Positions 1 through 64,000 of a stretch of 64,000 bases of DNA are shown here, one piece after another (within the stretch, counting starts at the first letter, position 1; each line of letters starts with the position of its first letter). A program made the position numbers and the translations under genes. The notes below the pieces were generated by a model. That model made no database searches. It had not been told where the DNA came from and saw only the letters and a program-made list of their open reading frames with translations. Origin of the DNA: Pseudidiomarina aestuarii (GTDB lineage Bacteria; Pseudomonadota; Gammaproteobacteria; Enterobacterales; Alteromonadaceae); the NCBI RefSeq assembly GCF_003987355.1, contig NZ_PIPR01000003.1:62001-126000 (forward strand), written 5' to 3'.

Positions 1-1
1 G

Positions 2-595
2 AACCTTGCATTATTGCTCCGTGCAGGTGCCTTGATTGCGCCGATTCAAATTGTTGAAGAGCGCACCATTGGTCCGAGCCTTGGAGCCGAAAACGTCCAA
101 ATGGGTATTCAGGCTATCGTTGCGGGCTTCATCATGGTGATCATCTTTATGGTGATTTACTACCGTAAGTTTGGTCTGGTGGCGAATCTGGCTTTATGCG
201 CCAACGTGGTACTCATTGTCGGTGTGATGTCGATGATCCCCGGCGCGACTCTGACTTTACCGGGTATGGCAGGTATCGTTCTGACCGTCGGTATGGCGGT
301 GGATGCCAACGTACTTATTTTTGAGCGAATACGCGAGGAAATTAAAGCGAAGCGTAGTCCTCAACAAGCGATTCACCATGGCTATGATAGTGCATTATCG
401 ACTATTGCGGATGCCAACATTACTACGCTGATTGCAGCCATTATATTGTTCGCTGTGGGCACCGGACCGGTGAAAGGTTTCGCGGTCACGCTGGCGATTG
501 GTATTTTGACCTCAATGTTCACCTCCATTATCGGAACGCGTGCAGTGATTAACGCAATCTGGGGTGGCAAACGAATCGACAAGTTGTCGGTGTAG
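2..595 (+). CDS. secD: Protein translocase subunit SecD, C-terminal part (5' end outside window)
   Basis: SecD works with SecF in the inner membrane and uses proton motive force to help proteins leave the SecYEG channel on the periplasmic side. Only the last ~197 codons are present; the frame is open to the window edge. The visible part starts in the conserved stretch [20 protein letters not shown], then runs through the hydrophobic RND-type membrane segments, including [17 protein letters not shown], the family's conserved TM4 region. It stops 9 bases before secF, the usual secDF operon order. The identification is firm; the true start lies upstream of this window. Confidence 0.96.
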
Positions 596-604
596 GAGAA
601 GCAG

Positions 605-1552
605 ATGCGTGAATTAGTCAAAACGGAAAATGCTCTGCCATTCATGAAGTACCGCTTCGTGTCGTGGATATTCAGTGCAATTTTATTGGTTGGTTCGATA
701 GCTTCTTTAAGTATCAACCAATTGAACTGGGGCCTCGATTTTACCGGTGGTACTGTTATTGAAGTTGGCTACGATCGTCCGGCCGATTTATCAGCAGTTC
801 GAGCCGTTTTAACCGAGCGTGGTTTTGGTGATGCCGTAGTGCAAAACTTCGGTACTCAAGAGGACGTGCTGATTCGATTGGAGCCACGCGAGGGCTTGAA
901 AGCCCAAGAGTTGGGCGATCAAATTTTGCGTGCCTTGCAAGAATCGAGCGATGGCACCATCGACATGCGACGGATTGAATTCGTTGGTCCGCAAGTGGGT
1001 GATGAATTAACTGAGCAGGGTGGCTTAGCCATGCTGACCGCTTTGATCTGTATTTTGTTGTACATTGCAGTGCGGTTCGAGTGGCGTTTGGCGCTGGGCG
1101 CAGTCGGTGCTTTGGCACATGATGTCATTATTACGCTGGGCTTATTTTCGGTCTTGGGGCTGGAGTTTGACCTGACTGTATTGGCAGCGTTGCTCGCGGT
1201 TATCGGTTATTCCATTAACGATACCGTGGTGGTTTGTGACCGAATTCGGGAAAACTTCCGTAAGTATCGTAAAGGTACACCAGAAGAAATTATTGACGGA
1301 GCGATTACTGATACGCTGAGTCGGACCGTTATTACGTCCTTGACCACAGTGCTCGTATTGCTGGCGTTATTCTTTCTGGGCGGCCAATTGATTCACGGCT
1401 TCGCAACAGCGTTGTTGTTCGGTATCTTTATCGGTACATACTCGTCCATATTCATTGCGAGCGGTTTAGCGCACGCGTTGGGTATCAGCCGCGAAGACCT
1501 GATGCCACCTGAGGTGGAAAAAGAGGGCGAAGACCTCGAGCCGATGCCATAG
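605..1552 (+). CDS. secF: Protein translocase subunit SecF
   Basis: Inner-membrane partner of SecD in Sec-dependent export. The 315-residue length is normal. A first membrane segment (about residues 20-38) is followed by the SecF signature LDFTGGTVIEVGY, a periplasmic domain of about 90 residues, then five membrane segments beginning after FVGPQVGDELTEQGG. The motif YSINDTVVVCDRIREN is the SecF counterpart of the SecD TM4 region. The start ATG has a ribosome site (GGAGAAG) in the secD-secF gap. The acidic C-terminus (EVEKEGEDLEP) is cytoplasmic. A hairpin terminator follows at 1575. Confidence 0.97.
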   Translation: MRELVKTENALPFMKYRFVSWIFSAILLVGSIASLSINQLNWGLDFTGGTVIEVGYDRPADLSAVRAVLTERGFGDAVVQNFGTQEDVLIRLEPREGLKAQELGDQILRALQESSDGTIDMRRIEFVGPQVGDELTEQGGLAMLTALICILLYIAVRFEWRLALGAVGALAHDVIITLGLFSVLGLEFDLTVLAALLAVIGYSINDTVVVCDRIRENFRKYRKGTPEEIIDGAITDTLSRTVITSLTTVLVLLALFFLGGQLIHGFATALLFGIFIGTYSSIFIASGLAHALGISREDLMPPEVEKEGEDLEPMP

Positions 1553-1574
1553 GCGAAGCGACAAGTTTATCTAG

Positions 1575-1605
1575 TATGGCCTTCATTGAAGGCCATATTT
1601 ATTTT
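1575..1605 (+). terminator. Rho-independent terminator after secF
   Basis: A 10-base perfect stem (TATGGCCTTC / GAAGGCCATA, loop ATT) is followed by a T-rich tract. It sits 22 bases after the secF stop and ends the secDF transcript; yaaA starts only about 20 bases later. Confidence 0.8.
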
Positions 1606-1625
1606 AACGATAAGGAGAGAATCGG

Positions 1626-2405
1626 ATGTTAGCAGTTATTTCTCCAGCCAAGAATTTGGACTATGAGAGTGAGCTCCCTACGAAAGAGTTTACCCAACCA
1701 CGATTACTCGATGATGCCACCGCGTTAGTTGATGTCGCGCGCGAGTTGTCACCGCAACAGCTCGGTAGTTTGATGTCGATTAGTGACAAACTGGCAGGGT
1801 TGAATGCTGCTCGGTTTGCAGAGTGGCAGACGCCATTTGACCTTAACAATGCACGGCAGGCCATTTACGCCTTTGACGGGGATGTCTACGCGGGGTTGTC
1901 GGCAGAGAAGCTCGATGCCGAAGCAATTGCATATGCTCAGGAACATTTGCGCATCTTGTCGGGTCTATATGGTGTATTGCGGCCATTAGACTTGATGCAA
2001 CCGTATCGGTTGGAGATGGGAACGAAGCTCGAAACGGCTCGTGGTAAAAATCTTTATGAGTTTTGGGGTGACATCATTACCGAGCTGCTAAACAAAGATT
2101 TAGAGCAATGTAAATCAACTATACTAGTCAATCTCGCGTCTAATGAGTATTTTAGTAGCGTGAAGAAGAAACAACTGAAAGCCGACATCATCACTCCAGT
2201 TTTTAAAGATGAGAAGAACGGCGAGTACAAAGTTATCAGTTTCTGGGCGAAGAAGGCGCGCGGTATGATGGCGCGGTTTATGATGAACAATAAGCCAAAA
2301 TCGATTGCTGATTTGCAGAAGTTTAATGCAGCGGGTTATCGATTTAGCTCAGCAGAATCTACAGCAACAGAACTAGTTTTTCTGCGTTCTGAGGCTGATC
2401 AATAA
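1626..2405 (+). CDS. yaaA: Peroxide stress protein YaaA (DUF328/UPF0246)
   Basis: YaaA limits intracellular iron during hydrogen peroxide stress in E. coli and has a DNA-binding fold. The 259-residue protein has the family's typical length and N-terminus ([15 protein letters not shown]) and the signature segments FDGDVYAGL (about residue 80), [22 protein letters not shown] (near residues 110-130) and a C-terminal [13 protein letters not shown] block. A strong ribosome site, AAGGAGAG, lies before the ATG. The next gene starts 10 bases downstream, so the two may be cotranscribed. Confidence 0.94.
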
Positions 2406-2415
2406 GGAGTAACAT

Positions 2416-3264
2416 ATGGCGGAACATCAACACGATCGAATCGAAGAAGAGAGTGGTCGCGGCAAACTCATATTGACCGTGATCGTTGTTCTAGCCATTG
2501 CAGTTGCTGTTGTCGGTTGGCTTTGGTCACAACAATCGGAACCAACGCCTCAGCCTGTTGATATTCCTGTTGCGGTGGAAGCTGCAGAACCTGAACCTGA
2601 ACCGGAAGTGGTCGACGAGCCAGAGCCGATGCCAACGGTTGAGCTAGATGCAGAGCCGGTGGCTGAGCCTGAACCAGAAATCGAACTCCCCGCGCTCGGT
2701 GAAAGTACTCCTGAAGTCTTAGGTTATCTCGAAACTGCGGAGCAGTCGGTTGAGCCTTTGCGTAGTGAGCAACTCGTGCGGGACGCCACCGTGTTTGTCG
2801 ATAATTTGCGTAACGGCGTCGTGATTCGTGATAAAGCGATTATTGAGGGACCGCAGAGCCGCTTTCGAGTGCTTGAGCAGAACGGTAAGATCTATGTCGA
2901 TCCGCGCAGTTTTGATCGGTACAACACAGTTGTAGATTGGTTTGTAAGTCTTGATACCGCCGTTTTAGTACAAGGACTTGATCGTTACCAGCCTCTGGTG
3001 AAACAAGCATTAGGCGAAATTGGTTATCCCGACGCGGAACCAGAAGCCGTGTTGGTAGAGGCTATTGATATGCTGCTAGCGACACCGTCAGTGGGTACGG
3101 TTATTGAACTGAATGATGACAAGGTGATGTATCGCTATGCAGACCCTGCATTAGAAAGCTTGCCAGATGCCCAGAAGCAGATGTTGCGCATGGGTCCTGA
3201 TAACATTCGGCGCGTGAAGCTGAAGTTGGAGAGTCTGAAAGCGGAGCTTCTAGCAGCACAATGA
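2416..3264 (+). CDS. DUF3014 domain protein, membrane-anchored
   Basis: Function is unknown. Residues 1-18 are cytoplasmic and charged; residues 19-39 form one membrane segment; residues 45-95 are a Pro/Glu-rich spacer made of PEPEPE-type repeats, followed by a globular DUF3014 domain (about 95-282) expected in the periplasm. The C-terminal block ending LNDDKVMYRYADPALESLPD and MGPDNIRRVKLKLE is characteristic of DUF3014. An AAGGAG site precedes the ATG. Its stop overlaps the start of the following acyltransferase gene (ATGA), so translation is probably coupled. The link with lipid metabolism is only by position. Confidence 0.85.
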   Translation: MAEHQHDRIEEESGRGKLILTVIVVLAIAVAVVGWLWSQQSEPTPQPVDIPVAVEAAEPEPEPEVVDEPEPMPTVELDAEPVAEPEPEIELPALGESTPEVLGYLETAEQSVEPLRSEQLVRDATVFVDNLRNGVVIRDKAIIEGPQSRFRVLEQNGKIYVDPRSFDRYNTVVDWFVSLDTAVLVQGLDRYQPLVKQALGEIGYPDAEPEAVLVEAIDMLLATPSVGTVIELNDDKVMYRYADPALESLPDAQKQMLRMGPDNIRRVKLKLESLKAELLAAQ

Positions 3265-3866
3265 CAGCACAGCACACGATTATCCCCGAGCACCTGCGGG
3301 GAGACTTTCCGACGCGCGGAAATGCGTTTAGTCGCTGGGTAGGACGCGTTGGTCTGCGTGTCCTCGGTGGTTGGCGCGTCGAAGGTGAACTACCGCGCAC
3401 CCGCCAAGCGATTATTCCCGTTGCTCCTCATACCAGCAATTGGGATTTTTTTATCGGCGTGTTTGTGATGTTAGCTCTGGGTTTAAAACTTTCCTATCTC
3501 GGCAAACATACGATTTTCCGATTTCCGGTCAACGGCCTACTGCGCTGGCTGGGCGGTATCCCGGTTGACCGTCGCTCAGCACAAGGGGTAGTCGGTGAAA
3601 TGGTAGAGCAGTTTAAACAGCGTCCGGAATTGGTTTTAGCGCTCTCGCCAGAAGGTACTCGGAAAAAAGTCACCGAATGGAAAAAGGGATTTTTACACAT
3701 TGCCAAAACCACGGGTGTGCCGGTTATCCCTATTGCATTAGACTTCAGCCGCAAAGTTTTAGAAATTACTCCAGCCCTGTTAATTACTGGAGATATTGAT
3801 GCGGAGCTTGAACGAGTAAAAGCAGCCGTTGCTCATGCACAAGGCAAAAATCCACAACATGCCTGA
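3261..3866 (+). CDS. PlsC-like 1-acyl-glycerol-3-phosphate acyltransferase family protein
   Basis: A 201-residue member of the lysophospholipid acyltransferase superfamily, expected at the inner face of the cytoplasmic membrane. The catalytic HX4D motif is seen as HTSNWD (about residues 52-57), and the substrate-binding motif as SPEGTRKK (about residues 130-137), here with Ser in place of the usual Phe. Motif III (GGIPVDR) is also present. The length is shorter than PlsC (about 240), as in the compact family near DUF3014 genes. It overlaps the DUF3014 gene by 4 bases. The acyl acceptor cannot be told from sequence. Confidence 0.85.
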   Translation: MTAQHTIIPEHLRGDFPTRGNAFSRWVGRVGLRVLGGWRVEGELPRTRQAIIPVAPHTSNWDFFIGVFVMLALGLKLSYLGKHTIFRFPVNGLLRWLGGIPVDRRSAQGVVGEMVEQFKQRPELVLALSPEGTRKKVTEWKKGFLHIAKTTGVPVIPIALDFSRKVLEITPALLITGDIDAELERVKAAVAHAQGKNPQHA

Positions 3867-3917
3867 AGCGAAAAATTGTGCTATTATCGCGCCCGTTTCG
3901 TTAAGAGGAATTCATCC

Positions 3918-4382
3918 ATGAAAGTTATTGAAGGCGGTATTGCCGCAAATAGCGCAAAAATTGCGATTGTCGTCGCTCGCTTTAACCATTTTGTGGTCGA
4001 CAGTTTGCTCGAAGGCGCACTAAATACATTGAAGCTTTATGGCCAAGTCAGCGCAGACAATATCACTGTAGTGAAAGTGCCTGGAGCTTATGAAATTCCT
4101 CTGACTACCAAAAAATTAGCTGCGACCGGACAGTTTGACGGCATTATTGCGTTAGGCGCAGTCATTCGTGGTGCTACGCCCCATTTTGATTTCGTAGCAG
4201 GCGAGTGTAATAGTGGTTTGACACGCGTTGGACTGGAATTTGATATTCCGATTGCAAACGGTGTATTGACTACCGATACCATTGAGCAAGCAATCGAGCG
4301 CAGCGGCACCAAAGCCGGCAACAAAGGTTCAGAAGCTGCCTTAAGTACGTTGGAAATGATCAACGTATTAAAGCAGTTATAA
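3918..4382 (+). CDS. ribH: 6,7-dimethyl-8-ribityllumazine synthase
   Basis: Condenses 5-amino-6-ribitylamino-uracil with 3,4-dihydroxybutanone phosphate in riboflavin synthesis; forms a cytosolic icosahedral or pentameric shell. The 154-residue protein shows the family landmarks [39 protein letters not shown] (with the active-site His) and NGVLTTDT. I chose ATG 3918 because it has AAGAGGA nine bases upstream and matches the family's N-terminus; an in-frame upstream start at 3876 would add an unlikely 14 residues. A TATTAT hexamer at 3882 could be its -10. nusB follows after 11 bases. Confidence 0.97.
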
Positions 4383-4393
4383 GAGGTTATTGA

Positions 4394-4813
4394 ATGAAAC
4401 CAGCAGCACGTCGCAAAGCCCGTAAACTTGCCGTTCAAGCAATTTACTCTTGGCAATTGTCGCAGAACAGCATGACCGATATCGAAGCTCAGTTTTTAAC
4501 TGACAATGACACTTCGAAAATTGATGTCGACTACTTTTTGGCTTTGGTTCGCGGTGTTGCTGGGCAGTCCAAGAGCCTTGATGACGCTATGACACCTTAT
4601 TTAGATCGTCCAGCTAAAGATCTCGACCATGTCGAGCGCGCAGTCCTGCGCCTGGCATGTTTTGAACTGCGTGACCGCCTTGATGTTCCGTATAAAGTTG
4701 CAATCAATGAAGCCATTGAGCTCGCTAAAGCATTCGGTGCAGACGACAGTCACCGCTTTGTGAATGGTGTGCTGGATAAAGCCATCGACGCATTGCGTCC
4801 TGCTCGTCAGTAG
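4394..4813 (+). CDS. nusB: Transcription antitermination factor NusB
   Basis: NusB binds boxA RNA with ribosomal protein S10 (NusE) and promotes antitermination in rRNA operons. The 139-residue all-helical protein begins with the standard [17 protein letters not shown] and ends with [13 protein letters not shown]; both are hallmarks. It lies in the conserved order ribH-nusB-thiL-pgpA with gaps of 11 and 12 bases, so it is likely in one operon. Confidence 0.97.
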
Positions 4814-4825
4814 GTTGATTCAACT

Positions 4826-5833
4826 ATGACATTCGGCGAATTCGATGTCATCGAAACCTATTTTACGCACCGTTTTGCTCAACGCGATGACGTTCAAGTC
4901 AGCGTGGGCGATGACGGTGCTGTCGTTGCTATTGACCCCACCGAAGACTTGGTCGTTGTGACCGACACTATGGTGGCCGGGGTTCACTTCGATGCGAATA
5001 CACCGGCTCGCGCCATCGGGCATAAAATTCTTGCGGTAAACCTCAGTGATCTGGCTGCCATGGGCGCTGAACCACGTTGGTTTAGTTTAGCCTTGACCCT
5101 GCCAGAAATTGATGAAGAGTGGTTGACTGGTTTTTCGACCGGCCTCAAGGAAATGAGTGAGTATTACGATTGCAGCTTAATTGGCGGCGATACGACGCGT
5201 GGACCGCTCACGATTACGATCACGGCGCATGGTGTAGTTCCTAAAGGCAAAGCATTATTGCGTAGCGGCGCCAAACCGGGTGACTGGATTTATGTATCCC
5301 ATGCCTTGGGTGATGCGGGACTCGCGTTAGCGGTGCAGCAAAAGCGGCTAGCTATCCCCGATCAACACTACCGCAAAGTGTGTGAACGACTCTTTTTCCC
5401 GACACCACGGGTAGCACTAGGACAGTCATTACGAGGCATAGCCAGTAGCGCAATTGATATCTCGGATGGTCTATTGAGTGACCTCGGCCACATATTGAAA
5501 GCTTCACGTGTGGGTGCGCGACTCAGTCTTGATGAATTGCCCTTGTCGTTGCCAATGACCGAGAGCTTGTCTCAGGAACAAGCGTTACAGTTAGCGCTGA
5601 CTAGCGGTGATGATTACGAGCTCTGCTTCACCGTTCCCGAAAGCCAGCGTGGTCTGTTCGATACCTTAGTAGCGCATGCGGCAACAAAACCTATTTGCAT
5701 TGGACGGATCACGAGTGATCTCAACCGTGTGGTACTCGAGTTAGATGGTGAGCCATGGCAATTGCCAGCAGGCGAGCAGGGGTACCAGCACTTCGCTTTT
5801 TCCAGCGAACGAGGCCATGATGGCCAATCCTAA
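4826..5833 (+). CDS. thiL: Thiamine-monophosphate kinase
   Basis: Phosphorylates thiamine monophosphate to thiamine pyrophosphate, the last step of cofactor synthesis. The 335-residue protein is a PurM-like ATP-binding enzyme. It shows GDDGAVVAI near the N-terminus, the metal/ATP motif VVTDTMVAGVHF, LAVNLSDLAAMGA, the GGDTTRG loop, and SAIDISDGLLSDLGH and TSGDDYELCF in the C-terminal half. The 3' end overlaps the pgpA start. Confidence 0.96.
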   Translation: MTFGEFDVIETYFTHRFAQRDDVQVSVGDDGAVVAIDPTEDLVVVTDTMVAGVHFDANTPARAIGHKILAVNLSDLAAMGAEPRWFSLALTLPEIDEEWLTGFSTGLKEMSEYYDCSLIGGDTTRGPLTITITAHGVVPKGKALLRSGAKPGDWIYVSHALGDAGLALAVQQKRLAIPDQHYRKVCERLFFPTPRVALGQSLRGIASSAIDISDGLLSDLGHILKASRVGARLSLDELPLSLPMTESLSQEQALQLALTSGDDYELCFTVPESQRGLFDTLVAHAATKPICIGRITSDLNRVVLELDGEPWQLPAGEQGYQHFAFSSERGHDGQS

Positions 5834-6314
5834 AGTGCACCTGCGCTTGCTCAAGAATCCAATCCATTTTCTTGCATTGGGTTTTGGCAGCGGTTTGGCA
5901 CGTTTTGCACCCGGTACTTTCGGTACGTTGGCAGCGTTGCCGTTACTGTGGCTGCTGCACACGCAATTGAGTATGCTCAACTATGCGGCAGTGACGCTTC
6001 TGTTTGCTGTGGTAGGTGTTTGGATTTGTCGCTATACCGCCAATGCACTCGGCGTTCATGACCATCCGGCGATTGTTTGGGATGAAGTGTGCGGCATCCT
6101 GATTGCCATGGTGGCACTACCCTTAACTTGGTTGAATGTGTTGGTGGCGTTCGTTTTGTTTCGATTCTTCGATATCGTTAAACCAGGCCCGATAGGCTGG
6201 TGTGACCGCAATTTACACGGTGGTTTGGGAATCATGGTTGACGATATTTTGGCTGGCGTTGCCGCCGGCGCAACCTTACATCTTGGCTACGCGCTCTTGA
6301 ATACGTTTCAGTAG
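5817..6314 (+). CDS. pgpA: Phosphatidylglycerophosphatase A
   Basis: Inner-membrane enzyme that dephosphorylates phosphatidylglycerophosphate to phosphatidylglycerol. About 165 residues, with the family's start [24 protein letters not shown], the motif [12 protein letters not shown] (acidic metal site), [11 protein letters not shown] and [13 protein letters not shown], and four hydrophobic segments. Two adjacent ATGs (5817, 5820) both fit; each overlaps the thiL end by about 15 bases, typical of coupling. The 3' end overlaps the convergent dxs gene by 39 bases, so the two transcripts run through each other. Confidence 0.94.
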
Positions 6315-8156
6315 GCCTTTGCTATCGAGCCCCAGTTCGGCGCGAATCTCGTCCTGCGTTCCATGCTTAATAAAACTGTCAGGCAAACCACATTGCAACA
6401 ATGGTAGGTTGATTTGCTGCGCTTGCAGATATTCCGCAATAGCGCTGCCTGCGCCGCCGGCAATAGCGTTATCCTCGACACTGACTAGCAGCGTATGATC
6501 TTTAGCGAGAGCCTCTAAACAAGCGGTGTCGAGCGGTTTCACAAAACGCATGTCGATCACCGTTGCATCGAGTTCTTCGGCGCACGGCATGACATCAGCA
6601 AGGCAAGTTCCAAAACTCGCGATCGCAATCTTTTTACCGGTTCGCACGGTTCGCGCCTTGCCAATTTCCAGAGCCTGTAATTCCGCGTCCAGTTCACAGC
6701 CACTGCCATTTCCGCGCGGATAACGAACCGCTGCCGGTTGGCCGAGTTGATACCCAGTAAAGAGCATGTTGCGACATTCGTTTTCGTCACTCGGCGCCAT
6801 GACCACCATATTGGGTATACAACGCAGATAGCTCAGATCGTAGGCGCCTTGGTGCGTTGGTCCGTCAGCACCGACAATGCCGGCACGGTCAATGGCAAAT
6901 AACACCGGTAAATTTTGGAGCGCAACGTCATGGATTAACTGATCATAGGCACGCTGCAGGAAGGTCGAGTAGATGGCGACCACAGGTCGGTAGCCACCAA
7001 TCGCTAAACCGGCAGCAAAAGTGACCGCGTGTTGTTCCGCGATAGCAACATCGAAGTACTGATCAGGGAAGCGCTGAGAAAACTCCACCATACCTGAACC
7101 TTCACGCATAGCGGGTGTGACTGCCATGAGCTTGGGATCGTGATTTGCCATCTCACACAGCCAATCACCAAACACTTGAGAATACGAAGGAGTGGCTGCT
7201 TTTTTGCTGGGCAGCGACGAAATAGCTGGGTCAAACTTTGGCACACCATGGTAGCCAATCGGATCTTTTTCGGCAGGCTCATAGCCTTTGCCTTTGCGAG
7301 TCACCACATGGAGAAATTGCGGGCCTTTTAATTTACGCATATTGCGTAGGGTATCGACCAACAAATTCACATCGTGACCGTCTATTGGGCCGATGTAATT
7401 AAAGCCCAATTCTTCAAAAATAGTCCCCGGAGCGACCATGCCTTTCATATGTTCTTCGGCACGACTGGCCAAGTGATGAATACCTGGCATGCCTTGCAAT
7501 AACTTCTTACCGCCTTCGCGAATGGAGGTATAAACCTTACCAGACAGCAGGCGTGCTAGGTGATTATTCAACGCACCGACATTTTCTGAAATAGACATGT
7601 CGTTGTCGTTTAAAATCACGAGTAAGTTTGGGTCGATATCGCCGGCATGGTTGAGTGCTTCGAATGCCATGCCTGCCGTCATTGCGCCGTCGCCAATAAT
7701 AGCGACCACTTTCTGCTGTGTCTGCTCTCGCTCAGCGGCGATAGCCATCCCCAAAGCAGCGCTAATAGACGTACTCGAGTGACCCACACATAAAGTGTCG
7801 TACTCGCTTTCTTCACGCCATGGGAATGGGTGCAAGCCATCCTTTTGCCGAATGGTGTGCAGTTGCGCTTTGCGGCCTGTCAAAATTTTATGGGGGTAGG
7901 CCTGATGACCGACGTCCCAGACTAATTGGTCGTAGGGCGTGGTGTAGACGTAATGCAATGCGACAGTCAGTTCAACGGTGCCTAAACCCGAGGCTAAATG
8001 GCCACTACTGCGGCTGACTGAATTTAACAGAAATTCACGTACCTCAGCGCAAACTTGTGGAAGCTGACGCTCTGAAAGTTCACGTAGATCGGCTGGGACG
8101 TCAATTGCATCCAACAGTGGGTATTGCGTTGCTGGATGACTGCCAGATTCTGTCAT
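6276..8156 (-). CDS. dxs: 1-deoxy-D-xylulose-5-phosphate synthase
   Basis: Thiamine-diphosphate enzyme that joins pyruvate and glyceraldehyde 3-phosphate; first step of the MEP isoprenoid pathway. The 626-residue protein is full length. Seen: [24 protein letters not shown], the TPP/Mg site [18 protein letters not shown]...NDNDMSIS, the transketolase middle domain with [17 protein letters not shown] (catalytic Glu) and [15 protein letters not shown], and a C-terminal transketolase domain. It is the last gene of the xseB-ispA-dxs operon, 4 bases after ispA. It needs the cofactor whose synthesis involves nearby thiL and thiI. Confidence 0.98.
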
Positions 8157-8160
8157 GTCG

Positions 8161-9048
8161 TTAATGATCCCGATTTAATAAAGCTTCTGCAAAGCTTTCC
8201 AATGTCTGGGTATTGTAAGGGATTCTGCGCAGGGCATGAAGTGCTTTCTGGTGCAGATTATGTAAGCACTCTTGTGCACCGGCTAACCCTAATACACTTA
8301 CATACGTAGCTTTGTTTGCTGCACGATCACTCCCTTGAGACTTGCCCAGAGCAGTTGTACTGCCGGTTACATCGAGAATATCGTCCTGCACTTGGAAGGC
8401 TAACCCTAAGTAATCCGCAAAAGACTCAAAATCTGCACGCCATTGCTGCGCCTCTGCATCACCGGCGAGGACGCCGAGAGTCACGGCACAACGAATCAGC
8501 GCTCCGGTCTTATGGCGGTGAACGCGGGCCAACTCGGCCTCGATCAGTTGTTTGGCAGTAGCATCCAAATCCAGCGCTTGACCGGCACACATACCGCGGT
8601 CACCGCTCGCAATCGCCAGCGCGTTGAGCATCGACAGTTGCGCTGTCGGCGAAACGGTTAAACCGGGCGCGCTGAGAATTTCGAATGCCAGCGATTGTAA
8701 CGCATCACCTGCAAGAATCGCGGTCGCCTCATCAAATGCAATATGGCAGGTGGGCTGACCACGGCGCAGTGAGTCATCATCCATAGCCGGCAAATCGTCA
8801 TGGATGAGTGAATAGGCATGAATGCATTCTACGGCTGCGGCTGCATGGTCCAACACGTTCTGGTCAGCATGACAGAGCTGGCCGACTTGATAAGTCAAAA
8901 AAGGTCTCACGCGCTTGCCACCCAATAGCAATGCGTACTGCATGGCCTGATTCAATTGCTCGGCAGGGCGGTCTGAACGTTCTAAGGAGTGCGTTAGAAA
9001 ACTATCGACACGCTCTCTGGCTGCCGCAAGTACAGCGTTTAGGGTCAC
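8161..9048 (-). CDS. ispA: Farnesyl diphosphate synthase (geranyltranstransferase)
   Basis: Adds isopentenyl diphosphate units to dimethylallyl and geranyl diphosphate to give farnesyl diphosphate. The 295-residue protein contains the first aspartate-rich motif [17 protein letters not shown] (about residues 83-99), the GGKRVRPFL substrate site, and the second motif [11 protein letters not shown] with the chain-end KATY segment. It overlaps xseB by 4 bases (ATGA) and is followed directly by dxs. Confidence 0.96.
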
Positions 9049-9344
9049 ACGTCATCCTCTTGGCTGGCACCTGATGCTTCCGTAAAGGGCTCCAGTGTCT
9101 CGCCCTGTTGTTGTTGTAACAATTGGCTGACTTTCTGCTCGGCTTGTTGCAGTTTTTGTTGGCTCACTCGTGACAAGGCAATAGCCCGTTCGAACTGCTG
9201 TAAAGCGCCCTCTAGCGGCATATCGCCTTGCTCAAGCTGCGCAACAATCTGTTCAAGTTGCTGCATGGCTTGTTCAAAGGTCAGTTCGTCGGCACCTTTT
9301 TGGGCTGATGCAGTTTGGGTTGTTTCTGCTGGAGTGTCTGCCAT
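9045..9344 (-). CDS. xseB: Exodeoxyribonuclease VII small subunit
   Basis: Small subunit of exonuclease VII, which degrades single-stranded DNA together with XseA (encoded at 30726-32072). The 99-residue helical protein has the family core LTFEQAMQQLEQIVAQLEQGDMPLE and a Gln-rich coiled-coil tail. The N-terminal 18 residues are a low-complexity extension; an AGGGGAT site lies before this ATG. It is the first gene of the xseB-ispA-dxs operon and is divergent from thiI. Confidence 0.95.
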   Translation of the reverse strand: MADTPAETTQTASAQKGADELTFEQAMQQLEQIVAQLEQGDMPLEGALQQFERAIALSRVSQQKLQQAEQKVSQLLQQQQGETLEPFTEASGASQEDDV

Positions 9345-9403
9345 TCGGGATATCCCCTATATTCGTTAGCGTGAGGCGCTGTAAGGCGCACAAATTACCG
9401 CGA

Positions 9404-9432
9404 TTCCGTGACTCGGTCAAATCCGCTATAAT
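9404..9432 (+). promoter_or_regulatory. Candidate sigma-70 promoter for thiI
   Basis: A perfect TATAAT at 9427-9432 lies 75 bases before the thiI ATG, with a poor -35 (TTCCGT) 17 bases upstream. The xseB-thiI gap of 162 bases holds the promoters of both divergent units; no thiamine riboswitch structure was recognised in it. Confidence 0.45.
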
Positions 9433-9506
9433 ACCGCCCTTTTGCGCGGCTGTAAGGCTTTTTGGGCGCGAAACAGAATCAATGCGAGAAAGAGTACCTC
9501 ACTATC

Positions 9507-10994
9507 ATGAAATTTATTATCCGCCTCCACGCTGAGATCACCATCAAAAGTAAGGGCGTTCGTAAGCGTTACGGTAAAGTTTTAGTCAATAATTTGAAAA
9601 GCATCTTGCGTCAGCAAGAACTGCCCGTCACAGTAAAGTGGTGTTGGGATCGCATTGAAATTACGGCCACTGATTCGGTGCTCCCTGATCAGTATGCGAG
9701 TGTCGAGAAGCAACTGATTCAGGTATTACACGACGTTCCCGGTATTGCTTGGTTTAGTCAGTCATTCGAGCAGCCGCTCGAGTCCCTCGAGGCCATTGCT
9801 GACTTAACCGTTGCAACCTGGGGGCACAGCATCGCCAACCGGTCGTTTGCCGTGCGCGTGAATCGCAAAGGCGAACACGACTTTAGCTCCCAAGATGTAG
9901 CGAAACAGGTAGGTTCTCGCTTGTTGGCGGCGACGCCGAGTGCGCGAGTGAACTTGAAACAGCCGGAGGTCGATGTTCGGCTTGAAATTGACGGTGAGAC
10001 AGTACGCGTATTTGGCGACAAGTTAGCTGGACTGGGCGGGTTCCCCATTCCAACCCAGGAGACGGTTGTTAGCTTGTTATCGGGTGGCTTTGATTCCAGC
10101 GTCGCAAGCTTTCAACTGCTACGACGTGGTGCCCGTACTCATTTTTGCTTTTTCAACTTGGGTGGTGCACAACATGAAACTGGAGTGCGCCAAACTGCGC
10201 ATTATCTGTGGCAACGCTATGCCGCATCGCATCCGCTTAAGTTTGTAAGTATCGACTTTGCGCCGATTGTCGAAGAAATTTTAGAGCATGTTGAGACGGG
10301 GCTGATGGGCGTGGTGTTGAAACGCCAAATGCTCCGAGCAGCGGAGATCGTTGCGGATCGGTTAAACGTATCCGCATTGGTGACCGGTGAGGCTCTGGGA
10401 CAAGTATCGAGTCAAACCTTGAGTAACTTGAGCGTGATTGACGAGGCCACGACTAAGTTAGTCTTGCGTCCGCTCATTACTATGGACAAACAAGAGATTA
10501 TTAACATTGCGCAACAAATTGGTACCGCGGATTTAGCCAGAAGTATGCCAGAATATTGTGGTGTCATATCCGTGAAGCCAAATGTGAAAGCCGCGAAGCA
10601 GGCGGTGTTGGAAGCGGAATCCACACTGGATACCAGCTTAATTGAGCGTCAAGTATTGGCTGCCAATGTGGTTGAAGTAAGCTCACTCGGTGAGCAATTA
10701 GCGAGTCAAGTAAGTGCGGTGGAGACGGTCGATTTAGTGCCCCAAAACGCTGAAGTTATTGATATTCGCAGTGCCGACCAACAAGAAGCGAAGCCATTAG
10801 ACGAGCAACAGGTAGGCGCTCCGGTACAACATATACCGTTTTTTAAATTGGCGCGGCGCTTTGCTGAATTAGATAGTCAAAAAACCTATCTGCTGTATTG
10901 TGAGCAAGGTGTGATGAGTCAGTTACAAGCTTTATACTTGCAAGAGCAAGGTTACTCAAACGTTGCGGTCTTGAAGGTTCAGCTTCATTCATAG
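9507..10994 (+). CDS. thiI: tRNA 4-thiouridine synthase / thiamine sulfur carrier protein ThiI
   Basis: Uses ATP to activate U8 of tRNA and transfers sulfur from IscS, giving 4-thiouridine; also supplies sulfur for the thiamine thiazole. The 495-residue protein has an N-terminal ferredoxin-like and THUMP region (1-170), the PP-loop SGGFDSSVASF (about residue 190), and a C-terminal rhodanese domain whose persulfide Cys465 sits in YCEQGVMS. This rhodanese extension is the gammaproteobacterial form. I chose ATG 9507, which gives MKFIIRLHAEITIKSKGVR as in the family, rather than an upstream in-frame start at 9462. Confidence 0.96.
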   Translation: MKFIIRLHAEITIKSKGVRKRYGKVLVNNLKSILRQQELPVTVKWCWDRIEITATDSVLPDQYASVEKQLIQVLHDVPGIAWFSQSFEQPLESLEAIADLTVATWGHSIANRSFAVRVNRKGEHDFSSQDVAKQVGSRLLAATPSARVNLKQPEVDVRLEIDGETVRVFGDKLAGLGGFPIPTQETVVSLLSGGFDSSVASFQLLRRGARTHFCFFNLGGAQHETGVRQTAHYLWQRYAASHPLKFVSIDFAPIVEEILEHVETGLMGVVLKRQMLRAAEIVADRLNVSALVTGEALGQVSSQTLSNLSVIDEATTKLVLRPLITMDKQEIINIAQQIGTADLARSMPEYCGVISVKPNVKAAKQAVLEAESTLDTSLIERQVLAANVVEVSSLGEQLASQVSAVETVDLVPQNAEVIDIRSADQQEAKPLDEQQVGAPVQHIPFFKLARRFAELDSQKTYLLYCEQGVMSQLQALYLQEQGYSNVAVLKVQLHS

Positions 10995-11023
10995 AGAGTG
11001 CAGTGCGCTGCAAGGAAGGTGTC

Positions 11024-11395
11024 ATGTCAAAGCGATGGTTCGCTCGGTTATTGTTTGTTTTAGTGTTGATCGGGTTGTCGGTTGCTTTTTTGGCGCAAAT
11101 CCAAGCAAACGCAGTACCACGTTTTGAACATTTGGATAAAGTGGTGCACTTCGTTGCATTCTTTATTTTGGCATGGACCTTTCATCGCGCATTCCCCATT
11201 CCGTGGTGGCTTGCCGTTTTGATTCTGACTGGCTATGGTCTAGCGATTGAGTATATCCAAGGATTGATGCCGTATCGGTCATCGAGCGGTTGGGACTTAG
11301 TGGCCGATGCCGCCGGTGCTGCGACCTACTATAAATGGGCGCTGTGGCGTCATCACCGAAATAAAGCTAAGCGCAAAAGCGAAGCAACGGATTAA
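11024..11395 (+). CDS. VanZ-like family membrane protein
   Basis: Small membrane protein of about 123 residues with three or four hydrophobic segments. The VanZ-like signatures are DKVVHFVAFFILAWTFHRAF, AIEYIQGLMPYRSSSGWDLVADAAGA. Members are of unknown function; VanZ gives low-level teicoplanin resistance in Gram-positives, but that role should not be assumed here. ATG 11024 is chosen because AAGGAAGG lies 7 bases upstream. The stop codon overlaps that of convergent srmB by 3 to 4 bases. Confidence 0.8.
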   Translation: MSKRWFARLLFVLVLIGLSVAFLAQIQANAVPRFEHLDKVVHFVAFFILAWTFHRAFPIPWWLAVLILTGYGLAIEYIQGLMPYRSSSGWDLVADAAGAATYYKWALWRHHRNKAKRKSEATD

Positions 11396-12600
11396 CGTTT
11401 CTTCGCTTTTGCTTTGGACTTTTTCGCTTTTTTCTTCTTTGCTGCACCGGGGAATTTATATTGTGGTTTCAACTCGGCAATGACGCGGCGGTCGATCTTG
11501 GCTTTCTGATAACGCTCAATTCGACTCAGTAATTGTGCGTCATGCGCCTCCACAATATTAATTGCCGTTCCGGTTTTACCTGCACGGGCTGTGCGCCCAA
11601 TACGGTGGAGATACACATCTGCCTGTTTCGGTAAATCGAAGTTAATCACGACCTCAATATCATCAATATCCAGACCACGTGCCGCGACATCCGTAGCAAT
11701 CATGGTGCTGTTATCAAATTTTTCCATGCGCGCGATGATTTTTTGCCGTTCATCTTGTGGCATATCACCCCGTAAGGTGAGGTTGAGAATTCCTGCGCTT
11801 TGCAGTTGTCCTGCTAACGTATCAACGCGCTCGCGGGTGCGTACGAAAATAACACGACGGCCCGGGAAATCTTGCAAAATACGAATCAGCAATTGCAATT
11901 TATGCTCGTAGGTATCGGCTTGATACCAGCGCTGCAATATTTTGCCTTTTTCACGCTTAGACGGTTCAATCGTTAAAGTCACCGGCTCTTTTTGCAGTTC
12001 TGCAGAGAAGGAGCGCACGCCGGGTGAATCTAAGGTGGCAGAAAACAGCAGCGTTTGCTTAAGTCCACGCGCTTCATTGACTAGCTGTTTCACCGCGGTG
12101 GCAAAGCCCATATCAAGCATGCGGTCGGCTTCGTCAATAATCAGACATTCAACCATTTCAAGGTTGCAACGGTCGGCGCTGATTAAATCGAGTAAGCGAC
12201 CGGGCGTTGATACCAAAATGTCGTGGCTCGCTTCCAGGGTTTCATGTTGACTGCCGTAATTGACGCCACCGGTCACGAGTATTGATTTCAGCTCAGTGGT
12301 TTCGGCAAACGCATCTGCTTGTTCCCAAATTTGTTGAGCGAGTTCACGAGTCGGCGCCAAAATGAGCACACGGGCGGGGCCCGGCTGACGGCGTGGATAG
12401 TCGAGCAGGTGTTGCAGTGCCGGGAGTAAGAACGCCAGAGTTTTACCGGTGCCTGTTGGTGAGTTCACGAGTAAATCATGACCCGCCAAAGCTTCAGGAA
12501 TGACCGCCTGTTGAACCTTTGCAGGTTTATTGATTTCAGCGCCAAGTAAAACGTCAATCAACGCTTCATCTAATTCAAGATCATCCCAGTCGGGTGTCAT
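11392..12600 (-). CDS. srmB: DEAD-box ATP-dependent RNA helicase SrmB
   Basis: RNA helicase that assists early assembly of the 50S ribosomal subunit. The ~402-residue protein has the Q-motif region (EINKPAKVQQAVIP), motif I SPTGTGKT, motif Ia PTRELAQQ, motif II DEAD in IDEADRMLDMGF, motif III SAT, and the helicase C domain with TDVAARGLDID and HRIGRTARAGKTG. A Lys/Ala-rich basic tail (KKKKAKKSKAKAKK) follows. Start ATG 12600 has AGGAA upstream; an in-frame extension to 12963 would run antisense through trmN6 and is rejected. Divergent from trmN6 as in E. coli (srmB/yfiC), which supports the SrmB name over other DEAD-box members. Confidence 0.93.
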   Translation of the reverse strand: MTPDWDDLELDEALIDVLLGAEINKPAKVQQAVIPEALAGHDLLVNSPTGTGKTLAFLLPALQHLLDYPRRQPGPARVLILAPTRELAQQIWEQADAFAETTELKSILVTGGVNYGSQHETLEASHDILVSTPGRLLDLISADRCNLEMVECLIIDEADRMLDMGFATAVKQLVNEARGLKQTLLFSATLDSPGVRSFSAELQKEPVTLTIEPSKREKGKILQRWYQADTYEHKLQLLIRILQDFPGRRVIFVRTRERVDTLAGQLQSAGILNLTLRGDMPQDERQKIIARMEKFDNSTMIATDVAARGLDIDDIEVVINFDLPKQADVYLHRIGRTARAGKTGTAINIVEAHDAQLLSRIERYQKAKIDRRVIAELKPQYKFPGAAKKKKAKKSKAKAKKR

Positions 12601-12657
12601 CACATTTTCCTGTAAACTAGTGCGCACAATCACGATGACCGAGCGCAATGATTCATT

Positions 12658-13380
12658 ATGAGCTTTCAATGTCGGCAATTTTACCTGAAAGATGATCGCT
12701 GTGCGATGAAAGTTAGCACGGACAGTCTGCTTTTGGGCTCCTGGGTAGCCGTAGCGCCAACCGATAGCTGTATTCTGGATGTTGGCACAGGCTGTGGCAT
12801 CTTGGCTTTGATGATGGCACAGCGGACCTCGGCGCAGGCAAAAATCCAAGCAATCGAGATCGAGGCAGGGGCGGCTGAGCAAGCTCAAGAAAATATCGAC
12901 GCCAGTCCGTGGCCCGCTAAAATTCAATGCGCGCAAGCCGATTGCTTCGTTTGGCAACCGCAAACACCAATGGACTTAATCGTCAGTAATCCACCGTATT
13001 TTAACGAGCAATTAGCCAGTCAACAGGAGCAACGCCGAATCGCGCGACAAGGCTCGCAACCCTTAAGCGCATGGTTGGCGCGCATGGCCACATGGCTGAG
13101 TCCGCAAGGACGGATTGCATGGGTACTGCCGCTCAACATGGAAACTCGGCTCGAGGTGCCTGCCGAACTGTCATTGCTGCGCCGGTGCGAGGTCACAACG
13201 GTCGTTGGGAAGCCGGCAAAATTGGTGTTGTTGGAATGGACAAAGGCATCGGTAGAGTGCGTCAACGAGTCGTTGTCGATTCGGACCGCAGGCGGTGATT
13301 ACACGAGAGAGTTTCGGCAACTCACCAACGCCTTTTATCTCGCTGGTGAGCACCAAAATTCCTCCTCAAGCTTATTCTAA
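12658..13380 (+). CDS. trmN6: tRNA1(Val) (adenine37-N6)-methyltransferase TrmN6
   Basis: Methylates N6 of A37 in tRNA-Val using S-adenosylmethionine. The 240-residue Rossmann-fold enzyme begins FQCRQFYLKDDRCAMKVSTDS, typical of the family, then has the SAM loop ILDVGTGCGILALMMA (about residues 40-55), the acidic IEIEAGA strand and the N6-adenine motif NPPYF (about residue 111). No clear Shine-Dalgarno precedes the ATG. Divergent from srmB, with a 57-base gap that must carry both promoters. Its last 9 bases overlap the convergent M49-like gene. Confidence 0.92.
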   Translation: MSFQCRQFYLKDDRCAMKVSTDSLLLGSWVAVAPTDSCILDVGTGCGILALMMAQRTSAQAKIQAIEIEAGAAEQAQENIDASPWPAKIQCAQADCFVWQPQTPMDLIVSNPPYFNEQLASQQEQRRIARQGSQPLSAWLARMATWLSPQGRIAWVLPLNMETRLEVPAELSLLRRCEVTTVVGKPAKLVLLEWTKASVECVNESLSIRTAGGDYTREFRQLTNAFYLAGEHQNSSSSLF

Positions 13381-15066
13381 GCCGAGAACTTTCTTACCTT
13401 GCGTGAACGTAATATCCACTGGAATTGAAGCCGCTGAAAGTCGATCTAAATCAGCTTGCAGCTGCGGATTGACATTGCCCAGCGTATCAAACAATTCACT
13501 GACGCCTGCGTAATTACCGTCACCCTGAAGGGTCAAAATATCAGCGGAAAGATCGTTCATTGCTGTGCGCATGGCGTCCATATTGACAGCATATTGCCCT
13601 TGGTCATTGCGCGTAAAGGCTCCTGCTTCGGCAAAGTAATTGAATCGCACCATATTCGCGCGACCATGCGCGCTCGAGGCGCCAAAGCGCACCGAGCGGA
13701 AAATGCCCGCTAAGAAAGTGGTGTAATAGTCTTCCAATTGTCCTTCATCCAGAACCCCTTGCTCAAGGAGCTGGGTGACCATGTACAGGCCGAGGATATC
13801 AGCCTTACCTTCTTCCAAAGGTGAAGCAAACTCTTTCAGTGCTTCGCGAACAGTCCCTTCGCTACCCACCAAGTTCTTGATGCCTAAGCCGTGCGCAACT
13901 TCATGAAACATCGTGTTCGCAAAGAAAGCGTCAAATGTGATGTGCTGGCGCTGCTCAGGGACGATTAACTCATTCGCAATCGGCACCAAAATTTCATCGA
14001 ATTTAGCGCGCATGGCATTCTTCAATTGCGAGCGGCGCGTGCCTTTTGCGAGTTGCACTTCCTCGTCATTCGGCAGGTTGACCGCAATCGTTTTGCTACC
14101 GGCATTGGAGTGGCCTGCGTAATAAACCACATCATAAGCGTTTAGTTGAGCGCCCGATCCGGGCACCTCTGCTTTATAGGCTTCGTCAACTGGCAAGCCT
14201 TGTTGCAGCGCCGGCAGATATTCTGCGTATTTGGCTAAGCGCTCACTCCAGGCCATGTCTTTGATCAGCACGTACGATTCAAATCCTGCACGATAGCCAT
14301 ATAACTGATCTTCATAGGTCTCAATTGGACCAATAATCACATCAATCGGGTTATCAATTAAATCCATCCACGCATAATCAGAAGCTTGATATTCATTACT
14401 GAGCAACGCATCTGCGCGCATCCGTAAGTAGTCTGCAAAACCTTTATGATCGGCGTAGTTGGCAGCTTCTCTGAGTAAGTCAGCAGCGCGCTGCAGTTCA
14501 GGCGCAAAAGCTTCGTTGTATGGAATACTATAAAGCTCGCCTTCATCATTGCGGCGCACCAGGGTATATAAATCAACTTTGCCAGCAAAGTCTGCAGCTT
14601 CGAACTCCGCTTTGGACATATCGGTAGGGTAATAATTAGCACCAGCCGGCTTCGGCTCAACGTTGGTTAAAAACGGCGTATTGCTATTGAGTCGATCCCA
14701 CGGGCCATAGTTGATGATGGCAAATTTACGCACCTTAGGATCCGCCAGTTGCCCCAGCAACTGCATGCGATCACCCGGGTACGCTTGGCGCCAGAACAAT
14801 TGGTCCATAATTTCAGAGGCATCTATTAATAAGCCAATCATGGTTCGCTGATTGTCGCTTAAATGGCTCAGGTCAGCCGTCAAATCGACATTGGTATAAA
14901 TATCCAGACGGTCTGCAGCTTCAGGTAACAGCTGATAAGTCGTGTTCTCAGCTGTGACTGATTCAGTCGCGTTTGATTGTGGCTGTGACTCTTGGCTACA
15001 GGCACTGACCGTCAAAGCGGAGAGTACCGCGAGAGCGAGTAGATTCTTGGTATTTTTTAATTTCAT
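13372..15066 (-). CDS. M49-like (dipeptidyl-peptidase III-like) zinc metallopeptidase, lipoprotein
   Basis: A 564-residue protein with a lipoprotein signal (hydrophobic core, then TVSAC with Cys23 as lipidation site), followed by a Ser/Gln/Thr linker and the catalytic region. The zinc ligands appear as HEVAH (388-392) plus the downstream EEGKAD block (418-423), which corresponds to the EECRAE motif of dipeptidyl-peptidase III. Classical M49 enzymes have HEXXGH; this one has HEXXH. Probably anchored to a membrane and acting on peptides in the periplasm. No conserved operon is known to me. It follows rdgC on the same strand after 36 bases. Confidence 0.75.
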   Translation of the reverse strand: MKLKNTKNLLALAVLSALTVSACSQESQPQSNATESVTAENTTYQLLPEAADRLDIYTNVDLTADLSHLSDNQRTMIGLLIDASEIMDQLFWRQAYPGDRMQLLGQLADPKVRKFAIINYGPWDRLNSNTPFLTNVEPKPAGANYYPTDMSKAEFEAADFAGKVDLYTLVRRNDEGELYSIPYNEAFAPELQRAADLLREAANYADHKGFADYLRMRADALLSNEYQASDYAWMDLIDNPIDVIIGPIETYEDQLYGYRAGFESYVLIKDMAWSERLAKYAEYLPALQQGLPVDEAYKAEVPGSGAQLNAYDVVYYAGHSNAGSKTIAVNLPNDEEVQLAKGTRRSQLKNAMRAKFDEILVPIANELIVPEQRQHITFDAFFANTMFHEVAHGLGIKNLVGSEGTVREALKEFASPLEEGKADILGLYMVTQLLEQGVLDEGQLEDYYTTFLAGIFRSVRFGASSAHGRANMVRFNYFAEAGAFTRNDQGQYAVNMDAMRTAMNDLSADILTLQGDGNYAGVSELFDTLGNVNPQLQADLDRLSAASIPVDITFTQGKKVLGLE

Positions 15067-15086
15067 GACTGGCTCATTCCGTAGAT

Positions 15087-15104
15087 GAAAAAAGGAGTGT
15101 CCTT
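15087..15104 (-). terminator. Weak hairpin with T-run after rdgC
   Basis: On the minus strand AAGGA-CAC-TCCTT is followed by a run of Ts, overlapping the rdgC stop codon. The 5-base stem is short, so this may only attenuate transcription into the peptidase gene. Confidence 0.35.
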
Positions 15105-16011
15105 ACTCTAGACCCTCTTGCGACTGAAATAAACTCACCAGCGCAGGAAATAATTCATGGAGTTCACCGGACAGCAGAGCAAAATCAGAATCGATTTTTT
15201 CAGCACTCGAAATATTCGAAATCTTTTCTTGTTCGTCTGTCAGACGGTCGGTCGGCTTTAGTCGTTTAATCGAACAGTCAGCTTCCATGACGAAGCTCAG
15301 GCGGTCGGCCCAGATGAGGCCAAGTTTGGTGACTTGCTTGCCATGTTCGAGGTGATTCTTGATTTCGGTGCTGGTGAGATCAATTTGTCGCGCCCGCACC
15401 ACTCCACCTTCGTCAATCGTATCGCGGAGCTCCAGTTCGTCGCCAAACTCGAAATCGCCCGGAATGTGAGAGTCCCGCAGCCACTGGGTAAAGAATAGTT
15501 CTGCGGCATCACTGCTAAGCCACGGTTTTACTGGTAGGGAGCCAAGCGAACCGCGTAACAAGGCTAAGAAATTTTCTGCTTTAGCGGCGGTACTCGCGTC
15601 CACAATGACCACCCGATGTTGCATGTTAATCATACCCCAGGTACTCGAAAACTTCGTAAATGCTTGCGGCATCAACCGATGAATGATGTCCTCTTTCATG
15701 GTCTGCTTTTCTTTGGCGCCCACTTTGCGAGCTTGCTCCGCTTCGATGATCTGCAATTGCTGCTCCAGTTCACCGTTGATAACGGCAGCAGGTAACACGC
15801 GCTCTTCTTTGCGCGCACAGAACAGCGAATGATCACCAATGCGTAGTACTAATTGCTCACTGCTTGCACCAAATGGCGATGACCAGCCAAAACTAGCGAG
15901 TTCTTGACGACCGCAGGGCTGGAATTGTTCAGCTTCCAGCGCAGTATCGAGGCTTTCTGGCAAGACGAAATCGTCTGCAAGGGTGTAGATACGCAGATTA
16001 CGAAACCACAT
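15103..16011 (-). CDS. rdgC: Recombination-associated protein RdgC
   Basis: Ring-shaped DNA-binding protein that coats double-stranded DNA and limits RecA activity; it associates with the nucleoid. The 302-residue protein has the expected start MWFRNLRIYTLADDF, the GRQELASFGWSSPFG segment, RKVGAKEKQTMKEDIIHRLMP-like helix region and the C-terminal dimer gate near LEHGKQVTKLGLIW. Preceded after 21 bases by the sensor kinase gene on the same strand, with which it could be cotranscribed. Confidence 0.96.
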   Translation of the reverse strand: MWFRNLRIYTLADDFVLPESLDTALEAEQFQPCGRQELASFGWSSPFGASSEQLVLRIGDHSLFCARKEERVLPAAVINGELEQQLQIIEAEQARKVGAKEKQTMKEDIIHRLMPQAFTKFSSTWGMINMQHRVVIVDASTAAKAENFLALLRGSLGSLPVKPWLSSDAAELFFTQWLRDSHIPGDFEFGDELELRDTIDEGGVVRARQIDLTSTEIKNHLEHGKQVTKLGLIWADRLSFVMEADCSIKRLKPTDRLTDEQEKISNISSAEKIDSDFALLSGELHELFPALVSLFQSQEGLE

Positions 16012-16032
16012 AAAAGTCCTTATTTATCTTCG

Positions 16033-17775
16033 TTAATTTGTTGAGTCGATGAATTGCATGGGCATTTCGAACGTGTATTTGAGTCCTTTGCCCGGTGCCG
16101 CGTCAGCATGAATGACGCCGTTGAGTGTTTGGGTTACTAAGTTGCGCACAATGTGAGTGCCTAATCCCGTACCACCTTGTTGGCGTCGAGTGGTAAAGAA
16201 CGGGTCAAAAATTTTATCGAGTTGCTCTTGGGTCAAGCCTTTGCCGTTATCTGAGTAATCAAAGTGCAGCTTATCGCCATCACGGCGCGCTTGAATGGTG
16301 ATTTCGCCGTGTGATTGATTCTCAAAACCATGAATCAGAGAGTTTTGAATTAAATTAGTAAAAATCTGTGCAATAGCGCCCGCAGGACAACGAATAGTAA
16401 TTGCGGAATCAATATCCAACTGGATGGCATGCTTGGAGTTTTTAAAATGAGGCTGGAGTGCTTGAATGACGTCCTGAAGATATTTCTTCAGATTAATTTC
16501 ACGCACCGCTTCAGAGGTTTGATCGACGGCAACTTGTTTAAAACTGCCAATCAAATCAGATGCCCGAGTCAGGTTATTCTCAAGCAGCGTTAAGCCCTCA
16601 TCACTCTCCTCAAGAAAAGCAGCGAGCTGCACTTGCGTTAGGTTCTTATCTTTCAAGGATTGTTGGAGCTGGTTAATGCGGTCACGAATAAAAGTTGCTG
16701 CAGTAATACTGACACCTATGGGTGTATTCACATCATGCGTGATACCCGCAACCAAACCACCGAGAGAAGCCATCTTCTCCGATTCAATCAACTGCGTTTG
16801 CGCACGTTCCAGTGCCGATAATGAGTTTTGTAGGCGGGTATTGGTTTCACGCAAGTCGCGCTCAATTTCTTGGCGTTGACGAATTTCGCGTTCGAGCTTT
16901 TCTTGTCGTGCTTCAAGCTCTGATTTGCGTCGCTCCAAATCCACCAATACTCCACTCAAACTCGATGTTTTGCGCGCAACTTCCTGCTCAAGTATGGCGT
17001 TCTGATCATCTAACTGTCGATTGACCTGCTCGAACTGCTGTTGTGTTCGGGTCAGGTCGGCTTGATAGTCAGCCAAATTATCAAGCAACTGATTATAGGC
17101 TTGCTCAATCATCGTAAACTCACGATTCCGTTGATTCTTCAAATGAATCTTTGAGCGCGGTAAATCTTCGAGGCGAAACTGACGAATTTGGTTGGTTAAA
17201 TCGAGCATCGGCCGGTTCAGCATACGGTTAAACGCCAGGCTAAACAGTAAAATCAGAAAAGTACTCTTCACCAGCGCGCTACCGAAAATGAAATAGAGCG
17301 TCACTTTGATTCGGTCAATCGCAATATCCCTCGTTGAGAAGAGTGTTACATCGCCTACTTGCGTCGAGTTGCCCGAGAATTCGAACACCAAGGTCGAGAA
17401 GTAACCAAATAGTCCTTCTCGCTCGGGAAGCGTATAACTTTCCATCGGTTCTTGCGGCAGGATGCTCAAAGGCGCCGTACGGCCAAGATTTGCCAACACA
17501 GCACCCGTATCATCACGAATCACCACACCGGATATAGCAGGAATACTTATGAGTCCCTGCGCAATAGCATCAATTTGTGGGTAATTGTATTCCCATAACG
17601 AGCGCCCCAGAGAGTTACTGAAGGTCGCCTGCTGGTTACGTAATTCTTCAACCAATAAATCTTGCGTATCGTAATATTCGCCAACCACTTGGACACCGGT
17701 CACCAGCACTGTCAACACGAAGTAAACAGAGAGAACGCTGGTCAGTAGTGATTTGGAAATACTGGTGGTGGTCAT
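16033..17775 (-). CDS. Orphan membrane sensor histidine kinase
   Basis: About 580 residues. One membrane segment near residues 9-30, a periplasmic sensor region (about 31-165), a second membrane segment (about 168-190), a HAMP-like region and a long coiled coil (about 240-340). The dimerisation box has the phospho-acceptor His in VAGITHDVNTPIG, an unusual HDVNTP instead of HELRTP. The ATPase domain has N-box FTNLIQNSLIHGFE, G1 DNGKGL, F-box PFFTTRRQQGGTGLG. ATG 17775 gives a normal signal-anchor; 22 more in-frame residues upstream look unlikely. No response regulator lies beside it, so its partner and signal are unknown. It is divergent from the phosphate-starvation lipoprotein gene. Confidence 0.85.
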   Translation of the reverse strand: MTTTSISKSLLTSVLSVYFVLTVLVTGVQVVGEYYDTQDLLVEELRNQQATFSNSLGRSLWEYNYPQIDAIAQGLISIPAISGVVIRDDTGAVLANLGRTAPLSILPQEPMESYTLPEREGLFGYFSTLVFEFSGNSTQVGDVTLFSTRDIAIDRIKVTLYFIFGSALVKSTFLILLFSLAFNRMLNRPMLDLTNQIRQFRLEDLPRSKIHLKNQRNREFTMIEQAYNQLLDNLADYQADLTRTQQQFEQVNRQLDDQNAILEQEVARKTSSLSGVLVDLERRKSELEARQEKLEREIRQRQEIERDLRETNTRLQNSLSALERAQTQLIESEKMASLGGLVAGITHDVNTPIGVSITAATFIRDRINQLQQSLKDKNLTQVQLAAFLEESDEGLTLLENNLTRASDLIGSFKQVAVDQTSEAVREINLKKYLQDVIQALQPHFKNSKHAIQLDIDSAITIRCPAGAIAQIFTNLIQNSLIHGFENQSHGEITIQARRDGDKLHFDYSDNGKGLTQEQLDKIFDPFFTTRRQQGGTGLGTHIVRNLVTQTLNGVIHADAAPGKGLKYTFEMPMQFIDSTN

Positions 17776-17850
17776 GAATATCTCGCAATAGGCTTGCGCA
17801 AAAGGTACTGGATTCAGCTCGAATCCGCAATAACAACTCATTGTTTCGAG

Positions 17851-17906
17851 TTGTCACAAAGCATTCATATCGGTGTCACCCCGCTGTCACATTACCCACT
17901 TAAAGT
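17851..17906 (+). promoter_or_regulatory. Pho box array and promoter for the lipoprotein-receptor pair
   Basis: Half-sites TTGTCAC (17851), CATTCAT (17862), GTGTCAC (17873) and CTGTCAC (17884) follow each other every 11 bases. The hexamer TAAAGT (17901-17906) starts exactly 10 bases after the last one, the geometry of a PhoB-activated promoter in which the boxes replace the -35. It is 50 bases before the lipoprotein ATG. Confidence 0.8.
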
Positions 17907-17955
17907 TCACCGCGTAACTTTTGACATACGTCTTACTTTCTCAACGGAGACCGAT

Positions 17956-19434
17956 ATGAAACGCACGAATATTTTTGCTCTGAGCGCTGTAACCGCAGCA
18001 TTATTCCTCGCTGGCTGTGGTGGCGACATCAACTTGACTCCGACGTCTATCGACAATTCAGTCGATAACTCAACCAATAACTCAGGTGGCGGCGGTGCAA
18101 CCAACAACTGTGCTTCTTATGAAGTTGATGGCACTAGCGTACAAGGTGAGAAGATTGGTGCAGATTGTGTCTATCCACGCAGCTTCTCTACTCCAGAAGA
18201 CCCAGTGGTCACGGACATCCGCTTAGTCGAATTACCAGGTGGCGCGCACATTTTCCCAAATGGTTTGTACATTGGCGAAAACGTTGAAGCAACCGCTGAT
18301 GTGAACCGTGAAGGTCCAACATTAACGATTGATGCTGGCGCAACGCTCGCGTTTGAAGATGGCGACTCATTCGTCCGTATCGCGCGTGGCGCGAACATTG
18401 AAGCGAACGGCAACCGTAATGCTCCAATCACGTTTACTTCTGTGCAAGAACTCGACAACCAAATCACTAACCCGAATGCGCGCGGTTTGTGGGGTGGCTT
18501 GGTTATCAACGGCTTCGGTATTTCGAACAAATGTGATCAAAACGATTTAGCGAACTGTGTGCTTCAGGGTGAAGGCGGCGCAGGTTTCTACGGCGGCGAC
18601 GACAATACAGATAGCTCAGGTTCAATTCGCTACGCTTTGGTTAAATACGCAGGTTATGAAGTTTCTTTAGATAACGAGTTGAACGGTATCACGTTCAACG
18701 CAGTAGGCTCGGGTACTAATCTTGAGTACATCCAAGTTCACAACAACTTGGACGATGGTATCGAGTTCTTCGGTGGTGCTGCTAACGTGAAAAACGTAGT
18801 CCTGACTGGTAACGACGATGACTCGTTAGACTGGGCTGACGGTTGGCAAGGTAAAATTCAGTACATCTTGGTGAAGCATGCGGATGACCGCGCAAACCGT
18901 GCTATTGAGGCAGATGGTAACAGCGGTAACAATGACGCAACGCCATTCTCGAATCCGATTATCGCGAACTTCACGTCAATCGGTTCATTGACTGCAACAG
19001 ACGGGTCAGACGAGTCTGAAGGTGTGTTACTCCGTGAAGGTACGCGTGGTGCTCTGTATAACTTCTTGATTACTGATGCACGCGGCGAGTGTTTGGAAAT
19101 TGACCAGGCAACCACCTTGGCAGCAGCACAAGCCGGTGACTTGTCAATTGAAAACTCTATCATCGCCTGTAGCGAAAACTTCGCTGACCAACCAACACAA
19201 GATTGGTTCCAAGGCTATACAACCAACGTGACCTTAGACGAAATGGCGACTGTATTGACTTCAGGTTATGTCACTGCAGCGACTATTTCTGATGCTTCAG
19301 GCGCTGAAGTAACGGTCACACCTAAATCTGATTTAAGCACGATCGACCCATTCTTTGATGATGTTGATTTTATCGGTGCAGTAAGTGAAGACGACGATTG
19401 GACTAACGGCTGGACAGTCGGTCTGCGCGACTAA
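17956..19434 (+). CDS. Beta-helix-type surface or periplasmic lipoprotein, phosphate-starvation partner of the adjacent receptor
   Basis: A 492-residue lipoprotein: lipobox LFLAGC (Cys at about residue 22), a Ser/Asn/Gly linker (35-55), then a domain rich in short hydrophobic/Asn/Asp strands that looks like a right-handed parallel beta-helix (GLWGGLVINGFG, GIEFFGGAANVKNVVLTGNDDDSLDWADGW, GVLLREGTRGALYNFLITD). Asp/Asn-rich loops could bind calcium. ATG 17956 follows CGGAG and gives the lipoprotein signal; 54 in-frame codons upstream cover the Pho box and are rejected. It is directly before a TonB-dependent receptor and behind a Pho box, so a role in capturing a phosphorus-containing substrate for that receptor is inferred. 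No enzyme motif was recognised. Confidence 0.75.
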   Translation: MKRTNIFALSAVTAALFLAGCGGDINLTPTSIDNSVDNSTNNSGGGGATNNCASYEVDGTSVQGEKIGADCVYPRSFSTPEDPVVTDIRLVELPGGAHIFPNGLYIGENVEATADVNREGPTLTIDAGATLAFEDGDSFVRIARGANIEANGNRNAPITFTSVQELDNQITNPNARGLWGGLVINGFGISNKCDQNDLANCVLQGEGGAGFYGGDDNTDSSGSIRYALVKYAGYEVSLDNELNGITFNAVGSGTNLEYIQVHNNLDDGIEFFGGAANVKNVVLTGNDDDSLDWADGWQGKIQYILVKHADDRANRAIEADGNSGNNDATPFSNPIIANFTSIGSLTATDGSDESEGVLLREGTRGALYNFLITDARGECLEIDQATTLAAAQAGDLSIENSIIACSENFADQPTQDWFQGYTTNVTLDEMATVLTSGYVTAATISDASGAEVTVTPKSDLSTIDPFFDDVDFIGAVSEDDDWTNGWTVGLRD

Positions 19435-19448
19435 TCAAAGGAATACTC

Positions 19449-19464
19449 TGCACATGGATGTGCA
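19449..19464 (+). other. Intercistronic hairpin between lipoprotein and receptor genes
   Basis: TGCACAT-GG-ATGTGCA forms a 7-base perfect inverted repeat, flanked by an outer TCAAAG/CTTTGA match. There is no T-run, so it is more likely an RNA stability or partial attenuation element than a terminator. It lies in a 75-base gap without a Pho box, which supports cotranscription of the two genes. Confidence 0.5.
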
Positions 19465-19509
19465 ATCTCTTTGAATCATTACGATTAGTCTACGCATACG
19501 GAGTCTCTC

Positions 19510-22146
19510 ATGAAAAAGCATGCCGTTTTAACCAAAAGCAAGGTTGGGATTGCTGTTGCAATAGCACTCTCTACCCAGCTTGCGGTTGCTCAAGAAGCAG
19601 CTACAGACGCCGCAAGCGCTGCAACCATTGAAGAAGTGGTCACAACAGGTACGCGGTTACAAGGATCGGCCGCAGCAGTTGTCGAAGAACGGAAAGCTCA
19701 AGCGTTCGTTGCCGACATTCTGGGTGCTGAACAAATTTCGCGGACTGGCGACAGTGATGCCGCTTCCGCACTACGCCGTGTTACCGGCCTCACGTTGGTC
19801 GATGGCAAATTTATTTATGTTCGTGGTTTAGGTGAACGTTACTCCAGTACGCAACTGAACGGTGCGTCTGTACCTTCGCCTGATCCGACTCGAAACGTCA
19901 TTCCACTCGATATGTTCCCAGCGAGCATTATTGAAAGTATGTCTGTGCAAAAGTCGTACTCACCAGATATGCCAGCAAACTTTGGCGGTGGTAACGTCGA
20001 CATTCGCACGGTTTCTATTCCTACCGACCAAGTTTTTGAAGTGTCGATTGGTACGGGTTGGGACTCTAACTTTAGTGACGATGGCTTGACCTATGCAGGC
20101 GGCGGTAGTGACTGGAAGGGGACCGACGACGGTTCACGTGCTTTATCGGGTGCGATGACTTCAGCGTTAGCCCGCTACCAAGAAAACATCAACGCTGCGA
20201 ATATTGCGAATGTTGAGGGTATTTCTATTGCTGACGCCCAAGCAATTAACCGCAATTTAGCAGCATCTTTGAATACACAGAATGAAGTCTATACCAAAAG
20301 CCTAAGCCCAGATATTAAAGGCTCAGTCAGTTTTGGCGATAGCTTCGACATCTATGACGATTGGACTTTTGGTTTCCTCGCTGGCGTTGACTATGACAAC
20401 AGTTGGTCCAATAGCGAAGAAACTGAAAAAGTTCTCGGTATCGCCGATGGGCAATCGGTTGTGATTCAAGATGGCGCCTCACGAGTCACCGCACAGACGG
20501 TTGAACTCAGCGGTATTCTAAATTTTGGTTTGCAATACGGTGACTACCACAAGGTAGAAACTTCAACGATATTCCTGCGCAACACGCAAGATCGCGTGGA
20601 ACAGGGTGGTGTTGAAACCGCAAACTCGATTACTGAAAGCAATTTGTCATTCTTCGATACGGATATTCGCTACGAAGAGCGCGAGTTATTGACCAACCAA
20701 GTGCGTGGTTCGCATTTCTTCCCAGAATTGTGGAATATCGCGGTGGATTGGCAATACGCGGAATCTGAAGCCAGTCGTTATGCGCCAGGCGAAGTGTTTT
20801 ATCGACAGATTAGCAACCGTGACTTAGGCGATGGTGTTGGCGATCTAGCATTCCAACAAACGCGTTCAGCAACTACGCTACAGTACCAAGATCTGCAAGA
20901 TGACGCACAAGATTGGCGAGTGGATGTTGAACTGCCATTGTATTTTGATGCGGTAGAAGTATTGGTGAAAGGTGGCGGTCAATTGTCGAAAAAGGCACGT
21001 TCATCATTCTCACGTCGCTTCGCCATTTCGGCCGAAACGGTCGCCAATGATGCGTTACAAGGTGTTGGCTACAACGAGCTGTTCAGCGATAGTAACCTGA
21101 TTGATGAAAACTTCGGCTTTCAATTGTTCGGTGCACCGACAGCAACTGACCCTAACTATCTTGCCGCACAACAGGTTGAAGCAGGCTATGGATTGCTCGA
21201 CATCAATCTGAATAATGATTGGCGCGTGAGTGGTGGTTTGCGTTGGGAGCAGTACACGCAAGTGGCGGCGCAGCTCGACATTCGTAACATGACGGTGATT
21301 GGTGATGTTGCCGAAGCTGGCCGCATTGAGGACGATATTTACGGTAGCATTGCGTTGACGTATCAATTGAACGACGAAATGCAGTTACGTTTTGGTTACG
21401 GTAGCACCGTTGTGCGTCCAGACCTGCGTGAGTTAACTGAAGTGTTGTTCGTTGACCCAATCACTAACTTCAAGGTCCGTGGTAACAGTAACTTGTCGAC
21501 CACTGATATTGATAACTTTGATATGCGTTGGGAATGGTACTTGCCAGCTGGCGAAAACTACTCGGTTGGTTTGTTCTATAAAGATTTGGCAAACCCGATT
21601 GAAGCGGTTGAAGCTAAAGGTACCGACTCAGACCGCGTTATCACTTTCTTGAACGGTCAAGCCGGTGAAGTTTACGGCGTTGAATTTGAGTTCTTGAAAG
21701 ACTTGACTGGATTGCGTGATGGTTTGTTCGTAAGCGGTAACTTGACGTTATCGGATTCGGAAATCAGCATCGCCAATACGGGTAACGTTGAATTGACTAA
21801 CAATACCCGCCGTATGACGGGTCACTCTAAATATGTTGCGAACCTGCAGTTTGGTTACGACTCTTTGGATGGTGAGCACAGTGCATCATTGATTTACAAC
21901 GTTGCGGGCGAGCGGATTGCCTTCGCCGGTGTGAAACAAGGTGAGTTAGGTATTGGTGATGCGTTCGAGCAGCCATTCCATAGTTTGGACTTGGTCTACA
22001 CTTGGTATCCTGACTTTAACTCCAATGTAAAGCTGAAAGTTCAGAATTTACTGGGTGACGATGTCTCCATTGTGCAAGATGGCATCACCATTCAAGAGCG
22101 TTCAGTGGGCACTGGTGTGAGTGTAGAATACAGTTACGCCTTCTAA
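19510..22146 (+). CDS. TonB-dependent outer membrane receptor (phosphate-starvation cluster)
   Basis: An 878-residue outer-membrane transporter that imports a ligand using energy passed by TonB. Signal peptide at about 1-27 (ends VAQ), a TonB-box-like IEEVVTTGTR (about 40-49), a plug domain with ALRRVTGLTLVDGKFIYVRGLGERYSSTQLNGASVPSPD, and a beta-barrel ending in the outer-membrane signature YSYAF. The plug is of the type found in receptors with large substrates. The ligand is unknown; the upstream lipoprotein, the Pho box at 17851 and the nearby Pho-linked TonB operon suggest a phosphorus compound. A strong terminator follows. Confidence 0.9.
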   Translation: MKKHAVLTKSKVGIAVAIALSTQLAVAQEAATDAASAATIEEVVTTGTRLQGSAAAVVEERKAQAFVADILGAEQISRTGDSDAASALRRVTGLTLVDGKFIYVRGLGERYSSTQLNGASVPSPDPTRNVIPLDMFPASIIESMSVQKSYSPDMPANFGGGNVDIRTVSIPTDQVFEVSIGTGWDSNFSDDGLTYAGGGSDWKGTDDGSRALSGAMTSALARYQENINAANIANVEGISIADAQAINRNLAASLNTQNEVYTKSLSPDIKGSVSFGDSFDIYDDWTFGFLAGVDYDNSWSNSEETEKVLGIADGQSVVIQDGASRVTAQTVELSGILNFGLQYGDYHKVETSTIFLRNTQDRVEQGGVETANSITESNLSFFDTDIRYEERELLTNQVRGSHFFPELWNIAVDWQYAESEASRYAPGEVFYRQISNRDLGDGVGDLAFQQTRSATTLQYQDLQDDAQDWRVDVELPLYFDAVEVLVKGGGQLSKKARSSFSRRFAISAETVANDALQGVGYNELFSDSNLIDENFGFQLFGAPTATDPNYLAAQQVEAGYGLLDINLNNDWRVSGGLRWEQYTQVAAQLDIRNMTVIGDVAEAGRIEDDIYGSIALTYQLNDEMQLRFGYGSTVVRPDLRELTEVLFVDPITNFKVRGNSNLSTTDIDNFDMRWEWYLPAGENYSVGLFYKDLANPIEAVEAKGTDSDRVITFLNGQAGEVYGVEFEFLKDLTGLRDGLFVSGNLTLSDSEISIANTGNVELTNNTRRMTGHSKYVANLQFGYDSLDGEHSASLIYNVAGERIAFAGVKQGELGIGDAFEQPFHSLDLVYTWYPDFNSNVKLKVQNLLGDDVSIVQDGITIQERSVGTGVSVEYSYAF

Positions 22147-22165
22147 TGAAAAGTGTAGCAAGTTG

Positions 22166-22191
22166 AAAGGGAGCCGCAGGGCTCCCTTTTT
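22166..22191 (+). terminator. Rho-independent terminator after the TonB-dependent receptor
   Basis: Stem AGGGAGCC / GGCTCCCT with loop GCAG and a following run of five Ts, 20 bases after the receptor stop. It closes the lipoprotein-receptor transcript. Confidence 0.9.
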
Positions 22192-22265
22192 CATGTTGAG
22201 CCCTTGAGACTCTTGGTTTATCGTGTCTATAGGAAACAACCTCAGTAACAGCAGGTGAGAAAAGC

Positions 22266-23543
22266 ATGGATTCAATAGCGCAAGTACAAGCTTGGCTAAG
22301 CGAACGGCCTGACATGGAAACGCTCGCTTATGTGGCATTACTCCTGGTGGGTGCTTGGGTAGCCAACTTTATTGTCAAAAAGATACTGCTGCGTGGTGCG
22401 CTTCGAGTCCTCTCGTTTACTCCGGTTGGCAAAGATCGTCAGTTATTCGAGCGCAATGTCATTGCTCGGCTGGCCAACGTCGTTCCGGCGCTGGTCATTT
22501 CCCATTGGATTGTTGAGGTTCCGAATTTACCGGAAACTCTGGCGATTGTGGTCGACAACGTCGCCATCGCTTTTATTATTCTCACCGTTGCTCGCTCTAT
22601 TAGTGGCGTTTTGACCGTCATTAACACCTTTTATGAACGTGAAGAAGATTCCCATTTGCGGCCAATAAAAGGCTACATCCAAGTGGTGAAGATCGGCATT
22701 TATGCGATTGCTGCAATATTAGTCATCGCTGCTCTCATCGACAAATCCCCGGTTATTCTGTTGTCTGGTTTGGGTGCGATGGCCGCTGTAGTCATGCTGG
22801 TATTTCAAGATACATTGCTGTCCTTGGTTGCCAGCGTGCAAATTTCATCGAATGATATTATCCGCGTGGGTGATTGGGTCGAAATGCCGAACCTCAATGC
22901 CGATGGTGATGTCATTGATATCGCCCTACATCAAGTTAAAGTGCAAAACTGGGATAAAACCATTACGTTTATCCCAACTAAACGCTTTATTTCGGATCCG
23001 TTCAAAAATTGGCGAGGCATGCAAGAATCGGGTGGACGTCGGATTAAACGGAGCTTGTTTCTGGACCAGCAATCGATTCACTTTCTCAGTACCGAAGAAC
23101 GCGACAAACTGCGCAGGTTTCGATTGTTGCAAGATTACTTGAAAACCAAGCAAGAAGAGATTGATGCATGGAATCAAGAACTCAAAGATGCTGGGAAAGA
23201 GCCGGTTAATACGCGCCGAATATCAAACATTGGAACGTTTCGCGCTTATGTTCTGGAGTATCTGAAGAGTCATCCGCACATTCATCAAGACATGACGTTG
23301 ATGGTGCGGCAGTTAAATCCAACCGCAGATGGCTTGCCACTCGAGGTTTATTGTTTCACCAACACCATCAAGTGGACCGAGTATGAGCAAATTCAATCGG
23401 ACATTTTTGACCATTTGTATGCCATTGTGAGTGAGTTCGGCTTGCGCGTATTCCAGCATCCAAGCGGCGTTGATATGCGTAGTTTAGGCGAGGCTTTTAG
23501 TAGGCAGCGCGATACCGAAAAACCCGAACAAAAACAATCATAA
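22266..23543 (+). CDS. MscS-family mechanosensitive channel, YbdG-like
   Basis: A 425-residue inner-membrane channel expected to open under osmotic downshock. Several N-terminal membrane segments (about 20-40, 75-100, 105-125, 140-165) lead to the pore helix and MscS signature LLSGLGAMAAVVMLVFQDTLLSLVASVQI (about residues 165-195), then a cytoplasmic beta domain. The insertion of about 50 charged residues (FLSTEERDKLRRF to EEIDAWNQELKDAGKE) and the overall length match the E. coli YbdG group. No Pho box was seen before it, so it seems to be a bystander between the two Pho-type units. Confidence 0.88.
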   Translation: MDSIAQVQAWLSERPDMETLAYVALLLVGAWVANFIVKKILLRGALRVLSFTPVGKDRQLFERNVIARLANVVPALVISHWIVEVPNLPETLAIVVDNVAIAFIILTVARSISGVLTVINTFYEREEDSHLRPIKGYIQVVKIGIYAIAAILVIAALIDKSPVILLSGLGAMAAVVMLVFQDTLLSLVASVQISSNDIIRVGDWVEMPNLNADGDVIDIALHQVKVQNWDKTITFIPTKRFISDPFKNWRGMQESGGRRIKRSLFLDQQSIHFLSTEERDKLRRFRLLQDYLKTKQEEIDAWNQELKDAGKEPVNTRRISNIGTFRAYVLEYLKSHPHIHQDMTLMVRQLNPTADGLPLEVYCFTNTIKWTEYEQIQSDIFDHLYAIVSEFGLRVFQHPSGVDMRSLGEAFSRQRDTEKPEQKQS

Positions 23544-23572
23544 AGACATTAAAACAGCATAAAAGTGTCACA

Positions 23573-23628
23573 TTGACACATAACTGAAATAAAGCAGTCA
23601 CCAAGCTGTCACACAATTGCCGTATTGT
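23573..23628 (+). promoter_or_regulatory. Pho box array and promoter of the DUF3450/TonB operon
   Basis: Half-sites TTGACAC (23573), CTGAAAT (23584), CAGTCAC (23595) and CTGTCAC (23606) keep an 11-base period. TATTGT (23623-23628) begins 10 bases after the last half-site. An extra GTGTCAC at 23565 is out of register. It drives the gene at 23666 and probably the whole operon to 28660. Confidence 0.78.
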
Positions 23629-23665
23629 GCACTCCATCATTCATCACGATATGTAGGGTGTTGCC

Positions 23666-24442
23666 ATGCGGCTTGTGTCTATTCCTTCTGCGTTTATGCT
23701 GACGCTGTTTTCCACAGCAACAGTATTCGCGCAAGTTCAGTCCCTCGAACCGGTTGTGGATGCTGCTAGCACCATCAACCAATCTGCAAAAAGTTCGCAA
23801 CTCAAAGTGGAAGATATTGCTGACTCCATCCAAGAGCGGATTCAACAGTACAAACAAATTTCACGCCAAATTGATGGACTCAACGTCTACACGCAGCAGT
23901 TGCAGAAGCAACTCGACAATCAAGAAATCGAGAAAGCCGAATTAAATTCGTCGATTGACGAAGTCAGCGTGGTTGAGCGTCAAATCACGCCATTGATGTT
24001 ACGCATGATCGAGAGCCTAGACGCCTTTGTCCGTCTGGATGTCCCATTCCTACCAAATGAACGTAAGGACCGCGTCGCGACCCTTCGCGATTTGATGGAT
24101 CGCGCTGATGTGGATGTATCTGAGAAATTCCGCCGCGTGATGGAAGCCTACCAAATTGAAGCCGATTACGGCCGCAACATTGAAGCGTACAACGGTGCTA
24201 TGGATATCGATGGCCAAGAGCAAGATGTCGAATTCTTGCGTGTGGGGCGTACCGTTTTCATCTACCGCACGCGTGATGGCGGAACCATGGGTGTATGGAA
24301 TCAACAACAACGTGAATGGCAGCCGCTTGATGATAGCTATGGTCGTGACGTGCAAGAAGCATTACGAATCGCTCGTAAGCAGTTAGCACCAGACTTGCTT
24401 ATGTTGCCAATTTTTACTGCTGACTCAGCTGCGGGAGAATAA
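23666..24442 (+). CDS. DUF3450 periplasmic coiled-coil protein of the TonB operon
   Basis: A 258-residue protein with a signal peptide (about 1-19, ending FAQ), followed by a long coiled coil (about 30-100) and a small C-terminal domain with GRTVFIYRTRDGGTMGVWNQ. DUF3450 genes occur as first gene in operons with TonB, ExbB and ExbD in marine gammaproteobacteria; the molecular role is not established, but a periplasmic part in energising or assembling the TonB complex is likely. Its stop overlaps the start of the next gene by one base (TAATG), so translation is coupled. Confidence 0.87.
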   Translation: MRLVSIPSAFMLTLFSTATVFAQVQSLEPVVDAASTINQSAKSSQLKVEDIADSIQERIQQYKQISRQIDGLNVYTQQLQKQLDNQEIEKAELNSSIDEVSVVERQITPLMLRMIESLDAFVRLDVPFLPNERKDRVATLRDLMDRADVDVSEKFRRVMEAYQIEADYGRNIEAYNGAMDIDGQEQDVEFLRVGRTVFIYRTRDGGTMGVWNQQQREWQPLDDSYGRDVQEALRIARKQLAPDLLMLPIFTADSAAGE

Positions 24443-25806
24443 TGATGAAAGGGTTACAAACATTACTTATTGCTTTCGCGGTTGCCATGATGTCAGCGGC
24501 ATCCGCAGCACCGCAAGAACCGGTCGATCTGGATGAGTTGTTGCGGCAATTACAGCAAGGTCAATTTGCACAGTCTGAAGAAAATAAAGAGCGTGAAGCG
24601 CGCTTCCGTGCCGAAGCCGATGAGCAACAGCGTATTCTGCGCGAAGCCATTGCTGAGCGCGATCGTTTAGAGCAGTTAAGTGAGCGTTTAGAAACGCGAT
24701 TCGAGCAAAATGAAGTGGAACTCGGCAACTTAACCGATGCGTTGACCCAGCGCATGGGTTCGCTCCGTGAACTCTTTGGTGTGCTTCAGCAAGTAGCAGG
24801 TGACACCAGCGGCAAGTTGCAAAATTCATACGTTTCTGTGGAATTCCCCGGTCGTAGCGAAAACCTCAGCGAACTCGCACAAAAGATGGGTTCTAGCTCT
24901 AAGCTCGCCTCTATTGAAGAAATTGAGTCCGTTTGGTTTGCACTGCAGCAAGAGATGACTGAGTCGGGCAAGGTTAGTGAGTTCAACACTCAAGTCACCT
25001 TGGCAAATGGCGAAAAAGTAGAGAAAGAAGTGGTACGTATCGGCACCTTTAACATGGTTGCTGACGGCCGCTATCTGGAGTTAGTGCCAGGCACTGACAC
25101 CGTTGCTGAATTAATTCGTCAGCCAGCATCTCGTTTCTTAGATACTGCTGAAGCCGTGCAGACCGAGTCTGCCGATATGGTTAAGTTTGGTTTAGATCCG
25201 ACTGGCGGGTCAATTCTTGGATTACTCGTACAAGCGCCGGATTTAGGTGAGCGTGTCGACCAAGGCGGAACCGTCGGCTATGTCATCTTGGCGTTGGGCC
25301 TCATTGGTTTACTGATTGCGCTGGAGCGTTTCGTTACCTTGACTCTGATGGGTGGCAAAGTGCGCAAGCAGCTGAAAGACACGACTGCTCGTGATGATAA
25401 CCCGTTGGGTCGCGTTATGCAGGTACAAGACAAGTATCCTCAAGTAGATACCGAGACGTTGGAATTGAAACTCAGCGAAGCCATCTTGCGCGAAGTGCCT
25501 AAGATCACACGCAATCTGACCTTCATCAAGATCATCTCGGTGGTGGCACCGTTGCTGGGTCTGCTGGGAACAGTAACGGGCATGATCAACACCTTCCAAG
25601 CCATTACGTTGTTTGGTACTGGCGACCCGAAACTGATGGCAGGCGGTATTTCGCAAGCCTTGGTCACGACGGTCCTTGGTTTGGTAGTTGCCATTCCGAT
25701 GACGCTGTTGTTCGCAACACTCAACACGCGTAGCAAGAACATTGTGCATGTATTGCAAGAGCAGGCTTCGGGCATTATTGCGGAGCGTTCTGAGCGGGGG
25801 CACTAA
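24442..25806 (+). CDS. MotA/TolQ/ExbB-type proton channel with periplasmic coiled coil (TtpC-like)
   Basis: A 454-residue fusion-type channel protein. Signal peptide at about 1-22 (AASAAP), a long helical, Glu/Arg-rich periplasmic region (30-130), a small folded region (130-265), then the ExbB/TolQ domain: membrane segments near 275-297 (VGYVILALGLIGLLIALERF), 350-375 and 400-430, with ISVVAPLLGLLGTVTGMINTFQ as the signature. This is the architecture of TtpC, needed by the TonB2 system of Vibrio. The start may be ATG 24442 or the next codon. The second ExbB follows almost at once. Confidence 0.88.
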   Translation: MMKGLQTLLIAFAVAMMSAASAAPQEPVDLDELLRQLQQGQFAQSEENKEREARFRAEADEQQRILREAIAERDRLEQLSERLETRFEQNEVELGNLTDALTQRMGSLRELFGVLQQVAGDTSGKLQNSYVSVEFPGRSENLSELAQKMGSSSKLASIEEIESVWFALQQEMTESGKVSEFNTQVTLANGEKVEKEVVRIGTFNMVADGRYLELVPGTDTVAELIRQPASRFLDTAEAVQTESADMVKFGLDPTGGSILGLLVQAPDLGERVDQGGTVGYVILALGLIGLLIALERFVTLTLMGGKVRKQLKDTTARDDNPLGRVMQVQDKYPQVDTETLELKLSEAILREVPKITRNLTFIKIISVVAPLLGLLGTVTGMINTFQAITLFGTGDPKLMAGGISQALVTTVLGLVVAIPMTLLFATLNTRSKNIVHVLQEQASGIIAERSERGH

Positions 25807-25808
25807 TT

Positions 25809-26333
25809 GTGTTCATGATCGACTTTTACAGCGCTATTCAGGACTTTATTGAAACCGGTGGTCAGGTACTACTGATCATCGGGGTACTGATTTTTGTGAT
25901 GTGGTTGATGATTCTGGAACGCGTCTTTTACTACGTCAAAGGCCATCGCGAACGGGTTAAATATGTCCGCAGCACTTGGCAAGCAAGAGCCGATAAATCG
26001 TCGTGGAATGCAGAGCAAATACGGCAGGCAATGATTTCCCGTACCGCTATTGCTCTAGGTGGAAATCTACCGATTTTGCAAGCACTTGTAGCCTTGTGCC
26101 CATTGCTCGGTTTGATGGGTACCGTGACTGGCATGATCGAAGTTTTTGACGTGATGGCCGTATCGGGTACTGGGAACGCACGGTCGATGGCGGCAGGCGT
26201 ATCCAAAGCGACGATTCCAACCATGGCAGGCATGGTCGGCGCGCTATCCGGAGTTTTCGCGACTACCTGGTTGCAACGTACAGCGAAGCGCGAGCGATTG
26301 AAGCTCGAAGAACGCTTACTGCTCGAACACTAA
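25809..26333 (+). CDS. exbB: Biopolymer transport protein ExbB
   Basis: Second, compact proton-channel subunit (174 residues) of the TonB energiser. One membrane segment at about 17-37 (GGQVLLIIGVLIFVMWLMILERVF), then the two conserved helices with LVALCPLLGLMGTVTGMIEVFD (about 95-116) and SKATIPTMAGMVGALSGV. The start is GTG 25809, 8 bases after GAGCGGGGG; ATG 25815, two codons on, is an alternative. It overlaps no gene but is 2 bases from the previous stop, so the genes are translated together. Confidence 0.92.
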   Translation: MFMIDFYSAIQDFIETGGQVLLIIGVLIFVMWLMILERVFYYVKGHRERVKYVRSTWQARADKSSWNAEQIRQAMISRTAIALGGNLPILQALVALCPLLGLMGTVTGMIEVFDVMAVSGTGNARSMAAGVSKATIPTMAGMVGALSGVFATTWLQRTAKRERLKLEERLLLEH

Positions 26334-26360
26334 TTCGGTAAGGATGAGGAGTCTCACCCG

Positions 26361-26768
26361 ATGAAACAGCATTTTGCGAATTTAATTGATGAAGAAGAAA
26401 CAGCGATTGATATGACGCCCATGTTGGACGTTGTTTTTATCATGCTGATCTTCTTTATCGTGACCGCGAGCTTTGTGAAAGAGGCGGGCATCGATGTGAA
26501 CCGTCCAGAAGCGTCTACCGCCGTGCAGAAAGACCGCGCCAATATCTTGGTCGCGATCAGCGATACCGGCGAAATTTGGATCAACAAACGTCAAGTCGAT
26601 GCACGTGCAGTACAAGCCAATATTGAACGTTTGTATGCGGAAAACCCGCAAGGTTCAGTGGTGATTCAAGCCGATAAGAAAGCGACCACTGAGACCTTGA
26701 TTAAAGTCATGGATGCAGCCCGCGCAGCCGGTGTATTCGACGTCTCCATTGCAACGCAAGAAGACTAG
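26361..26768 (+). CDS. exbD: Biopolymer transport protein ExbD
   Basis: A 135-residue inner-membrane protein with one membrane segment. The conserved charged start EEETAIDMTPMLDVVFIMLIFFIVTASF contains the Asp of the proton path (D in MLDVVF, about residue 23). The C-terminal periplasmic domain (about 45-135) has NRPEAST and the VVIQADKKA strand common to ExbD. It sits between exbB and tonB with short gaps; ATG 26361 follows a GATGAGGAG sequence. Confidence 0.95.
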   Translation: MKQHFANLIDEEETAIDMTPMLDVVFIMLIFFIVTASFVKEAGIDVNRPEASTAVQKDRANILVAISDTGEIWINKRQVDARAVQANIERLYAENPQGSVVIQADKKATTETLIKVMDAARAAGVFDVSIATQED

Positions 26769-26770
26769 TT

Positions 26771-27379
26771 ATGATGAGATTCTTTGCCGCTTTAGCCGTC
26801 GCACTAGTCGTTACATTAGGATTGTTTTACCTAATGCAATCACTGATCACTGGTGGTGAAGGGGCCATGACGGACCCGCCCCGTGGCAGTGTGCTCGACT
26901 TCGTGCGCGTGAAGCCCGAAGAGGTGGTGCAGGAAAAGGAACGCAAACCCGAGCGTCCGCCAGAGCCAGAAGAGCCGCCACCTGATTTACCGCAACCGCA
27001 GTCAGATACGGTAGCCGAAACCAGTGATGCCGCCGGCTTTGACTTTAGTGCCACGGTTCAAGCCGATACCAACTTGGCGGGTGGCCTCGGCTTAGATACC
27101 AGTGATGGTGAGTATTTACCGATCGTTAAAGTACAAGCGGCTTATCCACGTCGCGCGTTACAGCGTGGCATTGAAGGTTATGTAGTGGTCGAGTTTACAG
27201 TCACACGCCAAGGCACGGTTCGTGACCCGCGTGTAGTTGAAGCGGAGCCGGAGAGTATCTTCGATCAAGCGGCAATGGATGCGGTGTTGAAGTTCAAATA
27301 CAAGCCACGCGTCGTCAACGGTGATGCTGTGGAAGTGGAAGGTGTGCAAAACCGTATTACCTTCGAGATAGATGGTTAA
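26771..27379 (+). CDS. tonB: TonB family energy transducer
   Basis: A 202-residue TonB protein that spans the periplasm and passes energy to outer-membrane receptors. N-terminal membrane anchor at about 5-25, a Pro/Glu/Lys-rich linker (about 55-85: KPERPPEPEEPPPDLPQPQ), and the C-terminal domain from about 115, with YPRRALQRGIEGYVVVEFTVTRQGTVRDPRVVEAEP and FDQAAMDAVLKFKYKPRVVNG. The linker is short compared with E. coli TonB (239 residues in total). It starts 2 bases after the exbD stop. The Pho box at 23573 indicates a phosphate-responsive TonB. Confidence 0.95.
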   Translation: MMRFFAALAVALVVTLGLFYLMQSLITGGEGAMTDPPRGSVLDFVRVKPEEVVQEKERKPERPPEPEEPPPDLPQPQSDTVAETSDAAGFDFSATVQADTNLAGGLGLDTSDGEYLPIVKVQAAYPRRALQRGIEGYVVVEFTVTRQGTVRDPRVVEAEPESIFDQAAMDAVLKFKYKPRVVNGDAVEVEGVQNRITFEIDG

Positions 27380-27394
27380 CCAGAGGATAGCCTC

Positions 27395-28660
27395 ATGAAA
27401 CGTCACATATTTTTAATCGCATTGGTGTTATTTGCAACGTCGTTGCAGGTTGCTGAGTCGCAAGAGCGCAAACGCACACCAGCTTTGCGTGAGCAAGTGT
27501 ATAGCCAGTTGGCGCGCGCGCAAGAGTTAGCTGATGCCGGCGACGTTCAAGCAGGTATCGCTGCATTGCAAAATGTGGAGAGTAAGATCAGCAGCATGAA
27601 TAGCTACGAGCGCGCCATGCTGTGGAACTTCTATGGTTACATGTATTACGGGCAAGACAATATTGAGCGTGCCATTCACTACTTCAGCAAAGTAGTGGAT
27701 GAAGATCCGATTCCAGAGTCACTGCAACAAAATACTTTGTTCAGCCTAGCGCAGTTGGCGCTCGGCGAAGGACGCTATGACGATACCCTAGCATTTTTAG
27801 ATCGTTGGCAAGCGCTGGTCGGTGATGCCGAGCAAACCAAAGCCTTGGTCTTAAAAGCGCAGGCTTTGTATCAACAAGAGGACTACACCAAGGCATTAGC
27901 GCCGATTACTGCTGCTATCGAGAAAGTAGAAGCCGAGGGTAACTACGGTGATGAAAATTGGTACGTCTTGCAACGCGCAATCCATTTCGAGTTGGGTAAT
28001 ACCGAAGCTGTCGCCGATGTGCTAGCCACTATGGTGAAAGCGTTTAATAAGCCTGAGTATTGGGTGCAATTAGCGGGTGTGTATGGACAGCTCGGTCAAG
28101 AAGCCAAGCAATTAGCATTGTTGGAAGCCGCATACCAACAAGGCTTCCTGACCAAAGGTAGCGACTTAATGAACCTCGCGCAAAGCTACTTTTTCAGCGA
28201 TGTCCCATATAAAGCAGGTAAAGTGCTCGAGCGTGGGCTCGAAGAAGGCAAAATCGAGAGTAATTTACGCAATCTGAAAATGTTGGCGCAAAGCTGGGTT
28301 GCCGCTCGCGAGACCGATAAAGCGGTTGCTGCGTTGGAAGCTGCGGCTGCGCTTAGTGACAATGGTGAACTGGATGCGCAACGAGCCCAGGTGCTGATTA
28401 ACGCCGAGCGCAACCAAGAAGCTATTCGTGCGGCTCGTCAAGCGTTAGAAAAAGGCGGTTTGGAGCAACCGGGCAATATGCATTTAGTGATTGGTATGGC
28501 GGAGTTGAATTTAGAAAACTTTAACGAAGCACTCCAGGCATTTGCGCAAGCCAAACAATTTGACGATGTACGCCGTATGGCGAATCAATGGGAACGGTAT
28601 ACGAGCTCAGAAAAAGAGCAACAAGATCGCTTGATTCAGTTGCGTAAATCTTCATCGTAA
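27395..28660 (+). CDS. TPR-repeat periplasmic protein of the TonB operon
   Basis: A 421-residue protein with a signal peptide (about 1-22) and tandem tetratricopeptide-type helical pairs over most of its length (for example MLWNFYGYMYYGQDNIERAI, ALYQQEDYTKALAPITAAIE, NLRNLKMLAQSWVAARETDKAVAALE). Probably a periplasmic scaffold. TPR proteins close many ExbB-ExbD-TonB operons of Vibrio and Shewanella type; the exact partner is unknown. It lies 15 bases after tonB and is the last gene before a new Pho-type promoter. Confidence 0.88.
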   Translation: MKRHIFLIALVLFATSLQVAESQERKRTPALREQVYSQLARAQELADAGDVQAGIAALQNVESKISSMNSYERAMLWNFYGYMYYGQDNIERAIHYFSKVVDEDPIPESLQQNTLFSLAQLALGEGRYDDTLAFLDRWQALVGDAEQTKALVLKAQALYQQEDYTKALAPITAAIEKVEAEGNYGDENWYVLQRAIHFELGNTEAVADVLATMVKAFNKPEYWVQLAGVYGQLGQEAKQLALLEAAYQQGFLTKGSDLMNLAQSYFFSDVPYKAGKVLERGLEEGKIESNLRNLKMLAQSWVAARETDKAVAALEAAAALSDNGELDAQRAQVLINAERNQEAIRAARQALEKGGLEQPGNMHLVIGMAELNLENFNEALQAFAQAKQFDDVRRMANQWERYTSSEKEQQDRLIQLRKSSS

Positions 28661-28722
28661 AATCAATAGTTTGCAATGAAAGTGACGCAAAACTGAAATG
28701 TAAGTGACAAAAAAGATTCATA

Positions 28723-28756
28723 GAGTCATGAAACTGTCATAAAAGTGCCATACCAT
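28723..28756 (+). promoter_or_regulatory. Pho box and promoter of the porin gene
   Basis: Half-sites GAGTCAT (28723), CTGTCAT (28734) and GTGCCAT (28745) are spaced 11 bases apart. Ten bases after CTGTCAT comes the -10-like TACCAT (28751-28756), so the third half-site overlaps the -10. The transcript would have a leader of about 60 bases. Confidence 0.78.
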
Positions 28757-28825
28757 GTGCAACCAAGATGAGCGTGTCGTTAGGCACGCTTGTACCGATC
28801 AGCCTATAATTATCGGATGGCGCAC

Positions 28826-29770
28826 ATGATTAACTCACAAAAGAATACCCTATTCATCGCTGGTGCATTGCTGTTAGCTGCGCCTCATACTACTGTGTCT
28901 GCAGCAGAAGAGCCCACTTTTGACTTTTATGGTCGGATTAATATCTCGCTGCAGCAGTCTGATAACGGTTCAGGTAGCGAAGGCGAAGTAGTCAGCAACG
29001 CATCTCGGATTGGTGTAAAAGGCGGGGCTCAACTGACCGACTCGCTCGAAGTGATTTATCAGCTTGAATGGCAAGTCGATGTTGCTGATTTGGGCGGTGA
29101 TGATAATCTTCGCTCGCGTAATCAGTTCGTTGGTTTGCGTGGCAATTTTGGTGAAGTGACCATTGGTCGTCGCGATACCGTGTTAAAGACAATGCAGGGC
29201 GACATCGACAAATTTAGTGACTACGAGGCCGACGTTAAAGCCTTGTTTGAGGGCGAAAACCGCACGAAGAACACGTTGTCGTACTACTCGCCAAAGTGGA
29301 ATCAATTTGCTGTTGCGGCGAGCTACGTTGTCAGCGAAGACGACACCATTGACGATGGTATTTCGATAGCCGTGACTTATGGTGACGAAGATTTAGACGA
29401 TACCAGTTATTACTTAGCAGCCGGTATGGACTCGAAAGTCGAAGGCTACGACATCATTCGTGCAGTCGGTTATACCAATGTCGGAGAGACCATGGTCGGC
29501 CTGATGTGGCAAGATCAGGAACAAGTCGATGGTACCGCGCAAGCCGATGGCTATGTGGTGAGTGCACAGCGTCCATTTGGCAAGTTCGTTGCGAAAATTC
29601 AGTATCAAATGATGGATTTTGAGAATGGGCGTGATAATTCACTCGCATTCGGTGCTGATTATCGTTTTACGCGTAACACCAAAGTCTTTGCTTGGTATAC
29701 TGGTCGCGACTTAGAGACCATTAATGCTGACCAGAGTTATGTTGCTGTAGGAATTGAACACCGTTTCTAA
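28826..29770 (+). CDS. Outer membrane porin, phosphate-starvation type
   Basis: A porin of about 314 residues: signal peptide ending TVSAAEE, then the typical first strand TFDFYGRINISLQQSD, SRIGVKGGAQL, YQLEWQVD, RNQFVGLRGNFGEVTIGRRDTVLK, with the constriction-loop region SYYSPKWNQF, and a last strand ending in EHRF. A general diffusion porin of the OmpC/PhoE type, expected to be trimeric. ATG 28826 is chosen because GGATGG lies 5-6 bases upstream; ATG 28817 is an alternative. The Pho box suggests a role like that of PhoE in phosphate entry. Confidence 0.88.
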   Translation: MINSQKNTLFIAGALLLAAPHTTVSAAEEPTFDFYGRINISLQQSDNGSGSEGEVVSNASRIGVKGGAQLTDSLEVIYQLEWQVDVADLGGDDNLRSRNQFVGLRGNFGEVTIGRRDTVLKTMQGDIDKFSDYEADVKALFEGENRTKNTLSYYSPKWNQFAVAASYVVSEDDTIDDGISIAVTYGDEDLDDTSYYLAAGMDSKVEGYDIIRAVGYTNVGETMVGLMWQDQEQVDGTAQADGYVVSAQRPFGKFVAKIQYQMMDFENGRDNSLAFGADYRFTRNTKVFAWYTGRDLETINADQSYVAVGIEHRF

Positions 29771-29800
29771 AGCCGTTGACCTGGTACTTTAGAGAGGATC

Positions 29801-30733
29801 ATGGCTAATTTCTTATTTATTGCCGGCTATTTGTTGATTGGTTTGTTGTTACAACGCAGCCGGCAATTTCCTCAAAATACGGGCCAGATCCTGAATGCCT
29901 ACGTCATTTACGTGGCATTACCTGCATTAGTCCTACAAAAAATCCCGTTGTTAGAACTATCCACGGCGCTGGTTATTCCTGCAGTGGTGCCGTGGTTATT
30001 GCTGGCTTTGACGGTACCTCTCTTGCTTTGGTGTAGTCGGCGGTTTCAGTGGTCGCGAACAACAACGGGTGCGATGTTGATTATTGTACCTTTGGGGAAT
30101 ACCTCGTTTGTCGGTTTCCCGATGATCGAAGCCTTTTTTGGTGCGCAGGGTATTCCGTTTGCACTGCTGTACGATCAGCTCGGCTCCTTTTTGATTCTCT
30201 CTATCTACGCAACCATCATCGCGGCGGTGTATAGCGCTGATCCTGGTGGTGAGGCACGACGCCCAAGCGCGTGGCAATTAACGAAGAAAATCGTCACATT
30301 CCCGCCGTTTATTGCATTAATTGTGGCGCTTCTGTGTCGCTCCATCGAGTACCATGCAGCAGTTCAACGTTTTATTGATTCGCTGGCGGTCACGTTGGTT
30401 CCCGTCATCATGGTAGCGGTTGGGTTTCAATTAAAGTTTCGCTTACCACAAGAAGATCGTGGACCACTGGTGGGGGCGCTTGTGATTAAGTTAGTGCTCA
30501 CTCCACTGGTGGTGCTGGGATTACTGTGGCCTTTTGGTCTCGACCAACTGGTGGTTCAGGTGACACTACTGGAGGCAGCGATGCCTGCGATGATTTCTGC
30601 TGGGGCATTAGCCATTATGGCAGGACTCGCGCCAACGTTAGCTGCGGCCATTGTCGGTTATGGCATTGTGTTCTGCTTTTTGACCCTGCCGTTATGGTTC
30701 TGGCTGGTCACCCAACTTGCCCGAATTACTTAG
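29801..30733 (+). CDS. AEC family transporter (auxin efflux carrier type)
   Basis: A 310-residue inner-membrane protein with about ten hydrophobic helices. The AEC signature is seen in [17 protein letters not shown] (about 32-48), [18 protein letters not shown] (about 102-119) and [15 protein letters not shown] (about 264-278). Substrates in this family are organic anions, but none can be assigned. It follows the porin by 30 bases and could share its Pho promoter. The 3' end overlaps convergent xseA by 8 bases. Confidence 0.88.
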
Positions 30734-32072
30734 TCGGTTCCGTTTTCATTGCGGAAAACTGACCTTGTGCAACGCGAACTTGAAATGACTCGCCGGTTTC
30801 CACATCAGCCGGCGAGCGAATCACTTGCCCATCTGCTTTTTGCGCCACCGCGTAACCACGAGCGATGGTTTGTAGCGGACTCACCATTTGCAAAGCTTGC
30901 GATAACCCAGAGAATTGTTGCCGGCGTTCTTTCAGGCGCGTGGTGATAGCGCGGGCTAACCGCTGCTCTAAGCTTTGTTGGTGCTGCTTGAGTGGTTCGA
31001 GTTGCCGTTGAGGGTGCACGCGTTGCAATCGCTGTACCAACGTCGACTGGTTCTGCTGTTGTCCTTGCAAAAGACGCTGCATCGCCCGAATGGATCGTTC
31101 TTGCAGGTCATCAGCCCGCTGCGAATCCATGTGCAGGCGCCGTTGCGGATCTTGTTGGAGTAAGCGTCTATGTAAATGCAGATGCGCTTGTTGCTGATGC
31201 GTTCTAAATCGCAACCAAGCTTGTTGTAATCTTTGCTCGAACTGCTGTGCATGGCGCAGACGCTCACGTTGGTCAGTACTAACTAACTCGGCAGCTGCTG
31301 AGGGCGTTGGGGCACGCACGTCACAAACAAAGTCAGCAATGGTGAAATCCACTTCATGACCGACCGCACTAATGGTCGGCAATGGACACGAGTGTAACGC
31401 GTAAGCCAACTGCTCGTCGTTGAAGCACCAGAGATCCTCTAGCGAGCCGCCACCGCGCGCGACAATCAGCACATCAACTTCGTTGCGGTCACACGCGCGT
31501 TGTAGCATCCGAAGTAAATCTTGAGTGGCGGCCTGACCTTGCACTGCACTGGGGTAAATGACGACTTCGATACTGGGATCACGGCGTTTTAGTACAGCAA
31601 GGACATCGCGAATAGCGGCTCCGGTAGGCGAGGTCAGCACCCCAACGCGACGAATTTCGCTGGGTAACGGCTTTTTCACCGCAGGGTCAAAAAGTCCTTC
31701 CGCCTGTAGTTTTTGCTTCAACTGTTCATACTGCTGTTGCAACAACCCAGCGCCCGCGTCCTCCATATGCTCAATAATGAGTTGGTAATCCCCGCGTGGC
31801 TCGTACACGGTAATTTTGGCGCGCACCAGCACCTGCATACCGTTTTGCGGGCGAATACGAACACGCTGATTGGCGTTTCTGAACATCGCAGCGCGAATCT
31901 GTGCGCGTTCATCCTTTAACGTCAAATACCAATGCCCAGAGGTGGGTGCAGCGAAGTTTGATATTTCACCCATCAACCAGACCATGCCGAAGCCTTGCTC
32001 GAGTACTTGGCGGACCTCTGCATTTAGCGATGCGACGGTGAAAACCTGACGTTGTTCAGTAGCAGATGGCAT
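30726..32072 (-). CDS. xseA: Exodeoxyribonuclease VII large subunit
   Basis: Catalytic subunit of exonuclease VII; acts with XseB (9045-9344) on single-stranded DNA. About 448 residues: an OB-fold (about 10-110, with [30 protein letters not shown]), the nuclease core with [32 protein letters not shown] and [29 protein letters not shown], a long Gln-rich coiled coil, and a C-terminal [18 protein letters not shown] 32072 is chosen (AGAGAG upstream); a further upstream TTG at 32099 is less likely. Divergent from guaB. Confidence 0.96.
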
Positions 32073-32107
32073 GTTGCTCTCTGTATGGACGGTTAGCAAA
32101 AAATCAG

Positions 32108-32136
32108 TTTACTGAAAAGGGCTTTTCGAGTAAAAT
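32108..32136 (+). promoter_or_regulatory. Sigma-70 promoter of guaB
   Basis: TTTACT (32108-32113) and TAAAAT (32131-32136) are separated by 17 bases. The promoter lies about 40 bases before guaB in the xseA-guaB divergent gap. No clear purine-repressor palindrome was seen. Confidence 0.6.
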
Positions 32137-32173
32137 CCTCCCGCAACATTAAGTCAGCTAGTGAGATGTTGCC

Positions 32174-33643
32174 ATGCTACGAATTGCCCAAGAAGCACTA
32201 ACCTTTGACGACGTTCTGCTCGTCCCCGGTCACTCCACCGTTTTACCCCATACAGCCGACCTGCGCACGCGTCTGACGCGAACTATCGAGCTCAATATTC
32301 CTATGGTTTCAGCCGCTATGGACACGGTCACTGAAGCAGCGCTTGCTATTGCTTTAGCGCAAGAAGGGGGCATTGGCTTCATTCACAAGAATATGACGAT
32401 TGCCGAACAAGCAGCGCACGTTCGTCGCGTGAAAAAATACGAAAGTGGCGTAGTGTCCGATCCGATTACGGTGTCACCCGACACGACGCTTGGTGAAATT
32501 CGTGCGTTAGCACTTGAACATGGCTTCCACGGTTTTCCAGTTGTCGAAAAATCGGGTGAACTGGCCGGTATCATCACTGGACGTGACACGCGTGCTGAAA
32601 AGGATGACAGCAAACTGGTCAGCAGCATCATGACTCCCAAAGATAAATTAGTGACCGTAAAAGAAAATGCGGACAGTGAGGAAATCTTGGGCCTCATGCA
32701 TCAGCATCGCATCGAAAAAATCCTCGTGGTCGATAACGACTTCCATCTGCGCGGTATGATCACGCTGAAAGATTTCACTAAAGCTGAGAATAAACCCAAT
32801 GCTTGTAAAGACGAATTAGGTCGACTGCGTGTCGGTGCTGCTGTCGGTGTCGGTCCTGGCACTGATGAGCGAATCGACGCGTTGGTAGAAGCAGGTATTG
32901 ACGTCTTATTGATTGATACCTCGCATGGTCACTCGCAGGGCGTATTAGACCGCGTAGCTTGGGCTCGTAAGCGCTATCCAGAACTCTCTATTATCGGCGG
33001 TAACGTCGCTACAGGTGCTGGTGCTAAGGCACTCGCGGATGCCGGCGTAGACGCTGTGAAAGTCGGTATCGGCCCGGGCTCGATTTGTACCACCCGTATT
33101 GTGACGGGTTGTGGTGTGCCGCAAATCACCGCAATTTCTGATGCGGTGGATGCCCTGAAAGGTTCCAACATTCCAGTGATTGCTGATGGCGGTATTCGCT
33201 TTTCTGGCGACATCGCCAAAGCCATTGCTGCAGGCGCAGACTGTGTCATGGTCGGTAGCATGTTAGCGGGTACGGAAGAATCACCCGGTGAAGTCGAACT
33301 TTATCAAGGTCGCTATTATAAGTCTTACCGTGGCATGGGTAGTATCGGCGCGATGAATCAGCGTCATGGTTCGTCTGATCGCTATTTCCAAGCGACGAAT
33401 GAAGCAGAAAAGTTGGTGCCAGAAGGTATTGAAGGACGCGTTGCGTACAAAGGCCCAATCGCTACCATTATTCATCAGCAAATGGGCGGCTTACGCTCAG
33501 CGATGGGTTTGACGGGCAGTGCCAACATTAAAGAAATGCGCACCAAACCACAATTTGTCAAAGTCACCGCGGCTGGCATGGGCGAGTCACACGTGCACGA
33601 TGTGCAAATTACCAAAGAAGCACCTAACTACCGGATGGGTTAA
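32174..33643 (+). CDS. guaB: Inosine-5'-monophosphate dehydrogenase
   Basis: Oxidises IMP to XMP with NAD, the committed step of GMP synthesis. The 489-residue protein is a TIM barrel with two CBS domains inserted at about residues 95-205 ([31 protein letters not shown]). The catalytic loop [18 protein letters not shown] contains the active-site Cys; [20 protein letters not shown] binds the phosphate, and the flap appears around [10 protein letters not shown]. guaA follows after 6 bases, as in the guaBA operon. Confidence 0.98.
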
Positions 33644-33649
33644 GACATC

Positions 33650-35224
33650 ATGCAAGACATTCATGCACATCGAATTTTGATCCTCGACTTCGGCTCGCAA
33701 TACACGCAGCTGATTGCACGTCGCGTTCGTGAGTTAGGCGTTTACTGCGAACTCTGGGCGTGGGACGTGACCGAAGCTGATATTAAAGAGTTTGCACCGA
33801 ACGGTATCATCCTCTCTGGTGGCCCAGAATCAGTCACCGAAGAGAACTCACCGCGCGCGCCAGAGTATGTTTTCGAGGCAGGTGTACCGGTATTTGGTAT
33901 TTGCTATGGAATGCAAACCATGGCAGCGCAGTTGGGCGGCAAAGTTCAGGGCTCTTTAGAGCGTGAATTTGGTTATGCGCAAGTGGAGCGCATCGCGCCA
34001 AACCCATTGTTTCACCATATTGAAGACGCCGTTCACGAAAATGGGAATCCACTCCTTGATGTGTGGATGAGTCACGGTGACAAGGTCATTGAAGCGCCAG
34101 AAGGTTTTAGTATTTCGGCACAAACCCCCACTTGCCCAATTGCGGCGATGGTTGACGACAAGCGTGATTTCTATGGGGTTCAGTTTCACCCGGAAGTCAC
34201 CCACACGCGTCAAGGATTGCGCATGTTGGAGCACTTTGTCGTCGAAATTTGCGAATGTGAACGTAATTGGACACCAGCACACATCATTGATGATGCGGTC
34301 GCACGTATTCGTGAACAAGTCGGTTCTGGCAAAGTCGTTCTCGGTTTGTCTGGTGGCGTCGATAGCTCTGTCACAGCGATGCTGTTACACCGTGCCATTG
34401 GCGATCAACTGACCTGCGTTTTTGTCGATAACGGATTGTTGCGCTGGCAAGAAGCTGAGCAAGTGATGGAGATGTTTGGCGACCACTATGGTTTGAACAT
34501 CGTGCATGTGGACGCTGAAAATCGCTTCCTCGATGCGTTAGCGGGTGAGAAAGACCCAGAAGCCAAACGTAAGATTATCGGCGGTGTGTTTATCGAAATT
34601 TTTGATGAACAAGCCAGCCGTATTAAAGACGTCAGCTACTTAGCGCAAGGCACTATTTATCCAGACGTAATTGAGTCTGCCGGCTCCAAAACGGGCAAGG
34701 CGCATGTCATCAAGTCTCACCACAACGTCGGTGGTTTGCCAGCGGACATGAAGTTAAGTTTGGTCGAGCCATTGCGTGAGTTGTTCAAAGACGAAGTGCG
34801 TAAAATCGGGTTAGAACTCGGTTTGCCGTATGACATGTTGTATCGCCATCCATTCCCGGGTCCAGGCCTAGGCGTGCGTGTTTTAGCAGAAGTGAAGAAA
34901 GAGTACTGCGAGTTACTGCGCCGTGCGGACCACATTTTCATCACAGAGCTACGCAATGCCGGTTTGTATCATCAGGTCAGCCAAGCCTTCGCGGTATTTC
35001 TACCCGTACGCTCGGTCGGTGTGATGGGCGATGCCCGCAAGTATGACTGGGTTATTGCGTTGCGAGCGGTGGAGACCGTTGACTTTATGACAGCGCGTTG
35101 GGCACACTTGCCATACGACTTGCTAGAAAAAGTATCCAACCGAATCATCAATGAAATCGATGGGATCTCACGTGTGGTTTACGACATTTCAGGTAAACCG
35201 CCAGCTACAATTGAGTGGGAATAG
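33650..35224 (+). CDS. guaA: GMP synthase (glutamine-hydrolysing)
   Basis: Converts XMP, glutamine and ATP to GMP. The 524-residue protein has an N-terminal class I glutaminase with the catalytic Cys in [15 protein letters not shown] (about residue 86) and His/Glu in QFHPEVTHT; an ATP pyrophosphatase domain with the P-loop [14 protein letters not shown] (about 230-244); and a C-terminal dimer domain ending PPATIEWE. It is cotranscribed with guaB. mltF starts 2 bases after its stop. Confidence 0.98.
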
Positions 35225-35226
35225 CC

Positions 35227-36633
35227 ATGCTGGCGCGTTGGCTTAGCTTAATCATCAGTGTGATGGTTCTGCTTGGTTGCGCGCCGCAAGCGCAAGACAG
35301 CCAACTTCAACTGATTCAAGAGCGTGGTGTACTGCGAGTCGGTACACTCCTCGGTCCATCGACTTACTTCCTCGATCAAGAACGTGATGCGGGCTTGGAA
35401 TATGTCCTCGCTCGCGCCTTTGCAGATGATCTAGGCGTCGAATTGGAAATGGTGCCTCGTTACAGCGTCACCGCACTGTTTAATCTCCTCCAAAATAATG
35501 AAGTTGATATTCTTGCAGCGGGCCTCGACCGCACCGCACAGCGTGAACAATCGATGCGGTTTGGACCACCCTACCAAGTGGTCGAACAGAAAGTTGTATT
35601 CAAACAAGGTAGTCGAACTCGCCCGCGCTCACTCGAGGACATTGAAGCGGAACTGGTGGTAATGCAGGGCAGTAGTCACGATGAATATTTGCAACAGGTG
35701 ACCGATGACTTTCCCGAATTACCCTGGCGCACAACTGATGAACATGACGCCAACGAGTTGCTCGAGCAAGTGGTTCGTGGTGACTTAGCCTATACCATTG
35801 CGGATACCAATACTCTCGATATTAAGCGCCGTTATTACCCCGATCTGAGTGTTGCGTTTACCGTTCGTGAAAATGTCGATATTGCTTGGGCTTTAAAGAA
35901 GGATCTTGATGCATCTTTGTATGCCGAGGTGATTGGTTTCTTTGGTCAGTTACGGAATTCAGGCCAATTAGCACAATTAATCGATCAGCATTTTGGTCAT
36001 GTAGCGAGTTTTAATTACGTCGATACATCGTTGTTCATCCAAGCTGTCGAGAACAAATTACCACGCTATCGCGAACTCTTTGAGAAACATGCCGGCACCT
36101 TAGATTGGCGTTTGCTGGCAGCGATCAGTTATCAAGAGAGCCTCTGGAATCCCCGTGCCGTGTCACCAACCGGTGTTCGTGGCTTGATGATGTTGACACT
36201 GCCAACGGCTCAACAAATGGGTGTGCAGAGTCGCTTGAACCCAGAAGAGAGCATTCGTGGTGGCGCCCGCTACGTCGAACAAATGATTGATCGAATTCCA
36301 GCTCGGATCCGTCATCCGGATCGGTTATGGTTTGCTTTAGCCGCTTATAATATTGGGCTCGGGCATCTGGAAGACGCACGCGTTTTAACACAGCAACAGG
36401 GGGCTGACCCCGATCGCTGGATTGATGTCAGAAAACGACTACCTTTATTACGACAGAAACGATTTTATCGACAGACGCGCTACGGATTTGCGCGAGGTGA
36501 TGAGCCAGTGCGGTATGTAGGCAATATTCGTCGCTATTACGATACTCTAGTGTGGCTTGATGAACGCGGTCGGATCCCATCATCACCACTCATCATAGCG
36601 CTGCCGGAAAACAGTGCCGACGAGGTAAACTAA
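35227..36633 (+). CDS. mltF: Membrane-bound lytic murein transglycosylase F
   Basis: Outer-membrane lipoprotein that cleaves peptidoglycan glycan strands to 1,6-anhydro products. About 468 residues: lipobox VLLGC, a solute-binding-protein-type domain (about 30-260, RGVLRVGTLLGPSTYF, FNLLQNNEVDILAAGLDRT) and a C-terminal SLT domain with the catalytic Glu in AAISYQESLWNPRAVSPTGVRG and the LAAYNIGLGHLEDAR motif. ATG 35227 is used; it follows the guaA stop by 2 bases. In E. coli mltF lies next to tadA and purL, which are also nearby here. Confidence 0.94.
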   Translation: MLARWLSLIISVMVLLGCAPQAQDSQLQLIQERGVLRVGTLLGPSTYFLDQERDAGLEYVLARAFADDLGVELEMVPRYSVTALFNLLQNNEVDILAAGLDRTAQREQSMRFGPPYQVVEQKVVFKQGSRTRPRSLEDIEAELVVMQGSSHDEYLQQVTDDFPELPWRTTDEHDANELLEQVVRGDLAYTIADTNTLDIKRRYYPDLSVAFTVRENVDIAWALKKDLDASLYAEVIGFFGQLRNSGQLAQLIDQHFGHVASFNYVDTSLFIQAVENKLPRYRELFEKHAGTLDWRLLAAISYQESLWNPRAVSPTGVRGLMMLTLPTAQQMGVQSRLNPEESIRGGARYVEQMIDRIPARIRHPDRLWFALAAYNIGLGHLEDARVLTQQQGADPDRWIDVRKRLPLLRQKRFYRQTRYGFARGDEPVRYVGNIRRYYDTLVWLDERGRIPSSPLIIALPENSADEVN

Positions 36634-36749
36634 TGCAAAAACACCGCCGACTAGTCAGTAAAGAGCGCCGTAGAGCTTGGTTACGTAAGCATCGCCTGCT
36701 GCAATCTGAGCGTCGTCATAAATGGTTTCGACTCTGCGAGAACGAGTAG
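36633..36749 (+). CDS. Candidate 38-residue highly basic small protein
   Basis: A short frame whose ATG overlaps the mltF stop (TAATG) and which has GAGG 9 bases upstream. The product begins MQKHRRLVSKERRRAWLRKH and contains 10 Arg, 4 Lys and 3 His in 38 residues, with no membrane segment. Strong positive charge would fit a nucleic-acid or ribosome-binding peptide, but no family was recognised. The frame may also be chance between mltF and purL. Confidence 0.45.
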   Translation: MQKHRRLVSKERRRAWLRKHRLLQSERRHKWFRLCENE

Positions 36750-36769
36750 CCGCAGCGACCATTTCTGAC

Positions 36770-36775
36770 TATAAT
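36770..36775 (+). promoter_or_regulatory. -10 element of a candidate purL promoter
   Basis: A perfect TATAAT lies 40 bases before the purL start, just after the small basic frame. The sequence 17 bases upstream (TAGCCG) is a poor -35, so an activator or an extended element may be needed. No clear PurR palindrome was seen. Confidence 0.45.
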
Positions 36776-36815
36776 ACGCACCTATTTTTCCGCTCCCAAC
36801 CCTGGAGAAACATCT

Positions 36816-39800
36816 GTGGAGATTGTACGCGGCGCCCCTGCCTTATCCGAATTCCGTAGCGCTAAATTACTGCAACGTCTGCAACAGGCAGAATTGCCGG
36901 TTACGGATATTTATGCTGAGTTCATGCACTTCATTGATACGCAGCAACCTCTCGATGACGCCGCTCACGATGTTCTCAAAAAGCTACTGACCTATGGTCC
37001 TGCGCTCGCCCAACATATTCCAGAAGGTGAGCTGCTTGCTGTAGTACCGCGGCGTGGCACTATTTCGCCATGGTCTTCGAAAGCGACTGATATTGCGCAC
37101 AATTGTGGTCTCACCGCTATTCGCCGTATTGAACGCGGCATCGCGTACTATGTGCAAGGCAAACTCAACGCCGAACAACTGCAACAAGCGCAAGCGTTGC
37201 TGCATGACCGCATGACCGAAATGGTGTTGCATGAGTTGAGTGCTGCGAAGCAATTATTTGATGCAGCCGAGCCAGCTCCGGTGCGCAGTGTTGATATTAT
37301 TGAAGGTGGTCGTGCTGCGCTCGCAGAAGCCAATAGCACAATGGGATTGGCGTTAGCTGAAGACGAGATCGATTACTTGTACGAAAACTTCACTAAGCTG
37401 AAGCGCAATCCGAACGACATTGAACTCTACATGTTCGCTCAGGCGAACTCAGAACATTGCCGCCACAAAATCTTCAATGCCGATTGGACGATTGATGGCA
37501 AAGAGCAAGTGAAATCGCTCTTTAAAATGATCAAGAACACGTTCGAGAAGCACCCTGACAATGTGTTGTCTGCTTATAAAGACAACGCAGCAGTGATGGT
37601 GGGCTCGGAGGCCGGGCGTTTTTATCCATACCCAGCGGGAACTCCGGCTGCTGGTGAGTACAGCTATTTTCATGAGCCAATTCACATCTTGATGAAGGTG
37701 GAGACACACAACCATCCGACTGCGATTTCCCCGTTTGCGGGCGCTGCAACAGGTTCAGGTGGCGAAATTCGTGATGAGGGTGCCACAGGTCGCGGTTCCA
37801 AGCCAAAAGCCGGGCTAGTCGGTTTTAGCGTGTCGAATCTACGAATTCCAGGTTTTGAACAACCGTGGGAAGAAGACTTTGGCAAACCGGACCGGATTGT
37901 TTCTGCACTCGATATTATGTTGGAAGGACCGCTCGGTGGTGCAGCTTTTAACAATGAATTCGGTCGTCCTGCGTTAACCGGCTATTTCCGTACCTATGAA
38001 GAGCAGGTTGTCAGCCACAACGGCGAAGAGATCCGGGGTTACCACAAACCGATCATGTTAGCCGGTGGTCTGGGTAATATTCGCGAGCAACACGTTGAAA
38101 AGGGCGAGATCCCTGTCGCGGCAAAATTGGTCGTATTAGGTGGCCCAGCCATGAACATTGGACTGGGCGGTGGCGCTGCTTCGTCTATGGCATCCGGTAC
38201 TTCTACCGAAGATCTAGATTTTGCCTCAGTGCAGCGTGACAACCCAGAAATGGAACGTCGTTGCCAAGAAGTTATTGATCGTTGCTGGCAACTCGGTGAC
38301 AAAAACCCCATCGCCTTTATTCACGATGTTGGCGCTGGCGGTTTGTCCAACGCTATGCCTGAGCTGGTGAATGACGGTGGTCGGGGTGGTCGTTTTGAAC
38401 TGCGTAAAGTGCCCAACGATGAACCAGGTATGTCGCCACTGGAAATTTGGTGTAATGAATCACAAGAACGCTACGTACTGGCCATTGCGCCGGAGCGCAT
38501 GGACGTTTTTGAAGCTATTTGTGAGCGTGAACGTGCGCCATTTGCGGTGATTGGTGAAGCTACGGAAGAGCCACACCTGCAATTGACGGATAGTCATTTT
38601 GATAACACTCCGATTGATTTACCGTTGGATGTATTGCTCGGTAAGCCACCGAAAATGCATCGCGATGTTGACTCGCTTCAAGTTGAAGGTCAAGCATTAA
38701 ACCGCGACGGAATTAAGCTCAGCGAAGCAGCACAACGCATCTTACGTTTGCCTGCAGTTGCCGAGAAAACCTTCTTGATTACCATTGGTGACCGCACTGT
38801 AACGGGCTTGGTAGCGCGCGACCAAATGGTTGGACCGTGGCAGATCCCAGTAGCTGACGTGGCAGTCACTGCCGCGAGTTATGACACCTATGCCGGTGAA
38901 GCCATGGCGATGGGTGAGCGCACGCCTTTAGCACTGCTAAACTATGCCGCATCTGCTCGCATGGCGGTTGGTGAAGCACTCACCAACATTGCAGCGGCGG
39001 ATATTGGCGATCTCACGAACGTTAAATTATCGGCAAACTGGATGGCCGCAGCGGGTCACCCAGGCGAAGATGCTGGTCTTTATGAAGCGGTCAAAGCTGT
39101 CGGTGAAGATCTCTGCCCAGCACTCGGACTCACAATTCCAGTGGGTAAAGACTCCATGTCGATGAAAACGCGCTGGCAAGATAAAGACGGTGACAAAGCT
39201 GTTACTGCTCCCCTGAGCCTAGTGATCACTGCGTTTGGCCGTGTGCGTGATATTCGCCGCACTGTCACGCCGCAGTTACGTCTTGATAAAGGCGATAGCA
39301 AGTTACTCTTGATTGATCTTGGGCGTGGCAAGAACCGCCTTGGCGGTTCAGCGTTGGCGCAGGTCTATCGTCAGCTTGGTGACCAAGCGCCGGACGTTGA
39401 TCGTCCTGAATTACTGGCGGGTTTCTTCCGTGCCATTCAGCAACTCATCCGTGAGAAAAAGATTGTGGCATACCATGACCGCTCGGATGGCGGCTTGTTC
39501 GCAACCGTAGCGGAAATGGCGTTTGCTGGCCATTGCGGTGTTGAAGTTGCACTCGATAGCATCGGTGAAGATGACTTAAGTGCCATCTTCAATGAAGAAT
39601 TAGGCGCGGTCATTCAGGTTCTGGTTGACGATATGGATGCGGTACAGCATGTCTTTGCGGAAGAAGGCTTGGCCGAATATGTGCATATTATCGGTCGGCC
39701 GATGCGTGAAGACGTGGTGCGTTTCAATCGCAATGGCGAAGAAGTGTTGTCGCATTTGCGCAGCCACTACCGCGCAGTCTGGGCGGAGATGACGCACCAA

Positions 39801-40712
39801 ATGCAACGTTTACGTGATAACCCAGATTGTGCTGATGAAGAGTTTGCTGCAAAGCAAAAGCTCGATGATCCAGGTTTATCTGCAAACCTCACGTTTGATC
39901 CGTCAGAAGATATTGCTGCACCTTATATCAGCACCGGTCGCGACCCTGTCGTCGCTATTTTACGCGAGCAGGGCGTCAACTCTCATGTGGAGATGGCTGC
40001 TGCCTTTGATCGCGCTGGCTTTGCCGCCATTGACGTCCACATGAGTGATATCTTGAGTGGGCGTGTGTCTCTTGAGAAATTCAACGGCTTGGTTGCTTGC
40101 GGCGGTTTCTCCTACGGTGACGTACTCGGCGCCGGTGAAGGTTGGGCGAAGTCTATTCTGTTTAACAACCGTGCGCGGGACGAGTTCAGTGCGTTCTTTG
40201 AGCGTCAAAAGACCTTTGCTCTTGGTGTTTGTAACGGCTGTCAGATGCTGTCGAACTTGAAGGAATTGATTCCAGGCGCGGAAGCATGGCCTCATTTCGT
40301 GACCAACCGCTCTGAGCGTTTTGAAGCGCGCTTTAGCTTGGTTGAAGTTCAAGAATCCAAGTCATTATTCTTAGAAGGTATGGCTGGTTCGCGTATGCCT
40401 ATAGCCGTTTCACATGGTGAAGGGCGTGCGGAATTCAAAGGCGATAACTTAGCCGCAGTCAATCGCGATAATTTGGTGACCCTGCGTTACATCACTAATC
40501 GTGGCAATGTTGCAGCAGCTTATCCTGCTAACCCCAATGGCTCACCTGAGGGTATCACTGGTCTCACTACAGCTGACGGGCGTGTCACTATTATGATGCC
40601 GCACCCGGAACGGGTATTCCGTACCGTAGCTAATAGCTGGCATCCAGACGAGTGGGGTGAAGATAGCCCGTGGATGCGGATGTTCCGTAACGCTCGCGTC
40701 TATCTCGGCTAG
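36816..40712 (+). CDS. purL: Phosphoribosylformylglycinamidine synthase
   Basis: Large single-chain enzyme of purine synthesis that turns FGAR, glutamine and ATP into FGAM. 1298 residues, as in gammaproteobacteria. N-terminal PurS-like domain and linker (1-220, with [19 protein letters not shown]), two PurM-like halves ([64 protein letters not shown]), and a C-terminal class I glutaminase with catalytic Cys in [12 protein letters not shown] and His in [10 protein letters not shown]. The start is GTG 36816: GGAG lies 8 bases upstream and the product begins [12 protein letters not shown], as in E. coli. Confidence 0.98.
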
Positions 40713-40730
40713 TGACTACGAGTACCTAAT

Positions 40731-40760
40731 AAAAAAACCCGGCTTAAAGGCCGGGTTTTT
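40731..40760. terminator. Bidirectional terminator between purL and the Oar-like receptor
   Basis: Stem CCCGGC / GCCGGG with a 6-base loop is flanked by seven As on the left and five Ts on the right. It can stop both the rightward purL transcript and the leftward receptor transcript. Confidence 0.88.
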
Positions 40761-40788
40761 CGTTTTTTCGTATCTTCTTCAGTACGTG

Positions 40789-43700
40789 TTAGAAGTCGTA
40801 CTGGAAGCCAATGCGAACACTCCACAATGACGGCGATCCTGCACGTCCTTGAACTGAGTTAATGCGCGGGTTAATCGCATCAAATACCCACTGGTCTTGG
40901 TCGTTAATGCTTACTTCAGCAACGTTCACAGCGCGTGGGAAGCTTGCTTCGTACAAGACACCCCAGTCATCGTTTAACATGTTGGTGAAGTTGTCGACCA
41001 CCAAGTAGATACTTGATTTGTGATCCGCCATGAAGCCAGGCAATTCTTGCTCAATTTTCAGATCCACCTTGTGCCACCAGTCGCTGTTGAACTCATTACG
41101 CGGTGCAATACCACCGGCATATGCATTCAAACCGTACTCGTCAATAAAGGCCAAGAACTCTTCAATCTGAGCATTGGTGACGCCATCACCCCAAACAACA
41201 TTGCTGTCATTAGCACCAGTTGGGACGTACAGCAATGAACGACCGTTGGTAATGTCACCGACATCAGCATTCATAGTGAAGCTGTATGGACGACCTTTGT
41301 TGGCAGAACCAAAGATGCTGAACTTGGTTTCGTAGCCACCCAACAACTCAGTGGTGTAGGTTCCACGAAGTGTGAAGCGATGCGGAATTTCATAGTTCGA
41401 CGTCGCGATACCTGGGTTTTCAGCATCAGCAGTAGCAAGATTGGTGTAGTTTGAGTACGCAACAGAGCTAGTCATTGGGTTGACGTCTTCTGCTTTGTTC
41501 CAAGCGTAAGCAAGAGCCCAATCTAGACCCCAGTCGTACTCTTTAGACACCGCGAAGCTGATGCTGGTTTGGTCACCAGAGTCACCGTCGACGTTGGTCA
41601 GCAAGAAGGCATCGGCACCCGGACGCGAGTAGATAGGACGACCATCTGGTGCGGTACCAGATTGCACTGCACGTAAATCACGAATAATCGCAGCATCTTG
41701 CTTACGGGTATGTAAGAAGTCAGCCATCAAGACATAATCGTCCGCAGTGACATAGGTTGCACCCAACGCGAACTTCCATTCGTTTGGAATTTTAAAGTCT
41801 GGGTCTAATGCGTTCACTGGACCGCGTCCGGCGGCTTGTGCAACTTCGTCGATCATCTCCTGTGGTATTCCAATCAACGGACTGCTGCTGCCGTAGTCTA
41901 GATCGAACAGATTGACGTTGCGACGATTCGCTTCGTACAGGCTGACACCGTTGTTCGAGTAGTTGTTTGACAACCAAACATTGGGGTTACCACCAGAATA
42001 CAGGCCTAAACCACCGCGCACTTCTAATTGGTCATTAACAACCCAGTTAACACCCAAACGCGGTTGAATCAAACCTTCGCCATCCAATGTTGCAGTGTTG
42101 GCGAAGCCGTAGGTGTCACGGAATGCTTGGTTCAAGACCGGAGCATCGCTCGTAGTATACCAGTCATAGCGTAAACCGAAGGTTAATGTGAGGTCATAAT
42201 CGATGAAATAGTACTCGTCTTGCGCATACAAAGTGTTGACCGCATATTTGAATTGGCCTGCACCATCATCTGGATTATTCGTACCTGCAGCGTTTTCATA
42301 AATGATTCGGCTGACGAAACCATTCTCGAAATCATCGATTGAGTTGAAGCGATGCTCACCTTCAGATTCTTGAATGAACAAGTTGAAGACATCATAGCTT
42401 TCATACTCATAACCAAAGGTAAAGGTATGGTCATCAAGTAAGTAGGTACCCGCCACTTTATAAAACACGGTGTCATACGCGAGTTTATTTGAGTGACGCG
42501 AGTCATCGGCGCCTAAGTAGATAGTATTACCGTTCTGGCGAATTTGAACCTCACCGACTTCGGTGCCACCTAAAGGAACCACCGCATTTTCTAGCTCAGA
42601 GTAACCGGCGCGAATCTCGGTTGAGAAGTTGTAGGTCCAATCTGAGTACAATTGCGCAACGTAAGAGTTAAATTCAGCACCGCGTGAATAGAAGTGGTTT
42701 GAAAACTCTAACTCGTTGTCGTCGCCATCGGATTCAGCAATGGAGAAACCGTCATTGAAGTTATAGGTGAACTGGGCACGATGATTATCATTGATATACC
42801 AGTCGAGTTTCGCCAAGATTTTTTCATCTTCAACAGGTAAGCTGGAAGGGAAGCCACCTGGCTCAAAACCGTAAACGTTACGAGCGATATCAGCAATCCG
42901 ATCGAGATCGGCTTGGGTCACGCCTAATACTGGAGTGGCAACGTTGGCATCTTCAGGACCCCGGTCAAAAGTATCCGAGCCTTCTAGTTTCTCATAAGCT
43001 AAGAATGCAAAGAGTGTGTCTTGAATCAGCGCGCCACCCGCATTAAAGCCATAACGTTTTTCATTGAACGCGCCGATTGTGACCGGCTCACCTTCAAGCT
43101 CGTCACCCGTTAATGAATCATTGGTGTAATCGAAGAAGAAACTACCGAATAATTCGTTTTCACCCGACTTGGTGACGGCGTTGATGTTACACGCTGTGAA
43201 GCCACCGTATTGCACATTGAAAGGCGCTAATTCAACCGATACCTGTTCAATGGCATCGTATGAGAACGGCATCCGCTCAGTTGGGTAACCGCTTGAGTTC
43301 AAGCCGAAGTTATCATTCGTACGCACACCATCAACGGTTAAGCTGTTGAAGCGTGGGTTGGCGCCGCCACACTGAATGTCACGCGCGTTGGTTTCGTTGA
43401 TATAAATACGCGGGTCAATTTGTACGACGTCTTTGATATCACGATTCGGTGCTGGCTGCTCTTGCAGGTCGCTCAAGTTGAAGTTCGAAGCTGGGCTGTT
43501 TGAGCCAGAGCTCATGGTGAGCTGACGGCCAGAGACTTCAATGCGCTCAACACTTTGTTGGACCACTTGAATTCGTAAGTTTTCCGTTTCACCGAGTGTC
43601 AGGAAAATATTCTCAACAACTTCACGATTACCCATGCTATCGGTAACGGTTAAAGTGTAAGGACCGCCAACAGCAAGACCGCGAGCTGAGAACAAGCCGC

Positions 43701-43902
43701 TTTCGTTTGCTGCTAGTGAGGTGCTGGTACCTGTGCGTTCATCGCGCAAAGTAACATTAGCGTTAGCGATGGTTTGCCCGGTATTTTCACTGGTAACGAC
43801 ACCGCGAATACTGGACGAGGTTTCCTGAGCCGTTGCAGTTGCAGATAAACCAATTGCTAATGCAATGGCAACTGCAATGCGGCTACGCTTATTATTAGAC
43901 AT
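40789..43902 (-). CDS. Oar-like TonB-dependent receptor with carboxypeptidase-regulatory-like N-terminal domain (1)
   Basis: About 1037 residues. Signal peptide (about 1-26, ATATAQ), a CarboxypepD_reg-like beta-sandwich (about 28-110: SSIRGVVTSENTGQTIANANVTLRD), a TonB-box-like VERIEVSG, a plug (PNRDIKDVVQIDPRIYINE, FNSLTVDGVRTNDNFGLNSSGYP, GFTACNINAVTKSGENELFGS), and a large barrel ending SVRIGFQYDF. It is paralogous to the gene at 44582. ATG 43902 follows AGGAA. A Pho box lies upstream at 43973-43990. The substrate is unknown; Oar-type receptors may take up large ligands such as peptides. Confidence 0.9.
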   Translation of the reverse strand: MSNNKRSRIAVAIALAIGLSATATAQETSSSIRGVVTSENTGQTIANANVTLRDERTGTSTSLAANESGLFSARGLAVGGPYTLTVTDSMGNREVVENIFLTLGETENLRIQVVQQSVERIEVSGRQLTMSSGSNSPASNFNLSDLQEQPAPNRDIKDVVQIDPRIYINETNARDIQCGGANPRFNSLTVDGVRTNDNFGLNSSGYPTERMPFSYDAIEQVSVELAPFNVQYGGFTACNINAVTKSGENELFGSFFFDYTNDSLTGDELEGEPVTIGAFNEKRYGFNAGGALIQDTLFAFLAYEKLEGSDTFDRGPEDANVATPVLGVTQADLDRIADIARNVYGFEPGGFPSSLPVEDEKILAKLDWYINDNHRAQFTYNFNDGFSIAESDGDDNELEFSNHFYSRGAEFNSYVAQLYSDWTYNFSTEIRAGYSELENAVVPLGGTEVGEVQIRQNGNTIYLGADDSRHSNKLAYDTVFYKVAGTYLLDDHTFTFGYEYESYDVFNLFIQESEGEHRFNSIDDFENGFVSRIIYENAAGTNNPDDGAGQFKYAVNTLYAQDEYYFIDYDLTLTFGLRYDWYTTSDAPVLNQAFRDTYGFANTATLDGEGLIQPRLGVNWVVNDQLEVRGGLGLYSGGNPNVWLSNNYSNNGVSLYEANRRNVNLFDLDYGSSSPLIGIPQEMIDEVAQAAGRGPVNALDPDFKIPNEWKFALGATYVTADDYVLMADFLHTRKQDAAIIRDLRAVQSGTAPDGRPIYSRPGADAFLLTNVDGDSGDQTSISFAVSKEYDWGLDWALAYAWNKAEDVNPMTSSVAYSNYTNLATADAENPGIATSNYEIPHRFTLRGTYTTELLGGYETKFSIFGSANKGRPYSFTMNADVGDITNGRSLLYVPTGANDSNVVWGDGVTNAQIEEFLAFIDEYGLNAYAGGIAPRNEFNSDWWHKVDLKIEQELPGFMADHKSSIYLVVDNFTNMLNDDWGVLYEASFPRAVNVAEVSINDQDQWVFDAINPRINSVQGRAGSPSLWSVRIGFQYDF

Positions 43903-43956
43903 AATCAGTGTTCCTAGATTGAGATGAGACAATTGACCCGTACTTCAACATCCATG

Positions 43957-43990
43957 AGCTTAGTAATGCAATATGACAGTTTGATGAAAT
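43957..43990 (-). promoter_or_regulatory. Pho box and promoter of Oar-like receptor 1
   Basis: Read on the minus strand, ATTTCAT (43990-43984) and CTGTCAT (43979-43973) are 11 bases apart. The -10-like TAAGCT (43962-43957) starts 10 bases after the second half-site. The 55-base leader then runs to the ATG at 43902. Confidence 0.7.
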
Positions 43991-44020
43991 AGTAGTCGAA
44001 AATTTCAAACCGTTCCTAAT

Positions 44021-44494
44021 TTATTCAAATTTTTCTGAGCTATTTTTTTCTCGACGTTTGCGAAAAAATTGTTTCAACAAATCGGCGCATTCTTCTTCCA
44101 GTACACCCGCAATAATTTGGGCTTTGTGATTCATCGAAGGATGATTGAGAACTTGAATAGCAGAGCCGGTTGCACCCGTTCTCGGGTCATAAGCTCCGAA
44201 TACTAGTGTCTGAATGCGGGCGTGCGTCATCGCACCAGCACACATCGCGCAAGGCTCGAGTGTGACGTAGAGTGTGGTGTTTACTAAACGGTAATTTTCA
44301 ATCAACTGACCTGCCGCTCGAATAGCTTGAACTTCGGCATGAGCCGATGGGTCATTGCGACGAATCACCTCATTAAATCCTTCGCCAATAATCTCGTTTT
44401 CATAAACCAGCACGGCTCCGACAGGAACTTCACCGAGCTGCTCGGCTTGACGCGCTAGTTCCAGAGCGCGTTGCATATAGAATTCATGCTGCAT
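44021..44494 (-). CDS. tadA: tRNA-specific adenosine deaminase
   Basis: Deaminates A34 of tRNA-Arg(ACG) to inosine; essential in most bacteria. The 157-residue zinc enzyme has the ligand/catalytic motif HAEVQAI (His52, Glu54) and PCAMCAGAM (Cys82, Cys85), plus VPVGAVLV and GEGFNEVIRRNDPSAHAE common to TadA. It lies alone between two large TonB-dependent receptors, although in E. coli it neighbours mltF and purL. A T-rich sequence follows its stop, but no clear terminator hairpin is seen. Confidence 0.96.
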   Translation of the reverse strand: MQHEFYMQRALELARQAEQLGEVPVGAVLVYENEIIGEGFNEVIRRNDPSAHAEVQAIRAAGQLIENYRLVNTTLYVTLEPCAMCAGAMTHARIQTLVFGAYDPRTGATGSAIQVLNHPSMNHKAQIIAGVLEEECADLLKQFFRKRREKNSSEKFE

Positions 44495-44528
44495 AGTGAT
44501 ACTTCATTAACGGTGTTTGAAACATGAT

Positions 44529-44560
44529 AAAAAAAAGCCCCCGCAGTTGCGAGGGCTTTC
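44529..44560 (-). terminator. Rho-independent terminator after Oar-like receptor 2
   Basis: On the minus strand AAGCCCTCGC and GCGGGGGCTT form a 10-base stem (one G-T pair) with loop AACT, followed by about eight Ts. It lies 22 bases after the receptor stop and shields tadA from its transcription. Confidence 0.88.
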
Positions 44561-44581
44561 GGTATGACTAATCGGTGTTGA

Positions 44582-47500
44582 TTAGAAGCTGTAGCGAATA
44601 CCAATCTTCGCTTGCCACGTTGAACGCTCTGGCAAGTAGTTCGTTGGTGCTGCAGTATCAAACCCGCCGAACGGAGTACCGTAGACATAACGACCTTGGT
44701 CGTCGAGGTCAACAGATACTAAGCGACGTGCGTTATCACCGAAGAAGAAGGTGTGTTGCTGTGCTGCTTCTTTATCGAACATCGCTAGGATGTTACGAAT
44801 GTTGAAGTACAACTCACCTTTATGACCTTCAAACAATCCTGGTAACTCTTGCGTGTATTTGAAATCAAGAGTGGTGTTCCAAGGGCCGCGGTCATTGTTA
44901 CGTGGCGCATAGCCACCTGCGTAACCTTCTAAACCAGCTGCTGCAATGTACTCAGCAAATTGGTCGTAGCTGAAGCCGTTACGATAGGTGACGTTTGGAT
45001 CGTCAGCACCGGTCGGGATGTACGGTAAGTAACGCGACGTGCTGTCGAACTGGTTCTGGTCACCAAACTTGTTGAAGCGGAAGGTGTCAAGAACGTAGCT
45101 AAACGGACGACCAGACTGACGTTCCCAGAACAAGCCAAAAGTTGACTGGTAGCCAGAGAACAACTCTGTGCGATACGTGATGTCAGCCATAAAGCGGTGC
45201 TCGATCTGGTAACTTGCAGTACCTGGGTCGATGTTCTGGATGTCTTTCGCAATCGGGAAGCGGAAGTTAGAAGTCGCGGTAGACGAGCTACCTGCTACTG
45301 CTTCTTCGATATCCTGATTGGTGTAGCTGGTACGGAAACTTAAACCATTGTCCCAAGCTTTGCCGATAGTTGCGGTGAAGATTTGGCTCTTACCACCGTC
45401 ACCATTGGTCAGCATCAGGTCATAACGGTTGACGTTATCGTCGTCACCAATACCCATAGGTACGTGGTCATCGATAGGGTCGTCGACTACATAGATAATA
45501 CGACCGCCATCAGCAGTGGTAACGATGTTGCCGTTTGCGTCAGTTAATGGACGACGCGCTAAGTCAACCCAACGTACATCGTCTTTACGACGGCTGTAGA
45601 TGAATTCAGCACTGGTATACCAGTCATCACCCAATACGCCGAGGTCGGTATTCCAGTCGAAGCCTAAGCTTAAACGCCAGTCAGTTGGCAATTCGAAGTT
45701 TGGATCGATTGGGTTGGTGTTACCATCGCCAGCTACAAGAGCATCTTGAACTTCTTGTGGCACTTGCGTGATATCAACGTCATTCAGATAGACAGACTCG
45801 TCTAACGAGCGCGTATCGAAAGGAACAATGGTTACACCGTCGTTGGTGTACGCGTTTGAGATCCATACGTTTGGACGACCACCGCCGTAGCGACCGAAAC
45901 CACCACGTAAGGTGAAGTCTTCAGTCATTGCGTATTTGAAGCCAACGCGTGGAAGAATCAAATCTTTACCATCGAGGTTCTCAGTGTTAGAGAAACCGTA
46001 ACGGTCGAAGAAACGTTGGTTAAAGGTAGGTGCGTCTTTAGCAAACATGCGCTCGTAACGAACACCGAAGGTCAACTCGAGGTCCCAAGTTGGCTGCCAA
46101 GTGTCTTGGATATATAAAGACTGAGTGCCCTGAGTAAATTCAGCTGCACCGTCGTTGACATTGCCAGTGAAGGCATTTTGGTAGCTGAAACGTGACGCTT
46201 GACCGGCTTCGAAGTCAGCGATTGAATCAAATGTCCATGAACCTAAAGTGTTCTGGATAAATAAGTTGAATACGTCAACGCTTAAGTAGTCATAACCAAA
46301 TTGAATGGCGTGGTCACCCATCAGGTATTCACCATTAATTTGGAACTGTAACGTATCGTTCGCTAATTCGTTTGAATGACGAGAGAAGTCAGGACCTAAT
46401 GCGATACGAGCATTTTCGCCTTCAACAGTCACGTCACCAAAATTTTTGCCCAACAATGGAATTTGGCCAGTCACGACTTCTTTGTACGACAATTTCATAT
46501 CGCTTGAGAAGTTTGAGCTCCAGTTTGAGTACAACTGGAATGAATAGGCTTTCAATTCTTGGGTGTTGTTGTACCAATGTGAAGACAAACGCAACTCAGA
46601 ATCGCCACCGTTGTTGTTACGGGTCGAGTTACCGTCTGTGTTCTGATAGGTGAATGAAGAGCGGTGTTCATTGTTGATGTTCCAGTCTAACTTAACCAAC
46701 AATTTCTCGTCTTCTTCAACTGGATTCACGTTCCAGTCACCCGCATCTACGCCATACACTTCACGAGCGATACGAATGACTTCGTTGACTTCCGCTTCAG
46801 TGACGTCTGCGATGTTTGATGCTGCAGAGCCTAATGGGCCTGCTTCAACTGATTTTGGCTCTTCTAATTTTTCGTAGTTCACGTAGAAGAACAAGGTATC
46901 TTCGATGATTGGACCACCGAGGCTGATACCGTAAGTTTTTTCTTCATAATCCAATACTGGTGGCTGCGAGCCGCCCAAGTAACGCGATACTTGCGGGTTA
47001 CCTGCTAGGCTATCGCTGGTGTATTGATACAAGACAGAACCTTCGAATTCGTTGGTACCTGACTTGGTTACAGCGTTAATTTTTGCACCAGTAAAGTTGC
47101 TGTCTTTCGCATTGAATGGAACGACATCAACAGTGATTTGCTCAATCGCGTCGATAGAGATAGGTGAACGCTGAGTAGGGTAGCCGTTACCGTTTAGACC
47201 GAAGTCATCATTCTGGCCGATACCGTCAACAGTGATTGAGTTATATTTCGGGTTGTTACCTGCAACAACCAACTCGTCGCCTTCGCCGATGGTCGCTGCC
47301 AAAGGGTTCAAACGAACGATTTCTTTCAAGTCACGACCGTAAGTAGGCAGTGATTGAATTTGCTCTTCGCCGAATGAGCTAGAGGAGCCGCTGTTTAACT
47401 GAGCGTAGTTTACAGCTGAACCAGTAACGCTGATGCGTTCAACGTTAGCTGCTTCTAACTGCGCGTTCAGGCGGTAAGTGTCGCCCAAACTTAAGAATAC

Positions 47501-47797
47501 TTCGGTGTAGGTCGCATCGCGGTAGACGTCAGAGTCCAAAGTTACGCGATATGGACCGCCAACACGCAAGCCACTTGCGATGAAAGCACCAGAGGCGTCA
47601 GTGGTGGTTTCTAAACGGCTGCCTGAAGGAACGTGTTCGATAATAACGCGAGTATTTGCCGCGCCTTGGCCACTTGGTGCCAATACCGAGCCACGCATCG
47701 AGGCAGAGGTATCTTGAGCGACAGCAGTTGCAGACGCGAGACCTAAGGCCACCGCGATAGCACTAGCTGTGCCTGTTAATCGCATAGATGTTCTCAT
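44582..47797 (-). CDS. Oar-like TonB-dependent receptor with carboxypeptidase-regulatory-like N-terminal domain (2)
   Basis: About 1071 residues, a paralogue of the receptor at 40789. Signal peptide (about 1-28, TAVAQ), CarboxypepD_reg-like domain (TSASMRGSVLAPSGQGAANT onwards), TonB-box-like VERISVTG, plug with LPTYGRDLKEIVRLNP, YNSITVDGIGQNDDFGLNGNGYP and GAKINAVTKSGTNEFEGS, and a long barrel ending AKIGIRYSF. ATG 47797 is chosen because AGGAAA lies 6 bases upstream; an in-frame ATG 24 bases earlier has no good site. A Pho box precedes it. The ligand is unknown. Confidence 0.9.
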   Translation of the reverse strand: MRTSMRLTGTASAIAVALGLASATAVAQDTSASMRGSVLAPSGQGAANTRVIIEHVPSGSRLETTTDASGAFIASGLRVGGPYRVTLDSDVYRDATYTEVFLSLGDTYRLNAQLEAANVERISVTGSAVNYAQLNSGSSSSFGEEQIQSLPTYGRDLKEIVRLNPLAATIGEGDELVVAGNNPKYNSITVDGIGQNDDFGLNGNGYPTQRSPISIDAIEQITVDVVPFNAKDSNFTGAKINAVTKSGTNEFEGSVLYQYTSDSLAGNPQVSRYLGGSQPPVLDYEEKTYGISLGGPIIEDTLFFYVNYEKLEEPKSVEAGPLGSAASNIADVTEAEVNEVIRIAREVYGVDAGDWNVNPVEEDEKLLVKLDWNINNEHRSSFTYQNTDGNSTRNNNGGDSELRLSSHWYNNTQELKAYSFQLYSNWSSNFSSDMKLSYKEVVTGQIPLLGKNFGDVTVEGENARIALGPDFSRHSNELANDTLQFQINGEYLMGDHAIQFGYDYLSVDVFNLFIQNTLGSWTFDSIADFEAGQASRFSYQNAFTGNVNDGAAEFTQGTQSLYIQDTWQPTWDLELTFGVRYERMFAKDAPTFNQRFFDRYGFSNTENLDGKDLILPRVGFKYAMTEDFTLRGGFGRYGGGRPNVWISNAYTNDGVTIVPFDTRSLDESVYLNDVDITQVPQEVQDALVAGDGNTNPIDPNFELPTDWRLSLGFDWNTDLGVLGDDWYTSAEFIYSRRKDDVRWVDLARRPLTDANGNIVTTADGGRIIYVVDDPIDDHVPMGIGDDDNVNRYDLMLTNGDGGKSQIFTATIGKAWDNGLSFRTSYTNQDIEEAVAGSSSTATSNFRFPIAKDIQNIDPGTASYQIEHRFMADITYRTELFSGYQSTFGLFWERQSGRPFSYVLDTFRFNKFGDQNQFDSTSRYLPYIPTGADDPNVTYRNGFSYDQFAEYIAAAGLEGYAGGYAPRNNDRGPWNTTLDFKYTQELPGLFEGHKGELYFNIRNILAMFDKEAAQQHTFFFGDNARRLVSVDLDDQGRYVYGTPFGGFDTAAPTNYLPERSTWQAKIGIRYSF

Positions 47798-47836
47798 TGT
47801 ATTTCCTGGGTTGGTTGTCAAATAAAATGCTGAGCA

Positions 47837-47870
47837 AGGCTACACCGCTTTTATGACGCCTTGATGACAA
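47837..47870 (-). promoter_or_regulatory. Pho box and promoter of Oar-like receptor 2
   Basis: On the minus strand TTGTCAT (47870-47864) and GCGTCAT (47859-47853) are 11 bases apart, and TAGCCT (47842-47837) begins 10 bases later. This -10 is weak but keeps the spacing of the other Pho promoters in the window. Confidence 0.68.
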
Positions 47871-47894
47871 AACGCATCTTTTTTCTGCATTTCG

Positions 47895-47912
47895 ATGTCA
47901 ATTTTGTGACAA
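47895..47912 (-). promoter_or_regulatory. Additional Pho-box-like pair in the divergent gap
   Basis: On the minus strand TTGTCAC (47912-47906) and TTGACAT (47901-47895) are 11 bases apart, 31 bases upstream of the main box. There is no -10 at the expected place, so it may be an upstream auxiliary site for receptor 2 or act on the divergent phosphoesterase gene. Confidence 0.45.
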
Positions 47913-48004
47913 CATTTTACGCATTTTTTTAATTAATTGCACAGAGTAAATTGAACCTTTATTGTGCGACTTTGTCTGAGCGACCTCGTCAAGGAGAGGT
48001 ATCC

Positions 48005-49210
48005 ATGTTGCGAACCGTATGTAGTACGCTGGCTGTAGCTTTTTTAATCATATTTTTGAGTGGTTGCGATATGCCCAAGAAAAATTTCAAAGAACCTAAA
48101 GCCCTGCGCGTGGCAGCGTTCAATGTCAGTATGGATGCATCCAATTATCTGCAGCAGGCCGATATCCCCAGCCAAGGTGCAACCGCGCTGCAGCAGGCTC
48201 TCGCAGACCAGCACCCACAGATACGAGCCATCGCAGAAATCATACAACACACGCGTCCTGATGTGCTGGTGCTGAATGAATTTGATTACATCGACCGAGC
48301 CGAAGGCGTCGATCGTTTTCAAGCAGACTATCTGTCGGTCAGCCAAAACGGCGAAGCGCCAATTGACTACCCATACGTCTATTTAGCACCGGTAAATACC
48401 GGCAAGCCAAGCCCGTATGACTTGAACCGAGATGGAAAGGTTTCCAATTACGGCGATGATGCGTGGGGCTTTGGTTGGTACGAGGGGCAGTACGCCATGG
48501 TGGTGTTGTCGAAATATCCGATAGTTGAGAATGAGGTTCGCACCTTTCAGAACTTCAAATGGAAAGATATGCCAGGTGCATTACGTCCACTCATGCCGGC
48601 TACCAGCGAGTGGTGGTATCCGGATGAAGTCTGGGCCGAGTTCCCGTTGAGTTCCAAATCCCATTGGGACGTTCCGGTTCAGGTTGGCGAGCATCAGCTC
48701 CATGTGTTGGTCAGTCACCCAACGCCACCGGTATTTGATGGTGAAGAGAATCGCAATGGTCGACGCAATCATGATGAAGTTCGCTTTTGGGCCGACTACA
48801 TTCGTCCCGAGCACAGCGATTATATTTATGATGATCAAGGACGCGAGGGCGGTTTAGCGACTGATGCAGCTTTTGTCATTGCAGGTGACTTAAATGCCTC
48901 TGATGAAGGCGATGGTAATATCCCTGGCACTATTGAGCAATTGACCTTGCATCCACTGGTACAAGGTGACGTCGTGCCTCTAAGTGAAGGTGGTGCACAA
49001 CATTCCCCGGATAACCCAAAAGGGAGTAGCCACACAGCCAGTTGGCGCAAACGTGCCGATTACGTATTGCCGTCGGTAGCGGGTATTCGCGTTATCGATA
49101 GCGGCGTTTTCTGGCCGTCAGAAGGGCAACCCAAAGCTGATTTAGTCAGCTCTCGCGGGGCGTCTTCCGACCATCGTTTGGTGTGGCTAGACATCCAACT
49201 TCGAGATTAA
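48005..49210 (+). CDS. Endonuclease/exonuclease/phosphatase family lipoprotein
   Basis: About 401 residues. Lipoprotein signal with lipobox FLSGC, then an EEP-fold domain: LRVAAFNVS (metal-site Asn), DVLVLNEFDY (catalytic Glu), LVSHPTPP, VIAGDLNAS (Asp/Asn pair) and the final SSDHRLVWLDI (catalytic Asp-His). All catalytic motifs of the superfamily are visible. Members hydrolyse phosphodiesters; a secreted, membrane-anchored enzyme in this locus may release phosphate from phosphodiesters or nucleic acid. ATG 48005 follows AAGGAGAGG. It lies just upstream of phoB and is divergent from an Oar-like receptor. Confidence 0.85.
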   Translation: MLRTVCSTLAVAFLIIFLSGCDMPKKNFKEPKALRVAAFNVSMDASNYLQQADIPSQGATALQQALADQHPQIRAIAEIIQHTRPDVLVLNEFDYIDRAEGVDRFQADYLSVSQNGEAPIDYPYVYLAPVNTGKPSPYDLNRDGKVSNYGDDAWGFGWYEGQYAMVVLSKYPIVENEVRTFQNFKWKDMPGALRPLMPATSEWWYPDEVWAEFPLSSKSHWDVPVQVGEHQLHVLVSHPTPPVFDGEENRNGRRNHDEVRFWADYIRPEHSDYIYDDQGREGGLATDAAFVIAGDLNASDEGDGNIPGTIEQLTLHPLVQGDVVPLSEGGAQHSPDNPKGSSHTASWRKRADYVLPSVAGIRVIDSGVFWPSEGQPKADLVSSRGASSDHRLVWLDIQLRD

Positions 49211-49228
49211 CTTCACAAATTTGTATTA

Positions 49229-49262
49229 AATTCATAAAAGTGTCATAAAGAATCGTAATAAT
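49229..49262 (+). promoter_or_regulatory. Pho box and promoter of phoBR
   Basis: AATTCAT (49229) and GTGTCAT (49240) are 11 bases apart and AATAAT (49257-49262) begins 10 bases after the second. This is the usual autoregulation site of phoB. The ATG lies 33 bases further. Confidence 0.78.
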
Positions 49263-49294
49263 TGGCGGTGCAAATAAACGTTTAGGTGAAGCAC

Positions 49295-49981
49295 ATGTCG
49301 AGAAAGATTCTGATTGTTGAAGACGAAGCCCCAATTCGGGAAATGCTCAGTTTCGTCATGGAGCAACATGGTTACCAAGCAGTAGAAGCAGGGGATTACT
49401 CTACTGCTCTTGAGAAAATTATCGAACCCTTTCCAGACATGATTTTGTTGGACTGGATGCTCCCTGGTGGCTCAGGTATACAACTGGCAAAAAAATTAAA
49501 GAGTGATGACTTCACGCGGAGCATTCCCATTATTATGCTGACCGCGCGTGGAGAGGAAGAAGATAAAGTCCGCGGCCTCGAAGTCGGCGCTGATGACTAC
49601 ATCACGAAACCCTTCTCACCAAAAGAGCTGATGGCGCGGATGCGTGCTGTATTTCGCCGCGTGGCTCCAACCGCTTTGGACGAGCCGTTGGAAGTGGAAG
49701 GTTTAAAATTAGATCCAGTCTCGCATCGCGTCACAGGGTTTAATGATCGTTTAGACATGGGTCCTACCGAATTTAAGTTGTTGCACTTCTTTATGACACA
49801 TCCTGATCGGGTGTATAGTCGTGAGCAATTACTGGATCAAGTATGGGGAACCAACGTCTATGTGGAAGACCGCACGGTTGATGTTCACATTCGACGCCTA
49901 CGTAAAGCAATTTCAATGCATGGTCATGACCGCTTGGTACAAACCGTGCGTGGAGTCGGTTATCGGTTCTCTCATCGCTAA
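49295..49981 (+). CDS. phoB: Phosphate regulon response regulator PhoB
   Basis: Transcription activator of the phosphate regulon. 228 residues: receiver domain with acidic pocket VEDE (9-11), phospho-acceptor Asp53 in [11 protein letters not shown], switch Thr in [12 protein letters not shown] and Lys in [10 protein letters not shown]; then an OmpR-type winged helix (about 130-228) with [32 protein letters not shown] as the recognition region. ATG 49295 has AGGTGA upstream and matches the family start; GTG 49286 is less likely. phoR follows 17 bases after. Confidence 0.97.
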
Positions 49982-49998
49982 GTTAAAGCGACGTAGCG

Positions 49999-51315
49999 AT
50001 GGATAAAAAATACTCCATTCTGTTTATCCTTCGAGGCCTACTGTGGTTCCTAATCCCAGTGGGCTTGTTCGGTTGGTTGCTAGGTTTGTTTTGGGAAATA
50101 CTGGCGCTAGCGCTGCTCGGACTCGTAGTCTGGCACTATTTCTACCAATACAAACTGGTCGATTGGTTGTGGCATCGCCGTACGCTGTTACCGCCCAGTG
50201 CTCCGGGCAGTTGGAGCTACATCTACGACGGTATTTATCGAACCCAACGCCGCAGTCAACAGCGCCGACGCGCGTTAGCTCGGTTATTACGACGTTTTCG
50301 CGAAGCTTCAGAAGCGATTCCCGATGCAGCCATTGTCTTTCGCAAAGACGGCGGGTTGATTTGGTGCAACAAGCTGGGGCAATTTTACTTCGGCTTAAAA
50401 TGGCCAGCCGACACCGGTATTCGTCTCTCTAACTTGATCCGTCATCCAGAGTTTATCGCTTACTTACAAAAGGGCGATTTCAGCGATGACATTCATTTAC
50501 CGTCGCCGGTTCGTGAAGATATTGAGCTCGAGATCCGAATTATGCCGTACAGCGATGATCAGTACCTATTGATGGCACGTGATGTCACGCAACTGCGCCA
50601 GTTGGATCAAATGCGCAAAGACTTCGTCGCCAACGTCTCTCATGAATTGAAAACACCTTTAACTGTATTGCAGGGCTATCTAGAAATGCTGGATGATGCC
50701 AGTGGCATGCCTGCTGAGATGCATCGCAAAGCGGTGCGCGATATGAATGCGCAAAGTACCCGGATGCGTAATTTAGTCGATCAACTGTTGTCTTTATCAC
50801 GCATGGATATCACCCGCGGTGATATTTTTGACCGCGTCGTCGACGTGCCGAAATTGCTGACGACCATTCAAGCCGACGCCGAACGACTGAATGCCGAACG
50901 TGGACACGAACTGGTCTTTGAAATCAGCTCAGAAAAACTCTACGGTCACGAAGATGAAATGCGCAGCGTGTTATCTAACTTGGTAACGAACGCCATTCAT
51001 TATACGCAGCCAGGTGGTCGCATTGTCGTGCGCTGGCGACCAGTGAATCAGCAAATGGAATTCAGTGTCTCTGACAATGGGCCGGGCATTCCCGCCGAAC
51101 ATATCCCTCGGCTTACTGAGCGCTTTTATCGAATCGATAAAGACCGCAACAGTAAAACCGGTGGTTCAGGGTTGGGGTTAGCGATTGTCCAGCAGGCGCT
51201 GGAACATCATCACTGCAAACTCAACATTGATTCCGTAGTAGGGCGTGGGTCGACGTTCTCATTTCGGGCCCCGGAAGAACTTGTCGTTCGTGACACTTTA
51301 TTGAAACAAATATGA
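49999..51315 (+). CDS. phoR: Phosphate regulon sensor histidine kinase PhoR
   Basis: Inner-membrane kinase/phosphatase of PhoB, controlled by the Pst-PhoU complex. 438 residues: two N-terminal membrane helices (about 7-50), a charged linker, a PAS domain (about 100-190, IPDAAIVFRKDGGLIWCNKL), the HisKA box with phospho-acceptor His215 in NVSHELKTPLTVLQGY, and HATPase_c with NLVTNAIHYT, DNGPGIP and GGSGLGLAI. Length and order match E. coli PhoR (431). The last bases run into the pstS Pho box region. Confidence 0.97.
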   Translation: MDKKYSILFILRGLLWFLIPVGLFGWLLGLFWEILALALLGLVVWHYFYQYKLVDWLWHRRTLLPPSAPGSWSYIYDGIYRTQRRSQQRRRALARLLRRFREASEAIPDAAIVFRKDGGLIWCNKLGQFYFGLKWPADTGIRLSNLIRHPEFIAYLQKGDFSDDIHLPSPVREDIELEIRIMPYSDDQYLLMARDVTQLRQLDQMRKDFVANVSHELKTPLTVLQGYLEMLDDASGMPAEMHRKAVRDMNAQSTRMRNLVDQLLSLSRMDITRGDIFDRVVDVPKLLTTIQADAERLNAERGHELVFEISSEKLYGHEDEMRSVLSNLVTNAIHYTQPGGRIVVRWRPVNQQMEFSVSDNGPGIPAEHIPRLTERFYRIDKDRNSKTGGSGLGLAIVQQALEHHHCKLNIDSVVGRGSTFSFRAPEELVVRDTLLKQI

Positions 51316-51318
51316 CAG

Positions 51319-51363
51319 CTTGACAAAGAATGTCATTAAACTGTCACATTCAATCTCTACACT
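51319..51363 (+). promoter_or_regulatory. Pho box and promoter of pstS
   Basis: CTTGACA (51319), ATGTCAT (51330) and CTGTCAC (51341) repeat every 11 bases; TACACT (51358-51363) begins 10 bases after the last. The array starts 4 bases after the phoR stop and precedes the pstS ATG by about 53 bases. Confidence 0.82.
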
Positions 51364-51416
51364 AGCTTCAATTCTTCATAAAGTCAGAGCGTCTGACATT
51401 GAACTTTGGAGTGTTT

Positions 51417-52388
51417 ATGAAACTCAAGCAAGCATTAATCGCAGTAAGCGTCGCAACTCTGATTGCTGGTCCAGCACTGGCACAAAAAGCGACTGACAAT
51501 TTGCCTGAATATGAAAAAGTAAGCGGCTTATCAGGTAACCTTTCTTCAGTAGGTTCAGATACTCTGGCCAACATGATGACGTTCTGGGCGGAAGAGTTTA
51601 AGCGCCAATATCCAAACGTAAACATGCAAATTCAAGCGGCTGGTTCTTCAACTGCACCACCTGCATTGACTGAAGGTACTTCAAACTTCGGTCCGATGAG
51701 CCGTGCCATGAAATCAAAAGAAATCGAAGCCTTCGAGAAGCGTCATGGTTACAAGCCAACGCAAGTTCGTGTTGCTATCGATGCTTTAGCAGTATTTGTT
51801 CATAAAGATAACCCGATTGAAGGCATGACCATTGCTGAAGTCGACGCAGTATTCTCAAATACGCGTTTATGCGGTGCCAATCAGCAGGTTCAACGTTGGA
51901 GCGACCTGGGTTTGACTGGCGCGTGGGAAAACCGTGATTTGCAGCTGTACGGTCGTAACTCAGTATCAGGTACTTATGGTTACTTTAAAGAAGTTGCGTT
52001 GTGTGACGGTGACTTCCGTCCAAACGTGAACGAGCAACCAGGTTCTGCTTCTGTTGTGCAGTCGGTCTCAACGTCAATCAACGCAATTGGTTACTCAGGT
52101 ATCGGTTACCTCACCTCTGGCGTAAAAACAGTACCTTTAGCTGTTGAAGAAGGCGCAGAGTTTGTTGATGCAACAACTGAGAACTCGCTAGCTGGTAAGT
52201 ACCCACTTGCTCGTTTCCTCTACGTGTACGTGAACAAGCACCCGAACAAACCACTGGATCCAGCAACCGCTGAATTTCTGAAAATGGTACTGTCAAAAAC
52301 GGGTCAAGAGATTGTCGATAAAGATGGATACATTCCATTGCCACTAGCAGTAGTCGAGCAAGAAATGGAACGTCTCGGCTTAAACTAA
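51417..52388 (+). CDS. pstS: Phosphate ABC transporter substrate-binding protein PstS
   Basis: Periplasmic binding protein for inorganic phosphate. About 323 residues with a signal peptide (about 1-22, ending ALAQ) and type II binding-protein lobes. Phosphate-contact segments appear as [19 protein letters not shown] (Ser/Thr loop), [11 protein letters not shown], and [14 protein letters not shown] (Arg, Ser, Gly, Thr). ATG 51417 has GGAG upstream. It is separated from pstCAB by asnC and asnA. A heptamer repeat array and terminator follow the stop. Confidence 0.95.
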
Positions 52389-52392
52389 GAGC

Positions 52393-52497
52393 GCTAGTCG
52401 CTACTAGTTACTAGTTATTCGTTATTCGTTGTTCGTTAATCGTTAATCGACAAACGAACAACGACAAACGAACAACGACAAACGAACAACGAATAAA
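52393..52497. repeat. Array of fifteen heptamers, inverted in the middle
   Basis: Starting 5 bases after the pstS stop, 105 bases divide into 15 heptamers, each beginning with G. The first eight are of the GYTANTM/GTTNNTC kind (GCTAGTC, GCTACTA, GTTACTA, GTTATTC twice, GTTGTTC, GTTAATC twice); the last seven are the reverse-complement kind (GACAAAC and GAACAAC alternating three times, then GAATAAA). This includes three perfect 14-base tandem copies (52450-52491) and a 16-base perfect inverted repeat (52422-52437 with 52481-52496). The RNA can fold into a long hairpin before the pstS terminator. Confidence 0.85.
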
Positions 52498-52524
52498 GCG
52501 CTGGTTTTTTGCCAGCGCTTTTTT
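52495..52524 (+). terminator. Rho-independent terminator of pstS
   Basis: AAAGCGCTGG and CCAGCGCTTT form a 10-base stem with a T-rich 7-base loop, followed by Ts. The 3' part touches the asnC stop codon, so it may also end the convergent asnC transcript. Confidence 0.88.
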
Positions 52525-52975
52525 ATTGGGCGACTGAGATGTCGCGGAGGATCGGTTGTTGTAATGAGATGAGTGTTTCCGTTGCCTGGATCTCGTCGAT
52601 GGGTTGGATTTTTTCAATCAGTAAGTGCTGCAGGTCATCAATGGACTTCACAAATACTTTAATAAATACGCTGTACTGGCCTGTAGTGTAGTGTGCCTCG
52701 ACTACCTCAGGTAACGCTTGCAACTGTTTTAATGCGCTTGGGTAATCACCCGCTCGGGCTAAAGTGATGCCAATGAAACAACACACATCAAAGCCAAGTG
52801 CTCGCGGATTCACCGTCAGCTTGGCGCCGGTAATGATACCTTGCTGGCGCATTTTTTCGACGCGTACATGAATAGTGGCAGGGCTCACGCCATGCTGTTT
52901 AGCAATTTCGGCATAGGACGTGCGTGCATTCAGCAATAATGCGTCGAGAATCGCTTGGTCCAAATTATCGATCAT
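52523..52975 (-). CDS. asnC: Lrp/AsnC-family transcriptional regulator AsnC
   Basis: Regulator of asparagine synthetase A in E. coli, where asparagine blocks its activation of asnA. The 150-residue protein has the N-terminal helix-turn-helix (IDNLDQAILDALLLNARTSYAEIAKQHGVSPATIHVRVEKMRQQGIITGA) and a C-terminal RAM domain (CCFIGITLARAGDYPSALKQL, YTTGQYSVFIKVFVKSIDDLQ). It closely resembles E. coli AsnC and is divergent from asnA, which supports the name over generic Lrp. Confidence 0.95.
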   Translation of the reverse strand: MIDNLDQAILDALLLNARTSYAEIAKQHGVSPATIHVRVEKMRQQGIITGAKLTVNPRALGFDVCCFIGITLARAGDYPSALKQLQALPEVVEAHYTTGQYSVFIKVFVKSIDDLQHLLIEKIQPIDEIQATETLISLQQPILRDISVAQ

Positions 52976-53143
52976 TTAATGAGTCCGCCTTAAATAACGA
53001 GTTTTTTAATGTTTTATCAACCAAAGGCCATATTATTAAATTTTATATTTAAGTAAAGCGTTAATTTATTAAATGGTATTGATCGTATTGCTGATTTCGG
53101 TGAATGATGTCTCATCAAAACGATAAAAATATTGGAGAACATC
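52976..53143. promoter_or_regulatory. Divergent asnC-asnA control region
   Basis: A 168-base AT-rich gap with many TTAAAT/ATTTAA tracts between divergent asnC and asnA. AsnC-type regulators bind such AT-rich degenerate sites, but I cannot fix an exact operator. The asnA site GGAG lies 8 bases before its ATG. Confidence 0.5.
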
Positions 53144-54133
53144 ATGAAAACATCAACTTTCGCACAACAACAACTTCTCTTAAGCCAAGTGAAACACCAA
53201 TTCGCCTCAGCACTGGCACAGCAACTACAACTGATCCCGGTGCAAGCGCCGTTGATCATGGCCGCTGGGAGCGGTATGCAAGACGGCCTTGCTGGCCATG
53301 AGCAACCGGTTAAGGTACGCGTACAAGCCGAACAAGCTGACTACGAGGTGGTTCACTCGCTAGCAAAATGGAAACGCGCGCTGTTGGGTCAGCAACAATT
53401 TGCGGCAGGTTCCGGAATCGTAACGGACATGCGTGCGCTAAGACCCGACGAAGAAAAGCTTTCAGAACGCCACTCGGTGTTGGTTGAACAATGGGACTGG
53501 GAACGTGTCATCCAGCCGCAAGAACGCACTATCGCGACATTGAAAGAAACCGTTCGAGGTATTTACTCGGCATTAAAGCACACTGTCCGGGCGTTATATC
53601 CTGATGGTGACTTCCCAGTCGAATTACCGACCGATGTGACCTTTATCCACGCGGAGCAACTGCGCCAAGCGTATCCTGACTTAACGCCGAAGCAACGGGA
53701 ACGAGCTATCACTCATCAGCATAACGTCGTCTTTATTATTGGTATTGGCGGTGCGTTAGGTGACGGTGAAAAGCATGACGTTCGTGCGCCGGATTACGAT
53801 GACTGGACCTCCGCCACTGAGCTCGAATGGGCCGGCTTAAACGGTGATTTGTTGGTGTGGCATCCACTGCTTGACGATGCGCTTGAATTGTCGTCGATGG
53901 GTATTCGCGTAGATGCACCAGCACTGTTGCGTCAACTTGAACTCAGTGGCAAACACCAACATGCGCAATTGCCGTGGCATCGATTAGTTTTATCTGGGCA
54001 ATTACCGCAAACTATTGGCGGTGGTATCGGCCAGTCACGGGTAGCCATGTGGGTGTTGCAATATGACCATATTAGCGCCACCCAAGCGACTTTACTCGAC
54101 TTACCTAAACAGCCTGTCAGTGTAGCTGCATAG
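53144..54133 (+). CDS. asnA: Aspartate-ammonia ligase (asparagine synthetase A)
   Basis: Makes asparagine from aspartate, ammonia and ATP. The 329-residue protein is a class II aminoacyl-tRNA synthetase relative, as in E. coli (330). Seen: QAPLIMAAGSGMQDGL, VVHSLAKWKRALL, GIVTDMRALRPDEE, HSVLVEQWDWE, FIIGIGGAL and the C-terminal motif 3 region GGGIGQSRVAMWVL. ATG 53144 is used, with GGAG just upstream. It lies with asnC between pstS and pstC, and is followed by the pstC Pho box. Confidence 0.97.
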   Translation: MKTSTFAQQQLLLSQVKHQFASALAQQLQLIPVQAPLIMAAGSGMQDGLAGHEQPVKVRVQAEQADYEVVHSLAKWKRALLGQQQFAAGSGIVTDMRALRPDEEKLSERHSVLVEQWDWERVIQPQERTIATLKETVRGIYSALKHTVRALYPDGDFPVELPTDVTFIHAEQLRQAYPDLTPKQRERAITHQHNVVFIIGIGGALGDGEKHDVRAPDYDDWTSATELEWAGLNGDLLVWHPLLDDALELSSMGIRVDAPALLRQLELSGKHQHAQLPWHRLVLSGQLPQTIGGGIGQSRVAMWVLQYDHISATQATLLDLPKQPVSVAA

Positions 54134-54181
54134 ACAACTTTCAGTGAAAAAAGACACTTTCATGGCAGAAATATGACAGCG

Positions 54182-54215
54182 CTGTAACAATACTGTCATA
54201 GTTTGCCGCTATACT
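54182..54215 (+). promoter_or_regulatory. Pho box and promoter of pstCAB-phoU
   Basis: CTGTAAC (54182) and CTGTCAT (54193) are 11 bases apart; TATACT (54210-54215) begins exactly 10 bases after the second. It gives pstC and the genes behind it a phosphate-controlled promoter separate from that of pstS. Confidence 0.85.
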
Positions 54216-54256
54216 TGAACCCAGTAAAATTCACGAGCTAATTTCTGAGGGCAAGC

Positions 54257-56503
54257 ATGGCGGCATCCACACCCACTCGAATGGGGGCCAGCAATATTCG
54301 ACTACTCAAAGATAGAGCTGCACGCTGGGGGGTAACCTTTGGCGGCGTCCTAGTGTTAGTCGCATTACTGTTGATCTTCTTCTATTTGCTTTATGTCGTT
54401 GAACCGATTTTCCGCGGTGTCGATGTTGAGAAACAATCGTCGTTTACAGTGCCGGGTGAGGCAACAACCGTTGCGCTGGGCATGGAAGAACAGTCCGAAA
54501 TTGGCTATCGCTTCGCGGACTCGGGTCAGCTAACGTTCTTTGCACTGCAAGACCTGCCGCGCTCAAATGCTGAGCTCGGTGATGTGTTATTGCAAGAGCA
54601 GGTCACGCCCACTGCACCGACTGCATTTACGAAAACACAACCACAGAAGAAACGCTACGCCTACGCTATCGAAGGCGGTGAGGTGGTTATTGTTGAGCCG
54701 AAATTCCGGTCGCGGTTTGTCAATGGCCAACGCACGACAACTCCAGAAATTGCCATCATTACCGAAGACTCACCCATTCAAGTGGATGAAGAGGGGCGCG
54801 ACTTGGTCCAGCTCGCCTATGAGTATGATGGTGATGCAAGCTTATTCGCAGCGGTCACCGCAGACGGTAAGGCTATCGTCAATTCCATCAGCGCATCCCG
54901 TAACTTCATCACCGGTGCCGTCACGTTGGAATCCAAATTCACTGAATTGCCGGTGACCGGTGATATTGAGCAAGTGATTGTGACGCCTGACCTGAGACAA
55001 GTCATCATCCGTCAAAACAATCGCCTGTACATCTACGATGTGAGTCGCAGCGGTCAAGTGACCGAAAAGCAACTCCTGACTATCGACAAGCGCCTATATG
55101 GTGATGTGACGAGCATGCAATTGCTGGCTGGTGCCAGTTCGATCATGCTCGGCCATAGTTCGGGTCTTATCACGCAGTGGTTTGAAGTAGCAGGTGACGA
55201 GGGTCGCCGCTATCAATACATTCGCGAATTCAAATCCGGAAATAGCCCGATTGTGGATATCGTGGCTGAGTATTATCGCCGTACGTTCTATTCAGTCAAT
55301 GCCGAGGGAACGCTGGGCGTATTCCATACCACCTCTGAAGCTGATTTATATCAAGAGCAGCCAGATGGTGTGCGAGCTGAGCGAGTAGTTATCGATCCGC
55401 GCGCAAATACTCTGATGATGATGAGCGGCGATCAGCTGCATATCTTTGACTTGGACAACGAGCATCCGGAAGTAACCTGGAGCGGGTTGTGGCAAGAAAT
55501 TTGGTATGAGGGTTATCCAGAGCCCGATTATGTATGGCAGTCGACGTCTGGCTCTGATGACTTCGAGCCGAAGTTTAGCTTAGTGCCAATCTCATTCGGA
55601 ACCATCAAAGCGGCGGCTTATGCCATGTTGTTTGCGGTGCCCATTGGTCTTGCGGCTGCTGTTTATACTGCCTACTTTATGTCGCCTGCCGTGCGTAAAG
55701 TGGTTAAGCCTACCGTTGAAATTATGGAGGCATTACCGACCGTTATTCTCGGCTTCTTAGCGGGGTTGTGGCTTGCACCCGTGGTAGAGAATTATCTGCC
55801 TGGTATTGTCGCCACCGTTATTCTCGTGCCGACCGCTATTATTTTGCTGGCGTTTATTACCAGTGTACTGCCGAAAAACTATCGCAATTTCTTCACTGAT
55901 GGGCGCGCAGCACTGGTGCTGATTCCATTAGTCATGTTGGTTGGCTATGCCGCATTCAGCGCATCGCCGCTGGTGGAAGACTGGTTATTTGGCGGTAACG
56001 TTCGTCAGTTTATTACCAATGAATTGGGCATTACTTTCGACCAACGGAACTCGTTGGTGGTCGGTATTGCGATGGGCTTCGCGGTTATTCCAACCATTTT
56101 CTCGATTGCCGAAGATGCAGTATTTAGCGTGCCCAAGCACCTATCGAACGGATCACTCGCATTGGGTGCCACCACTTGGCAAACACTGACCAAAGTGGTC
56201 TTGCTGACAGCAAGCCCAGGTATCTTCTCGGCAGTTATGATGGGTCTGGGTCGCGCGGTTGGTGAAACCATGATTGTACTCATGGCTACCGGTAATACGC
56301 CGATTATGGACTGGAACATCTTTGAAGGTATGCGCACGTTGTCCGCCAACATTGCGGTCGAAATGCCAGAGTCGGAAGTGGGTAGTTCGCACTACCGCAT
56401 CCTGTTCTTGGCAGCCTTTGTATTGTTCGTCTTCACGTTCGTGTTTAACACGTTGGCTGAGTTTGTACGCCAGCGGTTGCGCGAAAAATATAGCTCGATG
56501 TAA
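54257..56503 (+). CDS. pstC: Phosphate ABC transporter permease PstC, with large periplasmic domain
   Basis: Inner-membrane permease of the Pst phosphate importer. At 748 residues it is more than twice E. coli PstC (319). One membrane segment at about 27-52 is followed by a periplasmic region of about 400 residues that has repeated beta-strands with D/W-containing turns (for example RLYIYDVSRSGQVTEKQ, MMMSGDQLHIFDLDNEHPE), suggesting a beta-propeller. The permease core starts at about 455 (FGTIKAAAYAMLFAVPIGLAAAVY), with EALPTVILGFLAGLW and the EAA loop SNGSLALGATTWQTLTKVVL. The long form is known in related marine gammaproteobacteria. Confidence 0.93.
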   Translation: MAASTPTRMGASNIRLLKDRAARWGVTFGGVLVLVALLLIFFYLLYVVEPIFRGVDVEKQSSFTVPGEATTVALGMEEQSEIGYRFADSGQLTFFALQDLPRSNAELGDVLLQEQVTPTAPTAFTKTQPQKKRYAYAIEGGEVVIVEPKFRSRFVNGQRTTTPEIAIITEDSPIQVDEEGRDLVQLAYEYDGDASLFAAVTADGKAIVNSISASRNFITGAVTLESKFTELPVTGDIEQVIVTPDLRQVIIRQNNRLYIYDVSRSGQVTEKQLLTIDKRLYGDVTSMQLLAGASSIMLGHSSGLITQWFEVAGDEGRRYQYIREFKSGNSPIVDIVAEYYRRTFYSVNAEGTLGVFHTTSEADLYQEQPDGVRAERVVIDPRANTLMMMSGDQLHIFDLDNEHPEVTWSGLWQEIWYEGYPEPDYVWQSTSGSDDFEPKFSLVPISFGTIKAAAYAMLFAVPIGLAAAVYTAYFMSPAVRKVVKPTVEIMEALPTVILGFLAGLWLAPVVENYLPGIVATVILVPTAIILLAFITSVLPKNYRNFFTDGRAALVLIPLVMLVGYAAFSASPLVEDWLFGGNVRQFITNELGITFDQRNSLVVGIAMGFAVIPTIFSIAEDAVFSVPKHLSNGSLALGATTWQTLTKVVLLTASPGIFSAVMMGLGRAVGETMIVLMATGNTPIMDWNIFEGMRTLSANIAVEMPESEVGSSHYRILFLAAFVLFVFTFVFNTLAEFVRQRLREKYSSM

Positions 56504-56517
56504 GCGAGAGGATTTCC

Positions 56518-58182
56518 ATGAAAGTTTGGTTTAAGACAGGAAAACCGTGGATTTGGCTAACAGCAGGTGCTGTGAGTATCAGTCTGATTGCCGTCATCGG
56601 GTTGTTGATCATGATTGCTTGGCGCGGACTTAGCTTCTTTTGGCCCGCTGCCATCCATGAAATGGACATTCAAGCCTCTGACGGCAGTACGCGGACCATT
56701 ATCGGCGAAATCTATGACCGTGAAGTGGTGCCCACGTCACGACTCATCGGTAGTAACGTCGTCCTCGAGAATTACAACGAGGAAATGCTCGAACGTTTGC
56801 TGCTGAAAGTGGGTAACCGTGAATTTGTGCCACTCGACTTCACTTGGGTCATGGAACCGCAAGTGGTGCGCGACGAGACTCCGGCAAACCTAGCTGTGCT
56901 AGAGCGTTCGAAAGATGGCAATTTCTATGGTTACGTAGTTGATATCTTAGAAAACGGCGAGTCAGTATTGACCTCAGACTCTGAGGAAGAAAAGCGCGCA
57001 GAACTTTTCGCTCGCATTGACCGCGCGGTAGAGCTCAACGAGCAAGCCATGGATCTGCAGGACAGCGAAATTGGTGCGATCAACTACCAGTTGAATCAGT
57101 TGCGTCTGGAACAGCGTCGGTTGGAGCTCAACAACGCGTTTACTGAAGCGGAAGCCGAACGAATTGCCGCCGAGGAGGCCCAACTCCGTGCCGACTATCA
57201 AGTGCTGGAAGCACAGCTATTTGAGTACCGTGAGCAGGCCAGTCGTGACGCTATCGTGATGCGCGATATGCGCAACATGGAAGTGACGTTGCCCATGTAT
57301 CGTATGTTGGACGTTACTTTCCCGAACGACATGAACATCTTCCAGAAGCTTGCGCACTTCTTCGTGCAAATTGGCAAGTTCGTGTCGGAAGATCCGCGTG
57401 AAGCGAATACTGAAGGGGGCGTCTTCCCAGCTATTTTCGGTACGGTGTTCATGGTCTTGTTGATGTCGATTATTGTGACGCCATTCGGTGTAGTTGCTGC
57501 GGTATACCTACACGAATATGCCGGTAAGAATGCCATTACACGCCTGATCCGTATCGCGGTGATTAACCTCGCCGGTGTGCCATCCATTGTTTATGGTGTA
57601 TTTGGTTTAGGTTTCTTCGTCTATATGGTCGGTGGCTCGTTAGACCAAATCTTCTACCCAGAAGCGCTGCCAAGTCCAACCTTTGGTACCCCGGGCGTGA
57701 TGTGGTCCGCGATTACCCTAGCTATTCTGACGCTGCCGGTGGTGATTGTATCGACAGAGGAAGGCTTATCGCGGATTCCAAGCACACTGCGTGAAGGTAG
57801 CTTGGCACTGGGCGCGACCAAAGCAGAAACCTTGTGGCGTATCGTGTTACCTATGGCATCACCCGCTATTATGACCGGTCTGATTCTCGCGGTAGCGCGG
57901 GCAGCCGGTGAGGTAGCGCCGTTGATGTTAGTGGGTGTGGTGAAGTCAGCGCCGATGTTGCCGTTGGACGGAAACTTCCCGTACTTCCACTTAGATCGCA
58001 AATTTATGCACTTGGGCTTCCACATTTATGATGTCGGTTTCCAAAGCCCGAATGTCGAGGCCGCGCGGCCTCTGGTTTACGCAACGTCATTCTTATTAGT
58101 GACAGTCATTGTCGGTCTGAACTTGACCGCCATTGGTGTGCGCAACCATTTACGTGAAAAATATCGCTCTCTTGAGCACTAA
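56518..58182 (+). CDS. pstA: Phosphate ABC transporter permease PstA, with periplasmic extension
   Basis: Second permease of the Pst importer, 554 residues against about 296 in E. coli. A first membrane segment (about 14-40) is followed by an extra periplasmic region: a mixed domain (45-150) and a long Glu/Leu-rich coiled coil (about 155-245: AVELNEQAMDLQDSEIGAINYQ onwards). The permease core begins at about 300 (GTVFMVLLMSIIVTPFGVVAAVYLHEYAG), with the EAA loop REGSLALGATKAETLWRIVLP. Starts 14 bases after pstC. The extensions of PstC and PstA probably touch each other outside the membrane. Confidence 0.94.
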   Translation: MKVWFKTGKPWIWLTAGAVSISLIAVIGLLIMIAWRGLSFFWPAAIHEMDIQASDGSTRTIIGEIYDREVVPTSRLIGSNVVLENYNEEMLERLLLKVGNREFVPLDFTWVMEPQVVRDETPANLAVLERSKDGNFYGYVVDILENGESVLTSDSEEEKRAELFARIDRAVELNEQAMDLQDSEIGAINYQLNQLRLEQRRLELNNAFTEAEAERIAAEEAQLRADYQVLEAQLFEYREQASRDAIVMRDMRNMEVTLPMYRMLDVTFPNDMNIFQKLAHFFVQIGKFVSEDPREANTEGGVFPAIFGTVFMVLLMSIIVTPFGVVAAVYLHEYAGKNAITRLIRIAVINLAGVPSIVYGVFGLGFFVYMVGGSLDQIFYPEALPSPTFGTPGVMWSAITLAILTLPVVIVSTEEGLSRIPSTLREGSLALGATKAETLWRIVLPMASPAIMTGLILAVARAAGEVAPLMLVGVVKSAPMLPLDGNFPYFHLDRKFMHLGFHIYDVGFQSPNVEAARPLVYATSFLLVTVIVGLNLTAIGVRNHLREKYRSLEH

Positions 58183-58202
58183 TTGATGAGAAGGGATGAA
58201 CT

Positions 58203-59021
58203 ATGATTTCGGTCACTCCGAACGCAAACACTGCTGAAGCTTTAGACCTCGCCAATTTAACGGCTGAGCAAACCGCCCTAGAAATTCGCGGTCTAAACTT
58301 GCACTACGGTGAAGCTCAAGCCTTGTTTGATATTGACATGCATATCCCGAAAAACCGTGTGACCGCGTTTATCGGTCCATCGGGTTGCGGTAAGTCCACC
58401 TTGCTGCGCTGCATCAATCGTATGAATGATTTGGTTGAGATTTGCCGCGTCAAAGGCGAGATCTTGCTGCATGATAAAAATATATACGACAAAGACGTGG
58501 ATGTGGCTGAATTACGCCGCCGTGTCGGCATGGTCTTCCAGCGCCCGAATCCATTCCCGAAGTCAATCTACGAAAACGTGGTCTACGGAATGCGCTTGCA
58601 AGGCGTCAATGACCGTCGCACACTGGATGAAGTAGTGGAGCGCTCGTTGAAAGGCGCGGCATTGTGGGACGAAGTTAAAGATCGCTTGAATGAGAGCGCC
58701 TTCGGCCTGTCTGGTGGTCAGCAACAACGTTTGGTCATTGCGCGTTCTATTGCCATTGAACCCGAAGTCTTGTTGTTGGATGAGCCAACGTCGGCCTTGG
58801 ACCCAATTTCAACCTTGACCATCGAAGAATTGATCACCGAGCTGAAGAGCAAATACACAGTGGTTATCGTCACGCACAATATGCAACAGGCAGCCCGTGT
58901 TTCTGATCAAACCGCTTTCATGTATATGGGTAAATTGATTGAGTACGCCGATACCAATACCCTATTTACTACGCCGGATAAGAAGCAGACCGAAGACTAC
59001 ATAACCGGTCGTTACGGTTAA
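58203..59021 (+). CDS. pstB: Phosphate ABC transporter ATP-binding protein PstB
   Basis: ATPase of the Pst importer, and part of the phosphate-sensing complex with PhoU and PhoR. 272 residues: Walker [10 protein letters not shown] (58-66), Q-loop [17 protein letters not shown], signature LSGGQQQRL, Walker [14 protein letters not shown] and the switch His in [10 protein letters not shown]. It has a short N-terminal extension of about 25 residues before the core starts at [12 protein letters not shown]. It is 20 bases after pstA and 19 before phoU. Confidence 0.98.
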
Positions 59022-59040
59022 CGGATAAAAGGAGCCAGTG

Positions 59041-59760
59041 ATGGACAAAATGAACATGAGCCGGCATATCTCCGGCAAATTTAATGAAGAACTGGAAGCC
59101 GTCCGTAACCAAGTGCTGAATATGGGTGGTTTAGTTGAGCAGCAGTTGCGTGACTCACTGCATGCCATCGAAAAATCAGATCATGAGTTAGCTGAGCAGA
59201 TTTTGCAGCGTGACTATCGAATCAACGCCCTTGAGGTGCAGATTGATGAAGCCTGCGTACAAATCATTGCGAAACGTCAGCCAGCAGCGAGTGACTTACG
59301 GCTGGTTATCGCTATCTTCAAGACCATATCTGACTTAGAGCGGATTGGTGACGAAGCCGAGCGTATTGCCCGGGTAGCGCTCGAGAGCTTTAACAATGAC
59401 CAACAACATTTCTTGGTCAGTTTGGAAAATCTTGGCCAGCAAGTCCTTGCCATGTTACATGGCGTGCTCGATGCATTCGCTCGGATGGACTTAGATTCAG
59501 CCTACGAAGTGCACCAAATGGATGCGCAAGCCGACCGTCAGTACGAAGCACTGACACGCCAGCTCATGACTTACATGATGGAAGATCCACGGGGTATTCC
59601 GAAGGTCATGAATGTGTTGTGGTCTGCACGTTCACTGGAGCGTATTGGTGACCGTTGTCAAAACATCGCCGAATACATCATCTTCTTTGTCAAAGGCAAA
59701 GATGTTCGTCACGTATCCCCTGAATCCATGGAACAAACGGTTCGCGGCAAGCGCGACTAA
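59041..59760 (+). CDS. phoU: Phosphate signalling protein PhoU
   Basis: Cytoplasmic protein that links the Pst transporter to PhoR and keeps the regulon off when phosphate is plentiful. 239 residues in two similar three-helix halves, each with the metal-binding pattern: RLVIAIFKTISDLERIGDEAERIA (first) and VLWSARSLERIGDRCQNIAEYI (second). ATG 59041 is chosen, 7 bases after AAGGAG; an upstream in-frame GTG is less likely. It is the last gene of the operon. Confidence 0.97.
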   Translation: MDKMNMSRHISGKFNEELEAVRNQVLNMGGLVEQQLRDSLHAIEKSDHELAEQILQRDYRINALEVQIDEACVQIIAKRQPAASDLRLVIAIFKTISDLERIGDEAERIARVALESFNNDQQHFLVSLENLGQQVLAMLHGVLDAFARMDLDSAYEVHQMDAQADRQYEALTRQLMTYMMEDPRGIPKVMNVLWSARSLERIGDRCQNIAEYIIFFVKGKDVRHVSPESMEQTVRGKRD

Positions 59761-59766
59761 CTGTCA

Positions 59767-59802
59767 GCTTTGCCGTCGTTAACCCGGCGGCAAAGCGATT
59801 TT
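59767..59802 (+). terminator. Probable terminator of phoU, overlapping the 3' end of the Fic gene
   Basis: GCTTTGCCG and CGGCAAAGC form a 9-base stem with a 12-base loop, then GATTTT. The right arm and loop are also the last codons of the convergent Fic gene, so the hairpin can act on both transcripts. Confidence 0.55.
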
Positions 59803-61278
59803 AAAGACAGCCAGTTGTTTGTTAAAAATGGCGACTCCATCATCTGGTAATTTATCTGCACAATGTGCCTCCAAAGCACTGCGTGCGGAACCATAGTCAT
59901 CCCATGGAATGGTGCTAGTGTATGCTTGCAGATCTGCAAATACTTTGCATAACGTTCTAAACCGCCGTGAACGACTTGCCTGACGCAAACCGTTCAAGTA
60001 ACTGTCGCGGTGCACTGTGGGTACGATGAGTTTAAATTGCTCCTGTGCCACGAGCTCTGCGTTCATCATAATTCGAGCAAGTCTGCCGTTACCATCATCG
60101 AATGGATGACATTCCGTGATCAAAAATTGCATAAAAATAGCACGTGGCATTCCAATCGGAAGTTGTTGGTATAACGTAAACGCTTGCGCGATAGTTCCTT
60201 CCACGTGACTCGGTAACACAAACAACGTATCACCAGCCTTATTCGGTTCTGATTTCAGCTCTCCAGGGCGCTTTTCTGGGCGTGCATGCATGATGATGCG
60301 ATGGCGATGACAAAGTCGCTGGAGCAGATCGTCAGCGGAACTCGGTACCGTTACCATTTCAGTGTAGTCTTGGACAATTTCAAACACTGAGAGCACATCA
60401 TGACTATCGGCCGAGCGATTTATAATTTCTTGTTTTGAGAATACGATCTGTTCGGCCTCGTTGATTTCAAACTCGGTGCCTTCAATGTAGTTCGAAAAGT
60501 AACTTTCAAAGAAAGACAAGTGACGCCAACTGGACTTATTGTATTGGTATGGGCGCTCCGGAAACTCGCAACGAAGGAGATAATCTTTAAGTTGTGTCAG
60601 CAACTCCAAGCGGGTCTGATCATAGGGCTCACGTTTTGCTGTGGCGATAGCCAGTGAGCTCTGTAACACATCGGCGGCATGTGTTGTGAGCAAGGCACTA
60701 ATCAGTTGGTCCAGTTGCTGAAACTCGTCCGCCATATCGAGTCGTTGATAGTACTTTTTTGCTTGGTCGCGAAGCGCATTTAAACCAGCTTCACTGTAGC
60801 GTGTTAAATATTTAACCAGCTCTTGTTCTACCCAAAGCTGACCTCGTGCTTTAGGTAGCTGCACATCTTGATGAGCACGCTGTAGATTCTCCATCAAAAA
60901 TCGGGCTGGCGAACTGCGGTTTAGCTCCGGGCAAAAACGTTCGGTCAATGTATTTACATCACCAGGGTGGACTTCAATAATCAAGTCTTCGCCAATCGCG
61001 ATTTTATTCTGTCTACCCACTTCAGCAGTAATATGAACCGTATTATTTTCTGGTTTGAGACTTGCTGCAGTGGTATGGGACGCTATAGCTGTAGGGTACA
61101 AGTAAGCAACGATTTCATACCAACGATTATGTAATAACTGCGGAATATCTTCCCAATTAGCATCCGTGTATATACCTTGGCGAATGCGTTTAAGCCTTCC
61201 GCTTCGGACTTCACGCGAGAGACGTTTTGCGTCGCTGGTGTCTTGTGGGAATATTAATGTGGGTGCTTTTTTCTGCAT
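59779..61278 (-). CDS. Fic-domain protein with N-terminal AbiEi-like winged-helix domain
   Basis: A 499-residue protein with two parts. Residues 1-150 resemble AbiEi-type antitoxins: the winged-helix pattern AKRLSREVRSGRLKRIRQGIY (17-37) and AIASHTTAAS (64-73). Residues from about 205 form a Fic module: the inhibitory-helix motif SNYIEG (262-267; S/TxxxE(G/N)), and the catalytic loop HPFDDGNGRLAR (391-402), which is intact. Such enzymes transfer AMP from ATP to proteins; Glu266 should hold the enzyme inactive. Start ATG 61278 lies 15 bases downstream of an array of five repeats at its promoter. No separate partner gene is present. It sits between phoU and serA, so it may be a recent insertion. 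Confidence 0.85.
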   Translation of the reverse strand: MQKKAPTLIFPQDTSDAKRLSREVRSGRLKRIRQGIYTDANWEDIPQLLHNRWYEIVAYLYPTAIASHTTAASLKPENNTVHITAEVGRQNKIAIGEDLIIEVHPGDVNTLTERFCPELNRSSPARFLMENLQRAHQDVQLPKARGQLWVEQELVKYLTRYSEAGLNALRDQAKKYYQRLDMADEFQQLDQLISALLTTHAADVLQSSLAIATAKREPYDQTRLELLTQLKDYLLRCEFPERPYQYNKSSWRHLSFFESYFSNYIEGTEFEINEAEQIVFSKQEIINRSADSHDVLSVFEIVQDYTEMVTVPSSADDLLQRLCHRHRIIMHARPEKRPGELKSEPNKAGDTLFVLPSHVEGTIAQAFTLYQQLPIGMPRAIFMQFLITECHPFDDGNGRLARIMMNAELVAQEQFKLIVPTVHRDSYLNGLRQASRSRRFRTLCKVFADLQAYTSTIPWDDYGSARSALEAHCADKLPDDGVAIFNKQLAVFKIALPPG

Positions 61279-61293
61279 TCTTGTCTCATCTAT

Positions 61294-61415
61294 GTGAATT
61301 ACGCAAGATAAAAGTAGTTATTTTGCGAATTAGTATAGATAAAAGACCATGAGTGCGAATTAGTCAAGATAAAACGGGAATTACTCTCGATAAATGCGAA
61401 TTGCTCGGGATAAAC
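61294..61415 (-). repeat. Five 20-base direct repeats over the promoter of the Fic gene
   Basis: Copies begin at 61294, 61325, 61355, 61376 and 61396 (plus-strand form GCGAATTAGTCAAGATAAAA with variants). Constant positions are G, GAATT and GATAAA. The start-to-start distances are 31, 30, 21 and 20 bases, close to 3, 3, 2 and 2 helical turns. On the minus strand a TTGACT (61367-61362) and TTTTAT (61344-61339) with 17 bases between form a promoter lying inside copies 3 and 2. This fits an operator array for autoregulation by the Fic protein's own winged-helix domain. Confidence 0.8.
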
Positions 61416-61420
61416 GCGTG

Positions 61421-62662
61421 CTAATAGAGCACGCGCGCCTTAATAGTACCGTCAATGGCTCGCATTTCGATGAGCAAATCATCGGCAATGGTGCTCTTGG
61501 GTGGGGTTTCAATATCAATCACCACATAACCTACTTGGCTGTCGGTCTGTAAGTACTGTCCTGAAACGTTGATGTTTTGTTCGGCCAATATTTGGTTGAT
61601 ACGCGTCAGCATGCCGGGGCGGTTGTGGTGAATATGCAAAAGACGCCGTGAGCCAGCGTGAGTCGGCAATGCCACTTCGGGGAAGTTGACTGCTGACAAC
61701 GTAGAGCCGTTGTCGGAATAACGCACCAGCTTACCGGCCACTTCAATACCGATATTCTCTTGTGCTTCTTCGGTAGAGCCGCCGATATGTGGCGTCAAAA
61801 TACAGTTGTCGATGCCGCGCAGTGGTGACTCAAATACATCATCATTGCCTTTTGGCTCGACTGGGAACACGTCAATGGCTGCGCCTGACAACTGACCTGA
61901 TTTTAATGCTTCAGCGAGCGCATCAATAGCGACTACCGTGCCGCGTGAGGCGTTAATGAGCACGGCTTCTGGCTTCATCTTGGCCAATTGTTTGGCACCA
62001 ATCATCCATTGGGTTTGCGGGGTTTCAGGAACGTGCAAGGTCACTACATCCGACTGCGCCAGAAGCTCGTCGAGACTGCGAACTTGTAATGCATTACCCA
62101 GCGATAATTTGGTTTCGATGTCGTAATAACGTACCTGCATACCCAATTGCTCAGCCAAAATACTGAGCTGACTACCAATATGGCCATAACCGATAATACC
62201 GAGCACTTTACCGCGCGCTTCAAAGGAGCCTTTGGCTGCTTTATCCCAGCCGCCACGGTGCGCAGCCGCATTTTTCTGTGGAATGCGACGCAGCAGCATA
62301 ATAATTTCAGCCAGCACCAGCTCGGCTACACTGCGGGTATTGGAAAACGGTGCATTGAAGACCACCACCCCATGTTCACGTGCAGCATCGAGGTCAACTT
62401 GGTTAGTGCCAATACAGAAGCAACCCACCGCAGCGAGTTTGTCGGCGGCTTTGAAGACGCGAGCATTGAGTTGGGTGCGTGAACGAATACCAATAAAGTG
62501 CACATCTTTAACTGCTTCGCACAATTCATCTTCATTTAGCGAGGTTTTCAAGGCAGTGATATTGCTGTAACCGTGCTGCTTGAGTACTTCAATGGCGCTG
62601 TTATGCACGCCTTCCAACAACAAAATCTTGATGCGATCTTTATCCAGTGATACCAAACTCAT
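61421..62662 (-). CDS. serA: D-3-phosphoglycerate dehydrogenase
   Basis: First enzyme of serine synthesis, oxidising 3-phosphoglycerate with NAD. 413 residues, close to E. coli SerA (410). The substrate domain (1-105) begins SLDKDRIKILLLEGVH; the NAD domain has GIIGYGHIGSQL (GxGxxG), NASRGTVV (catalytic Arg) and TPHIGGSTEEAQ (catalytic His). A C-terminal ACT domain (about 335-413) starts LLHIHHNRPGMLTRIN and gives feedback control by serine. rpiA lies 23 bases upstream on the same strand. Confidence 0.97.
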   Translation of the reverse strand: MSLVSLDKDRIKILLLEGVHNSAIEVLKQHGYSNITALKTSLNEDELCEAVKDVHFIGIRSRTQLNARVFKAADKLAAVGCFCIGTNQVDLDAAREHGVVVFNAPFSNTRSVAELVLAEIIMLLRRIPQKNAAAHRGGWDKAAKGSFEARGKVLGIIGYGHIGSQLSILAEQLGMQVRYYDIETKLSLGNALQVRSLDELLAQSDVVTLHVPETPQTQWMIGAKQLAKMKPEAVLINASRGTVVAIDALAEALKSGQLSGAAIDVFPVEPKGNDDVFESPLRGIDNCILTPHIGGSTEEAQENIGIEVAGKLVRYSDNGSTLSAVNFPEVALPTHAGSRRLLHIHHNRPGMLTRINQILAEQNINVSGQYLQTDSQVGYVVIDIETPPKSTIADDLLIEMRAIDGTIKARVLY

Positions 62663-62685
62663 TGGTCTTCCTTTGCAGTGAGTTG

Positions 62686-63351
62686 TTAACGTGTACGGGT
62701 TTGAACGCCTGACTCAGAGGCAATCAATGCAATGTCAGCGCCACGGCGGGCAAATAAACCATTCGTGACGACACCAACGATATTATTCAGTTGTTCTTCT
62801 AATTGCACTGGCTTCAGGATATCAAGATTGTGAATATCCAGAATGAGATTACCATTATCAGTCACAAAGCCTTGGCGCCAGACTGGGTCGCCACCCAGTC
62901 GCACAATTTCGCGGGCGACATAAGAGCGCGCCATAGGAATGACTTCTACGGGTACCGGGAATTGACCCAGTCGGCCGACTAACTTGCTAGTATCCGCAAC
63001 GCAAATAAATTGTTGGGCGACAGCTGCGATAATTTTCTCTCGGGTAAGGGCACCGCCACCGCCTTTGACCATCCGAAAATGCTCATCAATTTCATCCGCG
63101 CCGTCAATATACACAGGTACTTCGGTCGCATTGTTGAGTTCAATCACTTCAATGCCGATTTTCCGTAGTCGTTGCGTGGATGCATCGGAACTCGAGACCG
63201 CTGCTTCAATATCGTTCTTCATGGACGCCAATGCATCAATGAAAAAGTTTACCGTAGAGCCGGTTCCGACACCCACAATGGTATTGGGTTTGACGTACTG
63301 AAGTGCTGCTTCTGCTGCTTGCTGCTTGAGGCGATCTTGAGAGGTAGACAT
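62686..63351 (-). CDS. rpiA: Ribose-5-phosphate isomerase A
   Basis: Interconverts ribose 5-phosphate and ribulose 5-phosphate in the pentose phosphate pathway. The 221-residue protein has [16 protein letters not shown] (about 26-41), [11 protein letters not shown], the catalytic YIDGADEID (Asp) and [13 protein letters not shown] (Glu, Lys). It lies between fau and serA, all on one strand; E. coli has the same neighbourhood. Confidence 0.97.
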
Positions 63352-63427
63352 GTCGATTCCATACCTTTGTACGCAGTTATTTGCGTATCGATGAGAGCTC
63401 GGGGTTATGGGTGTTTAGTATACGCCT

Positions 63428-64000
63428 CTAACGGCGAAAATCCCACAGCTTAGTCGGCGTAATAATGCGTGGCAGTGGCACATCCCACGGCTGGGCAGGA
63501 AGGTTTGCGACGCACTGTTGGTCATAGGCTAAGCCAATCGGCAATAGTCGGGGTAGGCGCCCAGCCTGCCAAGCCGCCAGAGTGCGATCATAATAACCGC
63601 CGCCCATGCCCAAGCGATTGCCTTGAGGGTCGAAACCGACCAAGGGTACTAGCAGCACATCAATATCAGCAAGCGGCGCAATATCCGGACACCGCAATTC
63701 GGGTTCCGGGATTTGAAAGGCGTTGGTATGCCACTGGGTGCTTGATGAGACATTCAAAAACAGTAGATTTCCGGCTCGAAACGGATGGAGCACGGGCACT
63801 GCCAACTGATGTTGCTGCAGTAACCATTCATTAATTGCGCGCGTGCTCAACTCGGCTTGCACGCTAATATAGCTACCCACCCGAATCGGCTGCTGGAATT
63901 CTGGCAACTGCTGCAAGCGCTGCAGAATCTGGGATGCAGCCGCCTGGCGTTCTGCGCTGGACAGGCTCGCACGTGCGTCCAGCAGTTCGCGCCGCAATTG
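63428..64000 (-). CDS. fau: 5-formyltetrahydrofolate cyclo-ligase (5' end outside window)
   Basis: Converts 5-formyl-tetrahydrofolate to 5,10-methenyl-tetrahydrofolate with ATP. About 190 residues are visible and the frame is open at the window edge; the first visible residues QLRRELLDARASLSSAERQ correspond to the E. coli segment near residue 14, so only a few codons are missing. The signature VPLVGFDPQGNRLGMGGGYYDRTLA and the phosphate-binding region are present. In related genomes the 6S RNA gene lies upstream, which would be outside this window. Confidence 0.94.
   Translation of the reverse strand, partial: QLRRELLDARASLSSAERQAAASQILQRLQQLPEFQQPIRVGSYISVQAELSTRAINEWLLQQHQLAVPVLHPFRAGNLLFLNVSSSTQWHTNAFQIPEPELRCPDIAPLADIDVLLVPLVGFDPQGNRLGMGGGYYDRTLAAWQAGRLPRLLPIGLAYDQQCVANLPAQPWDVPLPRIITPTKLWDFRR

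Follow-up and report, generated by a model that had tools for sequence, protein, structure and literature searches.

The window, by which we mean the whole 64,000-nucleotide stretch that was analysed, carries on its forward strand a lipoprotein-receptor operon followed by a TonB energiser operon. The first comprises a gene for a lipoprotein, most likely a beta-helix protein of the ElpS type (17956-19434; lipobox LAGC followed by Gly, right-handed beta-helix model), and the gene of a TonB-dependent receptor (19510-22146) that has Plug and barrel domains, a TIGR01782-like match below the cut-off and a TonB box-like sequence (IEEVVTTG). The second comprises six genes, recognised through Pfam: a TtpB-like protein (DUF3450, PF11932; 23666-24442), a TtpC-like protein in which a DUF3450-like N-terminus is fused to a MotA/TolQ/ExbB channel (24442-25806), ExbB (25809-26333), ExbD (26361-26768; membrane-helix Asp in DMTPMLDVVF), TonB with a complete PF03544 C-terminal domain (26771-27379) and a TtpD-like TPR protein (27395-28660). 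The gene order is therefore that of Ttp-type systems, ttpB(DUF3450)-ttpC-exbB-exbD-tonB-ttpD(TPR); TtpD of Vibrio is a TPR protein as well. An MscS-like channel gene absent from the earlier, sequence-only reading lies between the receptor gene and ttpB (22266-23543). We considered it as part of the module and left it out, because no array precedes it and because the receptor and ttpB matches are about 180 bp apart in another genome (G020).

A sensor histidine kinase with a CHASE5 match below the cut-off is encoded divergently from the lipoprotein (16033-17841, reverse strand), and its relatives are retained next to the module in other genomes. The presumed regulators, phoB and phoR, are located at 49286-51315 on the forward strand (TIGR02154, 362 bits; NF008235, 518 bits; both above cut-off), within a region from 49.3 to 59.8 kb that also holds pstS, identified like them by profile, and pstC, pstA, pstB and phoU, read from their translations. 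Inspection by eye of the translated ORFs between 10 and 64 kb revealed no sigma-VreI/VreR/VreA signalling unit.

Promoter features of the two operons

The sequence-only reading had placed a Pho-type array before each operon, at 17851 and 23573, and both were recovered. Array 1 (17851-17894, forward strand) is located 105 bp upstream of the lipoprotein start and consists of four 11-bp PhoB half-sites, in order TTGTCACAAAG, CATTCATATCG, GTGTCACCCCG and CTGTCACATTA; lying between the divergent kinase and lipoprotein genes and in front of both, it may drive the two of them. Array 2 (23573-23616, forward strand), 93 bp upstream of ttpB, contains the four 11-bp half-sites TTGACACATAA, CTGAAATAAAG, CAGTCACCAAG and CTGTCACACAA. 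Scored with a half-site weight matrix based on the E. coli Pho box and not fitted to Pseudidiomarina, arrays 1 and 2 reached 27.0 and 27.6, higher than any other four-half-site match on either strand of the 64 kb. In 60 Markov-simulated windows scored likewise, the maxima averaged 18.0 and never exceeded 22.1. A strict two-half-site pattern was not enriched in the whole genome (4 matches, 3 for the reversed control), and the Pho signal resides in the four-half-site arrangement and its conservation, not in the two-half-site pattern alone. In the aligned half-sites, the core held 1.63 bits and the linkers 1.06 bits, a gap that arises partly from best-match choice. Downstream of array 2 there is a candidate -10 hexamer, TATTGT (23623-23628, forward strand); at this place, 14 of 17 aligned ttpB promoters have GTATC-TTGC and two have GTATT. 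Pho-like boxes of the same kind are also found before a phosphatase-like gene and the pst genes of the genome, and two-half-site Pho-like boxes precede two Oar-like receptors in the window.

A scan with the Fur box consensus found none before ttpB (best 11/19, p=0.77) or before the lipoprotein operon (p=0.27), and iron control of both operons was rejected on this basis. Applied to the Vibrio locus L179, the same scan reached 15/19 (p=0.01); the five other loci yielded no clear box.

Conservation of the arrays and of the gene set

The array was present before ttpB in all 23 same-genus orthologues (score 22.4-29.8), 22 of which have it 91-94 bp ahead of the start, and, outside the genus, in 16/16 TtpB of the window class, with the best match on the minus strand in four. 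Close lipoprotein orthologues had it in 11 of 11 cases (score 21.1-27.0), and 9 of the 11 readable distant ones scored at least 18.2. A ttpB paralogue occurs in 23 of 24 same-genus genomes, and the array was absent from its promoter in all five same-genus genomes read. In total, 13 TtpB of other kinds (same-genus paralogues, two from other orders, five from Vibrionaceae and one from Aeromonas) scored 17.0 or less, none with p<0.01, with a nominal p<0.05 in four (L057, L058, L063, L178); L028, its start being cut, could not be read. When the array was defined by a score of at least 18.5 and p<0.01, a threshold picked after the promoter scores were known, the 39 array-bearing TtpB formed a single clade on one side of one branch (support 100/99), in a tree that omitted L061, identical with the L005 gene, and four remote TtpB scoring below 150 with the HMM.

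A wider sample, uneven because it holds the best 80 of at least 579 loci, the distant ones from MAGs or uncultured assemblies, gave an array with p<0.01 before 13/14 ttpB and 43/79 lipoprotein genes, versus 17/277 other genes of the same loci. This background rate is raised, since the control set includes PhoD, gspC and the module's kinase, to which several of its strongest matches belong. In this sample 29 of the 79 lipoprotein promoters missed p<0.05, seven of them in named Gammaproteobacteria loci, including three of Alteromonas (L107, L120, L176). Taken together, comparative sequence strongly supports the earlier proposal that both operons are under PhoB control: the arrays recur in orthologous loci, where their absence would have spoken against it, and tandem 11-bp half-sites that exceed chance and are conserved argue for direct membership of the Pho regulon.

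Genome comparison likewise strongly indicates that this TonB set is paired with this receptor and lipoprotein, as the sequence-only reading also proposed. Among 197 genomes, the lipoprotein was present in 14/14 that carry the window TtpB class (at least 52% identity), 13 of which belong to one family, and the class occurred in none of the 165 genomes lacking a strong lipoprotein match. A congener (G004) is devoid of the lipoprotein, the receptor and this ttpB at once and has two Oar-like receptors; the search for both receptor types covered 8 of the 24 same-genus genomes. Since 18 of the 32 genomes having the lipoprotein lack this TonB class, the receptor can probably use another TonB. Among the matches listed, the module genes are contiguous in Alteromonas, Salinimonas, Aestuariibacter, Catenovulum, Litorilituus and Pseudoalteromonas, and phoB-phoR-pstS heads the run in Alteromonas, Salinimonas and a Colwelliaceae; in Alteromonas, phoB, phoR, pstS, lipoprotein, receptor and TonB set thus stand in one run. 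A Methylothermaceae MAG shows a single lipoprotein-DUF3450-ExbB-ExbB-ExbD-TonB-TPR-receptor run.

A probable phosphate-starvation import module and its alternatives

The lipoprotein had no Pfam or NCBIfam match, and its profile retrieved nothing in a sequence search of the PDB. Its beta-helix model is confident (pLDDT 85.7); Foldseek gave no match at E ≤0.001, and in fold comparison polysaccharide lyases, alginate epimerases, tailspikes and NosD were all tied at Z ~19-23, so that the fold was rejected as a guide to function. A SusD-like partner was also rejected, given the lack of a Pfam match and the beta-helix model. A probable kinship with ElpS was read through homologues and gene context: the protein has a signal-peptidase II lipobox and a TonB receptor as the next gene, and its homologues L165 (Xanthomonas, 36% identity) and L113 (Maricaulis, 41%) lie in the published cc0170/cc0171/gsp context. 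Its family has invariant Asp/Glu residues.

The arrays and their conservation, the gene content, the co-occurrence and the predicted fold are, in our view, best explained by an outer-membrane import module of the Pho regulon, a reading to which we assign a probability of roughly 0.7; from these features we infer PhoB binding, the surface location of the lipoprotein, the direction of transport and the class of ligand. When phosphate is exhausted, phosphorylated PhoB would bind the four-half-site arrays and switch on the two operons, one providing the ElpS-type beta-helix lipoprotein with its TonB-dependent receptor and the other the dedicated six-gene energiser. Anchored in the outer membrane and facing outwards, the lipoprotein would capture or present a phosphorus-bearing ligand, which the receptor would carry across that membrane, while ExbB/ExbD/TonB would deliver proton-motive force via the receptor's TonB box with TtpB, TtpC and TtpD as accessories. 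A phosphorus compound is the likely cargo. More tentatively, and at somewhat under even odds, the lipoprotein, the receptor and TtpB-TtpC-ExbB-ExbD-TonB-TtpD may have evolved as one eight-gene phosphorus-import unit, a TonB machine class of its own, kept as one run in the Methylothermaceae MAG (and, to the extent examined, in a Deltaproteobacteria MAG) and split in Alteromonadales into two PhoB-driven operons with the sensor kinase added, its cargo being a phosphorus compound of high molecular weight, too large for porins.

Alternatively, the cargo could be something other than a phosphorus compound that is needed only in phosphate starvation, such as a metal complex, a cofactor of Pho enzymes (PhoX, PhoD) or a glycan. 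We consider this rather unlikely: although the fold is common to the enzymes and tailspikes named above, lipoprotein relatives may, in their authors' view, bind or hydrolyse plant glycans (PMC8115612, available text), and the invariant Asp/Glu residues would suit a metal, the phoBR, pst and phosphatase neighbours indicate phosphorus supply and the consensus scan gave no Fur box. Export or release, whereby the receptor and TonB set would bring the lipoprotein or a partner enzyme to the surface or free it, appears improbable. It would accord with the available accounts that PopC protease secretion in Myxococcus xanthus requires the TonB-dependent transporter Oar with ExbB/ExbD/TonB (PMC6434023) and that ElpS leaves the cell, its overproduction accompanying higher secreted phosphatase activity (PMC2996285). 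In Xanthomonas and Maricaulis, relatives of the lipoprotein adjoin type II secretion genes, but such neighbourhoods need no adjoining TonB set; CarboxypepD_reg domains, a feature of Oar-like receptors, occur in the receptors at three distant loci (L119, L139, L171), whereas in the window receptor Pfam finds nothing beyond Plug and barrel. Moreover, TonB receptors mostly import. There is a similarly slim chance that the operon is a general second TonB set, raised in starvation for many receptors including the two Oar-like ones of the window: these do have Pho-like boxes, and a TtpB relative of 42-45% identity occurs without the lipoprotein in 7/197 genomes, but TtpB of at least 52% never does, and the congener that keeps its Oar-like receptors without the TonB set argues against the operon serving them. 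Finally, it is very improbable that the arrays are chance matches or the target of a different OmpR-family regulator, whose sites could resemble a Pho array, since, in spite of the unfitted E. coli matrix, the background promoters passing p<0.01 and the unenriched two-half-site pattern, they are conserved in a fixed register, similar boxes precede phosphatase-like and pst genes, phoBR is linked and several of the strongest background matches come from PhoD, gspC or the module's kinase.

Relation to known TonB systems

Dissolved organic phosphorus is an important marine phosphorus source and, to our knowledge, little is known of how molecules too large for porins pass the outer membrane of marine bacteria. 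The import module would offer, in Alteromonas, Pseudoalteromonas and relatives, named genes (a Pho-regulated TonB energiser, a receptor and a lipoprotein) and a ligand to pursue. Pho-controlled ElpS/receptor pairs were already known. In Caulobacter crescentus, ElpS (CC0170) is described as a phosphate-starvation-induced lipoprotein adjoining a constitutive TonB receptor, CC0171 (PMC2996285), and in Flavobacterium johnsoniae the phosphate-starvation-induced lipoproteins FI and FII adjoin TBDTs, FII within a phoBR cluster (PMC8115612). The lipoprotein-receptor pairing is common to the window, but the available text of these two reports describes no TonB/ExbB/ExbD set with either and does not mention ExbB. 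Type II secretion genes adjoin the Caulobacter pair where the window has its energiser, and in Xanthomonas and Maricaulis, too, the relatives of the window pair are followed by gspC-gspD-gspE. PusCD of Flavobacterium, in which a TonB receptor induced by low phosphate is accompanied by a surface lipoprotein (PMC8115612), also resembles the window pair; its lipoprotein is SusD-like, in contrast to the beta-helix model, and no dedicated TonB set is described for it in the text available.

The premise of the sequence-only reading that TonB systems are usually iron-tied or constitutive does not hold absolutely. In Pseudomonas aeruginosa, the exbB2-exbD2-tonB4 promoter is reported to depend on PhoB and sigma-VreI and to have a mapped pho box bound by PhoB (PMC4971064, PMC7035377), which makes it a PhoB-linked TonB energiser, as the window set would be. 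This set, termed uncharacterised in PMC7035377, differs in having three genes, in its need for sigma-VreI and in that the available text of both papers names no DUF3450 or TPR partner; its described neighbours (PUMA3) are a two-partner secretion system and PA0696-PA0701. What appears to be new, judging from sequence, is a dedicated energiser of six genes within the Pho regulon and, adjoining it, a conserved sensor kinase; among the matches listed from open-licence PMC literature we recognised no description of a PhoB-controlled six-gene Ttp set.

Vibrio TonB2 and TonB3 have the same six-gene order as the window (PMC6957404). TonB2 is Fur-controlled and moves siderophores, whereas the window set has Pho arrays and, in the consensus scan, no Fur box before ttpB; the five Vibrionaceae TtpB, whichever Ttp system they belong to, and the Aeromonas one lack arrays and fall outside the array clade. 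The role of Ttp-type TonB sets would thus extend beyond iron. TonB3, as described in the available text, has a receptor at its head, no iron regulation and no iron-related product so far (PMC6957404), and the module described here suggests a testable idea for it.

PhoB half-site arrays in the window and across the genus

In the window (G000:C6:62001-126000 of the source genome, which totals 2.64 Mb), a lipoprotein gene (17956-19434, + strand) is followed by genes for a TonB-dependent receptor (19510-22146, +) and an MscS-like channel (22266-23543), and then by the run DUF3450 - DUF3450/ExbB - ExbB - ExbD - TonB - TPR (23666-28660, +; ttpB-ttpC-exbB-exbD-tonB-ttpD). A histidine kinase gene (16033-17841, - strand), with a weak CHASE5 match, is divergent from the lipoprotein gene. 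At 49.3-52.4 kb lie phoB, phoR and pstS, each passing a curated model, with pstC, pstA, pstB and phoU, assigned by reading translations, downstream of pstS. The pst genes are split between pstS and pstC (52523-54133) by an AsnC-type regulator (from translation) and AsnA (Pfam). Pseudidiomarina is the probable genus, given that L126, a Pseudidiomarina indica MAG, shares the top-scoring stretch of its lipoprotein promoter with congener G009 (L021).

The sequence-only reading had placed Pho arrays at 17851 and 23573, and both are present there, each made up of four 11-bp half-sites in tandem. The arrays before the lipoprotein gene (17851-17894, score 27.0) and before ttpB (23573-23616, score 27.6) were the top two in the window on either strand, against a maximum of 22.1 in 60 Markov-simulated 64-kb windows; the pstC promoter (25.5) was the sole further site exceeding this maximum. 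Weaker Pho boxes were found upstream of pstS, a porin at 28.8 kb and two Oar-like receptors, and the phoB promoter carried a weak box (four half-sites, p=0.022). Among the window genes scanned, no Pho box preceded guaB, xseA, purL, the M49 peptidase, mscS or the receptor. The porin (28790) stands directly 3′ of the TonB operon, with Pho-like half-sites ahead of it at 28671-28755. The Oar-like receptors (CarboxypepD_reg plus barrel) have two-half-site Pho-like boxes, and the second is divergent from an endonuclease/exonuclease/phosphatase-family protein adjoining phoB; this region spans 40789-47821 (-) and 47951-49210 (+). Genome wide, the strict two-half-site pattern was not enriched by itself, since it matched 4 times versus 3 for the reversed pattern; two of the 4 matches were array 1 and the pstS promoter, and the others lay ahead of an alkaline-phosphatase-like gene (from translation) and between LysR-type regulator and hydrolase genes.

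Absence of the arrays from orthologous loci had been named beforehand as grounds for rejecting PhoB control. They were found instead before ttpB in all 23 congeners with a TtpB orthologue (67-79% identity; 23 of 24 same-genus genomes, source genome counted), scoring 22.4-29.8, and in 11/11 close lipoprotein orthologues. The distance from the ttpB array to the first ATG was 91-94 bp in 22 of the 23 and 120 in one. Of 11 readable distant lipoprotein orthologues, two (L021 and L025) scored below 18.2 and nine reached 18.2 or more; in eight of these nine the best match was on the other strand. A second DUF3450 operon (33-37% identity) gave no score above 17.0 in the seven loci read, five of them same-genus. 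When the 23 ttpB arrays were compared, the half-site core (T, G, C, A) held 1.63 bits versus 1.06 at positions 8-11, 0.77 in the upstream and 0.99 in the downstream flank, a difference partly due to choice because every array had been picked as the top match in its promoter. Directly after the last half-site, 14 of 17 aligned ttpB promoters carried GTATC-TTGC, a likely -10 element. Overall, both operons are very probably under PhoB control (probability about 0.93), a claim that sequence evidence could hardly make stronger.

Arrays and gene order outside the genus

The lipoprotein loci sampled were 80 named loci, the best of at least 579, so that the sample is uneven. Window-type ttpB was found in the flank of 11 of these 80, plus three plasmid records found via the lipoprotein, and its array was detected in 14/14 at p<0.05 and in 13/14 at p<0.01. 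A search for the same gene order with Pho boxes in other Alteromonadales, proposed earlier, recovered the six-gene set with the rest of the module in Alteromonas and Pseudoalteromonas; with two further plasmid records added, ttpB arrays amounted to 16/16 of the window class outside the genus, the best array being on the minus strand in four (L102, L107, L111 and L120). Lipoprotein promoters from the best 80 of at least 579 loci had an array in 50/79 cases at p<0.05 and 43/79 at p<0.01, compared with 38/277 and 17/277 for the remaining promoters in those loci. A tree of 52 TtpB rows placed all 39 array-bearing ones (score 18.5 or more, p<0.01) on one side of one branch (100/99). The array-less Aeromonas caviae TtpB, on a long branch, adjoins them; paralogues and Vibrionaceae lie apart.

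In Pseudoalteromonas the lipoprotein-receptor pair is directly 3′ of the six-gene set. The order on Alteromonas pBGP9 is phoB-phoR-pstS-like-2OG oxygenase-lipoprotein-receptor-six-gene set; in this A. macleodii plasmid, typed non-mobilizable, the entire Pho sensing and import island is plasmid-borne (L176, 7804-24137).

Pairing of the TonB set with lipoprotein and receptor, and the kinase as a probable further member

Among 197 genomes of the order, 14 carried the TtpB class (52% identity or more), and every one of these had the lipoprotein. The class was absent from all 165 genomes lacking a strong lipoprotein match, seven of which have a 42-45% relative, and was missing from 18 of 32 lipoprotein genomes. 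For 12 of the 14 genomes, both genes lie about 25 kb or less apart on a shared contig, and 13 of the 14 belong to one family. One congener, G004, is without the lipoprotein, receptor and window-type TtpB, yet has two Oar-like receptors. The lipoprotein-receptor-TonB unit looks dedicated.

Divergent TtpC/ExbD/TonB-like genes also stood beside the lipoprotein and receptor in 8 of the best 80 of at least 579 loci (L119, L136, L139, L141, L156, L159, L163 and L171), from Deltaproteobacteria, Methylothermaceae, Planctomycetota and other bacteria, all MAGs or uncultured; no tonB match was obtained in the search of L141. In L139 the lipoprotein is followed by Pfam-confirmed DUF3450, ExbB, ExbB, ExbD, TonB, TPR and receptor with CarboxypepD_reg, no two neighbours being more than about 110 bp apart, and the lipoprotein promoter has a strong array (23.6). 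The L119 gene set agrees with this (ExbB by tblastn only), and for L171 two ExbB genes, TonB, TPR and the receptor were confirmed, while ExbD came from tblastn and a DUF3450 gene of its own was not seen in the locus. Neither lipoprotein promoter, when scanned, had an array; L119 holds a divergent PhoB/PhoR-like pair below curated cut-offs.

Ten of 11 close congeners have the kinase gene adjoining that of the lipoprotein. Elsewhere, relatives sharing 44-49% identity along most of its length flank the module in Salinimonas, in four loci of Alteromonas and in one Colwelliaceae, and an array precedes the kinase gene in 4 of these 6 loci (L102, L107, L120 and L176). The kinase, being conserved beside the module and with arrays, is therefore likely a further member.

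The initial proposal was of dedicated, PhoB-controlled TonB import. At sequence level its regulatory part is strongly supported by the arrays and their conservation, and its dedicated part by the pairing with receptor and lipoprotein. The six-gene set is likely to energise the window receptor, import is probable in preference to export, and a phosphorus-bearing ligand is somewhat favoured.

Predicted lipoprotein fold and relation to known systems

The lipoprotein matched nothing in Pfam or NCBIfam. Modelled from a 26-row alignment (pLDDT 85.7, pTM 0.87), it is predicted to fold as a right-handed beta-helix; NosD, epimerases, lyases and tailspikes are its closest structural neighbours, none clearly ahead. 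Relatives often repeat the domain, with two copies in frames of 907-965 aa and three in up to 1382; L030, L176 and G196 are examples of duplication or triplication. In a Shewanella locus (L127, 456-2222), a PhoD phosphatase gene that has its own strong array is located 6 kb ahead of the lipoprotein-receptor pair.

In Xanthomonas arboricola (L165) and Maricaulis (L113), gspC-gspD-gspE follows the lipoprotein-receptor pair, and the gspC promoters have arrays scoring 21.3 and 20.1. Arrays before a gene 3′ of the receptor were located at 14015 in L165, 14138 in L113 (gspC in both) and about 6504 in the further locus L133. This gsp context is that published for Caulobacter ElpS (CC0170) and CC0171 (PMC2996285); the window lipoprotein is most likely of the ElpS type. 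ElpS and the Flavobacterium lipoproteins FI/FII are described as induced by phosphate starvation (PMC2996285, PMC8115612). Novelty is reduced by P. aeruginosa exbB2-exbD2-tonB4, on a PhoB-bound promoter (PMC4971064, PMC7035377 and PMC12186492), and by PhoB-controlled TonB receptors of Caulobacter (PMC11208175), which came before. Within the literature searched, three things appear new: a Ttp-type energiser that is dedicated and belongs to the Pho regulon, the way it is partnered with a lipoprotein and receptor of probable ElpS type, and the kinase.
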